This document shows, piece after piece, positions 1 to 64,000 of a stretch of 64,000 nucleotides of DNA. The notes beneath the pieces are model-generated. The model ran no database searches and was not told the origin of the DNA. It saw nothing but the letters and a program-made list of their open reading frames with translations. The DNA is taken from NCBI RefSeq assembly GCF_001999965.1, contig NZ_CP019646.1, positions 3,534,001-3,598,000 on the forward strand, read 5' to 3'. The DNA is from Limihaloglobus sulfuriphilus. GTDB lineage: Bacteria; Planctomycetota; Phycisphaerae; Sedimentisphaerales; Sedimentisphaeraceae. Both the position numbers and the translations under genes were made by a program. The first letter of the stretch is position 1. Every line of letters starts with the position of its first letter.

Positions 1-2
1 AC

Positions 3-299
3 ATTGCCCGCGCACTTAGGCCGGTGGTTCTGCCCGGCGAAGAGCTTGTAGTAACTGTGCTTAAGGCCGGCGAAGAAGACAACCAGGGTATAGCCTATCT
101 TGAAGACGGTACTATGGTTGTCGTTGACGGCGGCAACAGGGTCATAGGCAAGACGGTAAGTGCTACGGTAACCAGCTCTCTTCAGACCTCCGCGGGTAAG
201 ATGATATTCGCAAAATTCGGTCAAGGCAGCGGAAATAATCAGGACGATAACCGCGGCCGCCAGGGCGGCAGACGCCCGGAGAGCAGACAGCGGCGATAA
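3..299 (+). CDS. PIN/TRAM-domain protein, C-terminal fragment
   Basis: The reading frame is open from the first bases of the window, so this is the 3' end of a longer gene. The residues seen ([13 protein letters not shown], then [15 protein letters not shown] and [12 protein letters not shown]) match the linker and TRAM RNA-binding domain at the end of YacL-like PIN/TRAM proteins. Members carry an N-terminal membrane part and a PIN nuclease domain, which would lie upstream of the window. A basic, Gly/Arg-rich tail of about 20 residues follows the TRAM fold and could help bind nucleic acid. The GTG at 24 is an internal codon, not the start. An eIF1-like gene follows after 21 bases. Confidence 0.8.
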
Positions 300-320
300 A
301 TTTTAATAAGAGTTTCTATC

Positions 321-689
321 TTGAATGACGGTCTTAACATAAACCCCGGGCTGGTTTACTCCACAGACAGCGGCAGGATGTGCCCTGATTGCGGAAGGCC
401 GGTTGGTGAATGTAGATGCCGCCGAGAGAAAAAACAGAAAATCCTCGGTGACGGAAGGGTACGTATCTCCCGCCAGACAAAGGGCCGCAAGGGAAAGGGC
501 GTAACTGTTATAACCGGTTTACCCCTGAGCGAAGAGGATTTGAAAGAGCTCGCCAAAAAGCTCAAAAGCAAATGCGGCTGCGGCGGAACAGTAAAAGATG
601 CTGACATAGAAATTCAGGGTGACCAGAGGGACAGGATTATGGCTGAATTGACAAAGCTCGGGTACAAACCAAAACTTTCCGGCGGCTGA
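321..689 (+). CDS. SUI1/eIF1-family translation factor (YciH-like), 122 aa
   Basis: Bacterial homologue of eukaryotic initiation factor 1, thought to act on the small ribosomal subunit and influence start-codon fidelity. The N-terminal GLVYSTDSGR resembles the E. coli YciH start. The core SUI1 fold is seen as GRKGKGVTVITGLPL, KKLKSKCGCGGTVKD and IEIQGDQRD, ending LGYKPKLSGG. Between them sits a Cys-rich insert, CPDCGRPVGECRC, which looks like a small metal-binding knuckle. The start is TTG at 321. The in-frame ATG at 378 would cut off the conserved YSTDSGR segment, so the longer form is preferred. It is probably cotranscribed with the PIN/TRAM gene. Confidence 0.85.
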   Translation: MNDGLNINPGLVYSTDSGRMCPDCGRPVGECRCRREKKQKILGDGRVRISRQTKGRKGKGVTVITGLPLSEEDLKELAKKLKSKCGCGGTVKDADIEIQGDQRDRIMAELTKLGYKPKLSGG

Positions 690-779
690 TAAGCCCAGTT
701 TCCTCAAAACTGTTTTCAGGCTTAGGCCGAGCCGGCCTGTAAATCAGACTGATTGCGGTATTTCTCGCTGCCAGACGGT

Positions 780-2786
780 TTAATCGATGTTTTTGTTTAC
801 ACAACCGGCTTGATAAGGGTGTGTACACATGAGCCACTCACCGGCTACGCAGGAAAAGTCCAATATATCAACAAAGCAGTCTTTATTAAAATCCATTTGA
901 GAATACCCCATCATGCCGCACGGGGCGACAAAATCGAGGTAGTTCTCAAGACGGTGAAATGTTATTCTGTTTGAATCATGGTAGTCTCTGGCTCCATCAT
1001 AAGATGTCCGGCTTGTATATATAATGTCATCACCATCGGCCTCCCACACGACGTACTGAAACCCGACATTCAGCATAGAATCCCGCCAGCTGTAGCCCGA
1101 ATTATCCTGGAGGACAGTTCTGATATGATACCAGTTCCGCAGATCTTCCGAGCCGATAAGTGATAGATTATTCCGCTGTGCCGGCCTCAAAGGGTCGGTA
1201 TTGTTATTGTTCAGTGTGAGATACAATCCGGTAACAGGGTCGCGGTGAATGTCAAACTTGTGCATCCCTCCGGGCATATCGATAAATCCCGTCTCCGGGT
1301 CAAAACTTAGAACCGTATCATCTGCGCTTAGCGTTAATATGGCAGCCTTGTCAACAACCGGATTGCTGTGAAACCTCATAAGTACGATTACATCGCCATC
1401 GGGAGCTTCTACCACATTGCCCTCGAGCCAGCCGGGACTTGTGCAATTCCATGAGGGATCAGCCCATGAGGGATCAAATTCAACTGCGTTTGTCATTGTC
1501 CAGCTTGCCGGCTCGAGCAGATCGCTGCCGGCTTCGCTCCAGACCACTACAGCCGCGTAAGCTATGGGCCATCGTTCGTCGGTAACCCTCTCTTCAAAAA
1601 CACGATAGATTTTTCCGTTGGAATGTATAACCGGCACAGGTCCGGTATGATAGCCGAATTTGCCTTCCTGCTGGGCCTCAAATAAAATCTTTCTGGGAGT
1701 CCAGCTTCCGCCGTAGTTCGTGGATTTGCTGATACATATATGGCCCGGGTTGGTTGAAATACCGAATGTGTATGTCTGGCCATTATGTTCAAAAAGTGTT
1801 GCCATTCTGAAATCATCGATCTGGCTTCTGAAAAACCAGCTTTTACCGTTGTCGTAAGATATTTTGAATATCGTATTGCCGGCGTGGTCATATGAGGCCA
1901 GCATAGCCCCATTATCGTAGAGCAGCATGGAAGGCGAACCGATCATTCTGTTTGTAGCCGGATCGCAGTAAGCAATCTGGCCGGCCCACAAGTCACCAGG
2001 TTCCTGCGGGTTTCCTGCATTGAAATGAGCCTGTATCCTCTCAGGGCTCAGTGCCTTGTCGTAAACTGCGACCTCGTCGAGATAGCCGCGGTACGGGACA
2101 TCAAAATCCGGCGCACGGCCGATCTGACCGGTTTGCGTGGGCGTGCCGTAATCATAAACATCGCTGGAAAACTGCAATGCCGTCTCTGAGGCTAAACTGC
2201 CGTCAAGATAGATACGTACCATATCGGAGGGATAATCGATAACACAGACTAAATGCACCCATTTTTCGGGTGTCGTAAACGCGGCGGAAGCATACGTATA
2301 AGAATCAGCGGCAGAGCTTCTCGCGGCGACTCTGAGCTGGCTTTGAGAATCACTGTATGAATACAAGCCGACATCGATTCCAGCTTTGCCGCCATCTATT
2401 CTTGTGGCAAAAATACGCTGGATAAGGTTGGAATCCGGCAGGACAGCGCAGCGAAGCCACGCCTCAAATGTTACGCAGGAGCTGGAGTCTATGAGCGGGC
2501 CCAGCTCATTGGCCAGGTCAACACCGGCGAGATTGCCGTTAAACCAGCCGCACTTGCCGCCTACGCCTGCTTCCGCTGTCATTACGTCATTCTGGAATGT
2601 TGAGTTCTTGATGTTGCCCGTACTCTCATGTGCGGGAAAACCGTCCTTGTATCTGTAATCATTAAACCGCCACCACGCAACGGGCCCATCTGATTCCACA
2701 ATCGCGGCATAATCTGCCAAAAGAGCGGAAGCTGAAAGAAGAAAAACAAATAATAATATAAAAAATCTTTTCGGTTTGCGTTTCAT
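780..2786 (-). CDS. Secreted LamG / sialidase-fold protein with C-terminal dockerin-like repeat, 668 aa
   Basis: Residues 1-24 form a signal peptide (MKRKPKRFFILLFVFLLSAS...). Residues about 35-255 form a LamG/concanavalin-like jelly roll (VAWWRF, EAWLRC, YLDEVAVYDKALSPE). Residues about 280-600 look like a sialidase beta-propeller with Asp-box-like motifs SYDNGKSW and STNYGGSW. The C-terminus has a dockerin-like unit, MDFNKDCFVDILDFSCVAGEW, typical of exported planctomycete enzymes. It is probably an exported glycoside hydrolase acting on sialylated or related glycans; its catalytic Arg triad was not confirmed by eye. It is the last gene of a leftward cluster after a sialate O-acetylesterase and a NagA-like deacetylase, which supports a role in amino-sugar release. 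Confidence 0.7.
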   Translation of the reverse strand: MKRKPKRFFILLFVFLLSASALLADYAAIVESDGPVAWWRFNDYRYKDGFPAHESTGNIKNSTFQNDVMTAEAGVGGKCGWFNGNLAGVDLANELGPLIDSSSCVTFEAWLRCAVLPDSNLIQRIFATRIDGGKAGIDVGLYSYSDSQSQLRVAARSSAADSYTYASAAFTTPEKWVHLVCVIDYPSDMVRIYLDGSLASETALQFSSDVYDYGTPTQTGQIGRAPDFDVPYRGYLDEVAVYDKALSPERIQAHFNAGNPQEPGDLWAGQIAYCDPATNRMIGSPSMLLYDNGAMLASYDHAGNTIFKISYDNGKSWFFRSQIDDFRMATLFEHNGQTYTFGISTNPGHICISKSTNYGGSWTPRKILFEAQQEGKFGYHTGPVPVIHSNGKIYRVFEERVTDERWPIAYAAVVVWSEAGSDLLEPASWTMTNAVEFDPSWADPSWNCTSPGWLEGNVVEAPDGDVIVLMRFHSNPVVDKAAILTLSADDTVLSFDPETGFIDMPGGMHKFDIHRDPVTGLYLTLNNNNTDPLRPAQRNNLSLIGSEDLRNWYHIRTVLQDNSGYSWRDSMLNVGFQYVVWEADGDDIIYTSRTSYDGARDYHDSNRITFHRLENYLDFVAPCGMMGYSQMDFNKDCFVDILDFSCVAGEWLMCTHPYQAGCVNKNID

Positions 2787-2878
2787 TTTGGATACCTGTT
2801 CTGCTTTATCAATATAATTCTCAAGGCAGTCTGTTTCGTGCCATATTTTCTACCCCTTTTTCTGCCTCGGGTAAGATT

Positions 2879-4438
2879 CTAAAAATAAGACCACTTATCC
2901 TCGGTTTGCCAGCTGCTGTTGTCTGTTCTGAATGAAGATGCCGGCAGGCCTTCACCGTTGAACAGGCTTGCGCCGGCGGTGTTGCTCCATGCGTAGCGAG
3001 CGGTAGCGGGGTTTTGTACTTTGCCACTGCTGAGAAGAAGCGAATCGCCGTCAATTTTCACATCGGCAGGATAGTATTTTCCGTCGCTTCCGGCGATTTC
3101 GAACCAGTTTTGTTCCGTGTCTTTTACCACTAAGCCGCCGTGGGCATGGTCAAAGGTCAGTCTCAAAGTGCTGCCCTGACAAACAGTTTTTCTCAGCACC
3201 GGCCCGGAATAAATCACGTCCTGGCCGTAGGTTTTATTCAGCGCAATCAGTGCCAGCCGTTTGCCTATTACCTTTTTATTTCTGGGGTGGATATCATCGA
3301 TGTCGTCCACAGTGTCGAGCGATACAGCCATGCCGCTATCGGGTATAGCCTCGAGCGAAAGCCGCTGAGCTTCCCGCAGTTCGGAACAGATGTTTTCCAT
3401 TCCCTGGGAATTCTGGTCATAGTAGCTGCACGGAGCTATCTGAACAAAATAGAACGGCAGCCGGGCGTTCCATTTCTGACGCCAAAGCTGAACCATCGCC
3501 CTGGAGAGATCAATGTAACCCTTTGCCCGCCATGAGTTACCTTCACCCTGATACCATATAAATCCCCTTAGCGTATAGCCGGCAACCGGTTCAATCATGC
3601 CGTTGTAAAGGCCGCAAGGGTGCTGAATGTGCTCGGGGCCCATGGGCGGCCTCGGCTGGGCGGGTTTATCCTTTTCCTGCCCGTCGGCGGCTTTGAGCTC
3701 TTCTTCGTATGAATGCAATTTTTCGTCGTAGATTTCTTTACCGCCGTTGTGCCACTTTTGAGAGAATGTATCGTAATGCTCTGCCATTTGAGGCAGCTGC
3801 ATCTCCAGTGTCGGCCTGTCCATCCACGCTTCTATCGGTGTTCCGCCGACAGCGGACTTGATAATGCCTACCGGCACGCCGAGCTCGCGGTGAATATTTG
3901 CCGCGAAATAATATCCAACCGCCGAAAAGCCTGATGCGTTTTTGGGGTTGCATACCATCCATTCAGCGCCGTGAATGTCCTTTTGGGGGATATCAGTTGT
4001 CCTTCGCGGCACAGCGAAGAGCCTGATATTAGAAAAGTTCGCCGCTTTGACTTCAGCGTCTGCGTTATGAACACCGAAAAGGGGGAAATTCATATTCGAC
4101 TGACCCGATGCCAGCCAGACTTCGCCGAGCAGAACGTTGTGCAGTACCGTCCTGTCATTCCGGCTGCTTATAGTTATCTGCATCGGCATGTTATCCGCGG
4201 CAGGTGTTTCAATCTTCGTTTCCCATCTGCCGTCTGTGTCAGCGACGGCAATTCCTTTTAAGCCGGCGGGTTCAGAGTTTATATGAATAATTTCGCCCGG
4301 GTCTGCCCAGCCGCGGAAAAGGGCACTGGAATTCTGCTGGATGACCATGTTATCTGTATATATCCCCGGCAGTTTCAGCGAGGTAAAAGCGGTAAGCTGA
4401 AAAACTCCCAATAACAGCAACATTTTACTGATTTTCAT
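2879..4438 (-). CDS. Sialate O-acetylesterase (SGNH-type), exported, 519 aa
   Basis: Removes O-acetyl groups from sialic acids or other acetylated glycans so that downstream enzymes can act. A signal peptide (MKISKMLLLLGVFQLTAFTS) leads into a beta-sandwich (DNMVIQQNSSALFRGWADPG). The SGNH catalytic domain follows with the Ser block EVWLASGQSNM, the FIWYQGEGN block and the C-terminal DIDDIHPRNK Asp-His pair. Length and block order fit the family. It lies 99 bases after the NagA-like gene and 92 bases before the sialidase-like gene on the same strand, so the three probably act on one substrate. The substrate itself is inferred from context. Confidence 0.85.
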   Translation of the reverse strand: MKISKMLLLLGVFQLTAFTSLKLPGIYTDNMVIQQNSSALFRGWADPGEIIHINSEPAGLKGIAVADTDGRWETKIETPAADNMPMQITISSRNDRTVLHNVLLGEVWLASGQSNMNFPLFGVHNADAEVKAANFSNIRLFAVPRRTTDIPQKDIHGAEWMVCNPKNASGFSAVGYYFAANIHRELGVPVGIIKSAVGGTPIEAWMDRPTLEMQLPQMAEHYDTFSQKWHNGGKEIYDEKLHSYEEELKAADGQEKDKPAQPRPPMGPEHIQHPCGLYNGMIEPVAGYTLRGFIWYQGEGNSWRAKGYIDLSRAMVQLWRQKWNARLPFYFVQIAPCSYYDQNSQGMENICSELREAQRLSLEAIPDSGMAVSLDTVDDIDDIHPRNKKVIGKRLALIALNKTYGQDVIYSGPVLRKTVCQGSTLRLTFDHAHGGLVVKDTEQNWFEIAGSDGKYYPADVKIDGDSLLLSSGKVQNPATARYAWSNTAGASLFNGEGLPASSFRTDNSSWQTEDKWSYF

Positions 4439-4537
4439 AATGCAATCCTTTTTTTCTGTTGCCTCCGCGCTCGGCGGCAGCTCTTAACGGTTATTATGAT
4501 TTTTGCAGTCTTATGCTGAAGATTATATCAGCTCAGG

Positions 4538-5452
4538 TCAACTTAGCGATATAAATTTTCTGGGATTTTCTGATGTAACCTTAACGATTTCTTCTTCGCT
4601 AAGTATCTTGAGCTTACGCAGATAGTCAGCGCACTGGGCTATGTTGAAAGATGAGCCGACAAGACATTCTTTTTCCGGATTGTGAAGCAGGCCCGAGGGC
4701 TCAAGAACCGCGTCGTTGCCAAGGCAGTCGTATCTGCCCGGAGCAAGTCCGGCTATGGGCGAGGCATCGCTTGTAACTATCACTTTGTCAACGCCTTTAG
4801 CGTTTATGATTGCCTCTATTACGTGGGGGGGCAGGTGGAAACCGTCAGTTATTATCATAGCCGCCAGTTCCTTTACCGCCAGCGCTTTGAGTATCGGGTT
4901 GTCGTGTCTGCCGGCAACGTTTGGCGTACCGTTGCCCAGGTGTGTCAGCAGTGTCGCGCCGGCCTGCGCCATTCGCTTGAGCTGCTCAGAGCTAGCCGCC
5001 TGATGTCCCAGAGAAACGGTAATGCCCATTTTAACGGCTTCCTTGCAGAAATTCTCCGCTCCGGGTGCTTCCGCCGCGATGGTTATCAGCTTGACCTTCC
5101 CGTCTGAAAATTCCATCAGCTTTTCAAGCAGCCTGATATCCGGCTTTTGCACCCATTGCGGGTTATGCGCGCCGACGGAGCCGGGTTTATCGGATATAAA
5201 CGGTCCCTCGATATGTACGCCGGGGATGTGTTTACCGATGGAGGACGCCACCGCGTTTGCTATGATTTTCAGGTTTTTTTCGTATATTTCCAGGGGACTG
5301 GTGATCAGAGTGGGCAGAAAACAATCTGTCCCGGATTTCGTCAGATGATCAACAGCCTTTATAAACGAGGCATCGGTTAAATCCGGTGAAGAAAAATCCA
5401 CACCGACGCTGCCGTTAACCTGGAGGTCGCAATATTTTATTTTTGTGTGCAT
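4538..5452 (-). CDS. NagA-like amidohydrolase (N-acetyl amino-sugar deacetylase), short form, 304 aa
   Basis: An amidohydrolase-superfamily TIM barrel of the N-acetylglucosamine-6-phosphate deacetylase type. The start YCDLQVNGSVGVDF corresponds to the first barrel strand. Metal and catalytic positions are present: the Glu in HIEGPF, His in SLGHQAA, His in THLGNG and Asp in VTSDAS. At 304 residues it is clearly shorter than usual NagA (about 380) because the N-terminal beta-sandwich strands, and with them the usual HxH first-strand motif, are missing and the C-terminus is trimmed. Whether it acts on a phosphorylated sugar is therefore unclear. It is transcribed divergently from the gntR regulator across a shared 138-base control region. 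Confidence 0.75.
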   Translation of the reverse strand: MHTKIKYCDLQVNGSVGVDFSSPDLTDASFIKAVDHLTKSGTDCFLPTLITSPLEIYEKNLKIIANAVASSIGKHIPGVHIEGPFISDKPGSVGAHNPQWVQKPDIRLLEKLMEFSDGKVKLITIAAEAPGAENFCKEAVKMGITVSLGHQAASSEQLKRMAQAGATLLTHLGNGTPNVAGRHDNPILKALAVKELAAMIITDGFHLPPHVIEAIINAKGVDKVIVTSDASPIAGLAPGRYDCLGNDAVLEPSGLLHNPEKECLVGSSFNIAQCADYLRKLKILSEEEIVKVTSENPRKFISLS

Positions 5453-5486
5453 GTATTGTCCTTTTTAAACATTAAAGGTTCTTTAA

Positions 5487-5579
5487 TTGTACCAATATTA
5501 GTCGCAAGTCAAAATAAAATTTGAGAAAAAATGAAAATTTGGACAAATTAAGTTGACAAATGGTACAAGTGTGGTACCA
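5487..5579. promoter_or_regulatory. Divergent control region with three GGTAC-box operators
   Basis: Between the NagA-like gene and gntR are three matching boxes: TTGTACCA at 5487-5494 (TGGTACAA on the other strand), TGGTACAA at 5561-5568 and TGGTACCA at 5572-5579. The last two are in direct orientation 11 bases apart, about one helical turn. A TTGACA -35 element at 5553-5558 abuts them, so a bound repressor would block the rightward promoter. The upstream box lies close to the leftward start. This placement fits autoregulation by the GntR protein and co-control of both arms; that the GntR protein binds here is inferred. Confidence 0.6.
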
Positions 5580-5590
5580 ATTACAGTGTT

Positions 5591-6268
5591 ATGGAACGTG
5601 AATTGTTAAATACAAAGCTGGTACGTGAAATACTTTCTCTCGTGCTTTCAGGCTCTTATGAGCTGGGGACGCGTCTGCCGTCCGAGCGCAAGCTCTGCCA
5701 GATGTACGGCGTAAGCCGGGGAACGGTGCGGCAGGCTCTGGCGGATCTGGAAAACCTCGGGATTGTTGAGATACGTCACGGCAGCGGGGTTTATGTCCTC
5801 AATCAGTCGATTAAAGAGCTTCCCGAGGACGTGATGCCGCCGGAATTTGATTCGGTGAGTCTAAATGACATTTTATCAGCGAGAAAAGTTATTGAATCGG
5901 CATGTATCAAGCTGGCTTGTTCACGCTGCGACGAGAAACTTGTAAAACGGCTTGAAGAAATTATAGACGCGATGGTTGAGAACATGGACAATCTGCCCGA
6001 GTTTATAAAACACGATATGGATTTTCACGAAACAGTAGTTAATAATTGCGGAAACCCTGCCTTGATAATCGCTTACAAGTCAATATCTGAGTATCACAGG
6101 TATTCACAGATCTTTACCAGCCTTCACGAAGGCGAAGAAGAGGTAGCCATCGATTATCATCAGCGTATGCTCTATGCCTTGAAAAAGAAAAATCCCCAGC
6201 TCGGTGAGCGGGCCATACTTGCGCATTTGGACCATCTCGCCGGGATGCGGGAGAAAAATGTCATATAA
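5591..6268 (+). CDS. GntR-family transcriptional regulator, FCD (FadR) subfamily, 225 aa
   Basis: Residues about 8-72 form a winged helix-turn-helix with the GntR signature (YELGTRLPSERKLCQMYGVS, then RGTVRQALADLENLGIVEIRHGSGVYV). Residues about 95-215 form an all-helical FCD effector domain (DILSARKVIESACIKLA, HDMDFHETVVNNCGNP) with Asp/His residues typical of the metal-binding FCD pocket. The usual ligands are small carboxylic acids or sugar acids. It is the first gene of a rightward operon with glutamate dehydrogenase (10-base gap), an oxidoreductase and an aminotransferase. It probably represses both this operon and the divergent deacetylase cluster through the GGTAC boxes just upstream. 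Confidence 0.85.
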   Translation: MERELLNTKLVREILSLVLSGSYELGTRLPSERKLCQMYGVSRGTVRQALADLENLGIVEIRHGSGVYVLNQSIKELPEDVMPPEFDSVSLNDILSARKVIESACIKLACSRCDEKLVKRLEEIIDAMVENMDNLPEFIKHDMDFHETVVNNCGNPALIIAYKSISEYHRYSQIFTSLHEGEEEVAIDYHQRMLYALKKKNPQLGERAILAHLDHLAGMREKNVI

Positions 6269-6277
6269 GGAGTTATC

Positions 6278-7546
6278 ATGTCAGAAAATGTAAATGTCTA
6301 TGGTATTTGCAGAATTGCCGAACAGAATTTCCTCGAATCCGCGAGCAGGCTTAAGCTGGAAGATTCGATGGTTCAGCGGCTTATAAATCCCAAGGAAAAA
6401 CTGGAGATAAGCCTCAATCCCGCCCTCTCAAACGGCAAAACTGTCCATCTTAAGTCTTTCATAGTCAGGCATAATTCGGCTTTAGGCCCATGTAAGGGCG
6501 GCATCAGGTTTACAGGCGATGTTACAATGGAAGATGTGCAGGGTCTTGCAATGGAGATGACCTGGAAGACTTCGCTGATCGGCGTACCGTTCGGCGGCGG
6601 AAAATCGGGCATAAAATATGACCAGACAGGTCTTGGGGAAGTTGACAAGGAAACCATAATCCGCTCATTTACCAGAGCGGCAATGCGTCATATCGGCCCT
6701 GAAATCTATGTTCCTGCGCCGGATATCGGAACGAACGAAACTGACATGGGGCATATAAAGGACTGCATCGCGTATTCCTGGGGCAAGTCCACAACGGACG
6801 GCTGTTTTGTGACCGGCAAGCCGGTAATCCTGGGCGGTATCGAGAAACGCCGCGAGGCAACCGGCAGGGGCGTTGTGTATTCAACCGCCGCCGCGTGCAA
6901 GGCGCTGGGCAGGGATATATCACAGATGCGGGTTGCCGTTCAGGGGTTTGGAAATGTCGGCAGCGCCGCGGCAGAGATAATTGCCGCAGAATACGGCGCG
7001 AAGGTTATCGCCGTCTCTGATATCAACGGCGGAGTGTTCAACGCAGAGGGGCTCGATATAAAGTCTCTTATTGAATACTGCAAGAAGACCGGCGGTGTGA
7101 CTGATTTCCCCGGGTCAGAAAATATCAGCGGCAGCGAACTGCTTGAGACTGACTGTGATATTCTCATACCGGCGGCGACACAATCGCAGATAACACTGTC
7201 TAACTGCAAGTCCGTCAAGGCGGATATCATCGCCGAAGGAGCCAACGCCCCGACCGATCCGCAGGCGGATGAGGTACTGAGCGGCAGCGGTAAATTTATT
7301 ATACCGGATATTCTCTGCAACGCCGGCGGGGTTTTTGTCTCTTATCTTGAATACACACAGGAGACACAGCGTGAGCAGATGACCGGAGAAATGGTATGCC
7401 GCAGGCTCAAGAAGAGAATGGAATCAAGTTTCAAAGAAGTGTACGAATATTCAAACAGAGAGAAAATAACAATGCGCCAGGCCGCGATGGATATAGCGGT
7501 AAAACGGGTTGTCGAGGCAACCAAAGCTATGGGCGCATTACCGTAA
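6278..7546 (+). CDS. Glu/Leu/Phe/Val dehydrogenase (glutamate dehydrogenase-like), 422 aa
   Basis: Catalyses reversible NAD(P)-dependent oxidative deamination, most likely glutamate to 2-oxoglutarate and ammonia. Diagnostic blocks are the substrate-binding Lys in GPCKGGIRF, the GVPFGGGKSGI loop, PAPDIGTNETDM and the Rossmann motif VQGFGNVGSAAAE. AAGG-type ribosome binding (AAGGAG) sits eight bases before the ATG. In this operon it would regenerate 2-oxoglutarate and remove the amino group collected by the class III aminotransferase two genes downstream. GGGKSG in place of the common GGGKGG is a mild departure. True amino-acid preference (Glu, Leu or Phe) cannot be fixed by eye. Confidence 0.85.
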   Translation: MSENVNVYGICRIAEQNFLESASRLKLEDSMVQRLINPKEKLEISLNPALSNGKTVHLKSFIVRHNSALGPCKGGIRFTGDVTMEDVQGLAMEMTWKTSLIGVPFGGGKSGIKYDQTGLGEVDKETIIRSFTRAAMRHIGPEIYVPAPDIGTNETDMGHIKDCIAYSWGKSTTDGCFVTGKPVILGGIEKRREATGRGVVYSTAAACKALGRDISQMRVAVQGFGNVGSAAAEIIAAEYGAKVIAVSDINGGVFNAEGLDIKSLIEYCKKTGGVTDFPGSENISGSELLETDCDILIPAATQSQITLSNCKSVKADIIAEGANAPTDPQADEVLSGSGKFIIPDILCNAGGVFVSYLEYTQETQREQMTGEMVCRRLKKRMESSFKEVYEYSNREKITMRQAAMDIAVKRVVEATKAMGALP

Positions 7547-7562
7547 AGACAAGGAAGATTTT

Positions 7563-8801
7563 ATGAATACCAAACCACAAGTATGTATAGTCGGCGGCGG
7601 GATGATAACGCAGGTGCAGATACTGCCCTCGCTGTATCATCTCCAGCGTCAGGGAATTATCGGCGATATCAGCGTTTGCGCCCTTGACAGCGGCCCGCTG
7701 CGAGTTTTGGCCGAAGACCAGACACTCAAAAAGGCGTTCCCCGGGCAGACTTTCGCGGCTAACCCGTCTCTGGATACTGAACCGAATGAAAAGTTTCCCG
7801 AGCTTTACAAGCAGATTCTCGCGGATATGCCCGAGCAGAGCATTGTAGCGGTGGCGATGCCGGATCAGCTCCATTACCCTGTTATAAAAGAGGCTATAAG
7901 CTGCGGCCACCACATAATGTGCGTCAAGCCGCTGGTTCTAAAGTATAAGCAGGCGATTGAGATAGAAAAAATTGCATACGAAAAGGGCCTCGTGATCGGC
8001 GTTGAGTACCATAAACGCCTCGATGACAGGGCGCTGCTGGCACGGCGGCAGTACCGTGACGGAATGTTTGGGGAGTTTAAGATCGGCCATGCCGAAATGA
8101 ACGAGCCGTATTATTACCGTAATTCTAATTTCCAGAACTGGTGCACCTGTGAAAACTCCGACATGTTCACATACGTCGGCTGCCACTATGTTGACCAGCT
8201 CCATTTCATCACGGGACTTATGCCCAAATCCGTTTCGGTGTACGGCATAAAGGATAAATATCCCAACGGAAACGACGGCTACCTCTGGACGGACGCCCGG
8301 GTATTATGGGATAATGGGGCGTGCCTGCATGTAACCGATATTATGGGCTATCCGGACGAGGGGCCCGGCGGCAATTTCCAGGGTATCAGGATGTACTTTG
8401 CCGGCGAAGGCAAGAGCGGTATGCTTGTGCATAACGACCAGTTCCGCGGCATAGAGCATTGCTATCTTGAGAAAGGCTGCGAGCCGGGGGATACGTACTA
8501 CTCTCAGCCGAGCCCGGACTATTTCAAGTTTGTCAGCCTCGGCGGCAAGGGTCTCGTGCCCGTTGGCTACGGATACCGTTCAATCGAGCTGATTATCAAA
8601 AACGCCTGCCGGTGCATCGGCAAAGACCTTGACCGGCGGCAGCAGATAATAAACGAGCTTGACGATGACGGCGTTATGGCTACTCCGAAAAACAGCTCTT
8701 ACAACGAGCTTGTAATGGAGGCAGGCAGGCTCTCTATACTAAACGGCGGAAGAGAGGTTGAAATTGAATACGGCGAAAATGCCGGCGTAAAATTGAAGTA
8801 A
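7563..8801 (+). CDS. Gfo/Idh/MocA-family oxidoreductase, 412 aa
   Basis: NAD(P)-dependent sugar or sugar-derivative dehydrogenase family. The N-terminal Rossmann fold opens PQVCIVGGGMITQ, and the family Lys is in HIMCVKPLV, where the usual Glu of the EKP motif is Val. GVEYHKRLDD and VGCHYVDQLHFITG follow in the substrate domain (residues about 140-330). The ATG at 7563 is chosen because AGGAAG lies just upstream. The frame is open further upstream, overlapping the end of the dehydrogenase gene, but that extension has no family match. By context it should oxidise an amino-sugar-derived compound before or after transamination; the substrate is unknown. Confidence 0.8.
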   Translation: MNTKPQVCIVGGGMITQVQILPSLYHLQRQGIIGDISVCALDSGPLRVLAEDQTLKKAFPGQTFAANPSLDTEPNEKFPELYKQILADMPEQSIVAVAMPDQLHYPVIKEAISCGHHIMCVKPLVLKYKQAIEIEKIAYEKGLVIGVEYHKRLDDRALLARRQYRDGMFGEFKIGHAEMNEPYYYRNSNFQNWCTCENSDMFTYVGCHYVDQLHFITGLMPKSVSVYGIKDKYPNGNDGYLWTDARVLWDNGACLHVTDIMGYPDEGPGGNFQGIRMYFAGEGKSGMLVHNDQFRGIEHCYLEKGCEPGDTYYSQPSPDYFKFVSLGGKGLVPVGYGYRSIELIIKNACRCIGKDLDRRQQIINELDDDGVMATPKNSSYNELVMEAGRLSILNGGREVEIEYGENAGVKLK

Positions 8802-8833
8802 TAACAAAAAATATAATTAAACGAGGATTTATA

Positions 8834-10201
8834 ATGGCTAAAGAATTTCCACTAGAAGTTTTTGAAGTTGAGCCGGTAGAAACAAAATACCGCAAACTTT
8901 CAGGACAGATACCCAACGAAGAAACAATACAGAAGATATCCGCTCTCAGAGACAGCGAAGCCCGCAGCATGCGCGGCCAGCCGCCGATAGTATGGGACAG
9001 GGCAGAGGGTATCAACGTCTTTGACGCTTACGGCAATAAGTGGCTTGATTTCTCGTCAGGCGTTCTTATCACCAATGCCGGGCACAGCCATCCGAAAATA
9101 GTTGATGCCATCGTCAAGCAGGCTTCTAAGTCGCTGCTGACTTCCTACTGCTTTCCGAATCAGCCAAGGATGGACCTTGTGCAAAAGCTCGTAGAAATTT
9201 CTCCAGAGGGTTTAGACAAGGTGTTTCTCCTGAGCACCGGTGCCGAGAGCACCGAATGCGCACTTAAGCTGATGCGCACCCGCGGACGCAATATCGGCGG
9301 AGATGATAAGAGTGTTATCGTTTCCTATTACGATTCATTCCACGGCAGGACTATGGGCTCACAGCAGATGGGCGGCATGGCCGGCGGCAAGGCATGGATA
9401 AAGAACTATGATCCGGAGATTGTACACGTTCCCTTCCCTGACGGTTTCCGCAACGAAGATACCAGCTTTGAGCTGTTTGAAAAGACGCTTGCTGAGCTGG
9501 GTGTTGAGCCGAAAAACGTCGCCGGTGTTATCAGCGAGACATACCAGGGCGTCGGCCCTAATTTCATGCCCAAAGAATACGCCCAAAAGCTGCGCAAATG
9601 GTGTGATGACAACCAGGCACTGCTATGTTTCGACGAAGTCCAGGCCGGTTTCGGCAGGTGCGGCACATGGTTCGGTTTCCAGCTCTATGATATCGTGCCC
9701 GATCTGTTCTGTATGGGCAAGGGCTTCAGCAGCTCGCTGCCGATAAGCGGCGTTATCGGTAGGGCGGATGTCATGGACATGTACGGGCCGAACGAGATGA
9801 CAAGCACACACTCGGCCAACCCGATTTGCTGCGCCGCGGCACTGGCAAATATCCAGGTAATCGAAGAAGAAAACCTGATCGAGAACGCCGTTAGCGTCGG
9901 CAAGACCCTGAAAAGTGAGCTTGAAGCCATGCAGCAGGAATTCTCCGAGCATATCGGGTTTGCTCCGTGCGAGGGAATGGTCGGCGGCCTGCTGGCAATA
10001 AAACCCGGCACAAAAGAGCCCGATTATGACCTGGCCTGGAGGACAATCCTGGCGTGTTTCCGCAAAGGGCTGCTGATGTTCGCTCCGGTAGGCGTCGGCG
10101 GCGGATGTATAAAGATCGCCCCGCCGCTGTGCATGAGCGAAGAAGCCGTAAAAGAGGGCTGCTCTGTACTGCGCGAGGCGTTGAAGGAATCCATCGCATG
10201 A
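8834..10201 (+). CDS. Class III PLP-dependent aminotransferase, 455 aa
   Basis: A GabT/ornithine-type omega aminotransferase. The PLP aldimine Lys is in FCMGKGFSSSLP, the Asp that contacts the pyridine nitrogen is in CFDEVQAGFGRCG, and the phosphate-cup region reads LLSTGAESTECALK. Full family length is present, with an N-terminal extension of about 40 residues (EVFEVEPVETKYRKLSGQ). It closes the operon and is followed by a strong terminator. The pairing with a glutamate dehydrogenase suggests that it moves an amino group from an amino sugar or its oxidised product to 2-oxoglutarate. That use is inferred; 4-aminobutyrate or ornithine are alternatives. Confidence 0.8.
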   Translation: MAKEFPLEVFEVEPVETKYRKLSGQIPNEETIQKISALRDSEARSMRGQPPIVWDRAEGINVFDAYGNKWLDFSSGVLITNAGHSHPKIVDAIVKQASKSLLTSYCFPNQPRMDLVQKLVEISPEGLDKVFLLSTGAESTECALKLMRTRGRNIGGDDKSVIVSYYDSFHGRTMGSQQMGGMAGGKAWIKNYDPEIVHVPFPDGFRNEDTSFELFEKTLAELGVEPKNVAGVISETYQGVGPNFMPKEYAQKLRKWCDDNQALLCFDEVQAGFGRCGTWFGFQLYDIVPDLFCMGKGFSSSLPISGVIGRADVMDMYGPNEMTSTHSANPICCAAALANIQVIEEENLIENAVSVGKTLKSELEAMQQEFSEHIGFAPCEGMVGGLLAIKPGTKEPDYDLAWRTILACFRKGLLMFAPVGVGGGCIKIAPPLCMSEEAVKEGCSVLREALKESIA

Positions 10202-10241
10202 TACGCGCTGCGTGATTTCTAAATAAGGACTTAAAAATTAC

Positions 10242-10278
10242 AAACGCGGCGGGCGACTCAAATCCCGCCGCGTTTTTA
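10242..10278 (+). terminator. Intrinsic terminator after the aminotransferase operon
   Basis: A 12-bp perfect stem (AAACGCGGCGGG pairing with CCCGCCGCGTTT) with a nine-base loop is followed by a T run. It closes the gntR operon. Confidence 0.9.
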
Positions 10279-10568
10279 TAATCACTTGTAAAAGGTCAGC
10301 CTCTCAAAACCTGCCGATCCGGCTCAACAGAGATATCTTATGCCGGGCCGGTCATATCAGAATTTGCCATAGTTAATAAAAGCCACTTTGTTTTGTGTCT
10401 ATCTGTTAATTAATATTTTATAAATTAAAGAAGTTGATCTTTCGTTTTTGAGAAAATTCGTGAATTTTCTCTACAGGGGGATATTATTGTAGAGCAAATT
10501 CACGAATTTGCTCCAGACGGAGATAAGGGACACAGTACCGTTTTGATAGTAATTCCCCGCGTTTTTTA
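10279..10568. repeat. Gene-free stretch with two palindromes of the GAGAAAATTC family
   Basis: No gene is seen here. Two short palindromes occur at 10450-10471 (arms GAGAAAATTC / GAATTTTCTC) and 10492-10513 (arms GAGCAAATTC / GAATTTGCTC). The A-to-C change in one arm is matched by T-to-G in the other, so pairing is conserved. Seven further copies lie in the PEP-CTERM region, starting at 28666, 29885, 30799, 32205, 37542, 39708 and 41237. All but the first two copies share a TGTA prefix with one another; the second also has it. Confidence 0.75.
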
Positions 10569-10597
10569 TTGACACATACCAACGGGCGTGGTAATCT
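10569..10597 (+). promoter_or_regulatory. Sigma-70-type promoter for the DUF3644 locus
   Basis: TTGACA at 10569-10574 and TAATCT at 10592-10597 are separated by exactly 17 bases. It reads toward the small ORF at 10728 and the DUF3644 gene. Confidence 0.65.
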
Positions 10598-10727
10598 AAG
10601 CATTGGTTTATAAAAGTTTTAAAATTGCAGTCATGAGTTTGTTACGCAAATGCAGGATTTTCCCAGATTCGTTTAGCAGTAAAATGGAAAAGCCGGCAGG
10701 CCAAAGAAACTTAAAAAAAGGGCAAGG

Positions 10728-10874
10728 ATGCAAATAATGAACAAGAATGCAAATCTAATAGCTAATTGGCCACAGTTTCACCGTCCCCAGTTTCAGATAG
10801 AAAAGATTGAACAGCAGTTGGAGCAGAAACAGGAAGTAAAATCCTTATTTCAGTTACGCTGGAGATTGTGTTAG
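10728..10874 (+). CDS. Small ORF directly upstream of the DUF3644 gene, 48 aa
   Basis: A 48-residue frame (MQIMNKNANLIANWPQFHRP... ending QLRWRLC) whose stop codon directly abuts the DUF3644 start at 10875. GGCAAGG lies just before the ATG at 10728. The middle is rich in Gln and Glu (EKIEQQLEQKQE) and could form a short amphipathic helix. No family was recognised. The position, between a good promoter and a translationally abutting gene, favours a real leader or partner peptide. A second in-frame ATG lies three codons on, at 10737. The alternative is a 5' untranslated region with a chance frame. Confidence 0.4.
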   Translation: MQIMNKNANLIANWPQFHRPQFQIEKIEQQLEQKQEVKSLFQLRWRLC

Positions 10875-11548
10875 ATGAAATCAAGGTCAAAAACACTGGC
10901 TGAAAAATCAATGTCTTCGATGCTTTCAGCTATAGAGATATATAATAAACCTGATTTTAAGTATAGAGAGGAAACATTTGCTGTATTGGCAACAAACTCA
11001 TGGGAACTGCTTCTAAAAGCTCGTATATTGCAACTAAGCAATAATAAGATTACCTCTATATTGTCTTACGAGAAACACAGGAATAAAGATGGGCAAATCA
11101 GTAAAAAAGAATATCGCGTTAAAAATCGCTCGGGAAACTATAATACCGTAGGACTTTTTAAGGCTTATGATATTATAATCAATGAATATGGTGATAATTT
11201 ACAAGGGATTGTTCGCGAAAATCTCGAAGCCCTTGTAGAAATTCGTGACAATTCGGTTCATTTCATTAATAAGGATTTTGCGCTTTCGAAAAAAATTCAT
11301 GAAATAGGTACCGCTTCCATAAAAAATTATATTCGTTTAGTATTTTTATGGTTCGGGATTGATTTTTCACAGTATGACATATTTCTTATGCCGATTGGTT
11401 TTGTAAGAAATTTTTCATCTGCCAAAGCAATAACAATTACTGGTGAAGAAGAAAAGATGCTTGAATATATTAACTCATCAGAAAAAAAATATGATGATGA
11501 TGAAACTAATGAATTTAATTTTACACTTAACATTGATATTAGATTTCG

Positions 11549-12666
11549 CGGATTCAACTCCCAAGTGCAATTAAGTTAAATCCTGTTTTGTTATCCTGTT
11601 AGTTTTTTCCTCTTATAGAATACTTCATTTGGGGTTAAAAATCCAAGAGATTTTCTGGGTCGATTATTCAGTCGATTCATTATGTGCTCAATCTTCTGAT
11701 TGGTCAGCATTCGGATGTCACTTCCTTTTGGTACATACTGACGGATCAAGCCATTGGTATTCTCATTCAAGCCCCGCTGCCATGCACTGTAGGGATCGGC
11801 AAAGAAGACCTTAATTTTAAGGTTATGGGCAATAGATTCATGGTTTGAAAATTCTTTGCCATTGTCCACTGTCAGTGTATAGGTTCGTCGGGGCAGCGTG
11901 CCGATCAGGGCGATAATGGTCCGTTCAACCGCTTCGGCGGTATAACGATCTACCTTACCGATCAGCGTCAGCTTGCTTTTGCGGTCAACCAGGGTTACCA
12001 GGGCTCCCTGATGGTTTTTCCCCACGACGGTGTCGCCTTCCCAGTCCCCGATGCGGTTTTTTCTCTCTACAACCGGTGGGCGTTTTTCGATACCAACCCT
12101 GTTTTTGATCGTTCCACGCCGGTCCCGGCTGTTTCTTCGTTTTCTTCTTTGTTTGGTCCCGGCAATCCGCAGATGGGTATACAGGGTTTCTCCCCGGGCT
12201 TTATCCTGCCAAATGTGCTGGTAAATCCGCTCATGACTGACGGCCGGCCCCTGCCAGTGGGGATCGGTTTTCATGCGTTTTGCGATCTGCTCCGGCGAAT
12301 GTTGCTGCCGGAGGCGGGATTCAATGTATTCTATCGTCTCCGGCTTCATTTTGACTGCTTTACGGGCGGCCATCCGTCGATATAAAGCCTTTTGCTGGGC
12401 CTGCTTAGGGCGATAGCCCCGCAGACCTGTATTGCGGGCCAGTTCCCTGCTGATCGTGCTGGGAGAAACGCCCAACGCCGCAGCTATTTGTTTTTGTTGA
12501 TTTCCTGCTTGCTTCATGGCATATATTTCGATACGATCGTCTTCGGTGAGCTGCTTGTACGCTCTCATAAGTGTTCCTTTCGTTGAGGTCACCATAATTC
12601 AGTGAGAGAGTATACCAGCTCACCACAATTTTGGCGACTTAATTGCACTTATGAGTTGAATCCGCT
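11549..12666 (-). mobile_element. IS30-family insertion sequence, about 1.12 kb
   Basis: The ends are near-perfect inverted repeats of about 28 bp: CGGATTCAACTC on the left, then two variable bases, then AAGTGCAATTAAGT; the right end, read inward, gives the same with AT at the variable bases. A short direct repeat, TTTCG, flanks the element. It carries one transposase gene on the minus strand. Because the right end has two extra outer bases, the exact boundary could shift by 2-3 bases. It disrupts the DUF3644 gene. Confidence 0.85.
11591..12568 (-). CDS. IS30-family transposase, 325 aa
   Basis: Residues about 5-50 form a helix-turn-helix (YKQLTEDDRIEIYAMKQ, then IAAALGVSPSTISRELARN). The DDE catalytic core has Asp in IGDWEGDTVVG, Asp in TLTVDNGKEF and Glu in GLNENTNGLIRQYVP. 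The C-terminus NRPRKSLGFLTPNEVF is typical of IS30. The ATG at 12568 is preferred because a GAAAGGA ribosome-binding site precedes it by six bases. A longer frame from 12595 adds nine unconserved residues. The gene appears intact, so the copy may still be active. Confidence 0.9.
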   Translation of the reverse strand: MRAYKQLTEDDRIEIYAMKQAGNQQKQIAAALGVSPSTISRELARNTGLRGYRPKQAQQKALYRRMAARKAVKMKPETIEYIESRLRQQHSPEQIAKRMKTDPHWQGPAVSHERIYQHIWQDKARGETLYTHLRIAGTKQRRKRRNSRDRRGTIKNRVGIEKRPPVVERKNRIGDWEGDTVVGKNHQGALVTLVDRKSKLTLIGKVDRYTAEAVERTIIALIGTLPRRTYTLTVDNGKEFSNHESIAHNLKIKVFFADPYSAWQRGLNENTNGLIRQYVPKGSDIRMLTNQKIEHIMNRLNNRPRKSLGFLTPNEVFYKRKKLTG

Positions 12667-13170
12667 TTTCGTAAAGTCAATGCTTCAATAGATGCAACGG
12701 AAGTTCAGGTTACAAACGATAAAAATGCGTTAAAAGTACAGTTGACTGAGGAAGATATTAGAGAAAAATATCCTTGGGATTATACGATATTGACTACTAG
12801 GCTCAGGAAAAGGTATTCAAACTTTAAAGCTAATCAAAAATATCATAATCTTCGAAAGCCTCTTGAGGGAAACCCAAAACTTTGTAGAACACGATACCTA
12901 GACCCTGGAAATCCCAAGGGATTGGCAAAAAGATATTATAATCCGAATATTATCAAAAAATTTGATACTCACTATAAGATAATAAAGTAGTAAAAGGATG
13001 TGAATTAAAGGAGAACAAAAAGGGTTCAAGTCTCTTTTTAAGCAGACGGACGTGTAAGATGCTCGTTATAAGCACTTTACATTTGAAGGTCTGCCCGTTT
13101 TCAAAAGTATTGCCAGCAAAAAATATCTTTTACATTGCTGTAAACCCTTCATTATAAGGATTTTTAAATA

Positions 13171-13234
13171 ACCATGAAGTAAATGAAGGACATGAAGAGA
13201 GTCTTGAGATTTAAACTTCAATTCCTTCATGGTT
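13171..13234. repeat. Dispersed ACCATGAAG...CTTCATGGT hairpin repeat
   Basis: The arms ACCATGAAG and CTTCATGGT enclose ATGAAG and CTTCA-type subrepeats, giving a long weak hairpin. Seven more copies lie in the PEP-CTERM region (near 29939, 30963, 32260, 33320, 35178, 36215 and 39929). This copy is about 16 kb away from that block. The rest of 12991-13274 holds nothing else recognisable. Confidence 0.7.
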
Positions 13235-13274
13235 AAATCGGAAATAATTGCTCTTTGAGAGACATGTATCTTTG

Positions 13275-14264
13275 CTACAACTGCCGGTTTTTCAAATATT
13301 GTATCGCTTCGAGCATGTCGGCGGGCAGTGGGCTCTCAAAGTGTATCCGTTTGCCGGTGAGCGGGTGGTCGATTTCCAGCCGCCATGAATGCAGGGCAAC
13401 GCGGTTGATGATGTAGTCAGGCTCAAGGCTCGGCTGGAACCGGCCGCGGTAGATGGGTGTTCCGCCGTACATTTCGTCTGCCGCGAGGGGGTGTCCCATA
13501 TCCGCCAAATGCACACGTATCTGATGAGTGCGTCCGGTCTCGAGCTGTATCTCAACCAGTGAATGGGTTTTAAAGCTCTCTCTGAGGCGGTAGCGTGTGC
13601 GGGCGGAGCGGCCGGTGTCTGTGACGGCGTATTTTTCTATGAATTTTCTGTCGGGGCCGATGGGTTTATCGATAAGCCCCTGCGGCGGCGAGGGTTCTCC
13701 GTGGACGAGCGCTATATATTCTTTGCCAACGGTGCGGCGGCGGAACTGCTCTGAGACGGCGTCGTTTATCCTGCTGTTTTTGCTGAAAATTATTGTGCCG
13801 CTGGTTTCCCTGTCTAAGCGGTGAATCACTCCCGGTTCAAACGCCGGCTCGCCGTCGTCACCGGCTTCAAATTTAGCATAGTGGATAAGACCGTTTAGAA
13901 TCGTTCCCGAGGGGTTGCCTCTGCCAGGGTGGATTATCCTGCCCGGCTGCTTGTTGATAACGATGATCGCCTCGTCTTCATAGATGATGTTAAGCGGCAT
14001 CTCTTCGCTGAGCAGCTCTCTGTCGGGCAGGTCGAGCTCGATGGTGTCCTGCCAGTTGACCTTTCGTGAGGGTTTGGCACGCGTGCCGTTTACGATGATC
14101 TTTTGGCTGCGTATGATTCTCTGGAGCTTTGCACGGCTTAGCTGGCCGAAACGCTTGCCCAGGTATTTGTCCAGACGGATATCGGAATACTTCGGGCCTA
14201 CCTTTATTACAAGGTGCTCTCCAAAACGCATATCGCTGCCGCTGTTATCCGCTGAAACGCTCAA
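13275..14264 (-). CDS. rluD: RluA/RluD-family 23S rRNA pseudouridine synthase, 329 aa
   Basis: Isomerises uridines in large-subunit rRNA. An N-terminal S4 RNA-binding domain (RLDKYLGKRFGQLSRAKLQRII) is followed by the catalytic domain with the active-site Asp in VIHRLDRETSG and the family blocks ETGRTHQIRVHLADMGHPLAADEMYG. The usual length for RluD-type enzymes is about 325 residues. It lies 21 bases after hydF and ends the leftward gltX-pfkB-aspA-hydF-rluD run. The exact target position (1911/1915/1917 in RluD, or other sites in paralogues) is not decided by the sequence. Confidence 0.85.
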   Translation of the reverse strand: MSVSADNSGSDMRFGEHLVIKVGPKYSDIRLDKYLGKRFGQLSRAKLQRIIRSQKIIVNGTRAKPSRKVNWQDTIELDLPDRELLSEEMPLNIIYEDEAIIVINKQPGRIIHPGRGNPSGTILNGLIHYAKFEAGDDGEPAFEPGVIHRLDRETSGTIIFSKNSRINDAVSEQFRRRTVGKEYIALVHGEPSPPQGLIDKPIGPDRKFIEKYAVTDTGRSARTRYRLRESFKTHSLVEIQLETGRTHQIRVHLADMGHPLAADEMYGGTPIYRGRFQPSLEPDYIINRVALHSWRLEIDHPLTGKRIHFESPLPADMLEAIQYLKNRQL

Positions 14265-14285
14265 AACCTGCCTTGTAAAACCAGA

Positions 14286-15530
14286 TTAGTCATCAGTCCC
14301 GGATTTTTTCATCTGCCTGTAAACATCCATCGCCTCGGGGAAGGGCCCAAGAGCCCGCTCGAAAATACCCAGCGTGAATGCAATAGTCAGCCCGTAGTTT
14401 GTCATCGGCACATTGTACTCGCGGGCACTGATAAGCCTCGATAGCATCTCTCTGCGGTTCCACATGCACGCGCCGCAGTGGATTATGAGTTTGTACTCGG
14501 CGATGTTTTGCGGCCAGTCGTGCCCGCGCCAGTGGTCGATCTCGAGACTGCCGCCGACATACTGCCGCAGCCAGCGGGGGATCTTTACCGTGCCGATATC
14601 GTCCGTTATCGGGTGGTGCGTACAGGATTCGGCTATCATGATCTTATCGCCCGGCCGGAGGTTTTCGATCGTCATCGCGCCGCGTACCATCTCGGCAAGA
14701 TCAGCCTTTAACCGGGCAAAGAGTATGCTGAAACTGGTCATCGGTATATCATCGGGCGTATCGGCGGCGACCTTTAGAAACGCCTGTGAATCGGTAACAA
14801 CGATATCGGGTTTCTGTTTGAGCATCTCCAGTGTGCGGAAAAGTTCACGTTCTTTAGTTACTATTGCCACCGAATCGCCGTCGAGCAAATCTCTTATTGA
14901 CTGCACCTGCGGCAGTATCAGCCGGCCCTTTGGCGCCTCTTTGTCGATAGGTACCACGAGTACCGCGGCGCCGCCGGGGCGTACCAGGTCGCTGACAATC
15001 GGCGGCGTTGTCAGGTATTCTTCGGGTACAGTCTCTACAATCAGCCGCCGCAATTCTGTAAAACCGCTGTTGTCAACCGCACTCGCCAGGCACAATCCGT
15101 CGCATTTGGATTTGATGTATTCTATATCCTGCTCGGTTGGCGATGCGATGTCGGTTTTGTTGATGACCGCCAGAACCGGAATATCCAGCCGGCGAAGCTG
15201 ATGCACGAGGTCATCTTCAAAGACTGACCACGTTCCCGGTTCGGCAACAATTACCGCCAGGTCTGTGCGTTTTATGACCGCCATGCTTCTTTCGATACGT
15301 TTGTCTCCCAGCGCACTGTCATCATCTATCCCGGCGGTGTCGATGAACAGCACCGGCCCCAGCGGCAGAAGCTCCATGGGTTTCTCCACGGGGTCGGTTG
15401 TTGTGCCGGCAAAGTCTGAAACTATCGATGTGTCCTGTCCGGTGAGACGGTTGAGGATTGAGCTCTTGCCGGCGTTTCTTTTGCCGAATATTCCGATATG
15501 AAGGCGGAGGCCTTTAGGTGTCTTTTGCAT
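14286..15530 (-). CDS. hydF: [FeFe]-hydrogenase H-cluster maturation GTPase HydF, 414 aa
   Basis: The scaffold protein on which the 2Fe subcluster of [FeFe]-hydrogenase is assembled before transfer. The N-terminal GTPase has the P-loop GKRNAGKSS, DTAG at switch II and NKTD. A dimerisation domain follows, and the C-terminal Fe-S domain carries the HydF signature ESCTHHP ... HCGACMWNRREM, supplying three Cys ligands. The ATG at 15530 is preferred; a TTG eight codons upstream is possible. The start overlaps the aspA 3' end by 17 bases, so the two are translationally coupled. hydE and hydG are not in the window. Confidence 0.92.
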   Translation of the reverse strand: MQKTPKGLRLHIGIFGKRNAGKSSILNRLTGQDTSIVSDFAGTTTDPVEKPMELLPLGPVLFIDTAGIDDDSALGDKRIERSMAVIKRTDLAVIVAEPGTWSVFEDDLVHQLRRLDIPVLAVINKTDIASPTEQDIEYIKSKCDGLCLASAVDNSGFTELRRLIVETVPEEYLTTPPIVSDLVRPGGAAVLVVPIDKEAPKGRLILPQVQSIRDLLDGDSVAIVTKERELFRTLEMLKQKPDIVVTDSQAFLKVAADTPDDIPMTSFSILFARLKADLAEMVRGAMTIENLRPGDKIMIAESCTHHPITDDIGTVKIPRWLRQYVGGSLEIDHWRGHDWPQNIAEYKLIIHCGACMWNRREMLSRLISAREYNVPMTNYGLTIAFTLGIFERALGPFPEAMDVYRQMKKSGTDD

Positions 15531-16941
15531 TTTCGTTTTTCTTTCTGAAACCAAGTGTCAACGCCGCGTCGGCGCTGGTGAGGTATTCATATTCTTCGTT
15601 TTTGCATAGATTCTCTTCGAGCAGAAGCTCTTTTATGGTTTTCTTTTCCGCGGCAGCCCTGGAGACTATTTGTGATGCCTTGTCGTAACCGATTTTGCTG
15701 ATAAAGGCGGTTATTACCGCGGTTGACGCGTCGAGCCGCTGCCTGCATTTATCAGGGTCAACTTTGATTTGGTCTATGCAGTATTTTCTAAGCCTTTCGC
15801 TTGCTTCTATGAGTATCTCTATCATTTTCAGCAGGTTATCCGCCAGCAGAGGCATCAGCGCGTTTAGCTCGAGGTGGCTGTTCATTGCCGCGGCAGTAAC
15901 CGCCGAGTCATGGGCAATCGCCTGTATCGCGATCTGGCTGGTCATTTCGAGTATCACAGGGTTTACCTTGCCGGGCATTATCGAAGAGCCTTCCTGCCGC
16001 GGCGGAATACGCACCTCGCCTATGCCGCCTTCGGGTCCGCTGGAGAGAAACCGCAGGTCGCTGCTCACCTTAAACAGATTTGACGCATGCGCCTTGAGTA
16101 TGCCGCTGACTTCCACGAATTCATCGCAGTTCTGTGTTGACTGAATCAGATTCTCCGCACGTGCCAGAGGCAGGTTTGTCAGTTTTTTGAGCTGTTCAAC
16201 CACCATGAAGATATACTTCTGGTCAGCGCCGAGACCGGTGCCGATAGCTGTTCCTCCCAGATTTACCACCCGCAGCCTTTCGCGGCATTTGTACAGCCGC
16301 CAGCGGTCTTTTGAAAACGCCTCGGCGTATGCCCCGAACTGCTGGCCGGCGGTCATAGGCACTGCGTCCTGAAATTCAGTGCGGCCCAGCTTAACAACCT
16401 CGGCGAATTGTTTTTCTTTTTCCTGAAACGCATCTGTCAGTGAGCTTAGAGACTGCTCAAGCTCATCACAGGCGTATATCGCGGCGACTTTCAATGCTGT
16501 GGGGTATGTGTCGTTGGTTGACTGGTGCAGGTTCAGGTGCCCATGGGGCGAGATGATATCGTAACTGCCGCAGGGCTTGCCCAGCAGCTGGAGTGCCCTG
16601 TTCGTGAGCGTTTCATTGACAAGCATGTTCGTTGACGTGCCGGCGCCGCCCTGAAGAGCTCCAAGTTCTATGCCGGGATTTAAAGTGCCGGCAGAAAGTT
16701 CATTACAGGCGGTCTCAATTGCCGCGGCGATATCCTGCGGGATATAGCCAAGTGATGCGTTGGTTTTTAGACACGCCAGCTTTACCAGGCCGAATGCGCA
16801 TAGAAGCCTTTTATTGACACTGCCGCCGACAAGGCCGAAATTCTCCGACGCTCGCAGGGAGTTTATACCGTAAAGAGACTCTGATGGTATCTTTACCGTG
16901 CCGAGAAAATCTTTTTCTGTTCTTGTTGTCATTGCTACCAT
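15514..16941 (-). CDS. aspA: Aspartate ammonia-lyase, 475 aa
   Basis: Converts L-aspartate to fumarate and ammonia. It belongs to the fumarase/aspartase superfamily; the signature loop GSSIMPGKVNP with its catalytic Ser is present, along with GALQGGAGTSTNMLVNE and NLHQSTNDTYPTALK. The length fits aspartase. It starts inside the 3' end of pfkB (a second ATG at 16932 would avoid the overlap) and overlaps hydF. In several anaerobes aspA-like genes sit with hydrogenase maturases, as here. A link between ammonia supply and H-cluster assembly is possible, but the sequence does not prove it. Class II fumarase is less likely given its specificity-loop context. Confidence 0.88.
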   Translation of the reverse strand: MVAMTTRTEKDFLGTVKIPSESLYGINSLRASENFGLVGGSVNKRLLCAFGLVKLACLKTNASLGYIPQDIAAAIETACNELSAGTLNPGIELGALQGGAGTSTNMLVNETLTNRALQLLGKPCGSYDIISPHGHLNLHQSTNDTYPTALKVAAIYACDELEQSLSSLTDAFQEKEKQFAEVVKLGRTEFQDAVPMTAGQQFGAYAEAFSKDRWRLYKCRERLRVVNLGGTAIGTGLGADQKYIFMVVEQLKKLTNLPLARAENLIQSTQNCDEFVEVSGILKAHASNLFKVSSDLRFLSSGPEGGIGEVRIPPRQEGSSIMPGKVNPVILEMTSQIAIQAIAHDSAVTAAAMNSHLELNALMPLLADNLLKMIEILIEASERLRKYCIDQIKVDPDKCRQRLDASTAVITAFISKIGYDKASQIVSRAAAEKKTIKELLLEENLCKNEEYEYLTSADAALTLGFRKKNENAKDT

Positions 16942-17840
16942 TGCGTTACATCTTTTAATTTTTTTACCCGCTCTTGTATCATCTCCGGTGTAACTTTACT
17001 GATGCTGTTTATCGAGAAGCCCTCTACCGTAAACGAAGCACATGCCGTGCCCATTACGACGGCCTGGCGCAGTGCGGCAAAATCAGCCTTGCCTTTGCCC
17101 GCGATATATCCGAGCATTCCGCCGGCGAACGAATCGCCCGCGCCTGTCGGGTCAACCACATCCCGGGTAGGAAACGCCGGCATGGCAAATACATCGCCGT
17201 CTTTTGAGCAGAGTATCGAGCCGTGTTCGCCTTTTTTGATGACGGCGTATTTTGGGCCGTAGTCAAAAATCTTCTCCGCCGCGAGCATCAGGTTGCTGTG
17301 TCCGCTGAGACAGCGAGCCTCGGCATCGTTGAGTACGAGCATGTCTATCCTGCCGAGCAGCCGTTCAAGCTCTCCCCGGGCATTGTCCAGCCAGAGGTTC
17401 ATTGTATCTGCTACGACAAATTTAGCGGATTTGAGCTGGTCAACGAAACCGTTCTGTATTGCGGGGTCGGTATTGGCGAGAAAGACAAATTCACTGTCCT
17501 GAAACGTCTGCGGCACAGCCGGCGGCGCTTCGAGCAGTACATTGAGCTCTGTAAGCTCTGTTACCGCCTCGTTCATGTCGCCGGTGTAGGATCCTTTCCA
17601 GCGGAAAGTTTTACTTCCCCGCCGCGACTCCAGGCCGGAAGTGTCGATCGGTTTTTTGCCGAATATTTCAATAATCTCGAACGGGTAATCTTCGCCTATC
17701 ACGCCGACAAGCCGAACCTTTGTAAACAGCGATGCCGCCAGCGAAAAGAATACCGCCGAGCCGCCGACACATTCCTCGCTCACTCCAAAGGGGGTGGTTA
17801 CCGTATCTACCGCCACAGTTCCAGTTACGAGCAGACTCAT
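16935..17840 (-). CDS. PfkB-family sugar kinase, 301 aa
   Basis: An ATP-dependent ribokinase-fold kinase. The PfkB C-terminal signature VDPTGAGDSFAGGMLGY holds the catalytic Asp and the anion hole. The N-terminal GGSAVFFSLAASLF matches the substrate-binding Gly-Gly region. A lid insertion is seen around residues 70-110. The substrate cannot be told; ribose, adenosine and fructose kinases share these motifs. It overlaps gltX by four bases and aspA by seven, a tightly coupled arrangement. Confidence 0.85.
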   Translation of the reverse strand: MSLLVTGTVAVDTVTTPFGVSEECVGGSAVFFSLAASLFTKVRLVGVIGEDYPFEIIEIFGKKPIDTSGLESRRGSKTFRWKGSYTGDMNEAVTELTELNVLLEAPPAVPQTFQDSEFVFLANTDPAIQNGFVDQLKSAKFVVADTMNLWLDNARGELERLLGRIDMLVLNDAEARCLSGHSNLMLAAEKIFDYGPKYAVIKKGEHGSILCSKDGDVFAMPAFPTRDVVDPTGAGDSFAGGMLGYIAGKGKADFAALRQAVVMGTACASFTVEGFSINSISKVTPEMIQERVKKLKDVTQW

Positions 17841-19477
17841 TGCAGCTCCTTGGAAAATTTTTCTATTGCCGTGTCAATTCGTTTTAGTACGCTCTCTTTG
17901 CCGATAATGCTGACAGTGTCGAATATTGTCGGGCTTATTGTGCCGCCGCATATCGCAACCCGCAGCGGCTGAGCGACCTTGCCGAGTCCAACGCCTTTTT
18001 CATCTGTTATGCCGCGAAGCGCCGATTCGACCGCGGTATTTGAGAAAACATCAAGGCCGGCGAGTTTTTCACGTATTACCGGCAGCATCTCTATGCCGGA
18101 GGGGTCACTCTTGTGCAGAACCTTTTTTACGGCTTTTGGATCGTATTCGAGCTTGTCATCGTCAATGAATATCGCCATGCACTTGCTTTCAATCTCGGCC
18201 AGTGTGCGGGCGCCGCGGTTGAGCTCAACAAGCCGTTTGAGCAGCTCATCATCAGCCTTGGGCAGTATGGGGCTGTTGTTGAGTTCAAGGTATCTTTTGA
18301 AATAGCCGGTCAGTTTTGCCGCATCGACTGTGTTTATGTGCTCTGTATTAAAAGCCAGAAGTTTTTTGCGGTCGAAAAAGCTGTTTGCTTTGCTCAGGCG
18401 GCTAAGGTCAAAGAGGCTTACCAGCTCATCAACGGTCATGATTTCTTTTTCAGTGCCCGGATTCCAGCCCAGCAGCGAGACAAAATTTACCATTGCCTCG
18501 GGGATATACCCGCTGCGTTCAAAGTCAACGACGTTGATCTCCGGCAGCTCCGCTCCGACATGAGCGGCGATTTTATCCACGACTGTATCGTCCGGGACGG
18601 ATTTTTTCGCCAGGAACCTTTCAAGCTCCTCAAGTTCTATTCCGCCTGCCGCGGCGATTTCGTCAAGGTTCGGTTCTGGCATCTGCTTTATAAACTGCCT
18701 TAGCGTGTTGGGGCGTTCACGTTTTGAGAGTTTCCCGCCGTTGTCGCTGACGGTGATTGACATGTGGGCGTATTGGGGCACCTCAAAACCTAAGGCCCTT
18801 TGCAGAAGCTGATGCCCCGGCGTGTTCATAAGGTGTTCCTGGCCGCGAAGTATATGGGTTACTCCCATCAGGGCATCGTCAACCACGACCGCCAGATGGA
18901 AAGTGGGGTAGCCGTCGGCTTTTTGGATAATAAAATCGCTGAGCTCTTCCGGTGCGAATGTTACCTTGCCGCGGATTCTGTCGTCAACAACAACCGGCTT
19001 GTCACGTTCCACGCAGAATCTGACGGTAACGGGTTTTCCCTGTTCGCGTGCATTTTGAGCATCTGAGTCTGTGGGGAAAACTTCCGGGCGGGGATATGAG
19101 AAGGATTCTTTTTTTGCCTCTGCCGCCTCGCGCATCTGCACCAGATCCTGGGACGTGTCAAAGCAGTAGTAGGCCTTTTTCTCGTCCAGCAGGCGGCGGA
19201 TATACTTATTATATATATCGAGCCGCTGAGATTGAAGGTAGGGCCCGTTTGGCCCGCCGATTTCGGGGCCTTCGTCCCATTCTATCCCCAGCCAGCGGAG
19301 ATCTTTTATGACCTGTCCCATGGCTGTGGCTGTATTGCGTTTCTGGTCGGTGTCCTCAATACGGAGTATAAACTTTCCGCCGCTCTTGCGGGCAAGCAGC
19401 CAGCTGAAAAGTGCCGTGCGTGCGCCGCCAATGTGTAAATAGCCGGTAGGTGATGGTGCGAATCTGGTAACTGCCAT
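17837..19477 (-). CDS. gltX: Glutamyl-tRNA synthetase, 546 aa
   Basis: Charges tRNA with glutamate. The class I HIGH motif appears as GYLHIGGARTALFSWLLARK, and the KMSKS equivalent is KLSKRERP. GQEHLMNTPGHQLL and YAHMSITVSDNGGKLSKR are typical of GltX rather than GlnS. The C-terminal anticodon-binding cage is present (PLRVAICGGTISPTIFDTVSIIG). The length exceeds E. coli GltX (471) through insertions in the middle. It is the head of the leftward operon, with ATTATAACAGGAAAT-like leader sequence upstream. Since tRNA-Gln is also in this window, it may be non-discriminating, but nothing here shows that. Confidence 0.92.
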   Translation of the reverse strand: MAVTRFAPSPTGYLHIGGARTALFSWLLARKSGGKFILRIEDTDQKRNTATAMGQVIKDLRWLGIEWDEGPEIGGPNGPYLQSQRLDIYNKYIRRLLDEKKAYYCFDTSQDLVQMREAAEAKKESFSYPRPEVFPTDSDAQNAREQGKPVTVRFCVERDKPVVVDDRIRGKVTFAPEELSDFIIQKADGYPTFHLAVVVDDALMGVTHILRGQEHLMNTPGHQLLQRALGFEVPQYAHMSITVSDNGGKLSKRERPNTLRQFIKQMPEPNLDEIAAAGGIELEELERFLAKKSVPDDTVVDKIAAHVGAELPEINVVDFERSGYIPEAMVNFVSLLGWNPGTEKEIMTVDELVSLFDLSRLSKANSFFDRKKLLAFNTEHINTVDAAKLTGYFKRYLELNNSPILPKADDELLKRLVELNRGARTLAEIESKCMAIFIDDDKLEYDPKAVKKVLHKSDPSGIEMLPVIREKLAGLDVFSNTAVESALRGITDEKGVGLGKVAQPLRVAICGGTISPTIFDTVSIIGKESVLKRIDTAIEKFSKELQ

Positions 19478-19520
19478 TTAATTTCCTGTTATATTATAGT
19501 TGGTTCTTGTTTTGCCGTTT

Positions 19521-20942
19521 TTAATATCTGTAATGCTCGGGCTTGTATGGGCCCTCAACACTTATGCCGAGGTATTGGGCCTGTTTGTCAGTGAGCTTTG
19601 TAAGTTTTGTGTCAAAACGCGTCAGATGCAGGCGGGCGACCTCTTCGTCAAGTTTTTTGGGCAGTGTATAGACCTTGTGCTCAAGCCCGCCTTTGGCAAG
19701 CATCATCTGGGCAAGGCACTGATTGGTGAAACTGCTGCTCATTACAAAGCTGGGGTGTCCGGTGGCGCAGCCGAGGTTTACAAGTCTGCCCTCAGCGAGA
19801 ACGATAATAGTTCTGCCGCTCTTGAGCTTCCACAGGTCAACCTGGGGTTTTATGTTTATCTTTGCGCAGTCCTTTGAATTTTCGAGATAGCTCATCTCGA
19901 TCTCGCTGTCGAAGTGGCCGATGTTGCAGATGATCGCTTCTTCTTTCATCTGTTCCATGTGCTCACCGGTGATGACGTCGCAGCAGCCGGTGGCGGTGAT
20001 GAAAATGTCACCTTTTGAAGCGGCCTCTTCCATTGTAACTACCTGGTAGCCTTCCATGACGGCCTGCAATGCGCAAATCGGGTCAACTTCAGTGATTAGG
20101 ACACGTGCTCCAAGGCCCCGCATTGACTGGGCACAGCCCTTGCCGACATCCCCGTAGCCGCAGACAACGACCGTCTTGCCGGAAACCATAACGTCCGTTG
20201 CCCGTTTAATACCGTCGGCGAGTGATTCGCGGCAGCCGTAGAGGTTGTCGAATTTAGATTTTGTAACAGAATCGTTGACATTTACCGCGGGGAATGGGAG
20301 TTTTCCCGATTCGGCGAGTTTGTAAAGCCGGTGTACGCCGGTAGTTGTTTCTTCTGAGACACCTTTTAGATTGTCCTGTATCTTTGTCCAGCGCGCCGGC
20401 GAGGATTCAAGCCCTCGTTTTATTCTCTCCAGGACAATTTTAAACTCCTGGTTGTCAGTGGGTTTGTCCAGGATTGACGGGTCCTTTTCCGCGTTTGCGC
20501 CTGTTATAAGCATCATGGTAGCATCGCCGCCGTCATCAACAATTAAATCCGGCCCGCTGCCGTCCGGCCAGGTAAGTGCCTGCTCGGTACACCACCAGTA
20601 TTCCTGGAGTGTCTCGCCTTTCCAGGCAAAGACCGGCACGTCCAGCTCAAGGGCGACCGCGGCGGCGGCGTGGTCCTGTGTAGAGTGTATGTTGCAAGAT
20701 GCCCAGCGTATGTCCGCCCCGAGTTTCTGGAGTGTCTGGATAAGCATTGCCGTTTGGATCGTCATGTGCAGTGAACCAGTTATCTTCATTCCAGACAATG
20801 GTTTATCTTTGCCGTAACGCTGCTGGACAGCCATCAGGCCCGGCATTTCACGCTCGGCGAGCTTCATTTCTTTTACGCCGAAATCTTTGAGGTTCTCGTC
20901 GGCTATCTTGAACTTTAATTTTTTGTCTATGGGTATAAACAT
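19521..20942 (-). CDS. ahcY: Adenosylhomocysteinase (SAH hydrolase), 473 aa
   Basis: Splits S-adenosylhomocysteine into adenosine and homocysteine, relieving product inhibition of methyltransferases. The NAD-binding block [16 protein letters not shown], the substrate segments [14 protein letters not shown] and [12 protein letters not shown], and the C-terminal dimer tail [10 protein letters not shown] are all present. The 473-residue size matches the long bacterial form with its extra insert. The ATG at 20942 is chosen because AAAGGA precedes it by six bases; the 31 residues that the open frame adds upstream are not family-like. It is a single-gene unit with a T-rich leader. Confidence 0.93.
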
Positions 20943-21167
20943 ATTATTTCCTTTTTGCAGTTTAAAATTATGTAAATCGATAAAATATTTTACACAACTA
21001 ACACCAAACAGCAAGCCAAACACGGTTAACTGCAAAAAAATACGTTATTAAGCGGATATTGTTAAAAATTACTGTTGCATTGCGGGATTTATAGTTTATT
21101 ATGCTAATAGCTGTAGGTTGGGCGTATTTAAGGAGATGTAAAAAACTTAAAATAACCGGGGTGAAAT

Positions 21168-22316
21168 TTGACCGTCGCTTATTTGTATGTTGACAACGAT
21201 AAGACGCTTCAAACCGCGATAGAACATATTAAGCTGGCTGAGCGTGTAGCAGTAGATATAGAAGCAGACAGTCTCCACAACTACAACGAAAAGGTGTGCC
21301 TGATTCAGATTACAACAAATGGTGAGAATTTCATCATAGACCCTTTTGCTAAGATGGATCTGCGAAAACTGCTCAACCTGCTCAAAAAGAAGCCCCTGAT
21401 TTTTCACGGCGGAGACTATGACCTGCGAATGTTATATCACACGTATCAGTTCAAGCCCGAGGCTCCAGTCTTTGATACCAAAATCGCCGCGCAGTTTATG
21501 GGAATGGATCAGCTGGGCCTTGCTACAGTCATAAAAGAGCTTTACAATATAAAAATTGACAAAGCCCACCAGACTTCAGACTGGTCAAAGAGGCCTTTGA
21601 GCCCAACACAGCTTCAGTACGCCTGTCTTGACACTCATTTTCTCCATGAAATTGCTGAGCATTACGAGAGTAAGCTCAAAAGAAAAAAACGTTTTGACTG
21701 GTATGTTGAAACCTGTGAGAGAATTGCAATAGCTGCAATTGAAAATCACGATAACAACGGTCATAAAGATCCCTGGCGTATAAAAGGGTATTCTAAGCTG
21801 CATCCGGGCCAATTAAGGTACCTCAAGGAGGTATGGCAATGGCGGGAAGAAACAGCTCAGAAACGTGACATTCCTCCATTCAAAGTTATGCGTAACGAGG
21901 TTATGCTTTTAATTTCAAAGTGGGCGTTTCACAATCCGTTCCGAAGCGTTAAAAGATTCCGGAATCTGCCTAAAAAACTAACTGATGAGGAAATCAGCTC
22001 TCTGCGTGAAACTATACGAAAAGGTAAGGACGTTCCCAAAGATCAGTGGCCCAGCCAGTACAGAAAAGTAGAAAAACATCGCCGCAGCCCCAGCAATAAA
22101 GCAATTGTTGCCGAGTTGAAAGAAAAAATAGAAAAAAAAGCAAAGAAAATGGGGTTAAGTACTTCAACACTCATAACTTCGAGATGTATTGACAAGATTT
22201 CGAGGTGCTGCCCTGTTAATGAACAGGAATTGCGTGAGAATACGAATATGTATGAATGGCAGATATCGCTGATGTCAAAGACCATATTCAGCGTTGTGAA
22301 AAAAAATACCAGGTAA
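21168..22316 (+). CDS. rnd: Ribonuclease D, 382 aa
   Basis: A 3'-5' exoribonuclease that trims tRNA precursors. The DEDDy exonuclease residues are seen as VDIEADS (Asp, Glu), FHGGDYDLRML (Asp) and LQYACLDTHFL (Tyr, Asp). HRDC domains follow (RYLKEVWQWREETAQKRDIPPFKVMRNEVML at positions about 220-250, then a second helical repeat). The start is TTG at 21168 after a GGGGTGAAA leader. It is a divergent single gene from ahcY and ends before a terminator at 22418. Confidence 0.88.
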   Translation: MTVAYLYVDNDKTLQTAIEHIKLAERVAVDIEADSLHNYNEKVCLIQITTNGENFIIDPFAKMDLRKLLNLLKKKPLIFHGGDYDLRMLYHTYQFKPEAPVFDTKIAAQFMGMDQLGLATVIKELYNIKIDKAHQTSDWSKRPLSPTQLQYACLDTHFLHEIAEHYESKLKRKKRFDWYVETCERIAIAAIENHDNNGHKDPWRIKGYSKLHPGQLRYLKEVWQWREETAQKRDIPPFKVMRNEVMLLISKWAFHNPFRSVKRFRNLPKKLTDEEISSLRETIRKGKDVPKDQWPSQYRKVEKHRRSPSNKAIVAELKEKIEKKAKKMGLSTSTLITSRCIDKISRCCPVNEQELRENTNMYEWQISLMSKTIFSVVKKNTR

Positions 22317-22417
22317 GGCGGTAAGTTAACTCAACTGTTAATAAGTTGGATTAAGGCGTTTTCCGGCCCTCGGAAAATCTGGGCTTAACAGATAAAAGGC
22401 TCCGTTCATAAATAAAA

Positions 22418-22450
22418 AAGCCGCCCAAAGCGGACGGCTTATTATTTTTA
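22418..22450 (+). terminator. Probable intrinsic terminator after rnd
   Basis: AAGCCG pairs with CGGCTT around an internal CC/GG loop and is followed by a T-rich run. The remainder of 22317-22717 is AT-rich with C/T-rich short repeats (TTTTCCCTGTT), and no gene is seen. Confidence 0.65.
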
Positions 22451-22718
22451 CTTTTCATGTCTCTTTTCCGAAGTCTTAAACTGTTATACAATTATCATGA
22501 ACTTGTATCTGCTGAACGTTTTCCCTGTTGACCTTTTCCCTGTTAATCTTTCCCCTGCTGCAACACGGAAATAAGAAATTCAATCAGATTCAATTTCAAG
22601 TTTATTTACTTTTTAATATGATATCATTTTAGTATCATATAGGGCCGTTTCAAGTAAAAAATAAAAATTTTATAAAAAAAAGTCAGGAAATGTTAAAAAC
22701 AGCTATAAGACAAAAAAA

Positions 22719-22745
22719 GGGCGGCTGCTGTTAAGCAACCGCCCT
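22719..22745 (-). terminator. Intrinsic terminator of the ferredoxin gene
   Basis: GGGCGG pairs with CCGCCC, extended by TGCT/AGCA. Read on the minus strand, the stem is followed by a run of seven T. Confidence 0.85.
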
Positions 22746-22772
22746 TGAGGCTTTTAAAGTTTATAAAGCACT

Positions 22773-22946
22773 CTATTCCATAGAGATAGCTTCAACGGGG
22801 CATTCGTCAACGCAAGCACCGCAATCAACGCAAGCGCCTTCATCGACTACTGCTACATCGTCCTGCATAGAAATAGCTTCCACCGGACAAGAGTCAACAC
22901 ATGCTCCGCAACCTGTACAAGTATCTTTATTAACTACTGCTGGCAT
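22773..22946 (-). CDS. 2[4Fe-4S] ferredoxin, 57 aa
   Basis: A clostridial-type bacterial ferredoxin, a low-potential electron carrier. Two cluster motifs are present: CTGCGACVDSCP and CVDCGACVDECP, each followed by VEAISM, showing the internal duplication. The ATG at 22946 is chosen because GAAAGGA lies six bases upstream; an earlier ATG at 22961 adds five residues without support. It is a monocistronic unit with its own terminator. With HydF and the TM1266-like regulator, it fits an anaerobic hydrogen-producing metabolism, for example as an electron partner of a hydrogenase or an oxidoreductase. Confidence 0.93.
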   Translation of the reverse strand: MPAVVNKDTCTGCGACVDSCPVEAISMQDDVAVVDEGACVDCGACVDECPVEAISME

Positions 22947-23152
22947 TATTGTTCCTTTCAATTGATAGTTATTGTTTTGTTTGTAAGTTAAAACTATGCT
23001 GTGAATTTAGATTATTTTGCGTGATAATCCAGTAAATTTTGCTAAATTTTTCTGTTTTTTTGATTATTTTTTTATTGTTAATGTAAGTGGTTTTTTGTAA
23101 ACGAATTAAATCAATTATTTAAACATCCTGATAACATTGGGCGGGTAAGATT

Positions 23153-24703
23153 TCAGCTGAAAATCCGGTACATTTCGCCGCGTATCTGGTCTGCTGCAAA
23201 TCCGGAGAAAAGCTGCTGCTGGAGGATTGCCTGTTCTATAAACATTGTGTCGCCGGTAACGGGTTCTGCGCCGGCGTTTACAGCATCCTGTAAAAGCTTT
23301 GTATGTTTGGGGTTATAGACCGTGTCAAAAACGGTTGCGTTTTTGGGTATCAGCTCTTTTGCCAGGGGAGTGCCGTTTATATTCGGATCCATGCCCAGGC
23401 TCGTGCAGTTTACTATGAGTGTTATCCTTTTAAGCGTTTCTTTCGATAACTTATCTGCCGGTATGTATTTACATTTAAAAATCCCTGCAAGCTGAGCCGC
23501 TTTTTCCTCAGTTCGGTTGCATATCGTAACTTCTGTTCCCAGCTCTGTTAACGCAGCGGCGACCGCCCGCGCCACGCCGCCGGCGCCGAGTATCAGCGTT
23601 TTGCATTTTTTAAGCTCGTCTCTGCTTTGAATCCGCGAACTTGACTCAATCGCCTGCAATGCTCCCCGGCAGTCTGTATTATATCCGGAATATCTGCCGC
23701 GATTAAGCAATAAAGTATTTACTGCCCCGACTTTGTCTGCAAGTTTGTCGATGTCATAACCTCTGCTGCTAAGGTAGTTATAAGCGGTCATCTTGTGCGG
23801 GAGGGTAACGCTGAAGCCGCGAAAGCCTAAATACGGCCTTTGGGCGATGCTGTCGAGGAAAGTCTCGAGCTTATCTTCGCCGGCGTGGACGTGCAGAGGC
23901 AGATAAACACTGTTGCAATGTTTGGTTATGAAAAGTTCGTTGTGTATCAGGGGGCTTTTTGAGTGCGCCACCGGGTCGGCGATTATTCCAAACAGGGCGG
24001 TTTCGCTGTTCTGTGAGTTTATTCTATATAGATTGCGGGCTGTGTAGAGCTCTATCTGGCCGTCGGCGCTTTCGAGGCCTTTTTCAAGTGATGCGAATGT
24101 TAGAAATGAGCCGAGCTTTCCCGCCGCGAGACGCACCCACTGGCCGGCAGAGCCCATGCATAGACCAATGATGTCTTTGTTGGAACTGTGAAGCAAATCC
24201 GCCATGGCAAACGTATCATTTATATGGTTTGCGGTATAGACGAGTTTGGGGATGCAGTTTGGAGCGGCTTCAATTATCTGGTCATGGAGCTTTTGAAGAT
24301 TGTTAAAAGGTGCGGCGAAGCTGTGAGCGGAGATTATCAGCCGCGTGCCGGTGTTCTGAAGTACCTTTTCCAGTGGGTCGGCAAAACCCAGCTCTGAATA
24401 TGATGCAAACTCGCAATCAATGTAATCTGCGCCGGCGTTAACAGCCCCAAGCAGCATTTCGAGGCGATTATTATCCGGAATGTTGTTCTTGCCGCCCTCA
24501 TCTGCCTTGCGGCAGGTAACAAGTGACGCGGCGGACGAATCCTTTATAATAAGGATAAGTTTTTTAAGTTCCCCCGCAGATATATCCTTTATATAGTCGG
24601 CACGTATTTCTATGATATCAGCGCCGTTTTTTATGGATTTATCTATCGAAGCGGCCGCATCAGAGCAGTTGTTTGCTGTTACCGGGACAGTAAGGTATGC
24701 CAT
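23153..24703 (-). CDS. aroDE: Bifunctional 3-dehydroquinate dehydratase (type I) / shikimate dehydrogenase, 516 aa
   Basis: Carries out two consecutive shikimate-pathway steps. The N-terminal part (about 1-225) is a type I dehydratase: EIRADYI at the barrel start, the catalytic His in IISAHSF and the Schiff-base Lys in CIPKLVYTAN. The C-terminal part (about 236-516) is AroE: the shikimate-binding ADPVAHSKSPLIHN, the Lys in SVTLPHKM, GYNTDCRGA and the NADP motif ILGAGGVARAVAA. Such fusions are known from plants, chlamydiae and planctomycetes. It stands alone between a ferredoxin and a tRNA gene. Confidence 0.92.
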   Translation of the reverse strand: MAYLTVPVTANNCSDAAASIDKSIKNGADIIEIRADYIKDISAGELKKLILIIKDSSAASLVTCRKADEGGKNNIPDNNRLEMLLGAVNAGADYIDCEFASYSELGFADPLEKVLQNTGTRLIISAHSFAAPFNNLQKLHDQIIEAAPNCIPKLVYTANHINDTFAMADLLHSSNKDIIGLCMGSAGQWVRLAAGKLGSFLTFASLEKGLESADGQIELYTARNLYRINSQNSETALFGIIADPVAHSKSPLIHNELFITKHCNSVYLPLHVHAGEDKLETFLDSIAQRPYLGFRGFSVTLPHKMTAYNYLSSRGYDIDKLADKVGAVNTLLLNRGRYSGYNTDCRGALQAIESSSRIQSRDELKKCKTLILGAGGVARAVAAALTELGTEVTICNRTEEKAAQLAGIFKCKYIPADKLSKETLKRITLIVNCTSLGMDPNINGTPLAKELIPKNATVFDTVYNPKHTKLLQDAVNAGAEPVTGDTMFIEQAILQQQLFSGFAADQIRGEMYRIFS

Positions 24704-24746
24704 AAATGCCTTCTTTCAATTCATTTACCTGTTATCAGAAGCGAAG

Positions 24747-24817
24747 CTGGGGAACCTGGATTCGAACCAAGACTAACTGATCCAGAGTCAGTTGTGCTGC
24801 CGTTACACTATTCCCCA
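24747..24817 (-). tRNA. tRNA-Gln (anticodon CTG)
   Basis: The minus strand folds to a cloverleaf: acceptor arms TGGGGAA and TTCCCCA, a D arm containing AGTGTAACGGCAGCA, and anticodon stem ACTGA/TCAGT with the seven-base loop CTCTGGA (CTG at positions 34-36). The T loop is GGTTCGAATCC. The discriminator is G, and CCA is not encoded. Confidence 0.93.
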
Positions 24818-24911
24818 ATAGTGCTGGTCGTGCCAACAGAGGGATAAACATACTAATTTATATGCCCTTTGCAAGTATTTTTTTCAGAAAAAGGGCGTTT
24901 CAATTCCTGTC

Positions 24912-25049
24912 GGTGCATTTTGTTCCGAAGAGGCGGTATATTTTGTTCCAATGGTACATTTTGTTCCACTGTGCGTGTAAATCTCTTGTTTGTATGACGT
25001 TACGTTTAGAGGTCTTTCTGAAGAGGTTTTTGTTGGTACATTTTGTGCC
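24912..25049. promoter_or_regulatory. Array of four 15-bp dyad operators (GGNACA-TTT-TGTNCC)
   Basis: Four sites start at 24912, 24935, 24953 and 25035: GGTGCATTTTGTTCC, GGTATATTTTGTTCC, GGTACATTTTGTTCC and GGTACATTTTGTGCC. Each is an imperfect palindrome of half-sites GGNACA. They lie roughly 100-240 bases upstream of the sigma-54 element at 25150, the usual distance for enhancer-binding-protein sites. A hairpin (GCCCTTT / AAAGGGC, about 24862-24896) separates them from the tRNA. No gene is seen in 24818-25231. Confidence 0.6.
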
Positions 25050-25149
25050 ATTCGAGCCGTTGTATGCCAAAATAGAGCTCGGATTGTTTTGTTTTTGTAA
25101 AGTCTTGTTGAATCGCTACTTAAAAAATTTATATTTTTAAAATTATGTT

Positions 25150-25165
25150 TGGCACGGCGATTGCA
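25150..25165 (+). promoter_or_regulatory. Sigma-54 (-24/-12) promoter
   Basis: TGGCACG, four bases (GCGA), then TTGCA matches the RpoN consensus exactly, with GG and GC at the required spacing. It lies 67 bases before the pseudo-receiver ATG at 25232. It also argues against the longer frame that would start at 25145, inside the promoter. Confidence 0.75.
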
Positions 25166-25231
25166 ACTATATCAGGCACAAAGGCAAAAAGAATTAAAAA
25201 GGCAATAACGGATTTTAAAAGGAAACTAACA

Positions 25232-25639
25232 ATGGATAACGTTCTGGTAACAGGCATAGAAAAGACAAAGAGCGATGCTCTCCGCGAGCTGCCGATTCGG
25301 GTGATAGCCCAGTCAAGCAGCAAGGGCGCTCTTGATTGTCTCCGCAGGCTGAATATCGATTCGATAATAAGCAACTGGGAGATGCCTGATGCACCGGACG
25401 GCCACTTCATCAAGCGTATTAAAGACGCCCTTCCTTCAATGCCGGTAATTGCTGTTGTTGAATCCGGTAACGCTGCACAGGAGATCGCGGCTCGGTGCAC
25501 CGGTGTCTCGGCTGTTATAACCGACGATATAGAACCGGATGAGTTCCGTGAGCTGATTGCCGAAATGCTCGGCATCGGAATAGAAGCGGTAAGCAATAAT
25601 TACAAATTGATACTTGGGTCGGCAGAGCCGACTTCGTAA
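25232..25639 (+). CDS. Receiver-like (pseudo-REC) domain protein, 135 aa
   Basis: A stand-alone alpha/beta domain resembling response-regulator receivers: an N-terminal strand NVLVTGIEKT, a middle strand and loop SIISNWEMPDAPDGHFIKRI and a late strand MPVIAVVESG. The acidic pair normally after strand 1 is absent, and the phosphoacceptor Asp position appears to be Asn (SNWEMP), so phosphorylation is unlikely. It ends without a DNA-binding domain. The ATG at 25232 follows AGGAAA. A sigma-54 promoter and dyad array lie upstream; the hairpin array and PEP-CTERM genes lie downstream, so it may be a regulatory adaptor for that region. That role is inference. Confidence 0.6.
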   Translation: MDNVLVTGIEKTKSDALRELPIRVIAQSSSKGALDCLRRLNIDSIISNWEMPDAPDGHFIKRIKDALPSMPVIAVVESGNAAQEIAARCTGVSAVITDDIEPDEFRELIAEMLGIGIEAVSNNYKLILGSAEPTS

Positions 25640-25643
25640 AGAA

Positions 25644-26900
25644 ATACTTTTTTCTTCACTATCTTCTTCAAGTGTGCCAGGTTCGGGCCTATTCGGTTTG
25701 GATCTGGCCCGAGAATGACCCGGCAGTTTGCCGGTTATCTATAAAACTTAAAAAGTTAATACTGATTATTAGAAGACAACAATACAAACAACTTCTTCAT
25801 CTTCTTCTTCAAAACGTGCCGGGGCTGTTCTCAGCACCGGCATTGAAAACAGACGCGAGGGGGGCCTGAAAATAAAATCAGGCTCCCGCGCGATACGATG
25901 AATGACAGGGTTTGTTGACAAGATACTTTTTTCTTCACTATCTTCTTCAAGTGTGCCAGGTTCGGGCCTATTCGGTTTGGATCTGGCCCGAGAATAACCC
26001 GGCAGTTTGCCGGTTATCTATAAAACTTAAAAAGTTAATACTGATTATTAGAAGACAACAATACAAACAACTTCTTCATCTTCTTCTTCAAAACGTGCCG
26101 GGGCTGTTCTCAGCACCGGCATTGAAAACAGACGCGAGGGGGGCCTGAAAATAAAATCAGGCTCCCGCGCGATACGATGAATGACAGGGTTTGTTGACAA
26201 GATACTTTTTTCTTCACTATCTTCTTCAAGTGTGCCAGGTTCGGGCCTAATCGGTTTGGATCTGGCCCGAGAATGACCCGGCAGTTTGCCGGTTATCTAT
26301 AAATAGATTTACAAGTTAATATAAAATGAAGACCACTAACACAACTTCTTTCTCCTTTCACAAGGAAAGTTAAGCGAGGCCTTGAGGGCCCAAATTCAAG
26401 GCCTCCTGACTTTCTTTAAAAGAATTAGAGGACATTAACAGGACAATTAAATGATTTCTGTTAAAGGTTTCTGTTTCTTAGGGTTTAAGAAAATGCGTGT
26501 TAAATATAAAATACTTTTTTCTTCACTATCTTCTTCAAGTGTGCCAGGTTCGGGCCTATTCGGTTTGGATCTGGCCCGAGAATAACCCGGCCTTTAGCCG
26601 GTTATCTATAAATAGATTTACAAGTTAATATAAAATGAAGACCACTAACACAACTTCTTTCTCCTTTCACAAGGAAAGTTAAGTGAGGCCTTGAGGGCCC
26701 AAATTCAAGGCCTCCTGACTTTCTTTAAAAGAATTAGAGAGTCATTACAGGATAGATAAATAAATCCTGTTAATCGTTTCTGTTTCTTAGGGTTAAAGAA
26801 AATTCGTGTTAAATATAAAATACTTTTTTCTTCACTATCTTCTTCAAGTGTGCCAGGTTCGGGCCTATTCGGTTTGGATCTGGCCCGATAACAAACAGCC
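25644..26900 (+). repeat. Five-copy array of hairpin-rich modules
   Basis: A core of about 85 bases, beginning ATACTTTTTTCTTCACTATC and containing the stem TCGGGCC / GGCCCGA, starts at 25644, 25923, 26202, 26511 and 26820. Copies 1-3 repeat with a 279-base period and copies 3-5 with a 309-base period, because the segment after the core is of two types. Type 1 has stems CCGGC/GCCGG, GCCGG/CCGGC and GCCTGA/TCAGGC. Type 2 has GAGGCCTTG/CAAGGCCTC. Copies are nearly identical, which indicates recent duplication or ongoing correction. Frames of 65-78 codons inside the units are not convincing genes. The array ends 110 bases before the first PEP-CTERM gene. Confidence 0.9.
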
Positions 26901-27011
26901 GTGGATTGGCTGTAAGGATAAATTTAAGGCATGGCCGAAAGGGTGCGTAGCTCCGAGGTCAAAAAAGCAAAAAAAAAGCAAAAGGCAAAACTCAAAAGAA
27001 AGGAATTAGTC

Positions 27012-27407
27012 ATGAAGAGGCAAATAATTCTAGCAATGACATTAGTTCTGGCTGCAAGCACATTTGCAGGTAACGGAATCAGGCTGGCGGACTGGAACGC
27101 AGGAGTCCAGGAAAGCCACAGGCTTATGGAAGTAGGCGAGTACATCCCAAGCGTAACCGAAAAAGAGGATATGACAATCAGTTATGTACGGGTTTACAAG
27201 TGCGACTACGAGGAAGAACTTAACCTCAAGGAAGACCTCGTAAGCACAACACTGTTTGAAACAGCAAGTGCACCGGATCTCGGTTCCAGCACCACAGCAG
27301 TAAACGAGCCGGTAGTAGATGGAAATTACACTCAGGTTCCCGAACCTGCCACAATGGCCCTGCTGGGTCTTGGCGGAGTTCTCCTGAGACGCCGCAAAAG
27401 GAGTTAA
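27012..27407 (+). CDS. PEP-CTERM protein 1, 131 aa
   Basis: An exported surface protein expected to be processed by an exosortase. A signal peptide covers residues 1-19 (MKRQIILAMTLVLAASTFA). The mature part is short and rich in Glu/Asp, with no recognised domain. The PEP-CTERM sorting tail covers residues about 109-131: the VPEPATM motif, a hydrophobic stretch (ALLGLGGVLL) and a basic end RRRKRS. The ATG at 27012 follows AAAGGA; the open frame upstream (from 26931) is Lys-rich and is not a signal peptide. First of thirteen such genes in a row. No exosortase gene is in this window. Confidence 0.85.
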   Translation: MKRQIILAMTLVLAASTFAGNGIRLADWNAGVQESHRLMEVGEYIPSVTEKEDMTISYVRVYKCDYEEELNLKEDLVSTTLFETASAPDLGSSTTAVNEPVVDGNYTQVPEPATMALLGLGGVLLRRRKRS

Positions 27408-27426
27408 CACGGTAGAAGGAATCCCC

Positions 27427-27457
27427 CGGGCCGGTTTCAACAAGACTGGCCGGCCCG
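27427..27457. other. GC-rich hairpin after PEP-CTERM gene 1
   Basis: CGGGCCGG at 27427-27434 pairs perfectly with CCGGCCCG at 27450-27457. There is no T run, so its use as a terminator is uncertain. Between it and 27845 the DNA holds small hairpins, including a GCTGGAAGC-type dispersed repeat near 27740, and no gene. Confidence 0.6.
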
Positions 27458-27844
27458 AGAGTTCCTCGCCACTCCGGCAACCCCCACCGCTCAAACCGAG
27501 CAATTATAAGCTAAACTAACGAACCCGTTCTTTACGACAAGTGAATAGCGTCTCTTCCCGGTAAGACAAAAGAATAAGAGATGGCAAAGTTTGTATAGAT
27601 GTTGATGATATGCTTAAATTTGCCTTTTAAATCCTTTCTTTTGCCTTGCAGGGTGGTCGCCTGAGGTTTATCCACCGCAGGCACCCCCTGTAATTTTGCT
27701 CTAAAGTAGTGCAAGCGTCCCCGCTTGTCAGTGTCAGGCTGGAAGCCTAACCTACTAAATGTCAACCGAGGACGGTTGACCTACGTGAGCGGCAAAAGAA
27801 ACAGAGACACTGTAACGGGAATTACAGATGTCCATACAAAGGAT

Positions 27845-28527
27845 AAAAAGGCTGATTGTAAGCCGGGATAAGAGATAATTAAAACAGCGGTTGGGAAACC
27901 GCTTTCAAATGGGAATAAAACGGGAAAGCTCTATGGCTTATCAAGCCTGGGCATATGTCGGACTTCAATGTACCTTCTGATTGCATTGGGAAAAAGAGAT
28001 AAGATTCATCAACCGTTCCGGGCTCGGGAAAGTCCGGGACGGGTTAGAATCTTAAAAGATTGTTTTTGAAAAGTGAATACTGTACTTCTCTGATAGAAAA
28101 GAACAGACGATTGTGTAAAACGCCTGAGGTATCGGGAAATACCATCGGGCGGCGATAGTACCGGATGAAGAAAAGCCGGTAATGTTTGAAAAAGTATATG
28201 CTGTGCTCTTCTGATTAGCAGCAGGGAAAAAGAGATTAGATTCTAATCCGGCCCGGGTTCGGGAAAATGCGGGCCGGTAACGAATCTCAAAATTAAAATT
28301 GAATAAACTTTAGATTCAGCTGATCATTCTGGATCAGAGAACGGCTTATGCCGCACGGCTTTTCGGGTGTTGAAAAGCAGGGAAGGCTTTTTAATAAAGG
28401 CGGCATAAAAAACTGTTCTTAAAGTTACGTGAGTGCAATAAATGGGTGTTCACAACTTTGATCGTCGCAGGGGTAAAACTATGCGGCTAAAAAAGAGCTG
28501 CCTGTTTATGCGGGCAGCTCTTTTTTT
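27845..28527 (+). ncRNA. Candidate large structured RNA with tandem modules
   Basis: There is no frame of 60 codons or more on either strand between about 27770 and 28890. The stretch contains at least three similar modules: 27850-27903, 27966-28054 and 28200-28287. Each has a first hairpin with GATT in the loop, then a G/A-rich linker (GGGAAAAAGAGATAAGATT-like), then a second hairpin. Stems differ in sequence but keep pairing: CAATG/CATTG against GCTG/CAGC in hairpin 1, and TAAGATTC/GAATCTTA against AGATTC/GAATCT closing hairpin 2. The second-hairpin loops share CGGGAAA. A nine-base stem, TTATGCCGC (28346) / GCGGCATAA (28400), and several nested hairpins follow, and a strong terminator ends the stretch. 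No known RNA family was recognised. The 5' end is a guess. Confidence 0.5.
28489..28527 (+). terminator. Intrinsic terminator ending the structured region
   Basis: GAGCTGCC pairs with GGCAGCTC, flanked by A6 upstream and T7 downstream. It reads as a terminator on both strands. Confidence 0.92.
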
Positions 28528-28591
28528 AATTACGAATTACGAATTACGAAAATCCGCAGATTATCGCAGATTTTAAAAAGTTAAGATTTAT

Positions 28592-28647
28592 GTAGGACAG
28601 GCATCCCTGCCTGTCGCTATTGTGTCGGCCAGGGATGGCCGACCTAC
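28592..28647. repeat. Dispersed GTAGG...CCTAC double-hairpin repeat
   Basis: GTAGG and CCTAC enclose two hairpins, GACAGGC/GCCTGTC and GTCGGCC/GGCCGAC. Copies also lie at 29811-29866, 32131-32186 and 37587-37641. In the last one the second stem is GTCGGGCT/AGCCCGAC, a paired change. A GAGAAAATTC palindrome follows at 28666-28687. The remainder of 28528-28889 has ATTACGA tandem repeats, a CCGCAGATT repeat and a GCAGC/GCTGC hairpin just before the next gene. Confidence 0.85.
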
Positions 28648-28889
28648 GCAGAATAAAGATTTGTAGAGAAAATTCACGAATTTTCTCAGATTTAGATAAA
28701 GCTCTTTGATAAGTTAAAAATTGAAAAGTTAAAGATAATTACCTTGGTAAATTTTCTGAATGTGATGAAAAGTACAGATGAAAATCGGTTCAGAGATTTA
28801 TCAAACGACTGCCGGCGGATGCAGCGTGTTGCTGCGTTTTTATAAACAGCCGGATGTCGCGATAAATTTATTTCACGGAGGATTGAAAA

Positions 28890-29723
28890 ATGAAAACTAA
28901 ATTAAGTGTAATTGTAATGGCTCTGGCGATTGTTTCGTCTCAGTGCTCAGCTATTGTCGTTGACGGCAGAGCAGATGGCAGGGCAGAGGGTTATAACTTT
29001 CAGGCATTTATCCCTTCTGTAGCCGCTGCTCCGGCAAATGTCTTTGCGGAGATGTATATCGGCCAGCAGGGAAGCAGCCTGTACCTGGCGTTTGTGATAC
29101 CTTTGAACTATACAGACAACACGTATGGCGCCAATACTGACCCAAGCTGGCCCCAGGGCAAAGGGCACCTGTTTAATGACCTGATCCAATCCGACCAGAT
29201 GGTTCTGATGGGAGATTTCAACGGCCAGTCAATTGATACGACGATTGACTATCTCGAAGAAAAAGAGCTTGGCGTTGGAACGGATATCTACGAGGCTCCG
29301 ATCATAGAGAACAGCGGTAACGAAGTTGCCGGTTTTGTAGTCGAGGCAGCCACCTCGCTTGAGTACAACCTCGAAGAGATACTCCAGCTTACAGAGCCGC
29401 TGCCGGTGATTGAAGGAAAGCCTAATAGCTCGGATCAGCCGGACTCGCCGTCAGACCCGGCCTCAATAGGCTGGATAATGCGAAACGTCTATGAGATGCG
29501 GATTGAGCTCGGCTCAGATGAGCTCGTGATCGACGAGTATGAGGGATTTATAAACGGCCTCTCCCTGTATGTCGGCGAGCTTCACGCTTCCCCGTCGAAA
29601 GACGCTTCAGACTGGAACAACCAGCCGCCAAACGATGGTTGGGTGCCGCTGAATCCGGTACCGGAACCGGCAACGGCTATAATCTTCGCTATCGGCGGTT
29701 TGCTGATACGTAGGAAGAATTAG
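28890..29723 (+). CDS. PEP-CTERM protein 2, 277 aa
   Basis: A signal peptide of about 22 residues (MKTKLSVIVMALAIVSSQCS) is followed by a roughly 230-residue body (VVDGRADGRAEGYNF..., YLAFVIPLNYTDNTYG) and a PEP-CTERM tail at residues about 257-277: VPEPATAIIFAIGG then RRKN. The body has the look of a beta-rich extracellular domain of the carbohydrate-binding type, but no family is claimed. The ribosome-binding site CACGGAGG lies nine bases before the ATG. The 3' end is nearly identical in DNA to those of the next two genes. Confidence 0.85.
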   Translation: MKTKLSVIVMALAIVSSQCSAIVVDGRADGRAEGYNFQAFIPSVAAAPANVFAEMYIGQQGSSLYLAFVIPLNYTDNTYGANTDPSWPQGKGHLFNDLIQSDQMVLMGDFNGQSIDTTIDYLEEKELGVGTDIYEAPIIENSGNEVAGFVVEAATSLEYNLEEILQLTEPLPVIEGKPNSSDQPDSPSDPASIGWIMRNVYEMRIELGSDELVIDEYEGFINGLSLYVGELHASPSKDASDWNNQPPNDGWVPLNPVPEPATAIIFAIGGLLIRRKN

Positions 29724-30030
29724 GAATTACGAATTACGAATTGAAAAATAAGAAATAAGATAATCCGCAGATTACGCAGATTACCGCAGATTTTAAAAGT
29801 TAAGATTTATGTAGGACAGGCATCCCTGCCTGTCGCCTTTGTGTCGGCCAGGCATGGCCGACCTACGAAGAATAACGAATTGTAGAGAAAATTCACGAAT
29901 TTTCTCAGATTGAAAATTAAATAAACCAGAATTAATTTACCATGAAGAGCATGAAGGACATTAAGTAAATAAGAATTAAAAACTTCAATACCTTCAATAA
30001 CTTCATGGTTAAGAAATTAAAAAGTAAACA
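29724..30030. repeat. Repeat-filled spacer between PEP-CTERM genes 2 and 3
   Basis: In order it holds ATTACGA tandem repeats (29729-29750), CCGCAGATT repeats (29764-29790), the GTAGG double hairpin (29811-29866), a GAGAAAATTC palindrome (29885-29906) and the ACCATGAAG/CTTCATGGT repeat (29939-30008). There is no gene. Confidence 0.85.
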
Positions 30031-30109
30031 AGTTTTTCACGGTGATGGGATTGCCGATGAAAAGGTGAATTTTAACAATCGAGCATAAGCTCATAATAGG
30101 GAAATTTTT
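30031..30109 (+). promoter_or_regulatory. Conserved leader, copy 1
   Basis: CACGGTGATGGGATTGCCG with complementary outer arms (TTTTC / GAAAA) is followed by AATTTTAACAA, a small hairpin (GAGC / GCTC) and the ribosome-binding site. Copies 2 and 3 precede the genes at 32564 and 36450. Here GG and GC are ten bases apart, which also fits a weak -24/-12 promoter. Confidence 0.6.
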
Positions 30110-30790
30110 ATGAAAAAGGCATTACTTGTATTGACAGCATTGACAGTTTGTTCACTGAACGCGGCTTTAATCACTCAGACGAAGACGTTTTCAGGTAAAC
30201 CGAATTATACTAAATATCTGACTTATGACCAGTTTGATGATGACGATGGAACTCTAAACTCTATTGAAGTCATTTTCACCCTCAACGTTGATGGTGGAAT
30301 ATTGACTGTAGATAATGACAGCGATAATCATGCAGATGGAACTTTTGAGTTTGGAGCCAAAGGGGTTATTAATTCTGAAGATGTTATTCTATCTTCTGGT
30401 TTTGTACATGTAACAGGTGAGCTCGAATCTGTAAACTCTGGTAGCTTTTCTTTGGAAGCCAACGAAGGAGATGGCACTGGAGATTATAGTTCGGCTGCAC
30501 CCGATGGCATGAGTTATGACGGAGAGGCTGCAACAGATTCCGGTTCGGGCTTGGTTGCAGTTGGTGCATGGTCAATGGGGACAACCGGTTACCTGGGCAC
30601 ATCAACTTACGATATAGAGGTTGACATAACACAATGGCAGGATTACGAAGGTGATGGTGGGATTGAGCTGGGCTTTACTCCGGTTGACGCAGACGGTGAA
30701 GTAACTGTTAAATACGACTACACTGTACCCGAGCCGGCAACAGCAATAATCTTCGCTATCGGCGGTATGCTGATACGCAGGAAGAATTAA
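30110..30790 (+). CDS. PEP-CTERM protein 3, 226 aa
   Basis: A signal peptide (MKKALLVLTALTVCSLNAA) leads a body that looks like the spectrin-like choice-of-anchor domains of PEP-CTERM proteins: LITQTKTFSGKPNYTKYLTY, then QFDDDDGTLNSIEVIFTLNV. The body is acidic and Gly-rich. The sorting tail lies at residues about 206-226 (VPEPATAIIFAIGG, RRKN). GGGAAATT precedes the ATG at the end of the conserved leader. It is surface-exposed or released into the matrix after exosortase processing; binding partners are unknown. Confidence 0.85.
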   Translation: MKKALLVLTALTVCSLNAALITQTKTFSGKPNYTKYLTYDQFDDDDGTLNSIEVIFTLNVDGGILTVDNDSDNHADGTFEFGAKGVINSEDVILSSGFVHVTGELESVNSGSFSLEANEGDGTGDYSSAAPDGMSYDGEAATDSGSGLVAVGAWSMGTTGYLGTSTYDIEVDITQWQDYEGDGGIELGFTPVDADGEVTVKYDYTVPEPATAIIFAIGGMLIRRKN

Positions 30791-31108
30791 GAATTGTAGA
30801 GAAAATTCACGAATTTTCTAAATTAAAAAGTAAATAGACGGGTAATCCTGTCAAAAAGAATTTAAATATGAGATTTATCTCCGTGATCTCCGTGTCCTCC
30901 GTGGTAAAAAAAGTTAAACCACAGAGTACACAGAGGGCACTGAGAAAAAAAAGAACAAACTTTTACCATGAAGAGCATGAAGGACATGAAGTAAATAAGA
31001 ATTAAAAACTTCATTAACTTAATGGTTGAGAATTAAGAATTTAACGAATCAGCGAAAATCTGCGAAATCTGCGGATATAAAAAGTTAAGAGTTTAAACAA
31101 CTAAACAA
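30791..31108. repeat. Repeat-filled spacer between PEP-CTERM genes 3 and 4
   Basis: It contains a GAGAAAATTC palindrome (30799-30820, last pair broken), the CTCCGTG...CACAGAG repeat (about 30880-30945), the ACCATGAAG/CTTCATGGT repeat (about 30963-31027) and a GCGAAAATCTGCG repeat. There is no gene and no clear promoter. Confidence 0.8.
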
Positions 31109-32029
31109 ATGAATAGACAAACAATGATTAAGAAATTGAATACATTCACAGTTTTGCTAACTGTTCTGGCCTGCGGGTATGCCTTCGGGGCACCCTATGT
31201 TGATGAAGCCTTCACGGGAACAACCGCACCTGACTGGACTTTTGTAACCGGCCAGGGCGACGGGCCCTTCCTTACAGCCACCGACACCGCAAAAACCGGC
31301 GACACTGACGGCGATGGCTGGCTGCGGCTTACAAAAGACCTGGACAATCAATCGTCCTTTGTCTATTACAACAACGCCATCTCAACAAGCCAGGGCATGA
31401 TTTTCACGTTTGACTTTGTTATCTGGGGCGGCAGCTCCGGTTTGGGAGACGGTCTCACGCTGGCTATTTTTGACGCAGACGTTACAGCTGATGCCGGCGG
31501 ATACGGCGGGTCTCTGGGGTATGCCCAGCGAGATGGAGGAATTGACGGGCTCGCCGGAGCGGTTGCGGGTTTTGGTTTTGACGTATTCGGCAACTTTTCC
31601 AACCCGACCGAAGGCCGCGAAGGAGGCCCCGGACAGCGGCCCGATGCAATCGCAGTAAGGGGCTCTATGGGTGATACCCGCAGCGACGGCTACGAGTATG
31701 TGACAGGTACCGATACTTTAGAGGATTTTGCTACATCAAGCGCTAATTCAAGAGACGATGCAGTTATACATACAGTTAAGATAACGATCACAACAGATAA
31801 AGAACTTACAATTGAATGGAAGCCCGAAAATGACGAGTGGGCGACGCTTATAGATGCGTACCAGTGTACTTTGGACTGCCCGGATCAGGTTAAGTTCGGA
31901 TACACCGCGGGTACGGGAAGTGCGACTGCAAACCATGAGATCAGAAACCTCTCGGTTACCGCAGTCCCGGAACCGGCAACGGCGATAATCTTCGCTATCG
32001 GCGGTATGCTGATACGCAGGAAGAAATAA
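31109..32029 (+). CDS. PEP-CTERM protein 4 with L-type lectin-like domain, 306 aa
   Basis: A signal peptide runs to about residue 28 (MIKKLNTFTVLLTVLACGYAFG). Residues about 30-280 resemble a concanavalin A/L-type lectin fold: WLRLTKD, FTFDFVIWGGSSGLGDGLTLAIFD at about 95-118, GLAGAVAGFGFDVFGN and KLTIEW-like late strands. Such domains bind carbohydrate and suggest an adhesin or glycan-binding role. The PEP-CTERM tail is at residues about 286-306 (VPEPATAIIFAIGG, RRKK). The start could also be the ATG five codons downstream (31124), which gives a more usual signal peptide. Confidence 0.85.
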   Translation: MNRQTMIKKLNTFTVLLTVLACGYAFGAPYVDEAFTGTTAPDWTFVTGQGDGPFLTATDTAKTGDTDGDGWLRLTKDLDNQSSFVYYNNAISTSQGMIFTFDFVIWGGSSGLGDGLTLAIFDADVTADAGGYGGSLGYAQRDGGIDGLAGAVAGFGFDVFGNFSNPTEGREGGPGQRPDAIAVRGSMGDTRSDGYEYVTGTDTLEDFATSSANSRDDAVIHTVKITITTDKELTIEWKPENDEWATLIDAYQCTLDCPDQVKFGYTAGTGSATANHEIRNLSVTAVPEPATAIIFAIGGMLIRRKK

Positions 32030-32477
32030 AAATTACGAATTACGAATTACGAATTACGAATTGAAAAATAAGAAATAAGATAATCCGCAGATTACGCAGA
32101 TTACCGCAGATTTTAAAAGTTAAGATTTATGTAGGACAGGCATCCCTGCCTGTCGCCTTTGTGTCGGCCAGGGATGGCCGACCTACGAAGAATTAAGAAT
32201 TGTAGAGAAAATTCACGAATTTTCTCAGATTGAAAATTAAATAAACCAGAATTAATTTACCATGAAGAGCATGAAGGACATGAAGTAAATAAACTAAAAA
32301 CTTCAATAACTTCAATAACTTCATGGTTGAGAATTAAGAATTTAAAAAATCCGCGAAAATCTGCGTAATCTGCGGATATAAAAAGTAAATAGTTATCTTA
32401 CAGGCACGGCCGGCGGCAGAGCAGCAGAAAACTAATGCCTATTGCCTATTGCCTAATGCCTGTAAAAAAAGTAAATA
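32030..32477. repeat. Repeat-filled spacer between PEP-CTERM genes 4 and 5
   Basis: The same series as after gene 2: ATTACGA tandem repeats (32031-32060), CCGCAGATT repeats, the GTAGG double hairpin (32131-32186), a GAGAAAATTC palindrome (32205-32226) and the ACCATGAAG repeat (about 32260-32327). Then come a TGCCTATTGCC short tandem repeat (about 32435-32460) and the leader. From the end of the PEP tail to about 32300 it is almost identical to 29700-30000. Confidence 0.85.
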
Positions 32478-32563
32478 AGTTTTCCACGGTGAATGGGATT
32501 GCCGCGGAAAAGGGAAAATTTTAACAAATGGGCAAACGGCCCAAAATTCGAAAGGATTTTATT
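32478..32563 (+). promoter_or_regulatory. Conserved leader, copy 2
   Basis: TTTTCC / GGAAAA arms enclose CACGGTGAATGGGATTGCCG. AATTTTAACAA and a second hairpin, GGGC / GCCC, follow, then GAAAGGA. The second stem differs from copy 1 (GAGC/GCTC) and copy 3 (CGGGC/GCCCG) with pairing kept. Confidence 0.6.
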
Positions 32564-33109
32564 ATGAAAAAGACACTCACAGCACTTACAATTTTATTAG
32601 CCGTATCAGCGGCACAAGCGGGGTTTCTGTACTGGAGCTTTACAGGCCCGGACGGAGGCGGAGACTACACGGTTGACCTTAACTGGGATACCACAGCACC
32701 GGCCGAGTGGGATTATGTAGAGTACTCAGCATTAAACGATAATCTTACGGAATTTGCCATAAAAATTTCAACTGAAAGCAGTGGTGTCACTCTGAGTAAT
32801 TTTGTTTTTGGGGATTTCGATACAACATGGGCAGTAAATTGGGACGGTGAAAAAACGTCTTTTGGCACGGCGTTAGATGCAAACGGTGTAAATGGTATGC
32901 TGATCCAGTTTAAATACACTGGTCCTGATAATGTTACTCTTAACGTAGAAGGTATTGATACTACCGGAAGTGCTATTGCAGATTCTGATGAAAACATAGT
33001 TTACTTTGGCAATTCTGCCGCAGGCAGCGTTGTAGTCCCCGAGCCGGCAACGATGGTTATCTTTGGCCTTGGCGGGCTTGTGCTGAATGTAACAAGACGC
33101 AAAGCGTAA
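32564..33109 (+). CDS. PEP-CTERM protein 5, 181 aa
   Basis: A signal peptide (MKKTLTALTILLAVSAAQA) precedes a compact body of about 130 residues (YWSFTGPDGGGDYTVDLNWD, AEWDYVEYSALNDNLTEFAI) of beta character, with no named family recognised. The tail at residues about 158-181 is of the second type in this array: PEPATMVIFGLGG, then LVLNVTRRKA, with Asn-Val-Thr before the basic end. The ATG at 32564 follows GAAAGGA. An in-frame ATG at 32528 lies in the leader hairpin and is rejected. Confidence 0.85.
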   Translation: MKKTLTALTILLAVSAAQAGFLYWSFTGPDGGGDYTVDLNWDTTAPAEWDYVEYSALNDNLTEFAIKISTESSGVTLSNFVFGDFDTTWAVNWDGEKTSFGTALDANGVNGMLIQFKYTGPDNVTLNVEGIDTTGSAIADSDENIVYFGNSAAGSVVVPEPATMVIFGLGGLVLNVTRRKA

Positions 33110-33483
33110 TCAATTACGAATTACGAGTTACGAATTGAAATGCAAATAACCCGTCACTTGTTTCACTTTTCTAATATTTAGAAAAACAAGTGACGGGTAA
33201 TCCTGTCAAAAAGAATTTAAATATGAGATTTATCTCCGTGATCTCCGTGTCCTCCGTGGTAAAAAAAAGTTAAACCACAGAGTACACAGAGGGCACTGAG
33301 AAAAAAAGAACAAACTTTTACCATGAAGAGCATGAAGGGCATGAAGTAAATAAAATAAAAACTTCAATATCTTCAATATCTTCAATATCTTCATGGTTGA
33401 AATTAGAAACTAAGAATTACGAATTGAAATACAAAGAGACAAAATTTTATTTAATTTCAAGAAAGGAAAGTGAGCTAACCAGG
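33110..33483. repeat. Repeat-filled spacer between PEP-CTERM genes 5 and 6
   Basis: It holds ATTACGA repeats (33112-33135), a long hairpin at 33149-33198 (arms ACCCGTCACTTGTTT and matching complement), the CTCCGTG/CACAGAG repeat (about 33228-33300) and the ACCATGAAG/CTTCATGGT repeat (about 33320-33395). The CCCGTCACTTGT hairpin recurs at 39622-39671 and 40032-40079. Confidence 0.85.
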
Positions 33484-34152
33484 ATGAAAATGAATTTAAC
33501 GACAATGTGTTTAGCAGTAGTAATAGCAATCTGTTCGGCAGCGCTGGCAAACCCCGATTATACAATCACCCTTACCGCAATGGCAGATGGCAGCGGTTTG
33601 GGTTATAATTCAGGTTCTACTTATGATTTTTCTTTCGTTCTAAATGGTTCGAGAACAGAGTCGAATAATGATACCTTTGATGATACGTACAACTCGTGGT
33701 TTTCAGCAAATACAAGTGATGACCCTTTATATCTCGACATTTATGGTTCAGGCTTATCAGGAACTTACCAAAGGCCAAATGGCGCTTCTAACGATCCGCA
33801 AGAAAATGTTATTGTTAACAGTAATGGCCTCGATATAAGTGTAAATGCATATGAAACTGATGACTTAAATCTAACCACGCTTGATGGCAACAACATTGAT
33901 CCCATTATTACTGATTACTTTTTGTTATCCGGAGTAACATTAGATTATTCAGACACCTCTTACGTATCTCCCGAAACGTACTTTGCTGATTACCTTGGGC
34001 AGTATAGCGTTTCCGGCAGCCCAACTCTAACGTTGATGACCACAGGACCGGATGCATATTTTGATATCAATTCTGTAACCATCACCCCCGAGCCGGCAAC
34101 GGCGATAATCTTCGGCCTTGGCGGACTCTTTATCCGCCGCAGACGAACATAA
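33484..34152 (+). CDS. PEP-CTERM protein 6, 222 aa
   Basis: A signal peptide (MNLTTMCLAVVIAICSAALA) is followed by NPDYTITLTAMADGSGLGYN and a Ser/Asn/Asp-rich body of unknown fold. The tail at residues about 202-222 reads PEPATAIIFGLGG, ending RRRRT. The ATG at 33484 has an AGG directly in front and AAAGGAAA further upstream. The longer frame from 33397 only translates repeat sequence. Its N-terminal 20 residues resemble those of gene 8 (MKMNVITICLAVATML), so the pair shares both ends but not the middle. Confidence 0.85.
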   Translation: MKMNLTTMCLAVVIAICSAALANPDYTITLTAMADGSGLGYNSGSTYDFSFVLNGSRTESNNDTFDDTYNSWFSANTSDDPLYLDIYGSGLSGTYQRPNGASNDPQENVIVNSNGLDISVNAYETDDLNLTTLDGNNIDPIITDYFLLSGVTLDYSDTSYVSPETYFADYLGQYSVSGSPTLTLMTTGPDAYFDINSVTITPEPATAIIFGLGGLFIRRRRT

Positions 34153-34183
34153 AACTTAAAACTTTTTTACAAGGAGAACAAAA

Positions 34184-35071
34184 ATGATGTATTATTTAAG
34201 GAATTTGATGTGTTTGTCTGTGCTAATCGCTTTGCTTCTTGCAGCCCCCGCCTTCAGTGCGTACACGTTCGAAGGCAGCAATGCAATGAAAGACTGGGAC
34301 GGAGATAATGAGACTAGTCCTTATGCAATAGATGATTGGTCTGATGTTGACTCAGACGACGAATTGCAGATTGGATACAACAGCTGGGGCAAACTTACCG
34401 GCGACGGCGGTTCTGGAACGGTTTATAATACTAATGTAGGCAATAACGGCGAGGGTGAAATGGTTCTTGCTGGAAGCAGTACAGATTTTACAAACACTAA
34501 CATTTTTGCCGTGGGTAAGTTTGATAGCGGAGAGTTATCTGTCTCAAACGGAGCGTCTCTTAGCGTTACTGAGGGCTTGCAGGTAGGATATCAGTCTCAG
34601 GGAATTATGACCGTTCACGGCGGAGACGTGTTGGCTGGAAGAATTCGTATGAATGATTCTTTCAATGCTGAAGGCAGCAGCCTTACAATCACAGGCAGCG
34701 GTACTGTATCAGCATCTGCGATTTATCATGATAACAATTCCTCCTCTATGACCATAGAAGACGGAATAGTTGATGCAGAAAATATCTATGCCTATGGAGG
34801 GACATTTGCAATTAACGTAGGCCTTTCCGGGACTTTAGCACTTGGCTGGGGTTTCGAGGATAATATGAGCAGCTTTCTGGTGAATATTACTGCCTTCAAT
34901 GATTCAACCATAAACCTCAATCTCTGGGATGGCTCGGATTATGTAGATTATTCTGCGCTCACTGAAGACGTGGATTATCAGGTAGAAGACGGTGAGCTTA
35001 CAATCGTCCCCGAGCCGGCAACGGCGATAATCTTCGGTCTTGGCGGGCTGATGCTTCGCAGGAAGAAATAG
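34184..35071 (+). CDS. PEP-CTERM protein 7 with autotransporter-like beta repeats, 295 aa
   Basis: The signal peptide (MCLSVLIALLLAAPAFSA) ends near residue 26. The body repeats short Gly/Ser-rich strands (GELSVSNGASLSVTEGLQVGYQSQGIM at about 120-145, SSLTITGSGTVSASAIYHDN), like the stacked beta repeats of autotransporter passenger domains. A PEP-CTERM tail lies at residues about 275-295 (VPEPATAIIFGLGG, RRKK). It starts only 31 bases after gene 6 with an AAGGAG site, so genes 6 and 7 are the one likely two-gene unit in the array. Confidence 0.85.
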   Translation: MMYYLRNLMCLSVLIALLLAAPAFSAYTFEGSNAMKDWDGDNETSPYAIDDWSDVDSDDELQIGYNSWGKLTGDGGSGTVYNTNVGNNGEGEMVLAGSSTDFTNTNIFAVGKFDSGELSVSNGASLSVTEGLQVGYQSQGIMTVHGGDVLAGRIRMNDSFNAEGSSLTITGSGTVSASAIYHDNNSSSMTIEDGIVDAENIYAYGGTFAINVGLSGTLALGWGFEDNMSSFLVNITAFNDSTINLNLWDGSDYVDYSALTEDVDYQVEDGELTIVPEPATAIIFGLGGLMLRRKK

Positions 35072-35322
35072 AAATTACGAATTACGAATTACGAATTGAA
35101 AAAATAAGAAATAAGATAATCCGCAGATTACGCAGATCATCGCAGATTTAAAAACTAAATAAACCAGAATTCATTTACCATGAAGAGCATGAAGGACATG
35201 AAGTAAATAAAATAAAAACTTCAATAACTTCATGGTAGAAATTAGGAATTAGGAATTAAGAATTGAAATACAAAGAGACAAAATTTTTATTAAATTTCAA
35301 CAAAGAAAGAGAGCAAACAAAG
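35072..35322. repeat. Repeat-filled spacer between PEP-CTERM genes 7 and 8
   Basis: ATTACGA tandem repeats, CCGCAGATT repeats and the ACCATGAAG/CTTCATGGT repeat (35178-35236) occur in this order. The first 140 bases match the spacer after gene 8 almost base for base. Confidence 0.8.
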
Positions 35323-36108
35323 ATGAAAATGAATGTAATTACAATATGCTTGGCAGTAGCAACGATGTTAACGGGTGTATGCGTCGCCGCGAATACTTCC
35401 ATAGATTTTGAAGGTGCTGCTGTTGGTACCAACAACGCGGCAGACCAGATTGGCGGGCGTTTAACAACCTGGGGTAACAATCCCGGGGGCACTTACGATG
35501 CAAACATTGCTGATGACCCTGCAGCGGGCAGTTCAGGCGAGACTATGTATCTGGCCAATCAGGATGATATGTTACTTTATCTTGGTTCTTTAACGAATAT
35601 ACAAGAGATTGATTGGACTACAGCCGCGACAACCGCTACCGGCACAGTTAATATCAGCTATGATATATATGCAGGAAATGGATATGCCTATTGGAATGTA
35701 CAATCATCAAACTTAAACTCTAACGATTGGTCTATTGAAATTGAATACGGTAAGGACGGAACTGGTAATACAAATAAGAGCGGTATCTATTATTATATTG
35801 GTGATATTAATAATTATACAGAATCTGAAAATGTTGTCTTTAATCAATGGGTTACTGTTGAGCAGGTTTTGAATATTGATGATGGAACATACACCATGAA
35901 ACTTGATGACGTCGAGGTTCTCTCTTTAGGTTCAAGCGATGGTTTCACCTATTATGACGGTCTCCTGGGGATAGATTTTTATGGTTACGATGCTGACAGT
36001 GATTACTATGTGGACAACATCGCTTTCAATTTAGAAACCACGGTTCCAGAGCCAATGACAATGGCGTTTCTCGGCCTTGGCGGACTGATGCTTCGCAGGA
36101 AGAAATAA
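35323..36108 (+). CDS. PEP-CTERM protein 8, 261 aa
   Basis: A signal peptide (MKMNVITICLAVATMLTGVCVA) is followed by a roughly 215-residue body with a LamG/concanavalin-like flavour (IDFEGAAVGT, WSIEIEYGKDG, NQWVTVEQVLNIDDGTYTMK, then YVDNIAF). The tail (about 241-261) is VPEPMTMAFLGLGG, RRKK, with Met for the usual Ala. The ATG at 35323 is used because the signal peptide begins there; the frame upstream of it is Lys-rich repeat translation. It would be exported and processed like its neighbours. Confidence 0.85.
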   Translation: MKMNVITICLAVATMLTGVCVAANTSIDFEGAAVGTNNAADQIGGRLTTWGNNPGGTYDANIADDPAAGSSGETMYLANQDDMLLYLGSLTNIQEIDWTTAATTATGTVNISYDIYAGNGYAYWNVQSSNLNSNDWSIEIEYGKDGTGNTNKSGIYYYIGDINNYTESENVVFNQWVTVEQVLNIDDGTYTMKLDDVEVLSLGSSDGFTYYDGLLGIDFYGYDADSDYYVDNIAFNLETTVPEPMTMAFLGLGGLMLRRKK

Positions 36109-36360
36109 AAATTACGAATTACGAATTACGAATTGAAAAAATAAGAAATAAGATAATCCGCAGATTACGCAGATCATCGCAGATTTAAAAACTAAATAAA
36201 CCAGAATTCATTTACCATGAAGAGCATGAAGGACATGAAGTAAATAAAATAAAAAAACTTCAATAACTTCAATATCTTCATGGTTGAGAATTAGGAATTT
36301 AACGAATCCGCGAAAATCTGCGAAATCTGCGGATTAAAAAAAGTAAATAACGTATAAAGT
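36109..36360. repeat. Repeat-filled spacer between PEP-CTERM genes 8 and 9
   Basis: It repeats the spacer seen after gene 7 (ATTACGA, CCGCAGATT, ACCATGAAG/CTTCATGGT at 36215-36283), then adds a GCGAAAATCTGCG repeat before the leader. Confidence 0.8.
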
Positions 36361-36449
36361 AAGTTTTCCACGGTGAATGGGATTGCCGCGGAAAAGGGAA
36401 AATTTAACAAGCGGGCGAAACAAGCCCGGAATTCGAAAGGAATTTAATT
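36361..36449 (+). promoter_or_regulatory. Conserved leader, copy 3
   Basis: It is nearly identical to copy 2 in the first hairpin (TTTTCC / GGAAAA around CACGGTGAATGGGATTGCCG). The second hairpin is CGGGC / GCCCG, followed by GAAAGGA and the ATG at 36450. Confidence 0.6.
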
Positions 36450-37121
36450 ATGAAAAAAACAAACATACTATTACTGATTTTTGCTGCCCTGGCGGCGGTT
36501 AGTGTCAACGCTGCTTTGATCACAGAGCAGAATTTTGACGATGCGGGATGGGATTTTACCGCGGTACCGGATGAGAGTATCGGCCATGAAGAAATTTCAG
36601 GATTTTTCTTCATGAATTGGGGCGTTACGGATCTTGTACCTATAGATTCTGATGCCACTAATACCTTAACCGCCGCAGATGACAGTGATTTCTGGGGTAT
36701 AAGGAAACTTGCAGATTATGCAGAATATACCGCTGGGGTAACAGTAAATCCTACCGATTTCTATTTAGAGTTTGACAGTGTGGATATCAGCGCATACACA
36801 GGTGTTGAGATTACATTTGACTATGCAATAGCAGAAGATTACGCGGACGGATATATGGCTTATCAGGTAAGCCTTGACGGCGGTCAGACTTGGGAAAACG
36901 CTGTAGAAGTATCTATTGCAACCGGTGCCTGGACAACGGAAACAATATCAATCGCAGACAGCGTTGATGATGTAGCCTTGCGGCTAATCTCTGATGATAC
37001 TCTCAGCTATCCCGGTGCTGCCGGCTGGGACAATGTAGAGCTGATCCCCGAGCCTGCAACGATGGTAATCTTCGGCCTTGGCGGACTGATTCTAAGTGCT
37101 ACAAGACGCAGAAATGCTTAA
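36450..37121 (+). CDS. PEP-CTERM protein 9, 223 aa
   Basis: A signal peptide (MKKTNILLLIFAALAAVSVNA) precedes a jelly-roll-like body: LITEQNFDDAGWDFTAVPDE, YLEFDSVDISAYTGVEITFD, AYQVSLDGGQTWENAVEVS and GAAGWDNVELI. This resembles a MAM-like or choice-of-anchor carbohydrate-binding domain. The tail at residues about 199-223 is IPEPATMVIFGLGG, then SATRRRNA. GAAAGGA precedes the ATG. It is expressed from the conserved leader, like genes 3 and 5. Confidence 0.85.
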   Translation: MKKTNILLLIFAALAAVSVNAALITEQNFDDAGWDFTAVPDESIGHEEISGFFFMNWGVTDLVPIDSDATNTLTAADDSDFWGIRKLADYAEYTAGVTVNPTDFYLEFDSVDISAYTGVEITFDYAIAEDYADGYMAYQVSLDGGQTWENAVEVSIATGAWTTETISIADSVDDVALRLISDDTLSYPGAAGWDNVELIPEPATMVIFGLGGLILSATRRRNA

Positions 37122-37181
37122 TCAATTACGAATTACGAATTAGGGATTACGAATATAACAACTATGAGCGAAGCGAAGTTC

Positions 37182-37223
37182 TTCGTCACTTGTTGGCAAA
37201 GCCAAAAAAGAACAAGTGACGAA
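37182..37223. repeat. Variant CGTCACTTGTT hairpin
   Basis: TTCGTCACTTGTT pairs with AACAAGTGACGAA across a 16-base loop. It is a relative of the CCCGTCACTTGT hairpins at 33149, 39622 and 40032, but with a different loop and outer bases. Confidence 0.75.
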
Positions 37224-37265
37224 TGCCGCAATTCTTAATTCTACATTCCTAATTCCTAATTAATT

Positions 37266-37496
37266 ATAAAATAACGATCTGCCTGCGGTTTGAACCGCCG
37301 CGACAAAAAGCCTCACTAAGCAGCATTTGGGCAATGTATTTAAAGCTGGTGATAAGCTGCGGCGGGATTTGAGCCCCGGCAGACGCTCTTGTGAAAGTAA
37401 GTCCTTATGGGCTTAAAAGAAGTATTACGTAAGAAGCCTTGAGGGGCTGGTTTTAAAGCCTCTCTGGTTTTCTTGCATGTCAGAAAGAAACGTTAG
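37266..37496 (+). ncRNA. Duplicated 231-nt structured element, copy A
   Basis: Copy B is at 40104-40335; only about three positions differ in 231. Nested pairings are possible: TCTGCC/GGCAGA outermost, CCGCCGC/GCGGCGG within, and GCAGC/GCTGC inside that. AAGTCC/GGGCTT follows, and a terminator-like stem GAGGGGCT/AGCCTCTC leads to TGGTTTTCTT. No frame of useful length is present. A regulatory RNA, a riboswitch-like leader or a mobile repeat are all possible. The stretch 37497-37742 holds one palindrome, one GTAGG repeat and no gene. Confidence 0.5.
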
Positions 37497-37742
37497 CGGT
37501 AACTATACTGAAATCTGACAAGAAGAATATTAAGAATTGTAGAGTAAATTCACGAATTTTCTCAGATTGAAAAAGTTAAGATTTATGTAGGACAGGCATC
37601 CCTGCCTGTCGCCTTTGTGTCGGGCTGGAAGCCCGACCTACGAAGAACAAAAAGTTTAAAATTAAGAATTTAACAAATCCGCGAAAATCAGCGCAATCTG
37701 CGGATATAAAAACTAAACAAGAACTACAAGAAAGAGATTGAT

Positions 37743-38789
37743 TTGAGAACACGAATAAGCAGCAGACTCTCTAAAGCGGCTATTGTAATGCTGGTATTTT
37801 CCGCCGGCGCATTTGCCGTGGATATTGTTAATTACGGCCCGTTTGCGTGCCATTTTTATAACCAGAACGATGATGGCGGCTACGGTTATGTCGGAGCGGC
37901 GGACTGGACGGATACCCAGAAACAGGACGTTGAGGCGGGCATAATGACCTGGGCCTCGAACATTGCTAATACCGCTCCGCGTCAGTTAAACCTGCATATT
38001 TACTGGCAGAACCTTGAAGGTGCACAACTCGGCGGTGCCGGCAGCAGCGTTTATTATAACGGCACGTACAGTGCCAGCATGACCGAATATGTCTGGCGCC
38101 ATGAGAATAATTATACAATCAGCGGGCCTGACGCTCTGATTGTATACGATATTGACGCGGCTTCAGATTACAAACCGGAGGACCAACCTGATTATGTCTC
38201 GCCGATTGCCGGCTGGAATTTCGGCTCTGAGCAGCCTGCGGATGACGAGATAGATTTTCGGGGCACAGTTACCCATGAACTTGGTCATTTAGTGGGCTTT
38301 TCATCTTCTTATAATCTGAATCTTAACCAGTTTGGAACCGCTGGTGACAGTGAAAGCTGGCAGCAGCGGGGGCTTAGCGCCTGGGATTTGAATTTTGTTG
38401 ACGACGACGGCGAAAGGCCGCAGGTAGCTGTAAGCTGGGACGAGCAGACCAATGTAGATGTTCAGGCCGACGAAGGAGATTCTACGAGCCTCTACTGGGA
38501 CGGAGAGAATGCGGTTGCCGCAAACGATGGTGAGCTTGTTCAGATATTCGCCCCGACTGAATATCTCCCCGGCTCGAGCCTTTCGCACCTGAACTATGAC
38601 GCCGGATCAGTGTATCCGGGCAGCCTGATGAGTCCATATGTAAGTACAGGGATCTCGCCTCGCGAGCCTAACGAAATCGAATGGGCAATGATGGCAGATA
38701 TGGGCTGGACAATAGTCCCCGAGCCGGCGACGATGATAATTCTGGGTATTGGCGGGCTTGTGCTGAATGTAACAAGACGCAGAGCTTAA
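37743..38789 (+). CDS. PEP-CTERM protein 10, zinc metalloprotease-like, 348 aa
   Basis: A secreted, surface-sorted zincin. The signal peptide runs to about residue 27 (AAIVMLVFSAGAFA). The body has YGPFACHFYNQNDDGG, an ADWTDTQKQDVEAGI helix and the zinc motif THELGHLVGFS, with His178, Glu179 and His182. A third ligand is expected shortly downstream. The PEP-CTERM tail lies at residues about 325-348 (VPEPATMIILGIGG, NVTRRRA). The start is TTG at 37743 after a GAAAGAGATTGA leader; no ATG fits the signal peptide. It is the only array member with a recognisable catalytic motif. Confidence 0.85.
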   Translation: MRTRISSRLSKAAIVMLVFSAGAFAVDIVNYGPFACHFYNQNDDGGYGYVGAADWTDTQKQDVEAGIMTWASNIANTAPRQLNLHIYWQNLEGAQLGGAGSSVYYNGTYSASMTEYVWRHENNYTISGPDALIVYDIDAASDYKPEDQPDYVSPIAGWNFGSEQPADDEIDFRGTVTHELGHLVGFSSSYNLNLNQFGTAGDSESWQQRGLSAWDLNFVDDDGERPQVAVSWDEQTNVDVQADEGDSTSLYWDGENAVAANDGELVQIFAPTEYLPGSSLSHLNYDAGSVYPGSLMSPYVSTGISPREPNEIEWAMMADMGWTIVPEPATMIILGIGGLVLNVTRRRA

Positions 38790-39005
38790 TCAATTACGAA
38801 TTACGAATTGAAATGCAAATAGACATGATTAACAAGATAAACAAGATTTTAATAAATAAAAACTAATCCTGTAAATCCTGTCCGCTAAAATTAAGAATAA
38901 TAAGCAGGGCAAGCTTCCAGCTTGCCATTACCAAATATCAGGCAGGATGCCTGACATGCGAAAACCAGAAAATGTAAACAGAAACTATTTGAAGGAAAAC
39001 GACCT
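38790..39005. repeat. Short spacer between PEP-CTERM genes 10 and 11
   Basis: It contains ATTACGA repeats, an ATTAACAAGATAAACAAGAT repeat and a GGCAAGC/GCTTGCC hairpin (about 38908-38926), then GAAGGAAAAC before the next ATG. Confidence 0.7.
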
Positions 39006-39572
39006 ATGAGAAAAACACTTTTTATCGCAGTGGCAATTTTAATCGCGGCAGCAACGGCGCAATCTGCGGTAGTATGCTCCAACATAGACAATACTACTGA
39101 CGTCTGGGCTAACACTTGGGGATTTACGGTAACTCAGCAGTTCACGGTTGATTCCAACCCGGAAACAATCAAAACTGTTAGAGTTGCATTTGATATCCAT
39201 GGCACAGCGGCATCTTTCTCTTCCGAGGGCGGAACCTTGTCTATTTATGCTAATGACCGTTCAACAAAGCTCGGTGATTTTACAACAGGTGACACTATTT
39301 ACAACGGGACGAACGAATTTGTCAACAATTCCGGTGTTGCTCTATCAGCAAATACAAGTTACTGGGTATTTGTTTCAGGTTTTTACGCAGGTGTTGACTT
39401 AACAAACAACGCCTCACAGGCTGGCTGGGCGATCAGAGACAAGATAGACTACTCGTCAGACCCTTTCCTCGGTGCAATGAAGATTGAGCTGGACACCGTT
39501 CCTGAGCCGGCGACGATGCTTATCCTGGGTCTTGGCGGGCTTGTGCTGAATGTAACAAGACGCAGAGCTTAA
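39006..39572 (+). CDS. PEP-CTERM protein 11, choice-of-anchor R-like, 188 aa
   Basis: A signal peptide (MRKTLFIAVAILIAAATAQS) precedes a body of about 140 residues with CSNIDNTTDVWANTWGFTVT, QQFTVDSNPETIKTVRV, LSIYANDRSTKLGDF and LSANTSYWVFVSG. This is the pattern of the choice-of-anchor R domain found in PEP-CTERM proteins. The tail at residues about 165-188 is VPEPATMLILGLGG followed by NVTRRRA, almost identical in DNA to that of gene 10. GAAGGAAAAC lies just before the start. Confidence 0.85.
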   Translation: MRKTLFIAVAILIAAATAQSAVVCSNIDNTTDVWANTWGFTVTQQFTVDSNPETIKTVRVAFDIHGTAASFSSEGGTLSIYANDRSTKLGDFTTGDTIYNGTNEFVNNSGVALSANTSYWVFVSGFYAGVDLTNNASQAGWAIRDKIDYSSDPFLGAMKIELDTVPEPATMLILGLGGLVLNVTRRRA

Positions 39573-40103
39573 TCAATTACGAATTAGGAATTACGAATTG
39601 AAATACAAATAGACATGATTAACCCGTCACTTGTTTCACTTTTCTAATATTTAGAAAAACAAGTGACGGGTAATCCTGTCAAAAAAAATTAGTAATTAAG
39701 AATTGTAGAGAAAATTCACGAATTTTCTAAATTAAAAAGTAAATAGACCCGATTGACAAGATAAGAATATTTGAGATTTGAAATTTTAGATTACAAATTT
39801 AATCCTGTAAATCCTGTCAAAAAGAATTAAATTTGAGATTTATCTCTGTGATCTCCGTGTCCTCCGTGGTAAAAAAAGTTAAACCACAGAGTACACAGAG
39901 GGCACTGAGAAAAAAAGAACAAACTTTTACCATGAAGAGCATGAAGGGCATGAAGTAAATAAAATAAAAACTTCAATAACTTCATGGTTGGAAATTAGAA
40001 ATTAAGAATTACGAATTTAAAATACAAATAGCCCGTCACTTGTTTCACTTTTCTAATATTTAGAAAAACAAGTGACGGGTAATCCTGTCCAATAGATTTG
40101 AAA
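39573..40103. repeat. Repeat-filled spacer after PEP-CTERM gene 11
   Basis: Order: ATTACGA repeats, the CCCGTCACTTGT hairpin (39622-39671), a GAGAAAATTC palindrome (39708-39729), the CTCCGTG/CACAGAG repeat (about 39838-39910), the ACCATGAAG/CTTCATGGT repeat (about 39929-39988) and a second CCCGTCACTTGT hairpin (40032-40079). There is no gene. Confidence 0.85.
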
Positions 40104-40335
40104 ATAAAATAACGATCTGCCTGCGGTTTGAACCGCCGCGACAAAAGGCCTCACTAAGCAGCATTTGGGCAATGTATTTAAAGCTGGTGATAAGCTGCGG
40201 CGGGATTTTGAGCCCCGGCAGACGCTCTTGTGAAAGTAAGTCCTTATGGGCTTAAAAGAAGTATTACGTAAGAAGCCTTGAGGGGCTGGTTTTAAAGCCC
40301 CTCTGGTTTTCTTGCATGTCAGAAAGAAACGTTAG
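40104..40335 (+). ncRNA. Duplicated structured element, copy B
   Basis: It is the near-identical partner of 37266-37496. In this copy the terminal stem is perfect (GAGGGGCT/AGCCCCTC), whereas copy A has one G-T pair there. The following 40336-40643 carries no gene and ends in the promoter of PEP-CTERM gene 12. Confidence 0.5.
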
Positions 40336-40567
40336 TGTAAACGCTCTTTTTGAAAGAAGTTTAAAACTGAATATAGTTAGCGGAACAGATACAGTTCTGC
40401 CGTTTTCGCCTCCGCGGCGGCTTTGACTCTTTTGCTCGCGGGCGATAACGGGTGTTTTGTGCGTGCGCATTGTGTTTAAACGCTGCGGGTTCCGTTGCGT
40501 GTGATACGCGTATGTCTCTGCCTAAACTGTTGTCTGTACTGTTTTTGTAAAAATAAAAAATATTTTA

Positions 40568-40596
40568 TTGTAATGTGACATCATAATGTTTATGAT
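40568..40596 (+). promoter_or_regulatory. Sigma-70-type promoter with internal palindrome, upstream of PEP-CTERM gene 12
   Basis: TTGTAA at 40568 and TATGAT at 40591 are 17 bases apart. The spacer and -10 region contain ATCATAA-TGT-TTATGAT, a perfect inverted repeat that could be an operator. Confidence 0.6.
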
Positions 40597-40643
40597 GATA
40601 CATAAGAGATTGTAAAAGTTTTTTCGAAAGGAAAAGTGAGAAA

Positions 40644-41228
40644 ATGAGAAATTTATTGATTGTGTTGATTATTGTCTGCCTTACTATCAGCGCGGGCGCG
40701 GGGTTAATCCTTAACGGTTCATTTGAAGCTCCAGTTATAGCAAATAACAGCTTTACGCAGTTTGATGAAGGTGAAACTATTGATGACGCGGGCGAATGGC
40801 TGGTAATCTCGGGTGAGGTTGACCTTGTAAGACAGGGAACCATTCACGATGGATCCCAGCGGCTCAGCCTCAACGGCTTAAATCTTGGCGGCAAGATAGG
40901 CCAGGAGATAGCAACCGTTGAAAACCAAATCTACAAAGTAACCTACTGGTCTTTGGACAGAGACTACGCTTTCACAGTTGGCGTTGCTGAAACTTCCGAC
41001 GGCAACTATACCGAATTCGAAAATGTTGATGTTACCTCATCCAGTGACTGGACTTACAAAGAATTTGAGTTTACCGCTACCGGTGCTGCGACCTGGGTGA
41101 TTTTTGAAAGCAATGTCAGCGGCGATACAGGTGCCGGCATAGACCTGGTTGATGTAGAGCTGGTTCCCGAGCCGGCAACGATGCTGATATTTGCTCTTGG
41201 CGGCCTTCTGCTTCGCAGGAAGAAATAA
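40644..41228 (+). CDS. PEP-CTERM protein 12, DUF642/choice-of-anchor C-like, 194 aa
   Basis: A signal peptide (MRNLLIVLIIVCLTISAGAG) is followed by LILNGSFEAPV, the start motif of DUF642-type galactose-binding-like domains, with IYKVTYWSLDRDYAFTVGVA and WVIFESNVSGDTGAGIDLVD near the end of the fold. The tail at residues about 174-194 is VPEPATMLIFALGG, RRKK. GAAAGGAAAAG precedes the ATG. It shares its domain plan with gene 13, which follows in tandem, so these two are true paralogues rather than merely tail-sharing genes. Confidence 0.87.
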   Translation: MRNLLIVLIIVCLTISAGAGLILNGSFEAPVIANNSFTQFDEGETIDDAGEWLVISGEVDLVRQGTIHDGSQRLSLNGLNLGGKIGQEIATVENQIYKVTYWSLDRDYAFTVGVAETSDGNYTEFENVDVTSSSDWTYKEFEFTATGAATWVIFESNVSGDTGAGIDLVDVELVPEPATMLIFALGGLLLRRKK

Positions 41229-41439
41229 GAATTGTAGAGAAAATTCACGAATTTTCTAAATTTAAAAGTAAATAGACAGGATTAACAGGATAAACAAGAT
41301 AAGAATATTTGAGATTTGAAATTTCAGATTGCAGATTTAATCCTGTTAATAAATTTAAACCTTCGTTGAAATGCAGTAAACGCGGGAAAGAGATTGATAT
41401 TGTGCACCGCAGAGGGTTAAAAAAGAGGGAAAAATACTG

Positions 41440-42045
41440 ATGAAAAAAATGGTTTTAATTACAGTTGTGTCCTGTGTGGTTTTGTACGCAAACGCAGGTC
41501 TGATAGTCAACGGCTCATTCGAGGATCCTGACATCAGCGGTGATTACACTGCGGATATAGCCGGACCAATGGGGCCGTGGCAGGTATTGGCAGGAGTTGA
41601 CTTGATCGACGATTACTGGGTTGCCTCAGATCTGGATCAGAGCGTTGACATGAACGCTTCTGGCCCCGGCAAGATTGCCCAGTCTATTGCTACACAGGTT
41701 GGCGGACTTTACAAAGTTACGTTTGATCTGGCGGGTAACCCCGAGCTGGCCCCTGATACCAAGGACCTTCGTCTTGGCGTTGCAGATACGGCTAACGGGG
41801 CATACAATGCTTCTTACGATTTCAGCTTTGATGCGTCAAATACCGATTTTACCAATATGGGCTGGACAGACAAAAGCTGGCAGTTCACTGCAACAAATAC
41901 AACGACATGGATTGTATTTCAGAGCCTGACTACCGGGGCATGCGGGCCGGCAATTGACAATGTCGATGTAAACCTGGTTCCAGAGCCGGCTACGATGCTG
42001 CTTCTGGGCCTTGGCGGTATTCTGCTTCGCAGGAAATTGAGCTAA
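41440..42045 (+). CDS. PEP-CTERM protein 13, DUF642/choice-of-anchor C-like, 201 aa
   Basis: Similar in plan to gene 12: a signal peptide (MKKMVLITVVSCVVLYANAG), LIVNGSFEDPDI, LYKVTFDLAGNPELA, WIVFQSLTTGACGPAIDNVD and the tail VPEPATMLLLGLGG ending RRKLS at residues about 180-201. GAGGGAAAAA precedes the ATG. The 211-base spacer before it (41229-41439) holds one GAGAAAATTC palindrome (41237-41258) and an AACAGGATAAACAAGAT repeat. It is the last gene of the array and is followed by a terminator. Confidence 0.87.
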   Translation: MKKMVLITVVSCVVLYANAGLIVNGSFEDPDISGDYTADIAGPMGPWQVLAGVDLIDDYWVASDLDQSVDMNASGPGKIAQSIATQVGGLYKVTFDLAGNPELAPDTKDLRLGVADTANGAYNASYDFSFDASNTDFTNMGWTDKSWQFTATNTTTWIVFQSLTTGACGPAIDNVDVNLVPEPATMLLLGLGGILLRRKLS

Positions 42046-42073
42046 TAGTCGTTAGACAAGATTCATAAGATAA

Positions 42074-42108
42074 AACAAGGGCAGGCTTTTAAAAACCTGC
42101 CCTTGTTC
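42074..42108. terminator. Bidirectional terminator between the PEP-CTERM array and mnmG
   Basis: AACAAGGGCAGG pairs with CCTGCCCTTGTT over a loop of about ten bases. On the minus strand it is followed by TTTTATC, so it probably also ends the mnmG operon. Confidence 0.85.
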
Positions 42109-42163
42109 ATGCGCGAATATACCGGTTTTAATACGGGATTTAATGTTGTCTTTTTGTCGCGTT

Positions 42164-44002
42164 TTACCTTTGTCTTTGAGCGGCAGCCCGCTGCTTTTTG
42201 AGGTGTATCTGTATTACGGTGATATCCGCCGGGGTGATTCCGCCGATGCGTCCGGCCTGGCCGAGGTTATCCGGTTTGATTTCTGTTAGCCGCTCTTTGG
42301 CTTCGTAACGCAGATGCGAAACATTATAATAATCAAAAGCAGGGGGTATTTTTATGTTCTCAATGTTCCTGAAACTGTCTATAAGTTTCTGTTGTTTTTT
42401 TAGATAGCCCTGGTATCTGGCATCAATAAGCACCGATTCGAGTATCTCGGGTCTGGGGGCTAATTCTTTGATGAAGTCCTCATCTGCGAGGTTCTCGCCA
42501 AGCGGGTGCTGGTGCTGTCTTAGCAGCTGCCATAGTGATGAGCCGCCGCGTCTGGTGTGCTTAAGCCAGTTTTCGATCTCTGCGATAGTCTGGATTTTTT
42601 CTGTAAATCGTTTTTCCCGGGCCTTCTCCACGAGTCCAAGCTCAATACCCAGGCCGGTGAGCCGCCTGTCGGCATTGTCAGCCCGTAATGAAAGGCGGTA
42701 CTCCGCCCGTGAGGTAAACATCCTGTACGGCTCGACGAGGTGCCGCGTCAGCAAATCATCAATCATCACACCAATATACGCCTGATGGCGGCCGAGTGTA
42801 AACGGCTCGCTGCCGCGTGTTTTCAAAACGGCGTTTACCCCCGCCATCAGCCCCAGTGCCGCGGCTTCTTCGTAGCCGCTGGTTCCGTTTACCTGGCCGG
42901 CGAGGAACAGGCCGTCTATTTTCTTGGTTTCCAGGTTGATTTTCAGCTGCGTCTCCGCAGGGCAGTAGTCGTATTCGATGGCGTAGCCGTAGTGAACTAT
43001 CCGTGCATTTTCAAGCCCGGGTATCAGCGAGAGCATCTTTTCCTGAACGTCTTTGGGTACAGAAGTGCTTATGCCGTTGGGATATATTGTTGCCTGTGAG
43101 CGGTCTTCGGGCTCGAGGAAAATCTGGTGCTTATCTTTCTCTGGAAACCGGACGATTTTGGTCTCTATACTCGGGCAGTAACGCGGGCCGGTAGAGCCGA
43201 TCTGGCCGGTATAAAGCGGCGCTCGCTCGAGATTGTCCCGCAGTAGTTTATGGACATCGGGGTTTGTAAAGGTTATCCAGCAGGGAATCTGCTCGGTGTC
43301 TATCGAATCGTTCATAAAGGAAAACGGCACAGGTTTTTCGTCGCCGGGCTGTATCTGCGTTCTGGAAAAGTTCACCGTCTTTGTATCCACCCTTACCGGC
43401 GTGCCGGTCTTGAGCCGCTCAACGGTAAGCCCGAGTTTTCGCAGGCAGTCGCTCAGCTCGTTGCTCGCCGGCTCGCCGCGTCTGCCGCCGGCTATCTGTT
43501 CGGTGCCGATGTGCATCACTCCGCGAAGGAATGTGCCGGCTGTAATAACTGCCGTTTCGCCGCGGAACACCCTGCCGTCAAGGGTTTTAACGCCGATGAC
43601 TTTGCTGTTTTCGGTTAAAATCTCAGATGCGATACCCTCGGCGATAGTGAGGTTTTTCCGGTCGGCAAGATAGCTCTGTATCGTCTGCTTGTATTTTATT
43701 TTATCCGCCTGCGCCCGCGGGGATTGAACCGCCGGGCCCTTTGAACGGTTAAGCAGGCGGAACTGCAAACCGCTTGCGTCTATCGCCCTTGCCATAAGTC
43801 CGCCAAGGGCATCGATTTCCCGGGTAATCTGGCCCTTGCCCAGCCCCCCGATAGAGGGGTTGCAGCTCATCTCGCATATATTTTCAAACTTCATTGTAAT
43901 AAGCAGTGTCTGCGCACCCATCCTCGCCGCGGCGTCTGCCGCTTCGGCGCCGGCGTGTCCGCCGCCTATTACGATGCATTCATAATGTTGTTTATCAGGC
44001 AT
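42164..44002 (-). CDS. mnmG: tRNA uridine 5-carboxymethylaminomethyl modification enzyme MnmG (GidA), 612 aa
   Basis: An FAD-dependent protein that, with MnmE, modifies U34 of certain tRNAs. The N-terminal dinucleotide fold is CIVIGGGHAGAEAADAAARMG. Family blocks include CNPSIGGLGKGQITREIDALGG and LNRSKGPAVQSPRAQADK, VITAGTFLRGVMHIG and GLFLAGQVNGTSGYEEAAALG. The length is about normal (620-630). It is the last gene of the leftward purF-purM-mfd-ppiC-acpS-mnmG run, 23 bases after acpS. Confidence 0.95.
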   Translation of the reverse strand: MPDKQHYECIVIGGGHAGAEAADAAARMGAQTLLITMKFENICEMSCNPSIGGLGKGQITREIDALGGLMARAIDASGLQFRLLNRSKGPAVQSPRAQADKIKYKQTIQSYLADRKNLTIAEGIASEILTENSKVIGVKTLDGRVFRGETAVITAGTFLRGVMHIGTEQIAGGRRGEPASNELSDCLRKLGLTVERLKTGTPVRVDTKTVNFSRTQIQPGDEKPVPFSFMNDSIDTEQIPCWITFTNPDVHKLLRDNLERAPLYTGQIGSTGPRYCPSIETKIVRFPEKDKHQIFLEPEDRSQATIYPNGISTSVPKDVQEKMLSLIPGLENARIVHYGYAIEYDYCPAETQLKINLETKKIDGLFLAGQVNGTSGYEEAAALGLMAGVNAVLKTRGSEPFTLGRHQAYIGVMIDDLLTRHLVEPYRMFTSRAEYRLSLRADNADRRLTGLGIELGLVEKAREKRFTEKIQTIAEIENWLKHTRRGGSSLWQLLRQHQHPLGENLADEDFIKELAPRPEILESVLIDARYQGYLKKQQKLIDSFRNIENIKIPPAFDYYNVSHLRYEAKERLTEIKPDNLGQAGRIGGITPADITVIQIHLKKQRAAAQRQR

Positions 44003-44025
44003 GTGTTTTGTTTTGTGAGTTATAT

Positions 44026-44439
44026 TTATAAATTTTCAACAGCGGCTATAGCGATGGCGGTTGCCGCCGCGAAGCCCTGGTCATGGGTAATGCTTATTGA
44101 CACTTGGCAGATACCCATCTGCCCGGCCAGCTCAAGTGCCCTGCCAGACAGGGTTACCGAAGGCGCGCCGAGATGATCGTTTGTGATTTCGATATCCGTC
44201 CATTTCAATCCGTCCCGCAGACCGGTTCTGAGCAGTTTGAGTACGGCCTCTTTGGCGGCGAAACGTGCCGCGAACGTTTGGGCGGTTTTTTTTGATTTTC
44301 CGGCATATTCAATCTCTGCCGGCGTAAAGACCTTTTTCTTGAAATGCTCACCGTGCTTCTCGAGCATGGACTGTATCCTGGAGATAGATGTCAGGTCTAT
44401 TCCGTGATATATTTTGAGTTTGTCGTTTAAAGATGACAT
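44026..44439 (-). CDS. acpS: Holo-[acyl-carrier-protein] synthase, 137 aa
   Basis: Transfers the 4'-phosphopantetheine arm of CoA to apo-ACP. The AcpS signatures are seen: the magnesium-binding Asp in HGIDLTSISRI and Glu in FAARFAAKEAVLKLL, then VSISITHDQGFAAA near the C-terminus. The length is typical (about 125-135). It is seven bases downstream of the PPIase gene and 23 bases upstream of mnmG. Confidence 0.92.
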   Translation of the reverse strand: MSSLNDKLKIYHGIDLTSISRIQSMLEKHGEHFKKKVFTPAEIEYAGKSKKTAQTFAARFAAKEAVLKLLRTGLRDGLKWTDIEITNDHLGAPSVTLSGRALELAGQMGICQVSISITHDQGFAAATAIAIAAVENL

Positions 44440-44446
44440 ACAGGTC

Positions 44447-45604
44447 TTACCGGCTGCGGGCAGACTGGATTGACGTGATTATTACATAAGCCTGGTCTGC
44501 GCAGAACATTTTGAATGATTCGACACCCTGAATATTGGACTGCTTTATCAGGTTCTGTGTATATTCCTGAATTGCCTCGTTTCGCCTTTTTTCAAGTATC
44601 ATCGATTCCAGCCGTCCGTAAACATCATCAAGAGGTGTGTATTCTTCGAGCTGTTTCTGTTTCATCTTGAGTATGAATACATTGTCGCCTTTCTCAATGA
44701 TACGGGAAATCTCGCCCGCGTCGAGCCTTGCCAGCTCATCATCAATAGCGTTATACGGTTCTGCAAGCGAGCCAATCTCGTTGAGCTTCCAGTAGCCGCC
44801 GGATTCGGCCTTGATGCCGTTTGACATTTCAGTAACGAGTTTTTCAAAGTCCTCGCCGCTGACCGCTCTGTGGTATATCTCTTTGGCCGTCTCGAGCGCC
44901 TTTTGTTTTGGGTTTTCAACACCCTCTTTTCTGAATTCGTCGGCCTTTATGTGTGCCATGTTGAACTCGATGAAGGTCTCTAAGGGGAACAGCTCATCCC
45001 TTGTTTCCATATACATTTCTACAACTTCATCGCGGGAGACTTTTTCATTAAAAATGAGTTTTTCGCCCAGGTAACTTTGTATTACCATCATTCGTTTCTG
45101 ATAATCCCTGAACGTTTTCCAGGTAAATCCGTTTCTCTCAAGTACCTGCTGTGCTTTGTAATAGTTGCCGCCGTTATTGGCTACAAATTTTTTCCGCTCA
45201 TGTTCAACCGCTTTGTCCAGTTTGCCCTCATCTTCAAATATCTCCGCCGGCACAGAGGCCTTCGCGGCTGAATACAAGAGAATATCTCCAATCTTCTGAT
45301 CGGTTATCATGTCTATAAACGGTCTTGCCTGTTTGCGGAACTCCTGGAGGTCTGGATCTTCAGGCAGGGCAGTTGTGTTTATATTCTGCAAAAATTCCCT
45401 TACTATTTCGTCCGAGCTTATGACCTCGTCCTTAACCGCGATTGTCAGGCTGCCGGTCGGTTTGGGCAGGTCTGTCCGCTTTGAATACGGCAGGTTTTTG
45501 AGCTCTTGGTCTGTGTATTTCTGGTCTTTCTTACAGCCGGAGATACCAAACGCGGTCAAAACAGCTAAGGACAGCAGTAAACATTTTAAGATAATTCGCG
45601 ACAT
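44447..45604 (-). CDS. Periplasmic lipoprotein peptidyl-prolyl isomerase (PpiC/SurA-like), 385 aa
   Basis: A folding helper for exported proteins. A lipoprotein signal (LLSLAVLTAFGISGC) puts the lipidated Cys at residue 24. A helical SurA-N-like region follows (about 60-210), then a parvulin domain at residues about 220-320 (FIEFNMAHIKADEF, AVSGEDFEKLVTEMSNG, GYWKLNEIGSLAEPYNAIDDEL, GDNVFILKMKQK). A C-terminal helix ends the protein. It sits between mfd (52 bases upstream) and acpS. In an organism with this many exported proteins, it is likely to be used in the periplasm. Confidence 0.82.
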   Translation of the reverse strand: MSRIILKCLLLSLAVLTAFGISGCKKDQKYTDQELKNLPYSKRTDLPKPTGSLTIAVKDEVISSDEIVREFLQNINTTALPEDPDLQEFRKQARPFIDMITDQKIGDILLYSAAKASVPAEIFEDEGKLDKAVEHERKKFVANNGGNYYKAQQVLERNGFTWKTFRDYQKRMMVIQSYLGEKLIFNEKVSRDEVVEMYMETRDELFPLETFIEFNMAHIKADEFRKEGVENPKQKALETAKEIYHRAVSGEDFEKLVTEMSNGIKAESGGYWKLNEIGSLAEPYNAIDDELARLDAGEISRIIEKGDNVFILKMKQKQLEEYTPLDDVYGRLESMILEKRRNEAIQEYTQNLIKQSNIQGVESFKMFCADQAYVIITSIQSARSR

Positions 45605-45656
45605 AATAAATTCCTTGGGATATATTTCATTAAATTTGGGACATATTATATGCTTT

Positions 45657-48600
45657 TTAGCGTTTTTGGCTAAGAATTTTTCTCAAAATACTGATAAGAG
45701 TCTCCGGCTCCATCGCGGCAGGCTTAAATTCAAGATGAATTGTGTAGGGGTCGATTATCTTTACCTTTGCTGAAGTTCTGGCAAAGAGTCCGCCCGAATC
45801 GGATACCGTTCTTGGATTATTACGCGGAAAAGTGAACACAACGCTGTTTCCTGAAAGTGTTATGCTCTTTATTTGCCACTTCGAGGCCAGCAGCCTTATC
45901 TGGGCGGTGTCAATTATCCTTCTAACCTGAACCGGAACGGGGCCGTAAATGTCCTTGAGCTGCTCGTGAAGCCTTGTAAGGTCTTCTGTTTCAGGGCTTT
46001 CAGCGATTTTACGGTATATTTCCATCCTCTGGGCATCTGAGGGGATATAGCTTCTGGGTATGTAGTCGGGCATTCCGAGATTGACTGCCGCCATCGGTGA
46101 TGTTATTACAGGTTCTCCTTTTAGCTGTTTGACCGCATTGCTCAACAGCCTGCTGTAAAGCTCAAAGCCAACGGTGTTTATGTGCCCTGACTGCTCGGGG
46201 CCAAGTATGTTGCCCGCGCCGCGTATTTCCAAATCGCGAAGCGCTATCTTGAATCCAGCTCCCAGATGTGAGTATTCCTCTATCGCCTTGAGCCGGCGGG
46301 CGGCAACCGGACGGATTGGCCGCTCCGGCGGTATTAGGAGGTGGGCGTACGCCTTGTTGCGGTATCTGCCGACACGCCCCCGGAGCTGATGGAGCTGGGC
46401 GAGGCCGAATCTGTCGGAATTGTTGATGATTATCGTGTTGGCGTTGGGGATATCCAGCCCGGATTCTATGATTGTCGTGCTTACAAGTATGTCGGCCTTA
46501 CCCAGCACGAACTTTGTCATTGCCTTTTCGAGCTTGCTCTTTGGCATCTGTCCGTGAGCGATTTCAACTGAAGCGTTCGGCACAAGCCGGCATATCCGGT
46601 TGGCGTATTTTTCGATATCTTTTACCCTGTTATGAAGAAAATACACCTGGCCCTCTCTGCTCAGTTCCCGCAGAAGTGCCTTTTTTACCGCCTCATCGCT
46701 GTACCGTTCCACCACGGTCGTAATGCTTCTGCGGTCGAGCGGTGGTGTCTGCAGCGAGCTGATATCCCGCAGGCCGATAAGCGACATATGCAGCGTACGC
46801 GGTATTGGCGTGGCAGTCATCGTAAGTATATCAACGTTTGCCCGCAGCATTTTGAGCTTTTCCTTGTGGGCGACGCCGAATCGCTGCTCCTCATCGATTA
46901 TAATCAGCCCGAGGTTTGAAAATGTGATGTCCTTGCTCAAAATCCGGTGAGTGCCGATGAGAATGTCGAGCTGTCCGCGGGCAGTTTCGTTTATGATTCT
47001 CCGTTTTTCAAGAGGTGTGGTAAACCTGTTCAAAACACCTATTGATACCGGATAGTCCGCGAACCTCTGGGCAAAGGTGCGCCCGTGCTGGGCACAAAGC
47101 ACAGTTGTCGGCACAAGCAGGGCTACCTGCATTCCGGATTGAACCGCCTTAAACGCCGCACGCATTGCCAGTTCGGTCTTGCCGTAGCCTACGTCGCCGC
47201 ACAAAAGCCTGTCCATCGGCCTCTCGGTTATCATGTCCTCTTTTATCTGATGAATGGCGGTTATCTGGTCTGCGGTTTCCTGGTATGGAAAGGTCTCCTC
47301 GAATTCAAGCTGCCAGTCGTTATCAGGGTCGAATCTGATGCCGCTGTTGCCCTGTCGCTTTGCCTGTAATTCAAGAAGCTCCGCCGCCATATCTTTGAGC
47401 GAATCGGAAACGTTCTGTTTCTGGTTTTCCCATTTGCGGGTACCGATTTTGCTCAGCTTTGGCTCGGCTCCGGCAGCCCCGATATATTTATGTACAAGCG
47501 AAATGTGTTTTACCGGCACGTGAATTGTAACTTCGTCGGCGAATTTCAGTGTCAGAAATTCAGATTTGCCGCCGCCGGAATCCATCTCGGTTATCCCCAT
47601 GTACCTGCCGATGCCGTAGCTCAAATGCACAACCAGGTCGAGAGGTTTCAAATCCAGCGGGCTTTCAACCGGGATTCCCTGATGCGATGCCCTTATTCGC
47701 CGTCTCAGCGAGTACTGGCCGAAAACCTCATGATGGGCGATGAATATTTTCGGCATCTCCGGCAGAATAAATCCCGCAGAGATATCTCCGACACGAAGAG
47801 CGAAATTTTTCGGTAAAACCAGCTTTTGTTCGGTGAATATCTCGCTGACACGTTTTCTCTCCGCCTCGTTGCGGCAGAAAAACTCAATATCTGTTCCTTC
47901 GCCGGCTCTCTTGTAAAGCGATTGCAGGGTGTCCTTGTGTCCGGAGAAGAAATCCTTCGAGTCGGTCTTGTATTCCTGTACCGATTCAACATTTAGGCGT
48001 ATCGATTTTGGGGCTCCGGAACCGAAGCTGCTTAGATGAACGGTGTCGAAGCCGTTTAGTTTTTCTGCGATCTGCCGCCAGGAAAAGAGCTCAACGCCGC
48101 TGAGCCGTGAACAGAAAAGCTCTGCCACTTCCTGCACCGAAGCGGGTTCCTGGAGTATTATTATTGTATCCCGAGCCAGCAGCTCGAGCATCTGTATCGA
48201 TTTTGCCAGGCTGGTTGAAGGGGTTGGCGGGGTTATGCTCACAGCGGCGACATCTCCCCCGGAGAGCTGTGTGTCAAGGTCAAAGGGGCGGATGCTTTCG
48301 ATAACATCGCCGAAGAATTCTATCCTGACAGGCGGAGAATCAATCCCCGCAGTTTTCGGGCCGCCGCCCTTGAGCTGGGTATTCGAGCAGAAAATATCTA
48401 TTATACCGCCGCGATGGGCAAACTGGCCGGGAATATCGACACGGTCAATGCTTTCAAATCCGCTGTCCGTAAGCCATTCAATGATCAGCTCAAACTCAAT
48501 GCTCTGGCCGACGGAAAGATTCAAAGAAGATTTTTTCAGACTCTCCGGAGAGGGCAGCGGCTGACAAAGCGCCTGCACGGGCGTGAATATAGCCGGTTTA

Positions 48601-48944
48601 TCTTTGCCGCCTGATTTGAGCTCATCAAGTTTGAGGGCGATGGAAATCCGCTCTGATCCGGTTTCGTCGGCTGACTCGGTTAGATCCGGCTCAGATTCCC
48701 ATGCGGGAAAATATATTCCGCTGCGGCCGGTAAGTGCGGGCATATCTTCGCAGAGATTCTCCGATGTTTCGATGTGAGGGCTGATAATACATACCGCACG
48801 TTTGGTGCTTGTATTTAAAATGTCAGCAAGAAGCGAAGGAAACGAACCCCATGATCCCTCCGCAAAAAAAAGCTCAGGCTTTTCACCCTGTTTTTTCAGT
48901 GAGCGGCAGAGCTTGTTAATAGATTTTAGTCTGCCATAGTTCAA
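45657..48944 (-). CDS. mfd: Transcription-repair coupling factor Mfd, 1,095 aa
   Basis: Removes RNA polymerase stalled at DNA lesions and recruits UvrA. The N-terminal UvrB-like region covers about 1-350. The RNA-polymerase-interacting domain (PLDLVVHLSYGIGRYMGITE) is near residue 440. The RecG-like translocase carries Walker A LLCGDVGYGKTELAMRAA, the DEEQ box IIDEEQRFGVAHKE, TATPIPRTLHMSL and the late helicase motif QLRGRVGR. The C-terminal D7 domain is present (LYSRLLSNAVKQLKGE onward). The start is TTG at 48944; no better start is seen. It sits 17 bases after purM in the same operon. Confidence 0.95.
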   Translation of the reverse strand: MNYGRLKSINKLCRSLKKQGEKPELFFAEGSWGSFPSLLADILNTSTKRAVCIISPHIETSENLCEDMPALTGRSGIYFPAWESEPDLTESADETGSERISIALKLDELKSGGKDKPAIFTPVQALCQPLPSPESLKKSSLNLSVGQSIEFELIIEWLTDSGFESIDRVDIPGQFAHRGGIIDIFCSNTQLKGGGPKTAGIDSPPVRIEFFGDVIESIRPFDLDTQLSGGDVAAVSITPPTPSTSLAKSIQMLELLARDTIIILQEPASVQEVAELFCSRLSGVELFSWRQIAEKLNGFDTVHLSSFGSGAPKSIRLNVESVQEYKTDSKDFFSGHKDTLQSLYKRAGEGTDIEFFCRNEAERKRVSEIFTEQKLVLPKNFALRVGDISAGFILPEMPKIFIAHHEVFGQYSLRRRIRASHQGIPVESPLDLKPLDLVVHLSYGIGRYMGITEMDSGGGKSEFLTLKFADEVTIHVPVKHISLVHKYIGAAGAEPKLSKIGTRKWENQKQNVSDSLKDMAAELLELQAKRQGNSGIRFDPDNDWQLEFEETFPYQETADQITAIHQIKEDMITERPMDRLLCGDVGYGKTELAMRAAFKAVQSGMQVALLVPTTVLCAQHGRTFAQRFADYPVSIGVLNRFTTPLEKRRIINETARGQLDILIGTHRILSKDITFSNLGLIIIDEEQRFGVAHKEKLKMLRANVDILTMTATPIPRTLHMSLIGLRDISSLQTPPLDRRSITTVVERYSDEAVKKALLRELSREGQVYFLHNRVKDIEKYANRICRLVPNASVEIAHGQMPKSKLEKAMTKFVLGKADILVSTTIIESGLDIPNANTIIINNSDRFGLAQLHQLRGRVGRYRNKAYAHLLIPPERPIRPVAARRLKAIEEYSHLGAGFKIALRDLEIRGAGNILGPEQSGHINTVGFELYSRLLSNAVKQLKGEPVITSPMAAVNLGMPDYIPRSYIPSDAQRMEIYRKIAESPETEDLTRLHEQLKDIYGPVPVQVRRIIDTAQIRLLASKWQIKSITLSGNSVVFTFPRNNPRTVSDSGGLFARTSAKVKIIDPYTIHLEFKPAAMEPETLISILRKILSQKR

Positions 48945-48961
48945 TTTAGATATCGTTGTTC

Positions 48962-50026
48962 CTAAATGAGTTTCACTTTTCTGCCGCCGGGCTCAATCGT
49001 GCCGATACGGTAAACTCTTTGTCCTTGAGCGGCTAACTTTTTACTGATATTTTCAGCTTCATCTGCATCAACAGCCATAACATAGCCGATTCCCATGTTA
49101 AAGACCCTGAACATCTCCCTCTCTTCAACGGGGCCGAGTTTTTCAAGCCATTTAAATATCTCCGGCACGTCCCAGCTGCCGCGATCGATTACCGCGTCGC
49201 AGTTCTCCGGCAGTACGCGGGGGATGTTGCCCACCAGGCCGCCGCCGGTTATGTGTGCCATCGCATGTATGGGGCATTTGTCGGGATACTGTTCAAGCAG
49301 TTTCACTATCGGTTGGACGTATATCCGTGTCGGCTCAAGCAGGGCGCTGCCAAGGGTTTTGCCGCCCAGCTCGCTGACAGTGTCCTTGATGCCGAGTTGT
49401 GCCTTTTCAAAGCATATCTTGCGGACAAGCGAAAATCCGTTTGAATGGATTCCGCTCGAAGCCAGCCCCAGCAAAACATCTCCCGGTCTGGCGGCGTCGC
49501 CCTTTATTATCCTGTCCCGCTCGACCACGCCGACGGCGAAGCCTGCCATATCAAATTCATTTTTCGAGTAGAGATCCGGCATCTCCGCCGTTTCACCGCC
49601 GATAAGTGCGCAGCCGGCTTCTTCACATGCCTTTGCTATGCCTGAGACCATCTCTGCCACACGTTCGGGGTCCAGCTTGTCAACCGCCAGATAATCGAGG
49701 AAAAACAGCGGCTCGGCTCCCATGACTATCATATCGTTGACGCTCATTGCCACCAGGTCTGTGCCGACTGTGTCAAATTTCTGCATCTCTTTGGCAAGTA
49801 TAACCTTTGTCCCGACCCCGTCAGTGCAGGAGACCAGAACCGGATTTTTATAATTTTTTTTGAAATCTGGAGAGTTTTCCAGGCTGAAAAGCCCTGCGAA
49901 TCCGCCGTGCAGATTTATTACCCGAGGCGAGTGAGTCCTGGCGACGGAATCCTTTATCCGTTCAACCATTCTGTCGTTAGCGTCGATGCTTACGCCGGAT
50001 TGTTCATAGCTGAGGTACTCACTCAT
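48962..50026 (-). CDS. purM: Phosphoribosylformylglycinamidine cyclo-ligase, 354 aa
   Basis: Makes aminoimidazole ribonucleotide in purine synthesis, using ATP. Seen are VSCTDGVGTKVILAKEM, GTDLVAMSVNDMIVMGAEPLFFLDY, ALIGGETAEMPDLY, LLGLASSGIHSNGFSLVRKI and AHITGGGLVGNIPR, all standard PurM blocks. The ATG at 50026 is used; the frame continues upstream only through purF sequence read in another frame. The start overlaps the purF stop by eight bases, so translation is coupled. Confidence 0.95.
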   Translation of the reverse strand: MSEYLSYEQSGVSIDANDRMVERIKDSVARTHSPRVINLHGGFAGLFSLENSPDFKKNYKNPVLVSCTDGVGTKVILAKEMQKFDTVGTDLVAMSVNDMIVMGAEPLFFLDYLAVDKLDPERVAEMVSGIAKACEEAGCALIGGETAEMPDLYSKNEFDMAGFAVGVVERDRIIKGDAARPGDVLLGLASSGIHSNGFSLVRKICFEKAQLGIKDTVSELGGKTLGSALLEPTRIYVQPIVKLLEQYPDKCPIHAMAHITGGGLVGNIPRVLPENCDAVIDRGSWDVPEIFKWLEKLGPVEEREMFRVFNMGIGYVMAVDADEAENISKKLAAQGQRVYRIGTIEPGGRKVKLI

Positions 50027-51467
50027 TCTCAATCTCCAGGTCTTCAAAGAGGTTTCTCTGGTAGCGTTCCATGGAGTATTTTCCGCCCTGGCTGTAGGTG
50101 GGCACCTTGTAGTTTCCGTCCCAGCATGCCGTGCAGAATGATTTTGCCGGCTGATCCATGCATCCAACCATACCCTCAAGCGAGATATACCCCAAAGAGT
50201 CAGCTCCGAGGAAGCCTCTCAGCTCTTCGATATTCATTTTGTTGGCTATAAGCTCGTCTTTTGTTGGAAAATCAACACCGTAGAAACACGGGAATTTAAC
50301 CGGCGGGCAGCAGATTCGGATATGCACCTCTTTGGCGCCGTTTTCGCGAAGGCTTTGAATTTTGCCCTTTGTGGTATTGCCCCTGACGATAGAGTCATCA
50401 ACCACCACAACCCGTTTGCCGTCAACCACTTCTCTGACAATGGCGAGCTTGAGTTTGATTGCCTGCTTCCGCAGTTCATCCGAAGGCGCTATAAACGAGC
50501 GGCCGACATAGTGGCTCCGCACAAATCCCATTTCAAAGGGTATTGAGCTCTCGTGAGAAAACCCTATTGCCGCGGCTGTGCCCGAATCGGGTATCGGGAT
50601 CACAACATCGGCCTCTGCCGGATGTTCTTTGGCGAGCTGCCGGCCCATTTTTTTGCGGGAGATGTAAACATTCTCGCCGAATATCTTGCTGTTCTGCCTG
50701 GCAAAGTAAACATTCTCAAAGATGCACTGGGCCAGTTCCGGTTTCTTCTCGGCAAATCGTCTGCTGGAAATCCCGTTTTCGTCAATACTTACGATTTCTC
50801 CGGGTTCAACATCCCTGACAAATTCCGCCTCGATCGCTTCAAATGCGCAGCTCTCGCTGGCGACGCAGTACCTGCCCGACTTCGTTTTGCCGATTGACAG
50901 AGGCCGTATGCCGTAGGGGTCGCGGGCGGCTTCGATCCGGTCGGTGAACATCATAAGGACGCAGAAAGCGCCTTGAAGATGGCCCAGAACATGGGCTATT
51001 GGGTCGGGCTTGATGACATGCGTTGGTTTGGCAAGCAGGTGTATGATGGTTTCCGTGTCATTGGTGGATTTAAAAATGCTGCCGTACGCCTCGTATTCAT
51101 CTCTTAACAGAGACGCGTTGGTGAGGTTGCCGTTATGGGCTATGGCAATGCTGCCCTGGGAGTATTCAGCTATCTGCGGCTGGGCGTTGTGGATACTGCT
51201 TGAGCCGGAGGTTGAGTATCTTACATGACCGATGGCGCCTTTGCAGTTTCTCGTCAGCCGCGGCAGGACGTCGCGTGTCGGGCGGAATACCCTGCCGACA
51301 GTTCCCATGCCGGTAAAACCGTTGATTTCTTCACCGGTTGTCGAGGCGATCCCGGCAGATTCCTGGCCGCGATGCTGAAGGCTGAAAAGCCCCAGATAAG
51401 TTTTGTTTACGCTTTCAGGGCCGTCCCAGATCCCGAAAACACCGCATTCTTCTTTGATATTTGACAT
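50019..51467 (-). CDS. purF: Amidophosphoribosyltransferase, 482 aa
   Basis: The first committed step of purine synthesis. The N-terminal nucleophile Cys is residue 8 in MSNIKEECGVFGIWDG, so a short propeptide must be removed as in the B. subtilis type. LQHRGQESAGIA and GHVRYSTSGSSSIHNAQP follow in the glutaminase domain. The PRPP loop is VVVDDSIVRGNTTKGKIQ. Cys residues in RICCPPVKFPCFYG and FCTACW fit the [4Fe-4S] class. It heads the leftward operon with purM, mfd, ppiC, acpS and mnmG. Confidence 0.95.
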   Translation of the reverse strand: MSNIKEECGVFGIWDGPESVNKTYLGLFSLQHRGQESAGIASTTGEEINGFTGMGTVGRVFRPTRDVLPRLTRNCKGAIGHVRYSTSGSSSIHNAQPQIAEYSQGSIAIAHNGNLTNASLLRDEYEAYGSIFKSTNDTETIIHLLAKPTHVIKPDPIAHVLGHLQGAFCVLMMFTDRIEAARDPYGIRPLSIGKTKSGRYCVASESCAFEAIEAEFVRDVEPGEIVSIDENGISSRRFAEKKPELAQCIFENVYFARQNSKIFGENVYISRKKMGRQLAKEHPAEADVVIPIPDSGTAAAIGFSHESSIPFEMGFVRSHYVGRSFIAPSDELRKQAIKLKLAIVREVVDGKRVVVVDDSIVRGNTTKGKIQSLRENGAKEVHIRICCPPVKFPCFYGVDFPTKDELIANKMNIEELRGFLGADSLGYISLEGMVGCMDQPAKSFCTACWDGNYKVPTYSQGGKYSMERYQRNLFEDLEIENE

Positions 51468-52111
51468 TTAGTATTCTTAAAAAATTGGTTGATGATTATG
51501 AAAAAAGTCAATATACAGCGATAAGGGGTGAAAGTCAACTCTGTTGAGCTCTTTATGATCCAAAAATACAATATTATTTTAATGCCTGCTGCCCCTGCCT
51601 GTTCCGTATTCCCTTTTGACGAATGCCTGACAGCAACCCTTGCCGGCTTTTACGCGTAAATACTTTTAAAAAAGTATCTTACAAACAAAATACGCCATGG
51701 AATCAAAATTCCCTGAATTTCACAGTTGTTACCGCTAATTTCGTACGCTATAATAAATTACGTATCAGAGAATTCAGGTTGAAATTTGCTCGCCTTATTA
51801 CTTCCGATTCCAGCCTGGTGAACAAAAAGCGGACTCGTCGGACTTGGTCTTTTGGATTAAATTGAAACATTATTGCCGGCAAACAGAGGAGCCGCCGTGC
51901 TCTCCGTGGTGAAAAAGAATTGAAACCACAGAGAGCACAGAGAAAGACAACATAGTATGGCAACTAAATAATAATTAAAATATTCTCCGTGTCCTCCGTG
52001 CCCTCCGTGGTGAATTAAAAAGAATTTGAAACCACAGAGACCACAGAGATCGCAGAGAAAACAACAAAGTATGACAACTAAATAAAAATTAAAATATTCT
52101 CCGTGTCCTGA
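51468..52111. repeat. Upstream region of purF and left part of the CACAGAG/CTCCGTG tandem array
   Basis: No gene is seen. From about 51898, units of roughly 105-120 bases repeat: CCACAGAG-type blocks, AAAGACAACAAAGTATGGCAA-like middle bases, then TTCTCCGTGTCCTCCGTGGTG. The unit starting at about 52040 is cut at CT (52110-52111) by an IS110-family element and resumes after 53723. Confidence 0.85.
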
Positions 52112-52441
52112 TATGGAACGACCTTTGTCAATAGTTTTAATGAGATTATATTTACTTTTTTTTAAATTTTACATATCTTATTTTAATGACGCATGATAGC
52201 GTGGGATTCTTCGACGTTGATTCAGTCTGATATACGTGGATTAGCTTTTGGCCAGAGCCGACATTGAAATACTCCGTCGCAAACCTTGCTTTCTACGGGC
52301 ATGAGTCAGACTTACCGATAAGGCATATCTGTCATATAGGACAATCGCAAGTGGTTTTTTCGTACCCACGCCACCATTTGTCATGTTTTTCTGTATTAAA
52401 TTTTAAATGTTTTTTTCCCAGGGTGATAAAAAGTATATGAA
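52112..52441 (-). ncRNA. Candidate IS110/IS1111 guide (bridge/seek) RNA region
   Basis: In IS1111-type elements the guide RNA is encoded between the transposase stop and the right end; here that segment is 330 bases without a frame. On the plus strand it contains AGGACA (52340-52345, complement TGTCCT) and CTCCGT (52274-52279). These match the left and right halves of the target GTGTC-CT-CCGTGG, each including the CT core. Such six-base matches can occur by chance, so assignment as guides is tentative. A TTGACA (minus strand, 52129-52134) near the end could form a junction promoter after circularisation. Confidence 0.4.
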
Positions 52442-53569
52442 CTAAACTTTCTGCGGCTGAGCCTGTTTTCTTGCGTAATACTGGGTTGCTGTGAACCATA
52501 TGAACCCGGCCAGCTCTCTGGCAACTGCGATGTTGGCCTTTACCAGAATCTTGCCCCTGGCCCGAAGGTACCTGTGCCGGTAACTCAAACGCTGCCCGGC
52601 CCTGTCAGCTATTTCTATTCCCCATTGCGGCCGGCTCTCTCTACGTTTTTTAAGGGCCTTAGATGGAACATATCGATGCCGGTAGTGGTGGGCAGTTTCA
52701 TTGAGCAGCCGCCTTACCCGCTTATTGCCGGCCTTGGTTATCGGGCCTTTTTTTTCTGATTCTCCACTGGAGTCCTCTTTAGGGGTTAAACCGAGGTATG
52801 ACATAAAAGCCGGGGCTGATTCAAAACGGGCAAAATCAAAAATTTCCACCAGAATGGATATTGCCGTGATGGTCTTGATGCCGTGAAAACAACTCAAAAT
52901 ACCTACCATTTCGCGGTAGTCATCCGTTTCTGCCAGCGCCTCAACACGCCGATCACACCTGTCGAGCCTTTCACAACAGTTTATGTACTGGGCGAAATAT
53001 GCCTCAAAGACTTCATTCAGGGCGGGCTCTTCGAAGTTTATACCACGCAGCCAGGTTATATGCTTATCTGTCCAGTGATTGCCCTGATGGTAAATATAGC
53101 TATGACGATTGAGAAACTTGAGTATGTGATGTTGTGCTCTCTGGACATCCTTTCGGGCTGTCTCACGAAGACGCACCAGCTCTCTATCTGCCTCCTGTTT
53201 CTCATTGGGAGCGTGAACCTCGGTCAACAGGCCCGCACTGTAGTACTCCTGAAGCTTCTTTGCGTCCCTGCGGTCTGTTTTTATACGAACTCCGGGTTTT
53301 ACCGGTACCAGAGATGGGGCGATTACCGCACATTTAAAGCCCAGAGCCTCAATCCTGCGCTTGAGAGAAAAGCCGCAAACGCCGGCTTCATAGCAGAATT
53401 CAACCGGCCCAGGTGCCTGACGGGCTATCTTTTTTACTGCCCGTTTAATATCAGAGGGCGTATTTTTGATTGTAAATTCAACAACATTATCCCGATCAGG
53501 GTATTTTATGGCAGCTTTATGTTGTTTTTTGTGTGTATCCATTCCTACATATGTTATAATATTGTTCAT
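52442..53569 (-). CDS. IS110-family transposase (DEDD recombinase), 375 aa
   Basis: The N-terminal RuvC-like DEDD domain has YVGMDTHKKQH, then the Glu in FCYEAGVCG and the Asp pair in IKTDRRDAKKLQEYY. The C-terminal Transposase_20 domain has GIKTITAISILVEIFDFARF, SYLGLTPKEDSSGESEKKGPI at about 255-275 (with the presumed Ser nucleophile) and GNKRVRRLLNETA. The ATG at 53569 gives the standard MNNIITYVGMD start; the longer frame from 53611 adds unconserved residues. It appears intact. Confidence 0.9.
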   Translation of the reverse strand: MNNIITYVGMDTHKKQHKAAIKYPDRDNVVEFTIKNTPSDIKRAVKKIARQAPGPVEFCYEAGVCGFSLKRRIEALGFKCAVIAPSLVPVKPGVRIKTDRRDAKKLQEYYSAGLLTEVHAPNEKQEADRELVRLRETARKDVQRAQHHILKFLNRHSYIYHQGNHWTDKHITWLRGINFEEPALNEVFEAYFAQYINCCERLDRCDRRVEALAETDDYREMVGILSCFHGIKTITAISILVEIFDFARFESAPAFMSYLGLTPKEDSSGESEKKGPITKAGNKRVRRLLNETAHHYRHRYVPSKALKKRRESRPQWGIEIADRAGQRLSYRHRYLRARGKILVKANIAVARELAGFIWFTATQYYARKQAQPQKV

Positions 53570-53723
53570 AACGACCGGTACCTTTCGTATTGTATGCGGC
53601 TCTGTTGCCACAGTGTAATAACCCGCGATTGGCAGGTGCTACGTACACCTTATCGCATAAACCGTAATTATCCGGCTTATGACGAGATTTGCAACCGTTG
53701 GGGCCGGTCGTTCCATATTTTCT

Positions 53724-54102
53724 CCGTGGTGAATAAAAAAGAATTTAAAACCACAGAGACCACAGAGATCGCAGAGAAAACAACAAAGTATGGCAACTAA
53801 ATAAAGATTAAAATATTCTCCGTGTCCTCCGTGGTGAATAAAAAAGAATTTAAAACCACAGAGACCACAGAGATCACAGAGAACGCAGAGAAAGACAACA
53901 AAGTATGGCAACTAAATAAAGATTAAAATATTCTCCGTGTCCTCCGTGTCCTCCGTGGTGAATTAAAAGACTTAACCACAGAGTAGACAGAGAGTAAAGA
54001 GAAATAAAAATAAAAAACCTTGTATTTCACTACGCGGCAGATTAAAGTATAAATATTGAAATTATGAGTAAACAAGCAGAAACTTTAACAAGAGGTACTA
54101 AT
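53724..54102. repeat. Right part of the CACAGAG/CTCCGTG tandem array and leader of the lipase gene
   Basis: Units resume directly after the IS110 right end and repeat about every 100-110 bases to about 53995 (CTCCGTG blocks near 53721, 53817 and 53933). The last 100 bases are AT-rich and lead to the lipase gene with AGAGGT before its ATG. Minus-strand frames here only translate the repeats. Confidence 0.85.
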
Positions 54103-57100
54103 ATGAAAAGCTCCTACCTTATAACAGCCCTGACCCTTGTATTGACAGCCGCATGCTTTGCCAACTCCTCGCCGACTGTTACCAGTGTTTCTGCGAGGCA
54201 GCGGACTGACGGCAGCGGGATCGTGGACATCTGGTACACCCTCAGCGACGCGGATAGTGACCGGTGCGGCATCAGTATTTCCGTAAGTGACGACCAAGGA
54301 ACCACATGGGATGTTTCCGCAAGCTCATTTAAGGGTGATTTAGGAGAAGATATTTACCCAGGCCGCCGTCACATTATCTGGTACTCAAAGTCCGACCTCC
54401 CCGGCGAGTACGGCACAAACTACAGGATAAAGGTGATGGCTCTAAGAAAAGATGTATTAATTAATGGAAATCAGATAAACGAATTAGAACCGTATAATAA
54501 GGCTTGGTATGTTGATTTTCAAGGCTGGGTTCCAGGCGAATATTGGTTTATAAATAATGAAGGTTTAAATGTTGTAGGAAGTGGAGATTATATTCCTGCG
54601 ATTACCACAGTTTACACTGATTTCTCAACCCTTTGGGTGAAAGTGAAGATGAGAATGGAACATTACAGTGAGGGTGGAATAATTATTACTGATAATCCTA
54701 TCGGATCACAACCACTTTTTAATTACCTGTCAGTTTGCTGTCGTCCAATATGGACAGATATATTTGTTAATTATGTAAAAAACGGAGAACAATTTCATGA
54801 ACAAATTTGTGAAGGTTGCATATACCCATGGACCTGGTTTGATATTTCTATTAAAATAGCGGACAATCATCTCAAAGTAAAGATTAACGAATTAGAAGAA
54901 AAAGAAATCACATTTAAAGATTTAAGTTTTGATGAAAATTACAAACTCACAATTTTTGGCAAAAAAGATTGGCTTTCTGGAATTTCAGACATCACTTTCA
55001 ATAAACTTATTGTTTACTCAGCTCTTGAATCAGTTGGTTGCGGAGTTTCAAATGTCTTTAATGTAAACAACCGGGATTCAATTACAGTAAATGCCGTGAA
55101 CAACTGGGACGGCACGGTAACGGTTACCTGGACTGATCGGGGGGGTGTCCGCCTTATCCGACAGGAAGTCGGTAATACTTCAAATGAAACCGGCTGGTCG
55201 GTTAATGGGGGTTACTTCAAGGATACTCTCCAGCCCTCCGGGTTCAAGAAAAAGTATGTCTATATTATCAGAAACCTGAGCGGAACGGAGCTCGGACGCA
55301 GCGGCGAAGTCATGCCGGACATTGTTGTCGTTTTGATTCGGGGTTATGATCCCAATCCTATAGGTGATGGAATTAGCGATAAATATTGGACATCTGATAG
55401 TGGAGAGCAAAACAAAGGATTGGTTGCAAATGTTCACAGCTGGTTTGAAGAAAGCGAGAGAAATATCACATGTTGGGATGCCAGTACAATGTTAAGTGGA
55501 GAAAAAAATGTTGAATGGAACTGCGAAGTACTTGACGACTTCATCTCTCAAAATAGAACAGGCGATTATGAAAATGCGAAAGTTAATTTAATTGGCCATA
55601 GTATGGGTGGTTTGATTTCAAGGCGATATGCTTATGAACAGGATGCATATATTCAAAATGTTATTTGTATTCAGACTCCGCATACAGGTTCACCTCTGGC
55701 AGACATTGCTGGCTGGTTTGCAGGTGAGGCAGGGGAAAATTTAAAACCCAGTTTTTTAAAGACATTCAATGATGATTACCCCCTTGACAAAACGACACTG
55801 TACTCATTCTATAGCGATAATTATACAGATGTCTTAGGCAAATTTTTATATAGAAAAGCAAACTCACATATTACATCTTCCCCTCAATTCACACAATATG
55901 ACGAGCAAAGTGACGGTGCGGTGCCCTTGCTTTCCGGTTATGGCTGGATTTATAAAAAAGACACATATGGTGATCCCAATTATGGCACTTATGTTGAACA
56001 ATGGTTACCACTAATAGCCGTAGGTCCAATGAAAGATACTTGCAATAATGGATTTGATCATTCTACAGGTTACCGACACCCAGACACATTAAATAAAATC
56101 ATGGAATGGCTGGGTTATCCGCAGGCAGACAAATTTTATTTTCAAAAGATGAAAATACAGGGCTTGGAACAAAGCGATCCAGAAAATTTGCCTCTATATT
56201 TCATCAATGGTTTTACAGGTCAGTTTCACAACGCTCAGCCAGTATCAAACACGGTTAAAATTGGCACCTCAAGCAACGCATATTTCCGTGCAATAGTCAC
56301 TGATCCTAATGCTGTATTCACATTAATTGATCCGGATTCGGAAGTGATTGACCCTGTAACTGCTGATTCGGATCCCAATATCATCTATGATCAAGAAAAC
56401 GGTATTATGGCTTATGAGATTGTTAATCCGAACACAGGGACATGGACACTGAGCCTAACCACTCTTATGACAGAACTTAACAGCGTAGAATACGGTTTGA
56501 CAGTATTTGAAGACCAGTTTGTCGCATTTTCAGTAACAGGAGAAAAGGATTGGGCAAATAGTGGACAGGCCATGTTTTTAATGGCAGAAATAGCGGATAA
56601 CGCTGGAGCTGTAACCGGGGCAGCCGTTAACGCTGATATAGTTCTGCCTGATGATACTGTAGAGAGCATTACATTTGTTGATGACGGGACTGGCGGTGAT
56701 GCTGTTTCGGGTGATGGGATTTCCAGTTACACATTTACGACAACTGAGATCAGCGGTAAATATAATGTCCGGGCTTATGCAAGCGGTACAACGGCTTCGT
56801 CTGACAGTTTTGAACGATCTGCTGTTGCTACATTTACCGTTTCTCAAGCTGACATTGCTGTTTCAGGTTCCATATCAGAAGAAGGGGTTGATACCAACCA
56901 GAACGCGTTTTATGATCTCTTGCGGTTTACAGTACCGGTTCAGGTCTCACTTGACGGGGCTTACAGACTGACAGCATCCCTGCTCGATTCAAATTCTGAA
57001 ACAGTCAGTCTGGTCAATTCAGGCACGCTCCGATTGACGAGTGAATCAGGTTCGATAACCGTTGATGTCCCGGCCGAAGATATCGTAAATAACGGCGCTG

Positions 57101-57858
57101 CCGGTCCATATATCCTCCACGGAATAAAGATATCTGACGGAGATTCAGGGCTGACTATTGCTGCTGCTGAGAATTATACAACGGCCGGATATCTGATTTC
57201 TGATTTTGAGCCAAAGGATACTGACAAGGACGGTCTGCCGGATGTTTTAGAGCTATCTATCGGAACGCTTATTGATAACCCTGATACTGACGGTGACGGC
57301 GTAACGGATTATGAGGAGATTGCCTATGGCGGAGACCCGACCAGATACGATCCGCTGACCGATTCTAATCCTTTTGAGGCCGTTACAGACGGCGACGGCA
57401 TGACAGACGGCTACGAAATAAAATATGGTTTGAATCCGCTGATTGATGACACTCTGCTGGATCTCGATGGCGACGGGCTGAGTAATATTTACGAGTATGA
57501 AAATCAACTTCGTCCAGACAAAATTGATACTGACGATGACGGCAGAAACGATAAGTGGGAAATTGACAACGGCCGTGATCCTCTTGTTTATGATGAATAT
57601 CCGAGAAATGATGCGGACATAGACCTCAACGCGGTTATCAATCGGCTTGATCTGTTGATTCTATGCAGCCAGTGGATGGATGCCCCCGGTACTCCATCGG
57701 CAGATATCGCACCTCACGGCGGTGACGGTATTGTTAATTTCCTCGATTTTGCCGTCCTTTCCGGTTCGTGGTTAAGTGAGGTAATCGCACCTCAAGAGTT
57801 GAGCGAAGATTTTGAAAGCGAAGATTTTGAAAGCGGAGATTTCAGCGCCAATCCATAG
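54103..57858 (+). CDS. Secreted lipase-like alpha/beta hydrolase with calcium-binding and dockerin-like repeats, 1,251 aa
   Basis: A signal peptide (MKSSYLITALTLVLTAACFA) starts a large exported protein. Residues about 120-320 form a beta-rich insert. Residues about 425-690 form an alpha/beta hydrolase whose nucleophile elbow is LIGHSMGGLISRRYA, with Ser500. Ig-like segments follow (FLMAEIADNAGAVTGAAVNA at about 828-847). Thrombospondin type 3-like calcium repeats are DTDKDGLPDVLE, DTDGDGVTDYEE and DLDGDGLSNIYEY. A dockerin-like pair (DLNAVINRLDLLILCSQW, GGDGIVNFLDFAVLSGSWL) closes the body. The ATG at 54103 has AGAGGT upstream; the ATG at 54064 lies before the signal peptide. The frame stops at TAG 57856, before a recognisable further domain. 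Confidence 0.8.
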   Translation: MKSSYLITALTLVLTAACFANSSPTVTSVSARQRTDGSGIVDIWYTLSDADSDRCGISISVSDDQGTTWDVSASSFKGDLGEDIYPGRRHIIWYSKSDLPGEYGTNYRIKVMALRKDVLINGNQINELEPYNKAWYVDFQGWVPGEYWFINNEGLNVVGSGDYIPAITTVYTDFSTLWVKVKMRMEHYSEGGIIITDNPIGSQPLFNYLSVCCRPIWTDIFVNYVKNGEQFHEQICEGCIYPWTWFDISIKIADNHLKVKINELEEKEITFKDLSFDENYKLTIFGKKDWLSGISDITFNKLIVYSALESVGCGVSNVFNVNNRDSITVNAVNNWDGTVTVTWTDRGGVRLIRQEVGNTSNETGWSVNGGYFKDTLQPSGFKKKYVYIIRNLSGTELGRSGEVMPDIVVVLIRGYDPNPIGDGISDKYWTSDSGEQNKGLVANVHSWFEESERNITCWDASTMLSGEKNVEWNCEVLDDFISQNRTGDYENAKVNLIGHSMGGLISRRYAYEQDAYIQNVICIQTPHTGSPLADIAGWFAGEAGENLKPSFLKTFNDDYPLDKTTLYSFYSDNYTDVLGKFLYRKANSHITSSPQFTQYDEQSDGAVPLLSGYGWIYKKDTYGDPNYGTYVEQWLPLIAVGPMKDTCNNGFDHSTGYRHPDTLNKIMEWLGYPQADKFYFQKMKIQGLEQSDPENLPLYFINGFTGQFHNAQPVSNTVKIGTSSNAYFRAIVTDPNAVFTLIDPDSEVIDPVTADSDPNIIYDQENGIMAYEIVNPNTGTWTLSLTTLMTELNSVEYGLTVFEDQFVAFSVTGEKDWANSGQAMFLMAEIADNAGAVTGAAVNADIVLPDDTVESITFVDDGTGGDAVSGDGISSYTFTTTEISGKYNVRAYASGTTASSDSFERSAVATFTVSQADIAVSGSISEEGVDTNQNAFYDLLRFTVPVQVSLDGAYRLTASLLDSNSETVSLVNSGTLRLTSESGSITVDVPAEDIVNNGAAGPYILHGIKISDGDSGLTIAAAENYTTAGYLISDFEPKDTDKDGLPDVLELSIGTLIDNPDTDGDGVTDYEEIAYGGDPTRYDPLTDSNPFEAVTDGDGMTDGYEIKYGLNPLIDDTLLDLDGDGLSNIYEYENQLRPDKIDTDDDGRNDKWEIDNGRDPLVYDEYPRNDADIDLNAVINRLDLLILCSQWMDAPGTPSADIAPHGGDGIVNFLDFAVLSGSWLSEVIAPQELSEDFESEDFESGDFSANP

Positions 57859-58224
57859 CAGCTCAGCGGAAATGCCTACTGGTCAGTGGTATCCGATACT
57901 GTATATGAAGGCTCGTATGCCGCAAAGTCGGGCTCTATCAGCCACAGTCAGACGACAATACTGGAAATTACTCTGGATACGGAGTTTGAAAATATCAGCT
58001 TCTATTGTAAAGTTTCCAGTGAGTCCGGATGGGACTTTCTGAGGTTTTATATAGACGGTGCATAACAGGACAAGCGGTCCGGCACAGCAGACTGGACGCA
58101 GCAGACATATTCTATCACACCGGGTGAGCATACGTTTAAATGGTCTTACACAAAGGACGGCTCTGTCAGCAGCGGCTCAGACTGCTGCTGGATTGACAGT
58201 GTGCGAATTTACAGTGAACAGTAA
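57859..58224 (+). pseudogene. Decayed C-terminal MAM-like domain of the lipase gene
   Basis: In the same frame after TAG (57856-57858) the sequence still reads as a domain: QLSGNAYWSVVSDTVYEG, SYAAKSGSISHSQTT, FLRFYIDGA, then TAA (58063-58065), then QDKRSGTADWTQQTYSITPG and GEHTFKWSYTKDGSVSSG up to a TAA at 58222. This domain type is common at the end of secreted proteins. A Trp is usual at the TAG position and Glu at the TAA position, so both stops look like single-base changes (TGG to TAG, GAA to TAA). Confidence 0.75.
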
Positions 58225-58250
58225 ACGATCTACGCCACATGTTTAAAATC

Positions 58251-58290
58251 TGCCCCTGCATTCTTTGATTTTCTTTAGAGTGCGGGGGCA
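58251..58290. terminator. Hairpin after the lipase gene
   Basis: TGCCCC-TGC pairs with GCG-GGGGCA over a T-rich loop. There is no clear T run after it on the plus strand, so it is a weak terminator candidate. The rest of 58225-58566 holds the promoter below and no gene. Confidence 0.45.
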
Positions 58291-58472
58291 AGCGTCATCG
58301 CGATGCCGCTTTGTAACCTTGAAGGCTGCTTCTTATAGATTCAAAAAACACGGGAAAACAAACTAAAGTTTGAATTCTAACTAAAATCGCCTCTCACCTC
58401 GCTTCGCCTGTTGTTCCGTGTTCTCCAGGGGAAAATATCACACACCACGCCGGGGGATTTAAAATTCTATGG

Positions 58473-58501
58473 TTGAATTCCGCTCTCTGCTGTGCTATAA
58501 T
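58473..58501 (+). promoter_or_regulatory. Sigma-70 promoter for the TM1266-like gene and rlmN
   Basis: TTGAAT at 58473 and a consensus TATAAT at 58496 are separated by exactly 17 bases. It lies 72 bases before the gene. Confidence 0.8.
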
Positions 58502-58572
58502 GAGTGGGAAATAACAGCCGAGCGTGATGTTGTTATATTAGATTAGTTATTGTTTTATATGGAGTTATGAGA

Positions 58573-58833
58573 ATGACAGAGAACCACCTTATCCTCGCAG
58601 TACACATTACTGAACGCCTTAAACACGCGGTAGAGATACAGAATGTCCTGACAAAGTTCGGTGATGTCATAAAAACCCGTATCGGGCTGCACGAAGTTGA
58701 CGGGCAGTTGTCTTCGCCAAACGGCGTTTTGCTGCTTGAATGTACCGGGGACGAAGAGAAATATTCCGCTCTTTGCGATGCGCTTCAGGCTGTTACCGGT
58801 GTGGAGATCAAAAAGATAGTTTTCTCCCATTAA
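58573..58833 (+). CDS. TM1266-family iron-only hydrogenase system regulator, 86 aa
   Basis: A small ACT-like ferredoxin-fold protein named for its co-occurrence with [FeFe]-hydrogenase genes. The pattern NHLILAVHITERLKHAVEIQ, VLTKFGDVIKTRIGLHEV and NGVLLLECTGDEEKYSALCD, ending VTGVEIKKIVF, fits the family. The ATG at 58573 is preferred, with GGAG eight bases upstream; the ATG at 58567 is too close to that site. It sits four bases before rlmN. hydF lies 43 kb to the left in this window, so hydrogenase functions are spread out. Confidence 0.78.
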   Translation: MTENHLILAVHITERLKHAVEIQNVLTKFGDVIKTRIGLHEVDGQLSSPNGVLLLECTGDEEKYSALCDALQAVTGVEIKKIVFSH

Positions 58834-58836
58834 TTC

Positions 58837-59886
58837 ATGCAGGACCTACATAAAGACCTCAAATCTCTTACTTTAGATCAGTTAGAAAATATTGTCGAAG
58901 GTTTCGGCAGCAAGAGTTTCCACGCGGCGTATCTCTATGAGTATATACACAGCCGCGATGGTGTTTACGTAAATGACGTAACCACACTAAGTAAAGGCCT
59001 CCGGGCACAGCTCATTGAAAACGGCTGGTATATATCGCAGCTCAAGACGGTCGAAAAGTTCACAGACCCCGACGGCACGCTGAAATATCTGTTCGAAAAC
59101 GAGGACGGCGGCAGATTTGAGTCTGTACTGCTCAACGACGACAACAGGCTTACCCTCTGCATATCGTCGCAGTGCGGCTGCCGAATGGGCTGCAAGTTTT
59201 GCGCAACCGCACGGCTCGAATTCCGGCAGGACCTCTCTGTCGGCCAGATAGTTGATCAGGTGTACAGGGTCAATGCCGACGCGGGCAGGATTGATAACGT
59301 GGTTTTTATGGGCATGGGCGAGCCGTTTGATAACACAGAAAATGTATTTGCCGCGGCGGATATACTTAACTCCGCCAAGGGGCTTAACATAGGAGCACGG
59401 CATATCACCATAAGCACCTGCGGCATTCCCGGCCCGATCGAGGCTCTCGCCTGCCATGACAAGCAGTACCGGCTCGCGGTCAGTCTTCATGCCGCGGACG
59501 ACCAGACGCGGCGGAAACTTATGCCGGTTAATTCAAAATACCCGCTCAAAGACCTGCTCAGTGCCGTCAAGAACTACTGCCGGCAAACAAACCGCAGGGT
59601 AACATTTGAGTATTGCCTCATCGACGGAGTAAATGATTCGGCTGACAATGCAAAACAGCTTGTGAAACTGATCGAGGGTATAAAATGCAACGTAAATCTC
59701 ATAGAGTTCAACCCGTTTGAGGGGTGCTCTTTCAAATCTTCGCCAAGGCGCAAAATCCAGGCGTTCCGGGATGTTCTGGATATGGCGGGCATAGAAGCCC
59801 ACACACGCTACAAACGGGGCAGGAGCATAAAAGCAGCCTGCGGACAGCTGGGTGCTGACTGGCTTGAAAAACAGCTTTGCAGTTGA
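58837..59886 (+). CDS. rlmN: Dual-specificity RNA methyltransferase RlmN, 349 aa
   Basis: A radical SAM enzyme that methylates C2 of A2503 in 23S rRNA and A37 in some tRNAs. The cluster motif CRMGCKFCATA (CxxxCxxC) is preceded by TLCISSQCG. GMGEPFDNTENVFAA, HITISTCGIPGPI and SLHAADDQTRRKLMP are family blocks, and the late Cys in KAACGQLGADW is the methyl-carrying residue. The length is normal. Only three bases separate it from the upstream regulator, so both are driven from the TATAAT promoter at 58473. Confidence 0.94.
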   Translation: MQDLHKDLKSLTLDQLENIVEGFGSKSFHAAYLYEYIHSRDGVYVNDVTTLSKGLRAQLIENGWYISQLKTVEKFTDPDGTLKYLFENEDGGRFESVLLNDDNRLTLCISSQCGCRMGCKFCATARLEFRQDLSVGQIVDQVYRVNADAGRIDNVVFMGMGEPFDNTENVFAAADILNSAKGLNIGARHITISTCGIPGPIEALACHDKQYRLAVSLHAADDQTRRKLMPVNSKYPLKDLLSAVKNYCRQTNRRVTFEYCLIDGVNDSADNAKQLVKLIEGIKCNVNLIEFNPFEGCSFKSSPRRKIQAFRDVLDMAGIEAHTRYKRGRSIKAACGQLGADWLEKQLCS

Positions 59887-59963
59887 TTTTGCCCAGGGGC
59901 AAGGCCGACGATAATCGACTTGAAAAATATTTTATTCTCTGAATTTAATCGAAAGGCTCAAAA

Positions 59964-60140
59964 ATGGATAAAGAAAAGTCAAAACTAAGAAAAGTAGGCC
60001 GCGGAGCAGGATTATGCATACCTTATCTTCTATTTTTCGGGCCGGTACTTATGTCTTTGGGCCTGGGCGGCGGGTATCTGGGTTTTATAGGCGCTCTTAT
60101 GCTGGGGATCGGCCTGGCGGCATTCTCAATGTCTGAATAG
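59964..60140 (+). CDS. Small membrane protein, two transmembrane segments, 58 aa
   Basis: A short frame with GAAAGG nine bases upstream of its ATG. The N-terminus is basic and polar (MDKEKSKLRKVGRG), followed by two hydrophobic segments (about 16-33, AGLCIPYLLFFGPVLMSLG, and about 36-54, GYLGFIGALMLGIGLAAF), and it ends MSE. The positive N-terminus predicts a hairpin with both ends inside. No family was recognised. It lies between rlmN and a secreted peptidase, in its own spacing. Confidence 0.6.
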   Translation: MDKEKSKLRKVGRGAGLCIPYLLFFGPVLMSLGLGGGYLGFIGALMLGIGLAAFSMSE

Positions 60141-60181
60141 CGCTGGAAATAAAAAATATATTTATACATCATGGGGGCATT

Positions 60182-62872
60182 ATGAACGCTGGAAAAATAA
60201 TTGCGGCAACAGGGATGTTGTTTTGTATCGGGTTGTCATTTGCATTACCTGTAGATTCGCAGGACGTTGAAAACGCTTTTAAGGGCTGGCTCAATCTTGA
60301 GCCCCGGCCGCTGGAGACATCAATCAGCCCACAGATAGGCCGCATTGAGCCGTTCTCCGATGCCTCGGGCAGAATACTCTACTATGTCGCATACCTTGAA
60401 CCGGAGGGCTTTGTGATTTTCAGCGGCGATGATGATATCGAACCGGTAATCGCTTTCAGCCAATACGGCACTTATGACCCTTCCGGTGGTAATCCTCTTG
60501 GAGCTATGATATCCCTTGATATGCCAAAGAGATACAACTTTCTGGAAGACTGGAAACAGCTCAAGTCAGCCGCCGGCAGCGAGCTGGTTGCTGATGCACG
60601 CCGAAAGTGGCAGAGCTTCAAAGCCGCTTCTGACGGCCAGCCTGCAAAAAGCGGCGTCAGTTCTATTTCCGATGTTTGCGTCGCTCCGATGGTTCAAAGC
60701 CGCTGGAGCCAGAGCGGTGTAGGCGGCAAACCCTGCTACAACTATTATACTCCGAACAACTATGTGTGCGGCTGTGTCGCTACCGCGATGGCGCAGATTC
60801 TTCGGCATCACCAGTTTCCCGCACAGGGTATAGGCGTCTTGTCAAACACCATTGAGGTTGACGGACACGAACAGACCGCTCAGACACGCGGCGGTGACGG
60901 CAGCGGCGGCCCTTACGACTGGCAGAATATGCCCCATGTGCCGTCATCTTCTATGACTCAAGCCCAGCGGCAGGCGATAGGTGCCCTTTGTTATGATGCC
61001 GGCGTAGCATGTCAGATGAGTTACAACGACGGCTGGAGCGGCTCGACGGAAAATCGAGCCTGCAACGGTTTTCTAAATTATTTTGGTTTTGCAAGCGGCT
61101 TTTACTTCATGGATTACGGTTATACTGTCAGCCGCGGGTTCCAGGATAAGGTTCTCCAGCCAAATCTCGACGCCGGCTATCCGGTACAGGTCGGCATTAC
61201 CGGCGACGGCGGACATGAAATCGTCTGTGACGGCTACGGATACAGCGGCGAGACTATTTATCATCACATGAATATGGGCTGGGGCGGCTATGAAGACATG
61301 TGGTACAATCTGCCCGATATAGGAACGCCGTATAATTTCACTATTGTTGACGGCTTTATATTCAACCTTTTCCCCGAGACACAGGGCGAGATTGTCAGCG
61401 GCAGGCTGCTGTTCTTTTCCGGTGATTCCGCCGCAGATACGGAAGTTGTGCTCAGAAGCCAGGGCGGCCAGAGCATCACCGCGAACACAAACGACAAGGG
61501 CATATTCTATTTCACTGAAATTGTGCCGGACACATACTATATAGAAATCAGCCAGCAGGGCTTTATACCGCAATCGATTCGTGTTAATGTCTCCCAAAGC
61601 GCTTCAACCAGAGACGTCAGCGGTACCTGTGGAAATGTCTGGGCGGGAGATATTGTACTCAATCTCGAAGGCAGCGGCTATTCCGGCGGTGAGGGAACAG
61701 AGCAGAGTCCGTATCTTGTCTCAACCGCCGCTGATATACTTGAGCTTTCTCAAATGATCAGCGATTATGACAAACACTTTGTAATGACAGATGACATAGA
61801 CCTTGCCGGCATGACATTCGATATGGCAGTGATTGCACCTGATGTCGATTTCTATGCCGGTTATCAGGGAACCGCTTTTACCGGCGATTTTGACGGCGGC
61901 GGTTTCTGCATACAAAACCTCAATATCGACCTGCTAAGCGACGACGACCCGTCAAATGACGGCAATGATTACATCGGTTTGTTCGGGATGATAAAAGACG
62001 GTGCAAGAGTGTCCAATCTCGCCGTCTCTGGAAGCAGTATTGTCTCGGGCTGGTCAAGCAACTATGCAGGCATAATAGCAGGCTGCGTAAATCTCGCTGA
62101 GGTTTCAGGTTGCGATGTTAGAGGCAGCTCTATATCTGCCGGCAGCTATTCACGCTACACCGGCGGAATCTGCGGCTGTCTCGATGAGGGCAGGATAACA
62201 CGAAGTATGGCGGCGATTTCAATCCAGTCCCAGTCATACGTCGGCGGAATCTGCGGCTATAATGACCGCGGCAACGTTGATTTCTGTTTCAGCACGGGAA
62301 CCGTTCGCGGGAGTGAACGAGCCGGCGGAATATGCGGCTCAAATTATTACTCAAACCTGTCGTATTCATATTCACAGGCAGAAACTTCAGCGACCAAATA
62401 TGTCGGCGGTGTGAGCGGGTACAATTCGAACACGTCTCTAAGCCAGGTTTACGCAAAAGGTAAAGTTACCGGCTCATTATACACAGGCGGCCTTTGCGGG
62501 TTTGCCCTTTTCGGCAGCGCAGAGGCGTGTTTCTGGTGTCCGGAAACAACAACACAGGCTAAAAGCGTATTGGGCAGCCCCTCTACCAAACAGGAGATGA
62601 GTTTATTATCAACCTTTGAAAACGCCGGCTGGGATTTTGCCTCTGACCAGAGAAACTGGTATATGCCCGCTTCCGGCTCGCCGCTGCTGAACTGGCAGAT
62701 GCGTGTGGAGGATTTCAGGCGTTTATCCTTGATGTCGAAATACTGGCATGAAGATTGCGGCGGTAATTGCGGCTGTCTGGGTTATGATTATTCCGGCAAC
62801 GGCAGTATAAGCGCTGAAGACCTCTCAATCCTGGCAACGAACTGGCTGTATTCTGTAAATGCCTATGAATAA
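60182..62872 (+). CDS. Secreted C10-family cysteine peptidase with GLUG repeats and dockerin-like end, 896 aa
   Basis: A streptopain-like protease. A signal peptide (MNAGKIIAATGMLFCIGLSFA) is followed by a Spi-type pro-domain (about 25-150, with YYVAYLEPEGFVIFSGDDDIEPVIAFS-like strands). The catalytic Cys198 is in VCGCVATAMAQIL and His345 is in GDGGHEIVCDGYG; MNMGWGG follows. A carboxypeptidase-regulatory-like fold lies at about 410-490. GLUG-type repeats (YVGGICGYN, YTGGICGCL, RAGGICGSN, YVGGVSGYN) span about 610-790. The C-terminal unit YDYSGNGSISAEDLSILATNW is dockerin-like. The gene converges on accA with only three bases between the stops. Confidence 0.85.
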   Translation: MNAGKIIAATGMLFCIGLSFALPVDSQDVENAFKGWLNLEPRPLETSISPQIGRIEPFSDASGRILYYVAYLEPEGFVIFSGDDDIEPVIAFSQYGTYDPSGGNPLGAMISLDMPKRYNFLEDWKQLKSAAGSELVADARRKWQSFKAASDGQPAKSGVSSISDVCVAPMVQSRWSQSGVGGKPCYNYYTPNNYVCGCVATAMAQILRHHQFPAQGIGVLSNTIEVDGHEQTAQTRGGDGSGGPYDWQNMPHVPSSSMTQAQRQAIGALCYDAGVACQMSYNDGWSGSTENRACNGFLNYFGFASGFYFMDYGYTVSRGFQDKVLQPNLDAGYPVQVGITGDGGHEIVCDGYGYSGETIYHHMNMGWGGYEDMWYNLPDIGTPYNFTIVDGFIFNLFPETQGEIVSGRLLFFSGDSAADTEVVLRSQGGQSITANTNDKGIFYFTEIVPDTYYIEISQQGFIPQSIRVNVSQSASTRDVSGTCGNVWAGDIVLNLEGSGYSGGEGTEQSPYLVSTAADILELSQMISDYDKHFVMTDDIDLAGMTFDMAVIAPDVDFYAGYQGTAFTGDFDGGGFCIQNLNIDLLSDDDPSNDGNDYIGLFGMIKDGARVSNLAVSGSSIVSGWSSNYAGIIAGCVNLAEVSGCDVRGSSISAGSYSRYTGGICGCLDEGRITRSMAAISIQSQSYVGGICGYNDRGNVDFCFSTGTVRGSERAGGICGSNYYSNLSYSYSQAETSATKYVGGVSGYNSNTSLSQVYAKGKVTGSLYTGGLCGFALFGSAEACFWCPETTTQAKSVLGSPSTKQEMSLLSTFENAGWDFASDQRNWYMPASGSPLLNWQMRVEDFRRLSLMSKYWHEDCGGNCGCLGYDYSGNGSISAEDLSILATNWLYSVNAYE

Positions 62873-62875
62873 GAG

Positions 62876-63883
62876 TTATACACTGGCTGGGCCGGCGTTA
62901 GCTGTTTGCGCCTCAAGCTGGCGGGGGTTACCGATTGAGCGGATTTTTTTGTAGCGGTTCTCAATCAGCGTTTCCATATCCTGCATTTTCAGCTGACGCA
63001 GTGCGGTGGTGATGTATCTGCTGACGTTTGATATAGTGTCCCGGGGGTTTCTGTGCGCTCCGCCGAGAGGCTCTTTGATGCTGCTGTCAACCACGCCCAG
63101 CTCTGTGAGGCTTTTGCTGGTAAGGCCCAAAGCGGTCGCCGCTTCGCCGGCCTTGGTGCCGTCTCGCCACAGGATAGCCGCGCAGCCCTCGGGGGAGATT
63201 ACCGAGTAGTACGAGTGTTCAAGCATGGCGAGCCTGTCGCCTACTCCGATGCCCAGTGCGCCGCCGCTGCCGCCTTCGCCGATAACGATGCAGATGATCG
63301 GCGTTCTGATGCGGGACATCTCCATCAGGTTGACAGCGATTGCCTGTGCCTGCCCGCGTTCTTCGGCACCTATGCCCGGATATGCCCCGGGAGTGTCGAT
63401 AAGCGTTACAATCGGCAGGCCGAATTTCTCGGCCATACGCATTTTCAGCAGTGCCTTGCGGTAGCCTTCCGGGTTGGCGCATCCGAAATTACAGCGGATT
63501 TTGTCTTTGGTATCTTTGCCCTTGTTCTGGCCGATTAACATTATCCGCTCATAGCCGATCTGGCCCAGGCCGGTTACTATGGCGTTGTCGTCGCCGAACG
63601 TCCGGTCGCCGTGCAGTTCACGGAAGCCGGATACCATATGCTGCAAATAATCGCTTAGAATAGGGCGTGAAGGGTGCCGCGATACCTGAACGGTCTGCCA
63701 GGGGTTGAGGTTGGAGTATATCTCCTTGAGCATCTCTGCCTTGCGTGACTGGAGCCGGCGAAGTTCCATATTGCGCTGCGTGGACTCATCAGCCTCGCTT
63801 CGAAGGTTCTGGATCTGCTCATCAATTACTTTTATATCCTGCTCAAAGGGCAGGTATTCTACTATATTCTCTAATTCTGACAT
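62876..63883 (-). CDS. accA: Acetyl-CoA carboxylase carboxyltransferase, alpha subunit, 335 aa
   Basis: Transfers carboxyl from biotin to acetyl-CoA in fatty-acid synthesis, with AccD. An N-terminal helical hairpin (YLPFEQDIKVIDEQIQNLR) precedes the crotonase-like core: VQVSRHPSRPILSDYLQHM, GDRTFGDDNAIVTGLG, LIDTPGAYPGIGAEERGQAQAIA at about 165-187 and GEGGSGGALGIGVGDRLAMLEHSYYSVISPEGCAAILW at about 205-242. The length is typical (about 320). The last 117 bases of the window are its AT-rich upstream region, with no further gene start seen. Confidence 0.94.
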   Translation of the reverse strand: MSELENIVEYLPFEQDIKVIDEQIQNLRSEADESTQRNMELRRLQSRKAEMLKEIYSNLNPWQTVQVSRHPSRPILSDYLQHMVSGFRELHGDRTFGDDNAIVTGLGQIGYERIMLIGQNKGKDTKDKIRCNFGCANPEGYRKALLKMRMAEKFGLPIVTLIDTPGAYPGIGAEERGQAQAIAVNLMEMSRIRTPIICIVIGEGGSGGALGIGVGDRLAMLEHSYYSVISPEGCAAILWRDGTKAGEAATALGLTSKSLTELGVVDSSIKEPLGGAHRNPRDTISNVSRYITTALRQLKMQDMETLIENRYKKIRSIGNPRQLEAQTANAGPASV

Positions 63884-64000
63884 CGCTGCCTCATAAATTT
63901 ATTTTTGTTATTAAAGCAGTATATTAGCTGTTTTCCGCTCAAAATCAAACTATTTTCGTAATGCACCGATTTACAGAGGCTTTTGTGTTTCCGCGGCGGT

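Follow-up and report, generated by a model that had tools for sequence, protein, structure and literature searches.

PEP-CTERM proteins are numerous and extremely diverse, and most of them have nothing in common but the tail. Here we ask how that tail came to be attached to such a large number of unrelated bodies. In Neisseria pilE/pilS and similar silent-cassette systems, a single expression locus is supplied from incomplete silent copies, and in Campylobacter fetus the sap copies have long homologous ends and are expressed from one invertible promoter. The C. fetus sap locus is repeat-rich and contains several surface-protein gene copies, and sapA/sapB recombinants have been reported (PMC4943207). 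For PEP-CTERM genes, organization as single-gene units behind long intergenic regions was described as a general trait, together with diverse bodies (PMC1569441). Diverse single-gene PEP-CTERM units and recombination among surface-protein genes are thus already on record (PMC1569441; PMC4943207).

We analysed a window, by which we mean the whole 64,000-nt stretch of DNA corresponding to positions 3534001-3598000 of a single-contig 3.87-Mb genome, among whose relatives there are probably Sedimentisphaera-like genomes; positions are those of the window unless stated otherwise. Thirteen PEP-CTERM ORFs (g01 to g13) lie on the same strand at 27012-42045 with no other gene among them, flanked by a response-regulator gene (25145-25639) on one side and mnmG (42164-44002, minus strand) on the other. 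A genome-wide TIGR02595 search returned 93 over-cut-off matches in 3.87 Mb, 13 of which are the members of the array. The preliminary description of thirteen co-oriented PEP-CTERM genes without an intervening housekeeping gene is confirmed. Because the remaining 80 matches are spread across the rest of the genome, approximately 0.3 would be expected per 15 kb, and the 13 observed constitute a strong cluster. The features of the tail, i.e., a C-terminal PEP motif, a hydrophobic segment and a basic end (PF07589/TIGR02595), are present in 13/13 genes, and inspection by eye revealed signal-peptide-like N-termini in the translations and an RBS-like sequence before most of the genes. The single exosortase of the genome (PF09721, E 7e-57) is encoded at genome positions 2947900-2948682.

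All genes of the array are on the plus strand. The first, g01 (27012-27407, 131 aa), exceeds the PF07589 cut-off with 29.2 bits, and it is followed by g02 (28890-29723, 277 aa), which has a body of unknown type, and g03 (30110-30790, 226 aa), which contains a choice-of-anchor E domain (NF033208, 36.8 bits); in single-protein scans TIGR02595 was marginal for both (16.0 and 15.6 bits, respectively, at a cut-off of 16). The L-type lectin-like g04 (31109-32029, 306 aa) matches PF18483 with E 8e-13, which is below the cut-off of that model, and g05 (32564-33109, 181 aa) is recognized by PF07589 (24.2 bits). Next come g06 (33484-34152), which has a hybrid tail, and g07 (34184-35071, 295 aa), which combines a foreign-type body resembling the T5SS/PEP-CTERM repeat (below cut-off) with a local tail. 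Downstream lie g08 (35323-36108, 261 aa; TIGR02595, 16.7 bits), g09 (36450-37121, 223 aa; PF07589, 21.8 bits), the zincin-like metalloprotease g10 (37743-38789, 348 aa; NF038122 E 5e-10, below its cut-off, with an HELGH motif in the translation) and g11 (39006-39572, 188 aa; PF07589, 27.4 bits). The array ends with the DUF642/CBM-like g12 (40644-41228, 194 aa; PF04862, 41.1 bits) and its DUF642 paralogue g13 (41440-42045, 201 aa; PF04862, 76.4 bits). As for g02, the type of body is unknown for g01, g05, g06, g08, g09 and g11. The bodies had been described as differing from each other, which is borne out by 77 of the 78 pairs being without detectable homology, the exception being g12/g13 (36.7% aa identity). 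The spacers are 211-1482 nt long, in line with the 200-1,500 bases given previously, except for the spacer between g06 and g07, which is just 31 nt. A search for sigma-54 promoter sites as found in proteobacterial PEP-CTERM genes yielded a single weak match, within g05.

Tails and spacers have been locally homogenised between genes with unrelated bodies. Most blocks common to non-homologous genes begin with the VPEP codons, continue across the tail and extend into the spacer; where a repeat block comes up to a tail, its start is usually no more than 35 nt from the PEP codons. The tail and spacer of g02 (29658-30031, plus strand) are 91.5% identical to the g04 block (31964-32348) over 388 columns, the g05/g11 tail-spacer block shows 88% identity over 193, and the 3′ half of the g07 tail with its spacer (35034-35250, plus strand) is 92.6% identical to the g08 tail and spacer (36071-36299) over 229 columns, starting at tail position +25. 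Same-codon use in tails was 0.577 within the array of the window, compared to 0.416 between the array and 43 outside tails and 0.392 among the outside tails. When the g06 tail was used as a DNA query, the matches were limited to array members, and two halves of one tail can have different partners. The Mantel correlation of tail halves with body ends was weak and included a wrong tail offset for g01, and we give it no weight.

Comparison at the DNA level indicates that g07 results from a recent exchange between genera, with both junctions located in tails. The counterpart is unit B′ of genome G002, which belongs to another genus of the same family. The g07 body and B′ are 96.6% identical in nucleotides and share 113 of 119 four-fold sites (95.0%), whereas mnmG of the same two genomes is 64.9% identical and shares 72 of 203 four-fold sites (35.5%). 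In the last 20 codons, however, g07 and B′ are just 63% identical in nucleotides and 60% in amino acids. Identity sets in at 34145-34146, where the final codons of g06 lie, and extends to 35023, 17 nt into the g07 tail and directly behind VPEPAT; past this position, g07 carries the tail of the local array and B′ that of G002. The exchanged segment (34146-35023, plus strand) consequently comprises the last codons of g06, the 31-nt spacer and the g07 body up to VPEPAT, and it is 96% identical to positions 2175666-2176536 of G002 C1. Vertical descent is ruled out for g07 by this pattern of identity and tail switch, and contamination is unlikely because the genome is a single contig and g07 is embedded in a local tail and spacer.

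The hybrid character of the g06 tail lies in its two halves: the first 38 nt match g07 at 37/38 positions and G002 at 27-29/38, whereas the next 40 nt, i.e., the 3′ half with the spacer, match G002 at up to 36/40 positions and other local tails at 12-22/40, which is near background for most local tails. Because the D2-B adjacency in G002 resembles that of g06 and g07, the exchanged block may have extended beyond g07, with a junction falling in a tail either way. The block could include g06 or could have come via an unsampled relative, or the g06 tail could have been converted separately. In a search of the array DNA against 161 genomes of the order, with two candidate regions scored per genome, g07 was the only recent inter-genome exchange found. 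No relatives of g07 were detected in a GTDB contig scan (which missed G002 as well), in IMG/VR viral contigs or in plasmids.

G002 itself possesses an array of eight PEP-CTERM genes at 2.169-2.177 Mb, whose tail DNA is nearly identical (same-codon use in tails 0.963 vs 0.472). Seven of the eight C-termini read PEPATMALLGLGGLF[IV]RR[RK]RT, and the last gene ends in ...RRRRRA. The units are arranged as D1 D2 B A C, a transposase-like ORF and A′ B′ C′, so that the same units occur in two orders, B-A-C and A′-B′-C′. Copies C and C′ share a block of 821 nt (94.6%) that begins 4 nt before PEP in the gene ahead of each copy, which is A for C and B′ for C′. The block shared by B and B′ begins in the same manner in the tail of D2 for one copy and of A′ for the other. 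The congener G004 lacks the G002 array at the corresponding syntenic position, which is flanked by a gene with 87% protein identity. Taken together, these comparisons point clearly to rapid turnover of the arrays, and the unit-wise gain, loss or reordering in relatives that had been proposed as a check is encountered in the g07 exchange, the permuted units of G002 and the absence of its array from G004. A reverse search with the G002 array DNA returned copies of the transposase region and 67-85% identical relatives of A/A′, but no further recent exchanges of that array.

Among the loci listed for the 15 relatives fetched, some of which are on stretches that end early at contig ends, no such array lies beyond mnmG. 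Seven co-oriented genes on contig C21 of G005 have blocks that start in the tail, cross the spacer and reach into the following signal peptide, with weaker identity; when an eighth gene is counted in, one of 28 pairs shows body homology. In G003 and G001, four paralogous genes form an array whose order is the same in both genomes and whose divergence is ordinary, and the tails of a run on G005 contig C13 are unrelated. Tail junctions are thus not universal among runs of PEP-CTERM genes, as the arrays of G003/G001 and the C13 run differ in this respect.

We consider it likely that the array consists of recombination-prone single-gene surface units, in which the DNA of the tail, often together with the spacer, provides the homology for the exchange of bodies within and between genomes. 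Neighbouring genes would keep the tail DNA (~60 nt), and in many cases the spacer next to it, nearly alike, and a unit would be joined via one crossover in its own tail and another in that of the gene before it. From such islands of homology, gene bodies could be gained, lost and permuted while the exosortase tag is kept; because the crossover falls within its own tail, an incoming body would take on the local tail and would stay addressed to the exosortase. Homologous or homology-assisted recombination at tail and spacer would be the simplest account, as it would need no dedicated enzyme and would give junctions at varying points of the tail, as observed. As efficient homologous recombination would call for a longer stretch than the 60 nt of a tail, the spacer may take part in it, or illegitimate joining may play a role. 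We infer that the driver is RecA-type homologous or homology-assisted recombination, that donor DNA arrives by transformation or another route, and that surface diversification is the result or the selective benefit.

The sorting tag, in effect an address label, may also be a plug-in place for new surface genes. More tentatively, and with chances that we put somewhat below even, the coding DNA of the sorting tag might, in PEP-CTERM bacteria, double as a recombination handle that guides the exchange of whole bodies between genomes, with new bodies already addressed to the exosortase. If this were true, sorting-tag families in general would be gene-capture platforms without a dedicated recombinase.

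The substrate could instead be the dispersed palindromic repeats of the spacers rather than the tails, with unequal crossing-over deleting, duplicating or converting units. The spacer blocks in direct orientation (100-388 nt, 80-92% identity) are longer than a tail alone and would suit such a process. The repeat modules do succeed one another in a constant series, a b c d (l e f) g h i b′, as the preliminary description noted for the hairpin repeats. These modules are not specific to the array: the spacers are composed of short palindromic repeats that are dispersed genome-wide and adjoin ordinary genes too. One 386-nt spacer alone matches partially at 85 places of the genome, with concentrations at 3.04-3.06, 3.16, 3.21-3.28, 3.43 and 3.64 Mb; many of these places lie between housekeeping genes, and genes around them include dihydroorotate dehydrogenase and pseudopilin genes. 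The repeats mostly point the same way as the flanking genes, which holds for 16 of the 19 intergenic ATGAAG hairpins and for 15 of 21 copies of module d, and no Rfam family except tRNA-Gln was found in the spacers. The G002 array contains none of the eight spacer repeat modules tested, yet its units were permuted with blocks starting from tails, and both g07 junctions are within tail codons. Because the hairpin repeats are generic and dispersed and are absent from the unit-shuffling G002 array, they are not the exchange sites, which rules out hairpin spacers as specific cassette sites; the spacer repeats of the array are background. We regard recombination through spacer repeats in place of tails as unlikely.

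An ordinary tandem family, in which genes duplicate and diverge while purifying selection for sorting keeps the tail, would agree with the tandem paralogues g12/g13 and with the conserved-order arrays in G003 and G001, but it is improbable for the array as a whole, in which bodies lack homology in all other pairs and yet identity between noncoding spacers reaches 92%, the tails use matching codons at synonymous positions, and g07 and B′ were recently exchanged between genera with a switch of tails. Still less probable, and in our view hardly to be expected, is a site-specific cassette system, integron-like or of another kind, in which a recombinase that has escaped recognition would act on tail or spacers. 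The cassette-like layout and the unit-wise behaviour speak for it, but the best match to the integron integrase TIGR02249 in the genome reached 84 bits against a cut-off of 265, with none in the window, which agrees with the earlier remark that no integrase is visible. Pairs of attC-like RYYYAAC/GTTRRRY sites were present in 0/12 spacers, no recombinase gene was found in the array or its flanks, and the junctions lie at different tail points on the two sides of g07. We reject an integron/attC origin in view of the lack of IntI and attC and of junctions inside coding tails. The cassette analogy drawn previously therefore survives for the exchange, permutation and loss of units, whereas the comparison with integrons fails; the reservoir suggested previously would be a conjectural purpose.

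Recombination at tail DNA, the reading we prefer, gives a concrete and testable answer to the question of how unrelated bodies come to carry a PEP-CTERM tail, since the g06/g07 junction and the G002 permutations suggest body exchange at that DNA. If general, it would account for the diversity of PEP-CTERM proteins, and tail junctions would trace the traffic of surface genes among biofilm bacteria. In the literature covered, we found no paper pairing PEP-CTERM with gene conversion and none that places exchange junctions within the DNA encoding a sorting tag.

The PEP-CTERM/exosortase (EpsH) system (Haft et al. 2006, PMC1569441) resembles the locus in the PEP motif, hydrophobic stretch and basic end, as well as in its single-gene units, long upstream regions and highly diverse bodies, with one exosortase in the present genome. 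The passages covered are silent on runs of unrelated genes with homogenised tail DNA and on junctions in tail codons, and the word "array" is absent from the article's text (PMC1569441). Integron cassette arrays, too, consist of single-gene units in one orientation that can be gained, lost or permuted, but here IntI and attC are lacking and the junctions are homologous coding sequence. As in sap- and pil-type systems, conserved sequence flanks variable bodies at the points of recombination, namely at the tail block starts and the g07 junctions. In being repeat-rich, holding several surface-protein genes and showing recombination, the array resembles the sap (S-layer) locus of C. fetus, but most of its bodies are unrelated and its genes have individual starts; what these genes have in common is a short sorting tag at the 3′ end, and exchange extends between genera. 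In Neisseria pilE/pilS, too, surface proteins are renewed by recombination through conserved stretches, but the units of the array are complete genes.

Immediately 5′ of g01, the first of the 13 co-oriented PEP-CTERM genes (g01-g13), noncoding units of 279 and 309 nt are repeated in tandem (25641-26894), and every unit conserves a 78-nt core that holds a GGGCC hairpin; these units had no match in Rfam. Within the gene array itself, a noncoding 231-nt element, which carries a GC hairpin followed by TGGTTTTCTT, is present in two copies (37266-37496 and 40104-40335) that share 98.7% identity. The 5′ leaders at 30030-30110, 32462-32563 and 36343-36449, which precede the array genes g03, g05 and g09 respectively, are also related (77-86% pairwise), with TTTTCCACGGTGAATGGGATTGCCGCGG found in those of g05 and g09, and regulation in common is possible for the three.

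In the genome, a segment of ~5.3 kb containing two PEP-CTERM genes occurs in three copies of ~97-98% identity (L038 1227-6556; L039 6374-11940, minus strand; L040 2899-7887; positions within each locus). One of its ends looks like a promoter and the opposite end like an intrinsic terminator; within the segment, no transposase was seen. An IS110-family transposase is encoded at 52442-53611 of the window, and a second gene at genome positions 3644418-3645587 (L038) encodes an apparently identical protein.

Palindromic repeats of a dispersed kind, the ATGAAG and GTAGAGAAAATTC modules, lie at the loci L031, L032 and L033 and in the spacers of the window. Because their orientation mostly follows that of the flanking genes, the analysis suggests an RNA role or a link to transcription.

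Follow-up and report, generated by a model that had tools for sequence, protein, structure and literature searches.

A single genome encodes dozens of unrelated proteins that end in a PEP-CTERM tail, and to our knowledge it is so far unclear how such a tail is acquired by a protein that did not have one. A cluster of 13 genes in Limihaloglobus sulfuriphilus raises this question at the level of DNA, as genes with unrelated bodies end there in nearly the same sequence. The cluster lies in the window (the whole stretch of 64,000 nucleotides that was analyzed; positions below refer to it, and features lie on the + strand unless marked otherwise). Read from the sequence, all 13 genes carry a PEP motif, a hydrophobic stretch and a basic end at the C-terminus. 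The PF07589 profile matched 7 of the 13 at E ≤ 0.001, with genes 2, 3, 4, 6, 7, and 8 falling under its cut-off, and TIGR02595, run on ten genes (all except 5, 6, and 10), gave 15.6 bits for gene 3 against a cut-off of 16, exactly 16.0 for gene 2 and scores above the cut-off for the rest. The exosortase profile PF09721 has one match in this genome. Several protein families are represented among the bodies (lectin-like, choice-of-anchor types E, R, and C, and T5SS repeat), and the bodies of genes 1-11 show no mutual similarity by blastp at 1e-3, genes 12/13 forming the only related pair. The N-termini of the translated ORFs appear hydrophobic. Body GC ranges from 0.38 to 0.52 across the cluster, which suggests a mixed origin, a hint that we do not use as proof.

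The likeness is clearest in gene 2 (28890..29723; tail from the PEP codons at 29661 to the stop), gene 3 (30110..30790; choice-of-anchor E body, NF033208, 4.6e-9; tail from 30725), and gene 4 (31109..32029; L-type lectin-like body, PF18483, 8.3e-13, yet under its cut-off). A Shiga toxin B reading of gene 3 residues 1-43 was rejected as chance, with NCBIfam E values of 0.02-0.13, far under the cut-offs, in the signal-peptide region. An earlier note on this DNA had claimed that these three genes share almost the same DNA from the PEP codons through the stop and nothing upstream, and both points hold: over 48 bases counted from the first P of PEP, in a tail of ∼20 amino acids, 46 (2/4), 44 (3/4), and 43 (2/3) positions match, and the bodies are without similarity in the blastp search given above. 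Genes 10/11 match at 43. Where the amino acid is identical, so is the codon in 14/15 (2/4), 11/15 (both 3/4 and 2/3), and 11/13 cases (10/11). Tail identity averages 0.560 over all 78 pairs of the cluster, compared with 0.394 between cluster genes and other PEP-CTERM genes of the same genome (689 pairs) and 0.354 among those other genes (1378 pairs). These figures come from 66 genes; an HMM match at 839117 was left out, its called ORF having no PEP. Set against 0.394, pair 2/4 alone is striking (p 2e-5), the other pairs reaching 1e-3 to 8e-3 and the pairs not being independent; single-pair tests are weak because the tail is short (48 nt). Selection and codon bias acting on a required sorting signal could keep tails alike with no exchange of DNA, and amino acid conservation in this functionally required motif, in a genome that has an exosortase, does account for part of the likeness (background pairs match at 27-28.5 of 48 positions). 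However, synonymous matches in the cluster lie far above those of the genome's other PEP-CTERM tails, and identity runs on into non-coding spacer.

This continuation is longest in genes 2 and 4, where self-alignment gives a block of 388 columns at 91% (29658..30031 and 31964..32348) that begins at the V codon before PEP and ends 308/319 nt beyond the stop, so that the reported extension into the spacer is real but its length of ∼250 bases was put too low. Pairs 2/3 and 3/4 are alike over the tail plus 5 nt only, because gene 3 is without the first part of the spacer and what follows its tail is unlike theirs. The tails and spacers of genes 5 (33035..33217) and 11 (39498..39690) align over 193 columns at 88%. 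The gene 12 tail and spacer (41163..41280) resemble 30725-30842, at the end of gene 3 and beyond, at 84% over 118 nt. Genes 7/8 and 10/11 had been said to repeat the pattern. This is right for 10/11, whose common part is the tail and about 45-50 nt of spacer (in gene 10, 38715..38833, with 44 nt of spacer), but in genes 7 and 8 the likeness is confined to the gene's final 37-38 nt and 179/191 nt of spacer (35034..35250 and 36071..36299; 229 columns, 93%), their first tail halves being unlike, and some breakpoints therefore lie inside the tail. The edges do not always lie at PEP, where the earlier note had looked for sharp boundaries in support of exchange: genes 6, 7, and 8 break within the tail. 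A smooth fading of identity into the bodies, which would have spoken against exchange, was not seen: of 107 self-alignments at E ≤ 1e-4, one reaches more than 20 nt into a coding body (gene 6, 36 nt), because the start of that ORF was probably called too early. In a separate tandem pair of the same genome, 3666773/3667677, the bodies are 40% alike at the protein level, and identity is 95% over 198 nt comprising the last 39 nt of the body, the tail, and downstream DNA.

The breaks within tails were examined by maximum chi-square in five triplets picked after inspection, with permutation p values of 0.0002 for gene 6, 0.0002 for gene 8, and 0.0016 for gene 7. Gene 6 (33397..34152) has a mosaic tail (p 0.0002 and 0.0006), its 5′ half like genes 4/7 and its 3′ half like G002, a genome from a different genus. 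Of the informative sites in the gene 8 tail, the first 10 agree with gene 3646186 of its own genome and the next 9 with gene 7. The body of gene 7 (34184..35071; T5SS/PEP-CTERM-repeat) is also G002-like: 841 of 879 nt (34145-35023) are identical to gene E in the L254 cluster of G002 (7667-8537), or 95.7%, and this identity ends at the PEP codons. The mnmG products of the two genomes are 66% identical. The gene 7 tail (35009-35071) resembles the other tails of the window and not that of G002, which it matches at 31/48 (body versus tail, Fisher p 1.2e-10). Where the residue is the same, so is the codon at 235/243 sites of the body and at 5/10 sites of the tail (p 3.4e-5), which disposes of equal divergence of tail and body, the other outcome named as fatal to exchange, and bears out the proposal of recombination at the sorting tail with the body replaced. 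Given that the body of gene 7 and the 3′ half of the gene 6 tail are both G002-like, we infer that the two lineages exchanged the body, the breakpoints lying in the tails on either side of it; the exchanged cassette would run from 34120 to 35023 and hold the end of the gene 6 tail, broken after its nt 33, the spacer, and the gene 7 body. Judged by these alignments, one body is traded with another genus and its tail is not. This decides against whole-gene tandem duplication followed by fast divergence of the bodies, which we consider very unlikely. Such duplication is real in G002, where bodies A/E, B/D, and C/F are duplicates, and genes 12/13 are related, but the cluster bodies come from different families, and for gene 7 it is refuted by a body nearly unchanged from G002 next to a different tail.

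Tails group by genome and position rather than by body; clustering by position had been named in the earlier note as support for exchange. The L254 cluster of G002, a genome with one PF09721 match, has all 12 of its unrelated-body pairs at 41/48 or more, with blocks beginning at VPEP; nine copies of its tail agree at 97-100% within G002, and none exceeds 84% in the congeneric G004. The orthologue of gene 4 in G004 has a body 57.5% identical in amino acids and a tail matching at 23/48, compared with 46/48 between gene 4 and the unrelated gene 2. PEP-CTERM clusters do not have near-identical tails as a rule, since nine of the 11 clusters surveyed in relatives have no such pair (0/58 unrelated-body pairs at ≥41/48). 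A search for synteny of the cluster in the mnmG flanks of nine relatives turned up a few isolated PEP-CTERM ORFs and no comparable cluster. In distant pairs with homologous bodies, codons are no better conserved in the tail than in the body (e.g. 0.456 in the body and 0.417 in the tail), which means that a tail does not stay frozen of its own accord. Against exchange, two tandem pairs with related bodies have a tail excess at p ∼0.06 only, and other such pairs have none. The distant pairs, and a G002 tail sequence left unused in its congener, count against selection on the sorting signal, which is refuted for 2/4 and L254 by spacer and synonymous identity and which we regard as extremely unlikely.

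Dispersed palindromic elements have accumulated in much of the spacer DNA, some of GTAG type (REPs) and others of a second class built of iterated words. A GTAG-tagged palindrome lies at 29811..29834, with others at 28592, 32131, and 37587 (+) and at 28624 and 32163 (-), so that 28592/28624 and 32131/32163 form pairs of opposite orientation with both tag and palindrome. Five Y1_Tnp genes are present in the genome, and the REP of the window was not seen in the parts of their flanks read by eye for all five. A composite element (32085..32375) has CCGCAGATT words at 32085-32102 and their inverted partner at 32358-32375. REPs and an ATGAAG-word hairpin (32259..32327; others start near 30966, 35178, 36215, and 39930) are nested in this element, and a 26-nt word of the hairpin occurs exactly in 114 stretches of other genomes. 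A CTCCGTG/CACAGAG-word hairpin (33233..33301) recurs inside 30854-30951 and 39819-39916. In an Rfam scan of 24000-45000 a tRNA alone passed the cut-off, weak matches on palindromes being dismissed as chance. The downstream module proposed in the earlier note is made of such repeats, which also occur at other loci and are not specific to PEP-CTERM genes.

The abundance of these elements, often inside shared blocks, raises the possibility that mobile repeats carry the adjacent gene end with them and paste tail and spacer behind other bodies. Against this, the homogenized tails of G002 have spacers of simple AACTTA words, one of them was copied without spacer to a gene ∼160 kb away, the 3666773/3667677 block has no spacer-type repeat and ends at a terminator-like hairpin, and an in-frame joint at PEP would be required every time; we think such transduction very unlikely. 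The exchanged unit, from the end of one tail to the start of the next, is also laid out like a cassette that a site-specific or integron-like system might insert. Yet the breakpoints vary, lying at PEP (genes 2/3/4 and the right edge of gene 7), in mid-tail (6 and 8), or upstream of PEP (the 3666773 pair), a site fixed at every joint, as in integrons, was not found, and none of the cluster ORFs looked like a recombinase, so we give this reading very little credence.

Patchy identity and breakpoints within homologous stretches, by which gene conversion and homologous recombination are recognized, were both found. In these alignments tail identity is independent of the body, breakpoints lie at PEP or in the tail, and the pattern recurs in a second genus. 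Recombination at the sorting tails therefore very probably couples different bodies to a common tail in this cluster, which would be why the last 20 amino acids of unrelated proteins are encoded by nearly identical DNA. The PEP-CTERM tail of these putative exosortase-type surface-protein genes would be the recombination handle, as, repeat-rich spacers aside, tails are the sole homology common to neighboring genes. Recombination between homologous tails, by gene conversion or crossover and probably dependent on RecA, would copy tails between genes, in many cases together with the spacer next to them, and so make tails alike within the cluster. It would also let a foreign body with flanking tails take the place of what lies between two tails already present, or be added there, for gene 7 presumably in the L. 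sulfuriphilus lineage. For recombination of the RecA type, 48 nt of imperfect homology is short.

The iterated words of the second repeat class also form inverted ends of GxxExxY genes (TIGR04256/PF13366) in many genomes of several phyla, no such gene being found in the window. An inverted match score of at least 16 was reached at 13/30 GxxExxY loci in relatives and 11/18 in other genomes, compared with 0/600 and 1/360 shuffles, 67/870 and 17/306 cross-locus pairs, and 0/11 for mnmG as a control. From sequence comparison we propose an element in which the gene is flanked by inverted copies of an iterated 8-11-nt word, a link that would account for a large group of the repeats that lie between genes in many phyla. 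With slightly less than even confidence, we suggest that tails are transferable docking ends, that bodies move between genera as tail-to-tail cassettes into resident clusters where tails are locally homogenized and bodies turn over, and that the spacers are built by mobile elements of a minimal and so far undescribed kind, hairpins of iterated words that are associated in several phyla with the PD-(D/E)XK protein GxxExxY. That tails spread and grow alike by recombination, with bodies replaceable between them across genera, is now a testable statement. Literature searches on PEP-CTERM with gene conversion and on choice-of-anchor with PEP-CTERM found nothing, titles and abstract openings retrieved for PEP-CTERM, recombination, and exosortase do not mention tail exchange, spacer words searched as text gave unrelated matches only, and the GxxExxY association was not found as a mobile element in the literature searched.

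Short targeting ends on unrelated bodies are familiar from terminal reassortment of type III effectors and from the conserved LPXTG ends of Gram-positive surface proteins, which belong to secretion systems other than PEP-CTERM. For PEP-CTERM itself, tails of PEP motif, hydrophobic stretch, and basic end were described on otherwise unrelated proteins and found to cluster by species, which was put down to a suggested rapid expansion of paralogous families (Haft et al. 2006, PMC1569441). That work used protein trees, and "recombin" does not occur in its main text as available to us, whereas the DNA here indicates that tails are exchanged independently of bodies; if tails are homogenized by recombination, the clustering seen in 2006 would partly be concerted evolution. 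GTAG-tagged REPs, known together with RAYT transposases (PMC3733652), are described as a palindrome with GTAGG that is often found as inverted pairs, for the most part 3′ of genes, and that occurs in Planctomycetes too; they have the same tag and palindrome as the repeats found here, which make up only part of the spacer. In Rhs C-terminal displacement, conserved and variable parts of a gene evolve separately through homologous recombination with acquired alternatives (PMC2935791); in Rhs the core stays and it is the C-terminal tip that changes, whereas here a C-terminal tail of 20 residues is kept and nearly the whole protein is replaced.

The 13 PEP-CTERM genes called as ORFs at window 26931 to 42045, within a complete genome of 3.87 Mb (G000:C1:3534001-3598000), all run in one direction; they are numbered 1-13 in order, which appears to agree with the note's numbers for genes 2, 3, 4, 7, 8, 10 and 11. 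The earlier note had claimed near-identical tails (here the 48 bases from the PEP codons) on unrelated bodies for genes 2, 3 and 4, and this was borne out: identity is 46/48 for genes 2/4, 44/48 for 3/4 and 43/48 for 2/3, and genes 10/11 also reach 43/48, with the bases upstream of all four pairs at about chance level. Self-alignment of the interval, as the note had proposed, places the edge of the 2/4 block at the codon before PEP, from where it continues at 91% over 388 columns to 308/319 nt past the stop; identity does extend into the spacer, and further than the roughly 250 bases first given. The same pattern had been read for genes 7/8 and 10/11, which holds for the 10/11 tail, but the block common to genes 7/8 (93% over 229 columns) begins only mid-tail. 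Genes 5/11 share a block of 88% over 193 columns. The tail of gene 3 groups with those of genes 2 and 4, but its spacer resembles the spacers that follow genes 5 and 11 (210 columns, 92%; 206 columns, 93%), so that tail and spacer histories are partly separate.

The bodies of genes 1-11 fall in different families, with no mutual similarity detected by blastp at 1e-3. Gene 3 carries a choice-of-anchor E body, gene 11 choice-of-anchor R, gene 4 an L-type lectin-like body (under the Pfam cut-off), gene 7 a T5SS/PEP-CTERM repeat (under cut-off), and genes 12 (under cut-off) and 13 choice-of-anchor C.

The likeness of the cluster tails exceeds that of a conserved motif. The comparison covered 66 PEP-CTERM genes of the source genome: 61 HMM matches less one that was discarded, plus six cluster genes included manually. 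At sites with the same residue in both tails, the fraction of identical codons was 0.354 among non-cluster genes (1378 pairs) and 0.394 for cluster against other genes (689 pairs), and it rose to 0.560 for the 78 pairs inside the cluster. As a control, tail and body codon conservation was compared in 15 pairs of genes that share a genome and have related bodies. Conservation was significantly higher in the tail for two tandem pairs of G002, a genome from another genus of the family (p 0.019, 0.007), and nearly so in genes 12/13 and the source-genome pair 3666773/3667677 (p about 0.06). No significant excess appeared in the remaining 11, among them every distant pair, so tail codons are not frozen in themselves; nor is the excess universal in tandem pairs.

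Recombination at the sorting tail with replacement of the body is seen most directly at gene 7. Window 34145-35023 is 95.7% identical over 879 nt to a gene in the complete genome of G002 (93.5% in the protein body), where the mnmG protein yardstick between the two genomes is 66%. The match reaches into the PEP codons and ends there, the tails agreeing at 31/48 (Fisher p 1.2e-10) and same-residue codons at 235/243 in the body against 5/10 in the tail (p 3.4e-5). On the left side, the first half of the gene 6 tail resembles the window's tails and the second half those of G002; a G002-like AACTTAAAACTT spacer follows it. The simplest account of these sequences is that a piece of ∼0.9 kb, roughly 34120-35023, was imported into the G000 lineage through a single breakpoint in the tail on either side; we infer this direction because G002 has two diverged copies and a matching spacer style throughout its cluster. 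Maximum chi-square analysis (5000 permutations) gave p 0.0002 for gene 6 as a mosaic of gene 7 and a G002 tail, 0.0006 for gene 6 from gene 4 and G002, 0.0002 for gene 8 from the own-genome gene at 3646186 and gene 7, 0.0016 for gene 7 from genes 4 and 8, and 0.019 for gene 3 from genes 4 and 12, values that serve as guides since the five triplets were picked after inspecting the sequences.

A search of 161 genomes of the order with the cluster DNA (E<=1e-20) matched, besides the source genome itself, only G002 and its congener G004. The G004 match is a gene 4 orthologue (body identity 57.5% over 280 residues), and the gene 4 tail agrees with it at 23/48 versus 46/48 with unrelated gene 2, a second body that agrees with tail exchange.

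Tail sharing recurs, but not everywhere, in clusters chosen among the PEP-CTERM matches listed for six relatives (4/20 fetched stretches hold a single gene and served as background only). In G002, eight tails lying within 8 kb, and one about 160 kb off, are 97-100% identical to the tail used as query, for which G004 offers at best 84% and G000 81% (gene 6). Six of the eight cluster genes, in three body families, entered the pair comparison, two being missed by the filter, and all 12 unrelated-body pairs reached >=41/48, as did the single G002 pair at stretch L258. The nine other clusters that contain unrelated-body pairs (four in G005, two in G021, one each in G002, G004 and G025) gave 0/58. 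Of the pairs that join different loci within a genome, 6/330 reached 41/48, every one with the remote G002 copy. The tandem pair 3666773/3667677 of G000, with bodies 40% alike, has a 198-nt stretch of 95% identity that begins 39 nt before PEP and reaches the DNA downstream.

The 5' ends of genes may likewise undergo exchange, as suggested by genes 6 and 8, whose 5' DNA (window 33317-33523 and 35174-35362) is 81% alike over 208 columns spanning the upstream spacer and first signal-peptide codons. Genes 3, 5 and 9 are preceded by conserved DNA, 77-86% alike (window 32462-32575, 36343-36461, 30019-30121), which is perhaps a shared promoter or leader and matched no Rfam family. At one edge of the cluster a tRNA gene (window 24747-24817), a common kind of integration point, lies between an aroE-like gene and five tandem, highly alike units (25641-26894) spaced 279 or 309 nt apart. 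Each has a GC-rich inverted repeat (GGTTCGGGCC...GGCCCGA); the units look non-coding, and the array may consist of small RNA genes or of terminators. Elsewhere in the genome, one PEP-CTERM gene occurs in three near-identical copies (97-99% in the body; G000:C1:2851663, 3319536, 3636194), which a mobile element may carry.

The spacer elements are a matter separate from tail exchange. A downstream module kept with PEP-CTERM tails, as the note had it, is contradicted by the gene 2 spacer: a piece of it 315 nt long matches the genome 88 times, in many cases at loci that lack PEP-CTERM genes, e.g. a pilin-like cluster near 3.05 Mb. Tails are homogenized also without these elements (the G002 cluster; 3666773/3667677), which may nonetheless help exchange by added homology. 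Within the piece lie GTAG-tagged palindromes, paired in inverted orientation, together with hairpins in which each arm repeats a word of 8-11 nt (CCGCAGATT, CATGAAG, CTCCGTG/CACAGAG). A species-level genome collection has 114 stretches with an exact copy of the 26-nt form CCATGAAGAGCATGAAGGACATGAAG, with record titles including Methylobacter, Desulfobacter, Kiritimatiellae, Lentisphaerae, Verrucomicrobia, Muiribacteriota and Hydrogenedentota. By tblastn, 7 of the 80 stretches used carry a GxxExxY gene, six of them <=100 nt from the word, against 0/21 loci near relatives' mnmG and 0/48 own PEP loci.

Hairpins of the kind present in the spacers at window 28555-41300 border GxxExxY (TIGR04256) genes in several phyla, where they form inverted ends (stretches L050 7000-8580, L217, L218, L224-L253 and L281-L299). 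When upstream and downstream flanks were compared in inverted orientation (score >=16), 13/30 genes in G000 and relatives matched, and 11/18 in other genomes selected for carrying the word. Shuffled flanks gave 0/600 and 1/360, mnmG flanks 0/11, and flanks paired across loci 67/870 and 17/306, raised because words recur. The flanking words tend to agree within a locus and differ between loci, as expected of terminal inverted repeats. We read the gene with its inverted word ends as a small, putative mobile element and the gene-less hairpins of the window as its probable non-autonomous copies. This looks like an undescribed, putative family of minimal mobile elements; in the literature searched, two papers mention GxxExxY, in passages that do not concern repeats, and PF13366 appears in one other. 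The inverted pairs of GTAG-tagged palindromes are like REPs, as described in PMC3733652.

Tail exchange by recombination with body replacement is well supported, both by a single case between genera, in which the two edges can be seen, and by the return of the pattern in a second genus. It is a novel form of modular gene-end recombination, a process itself known.
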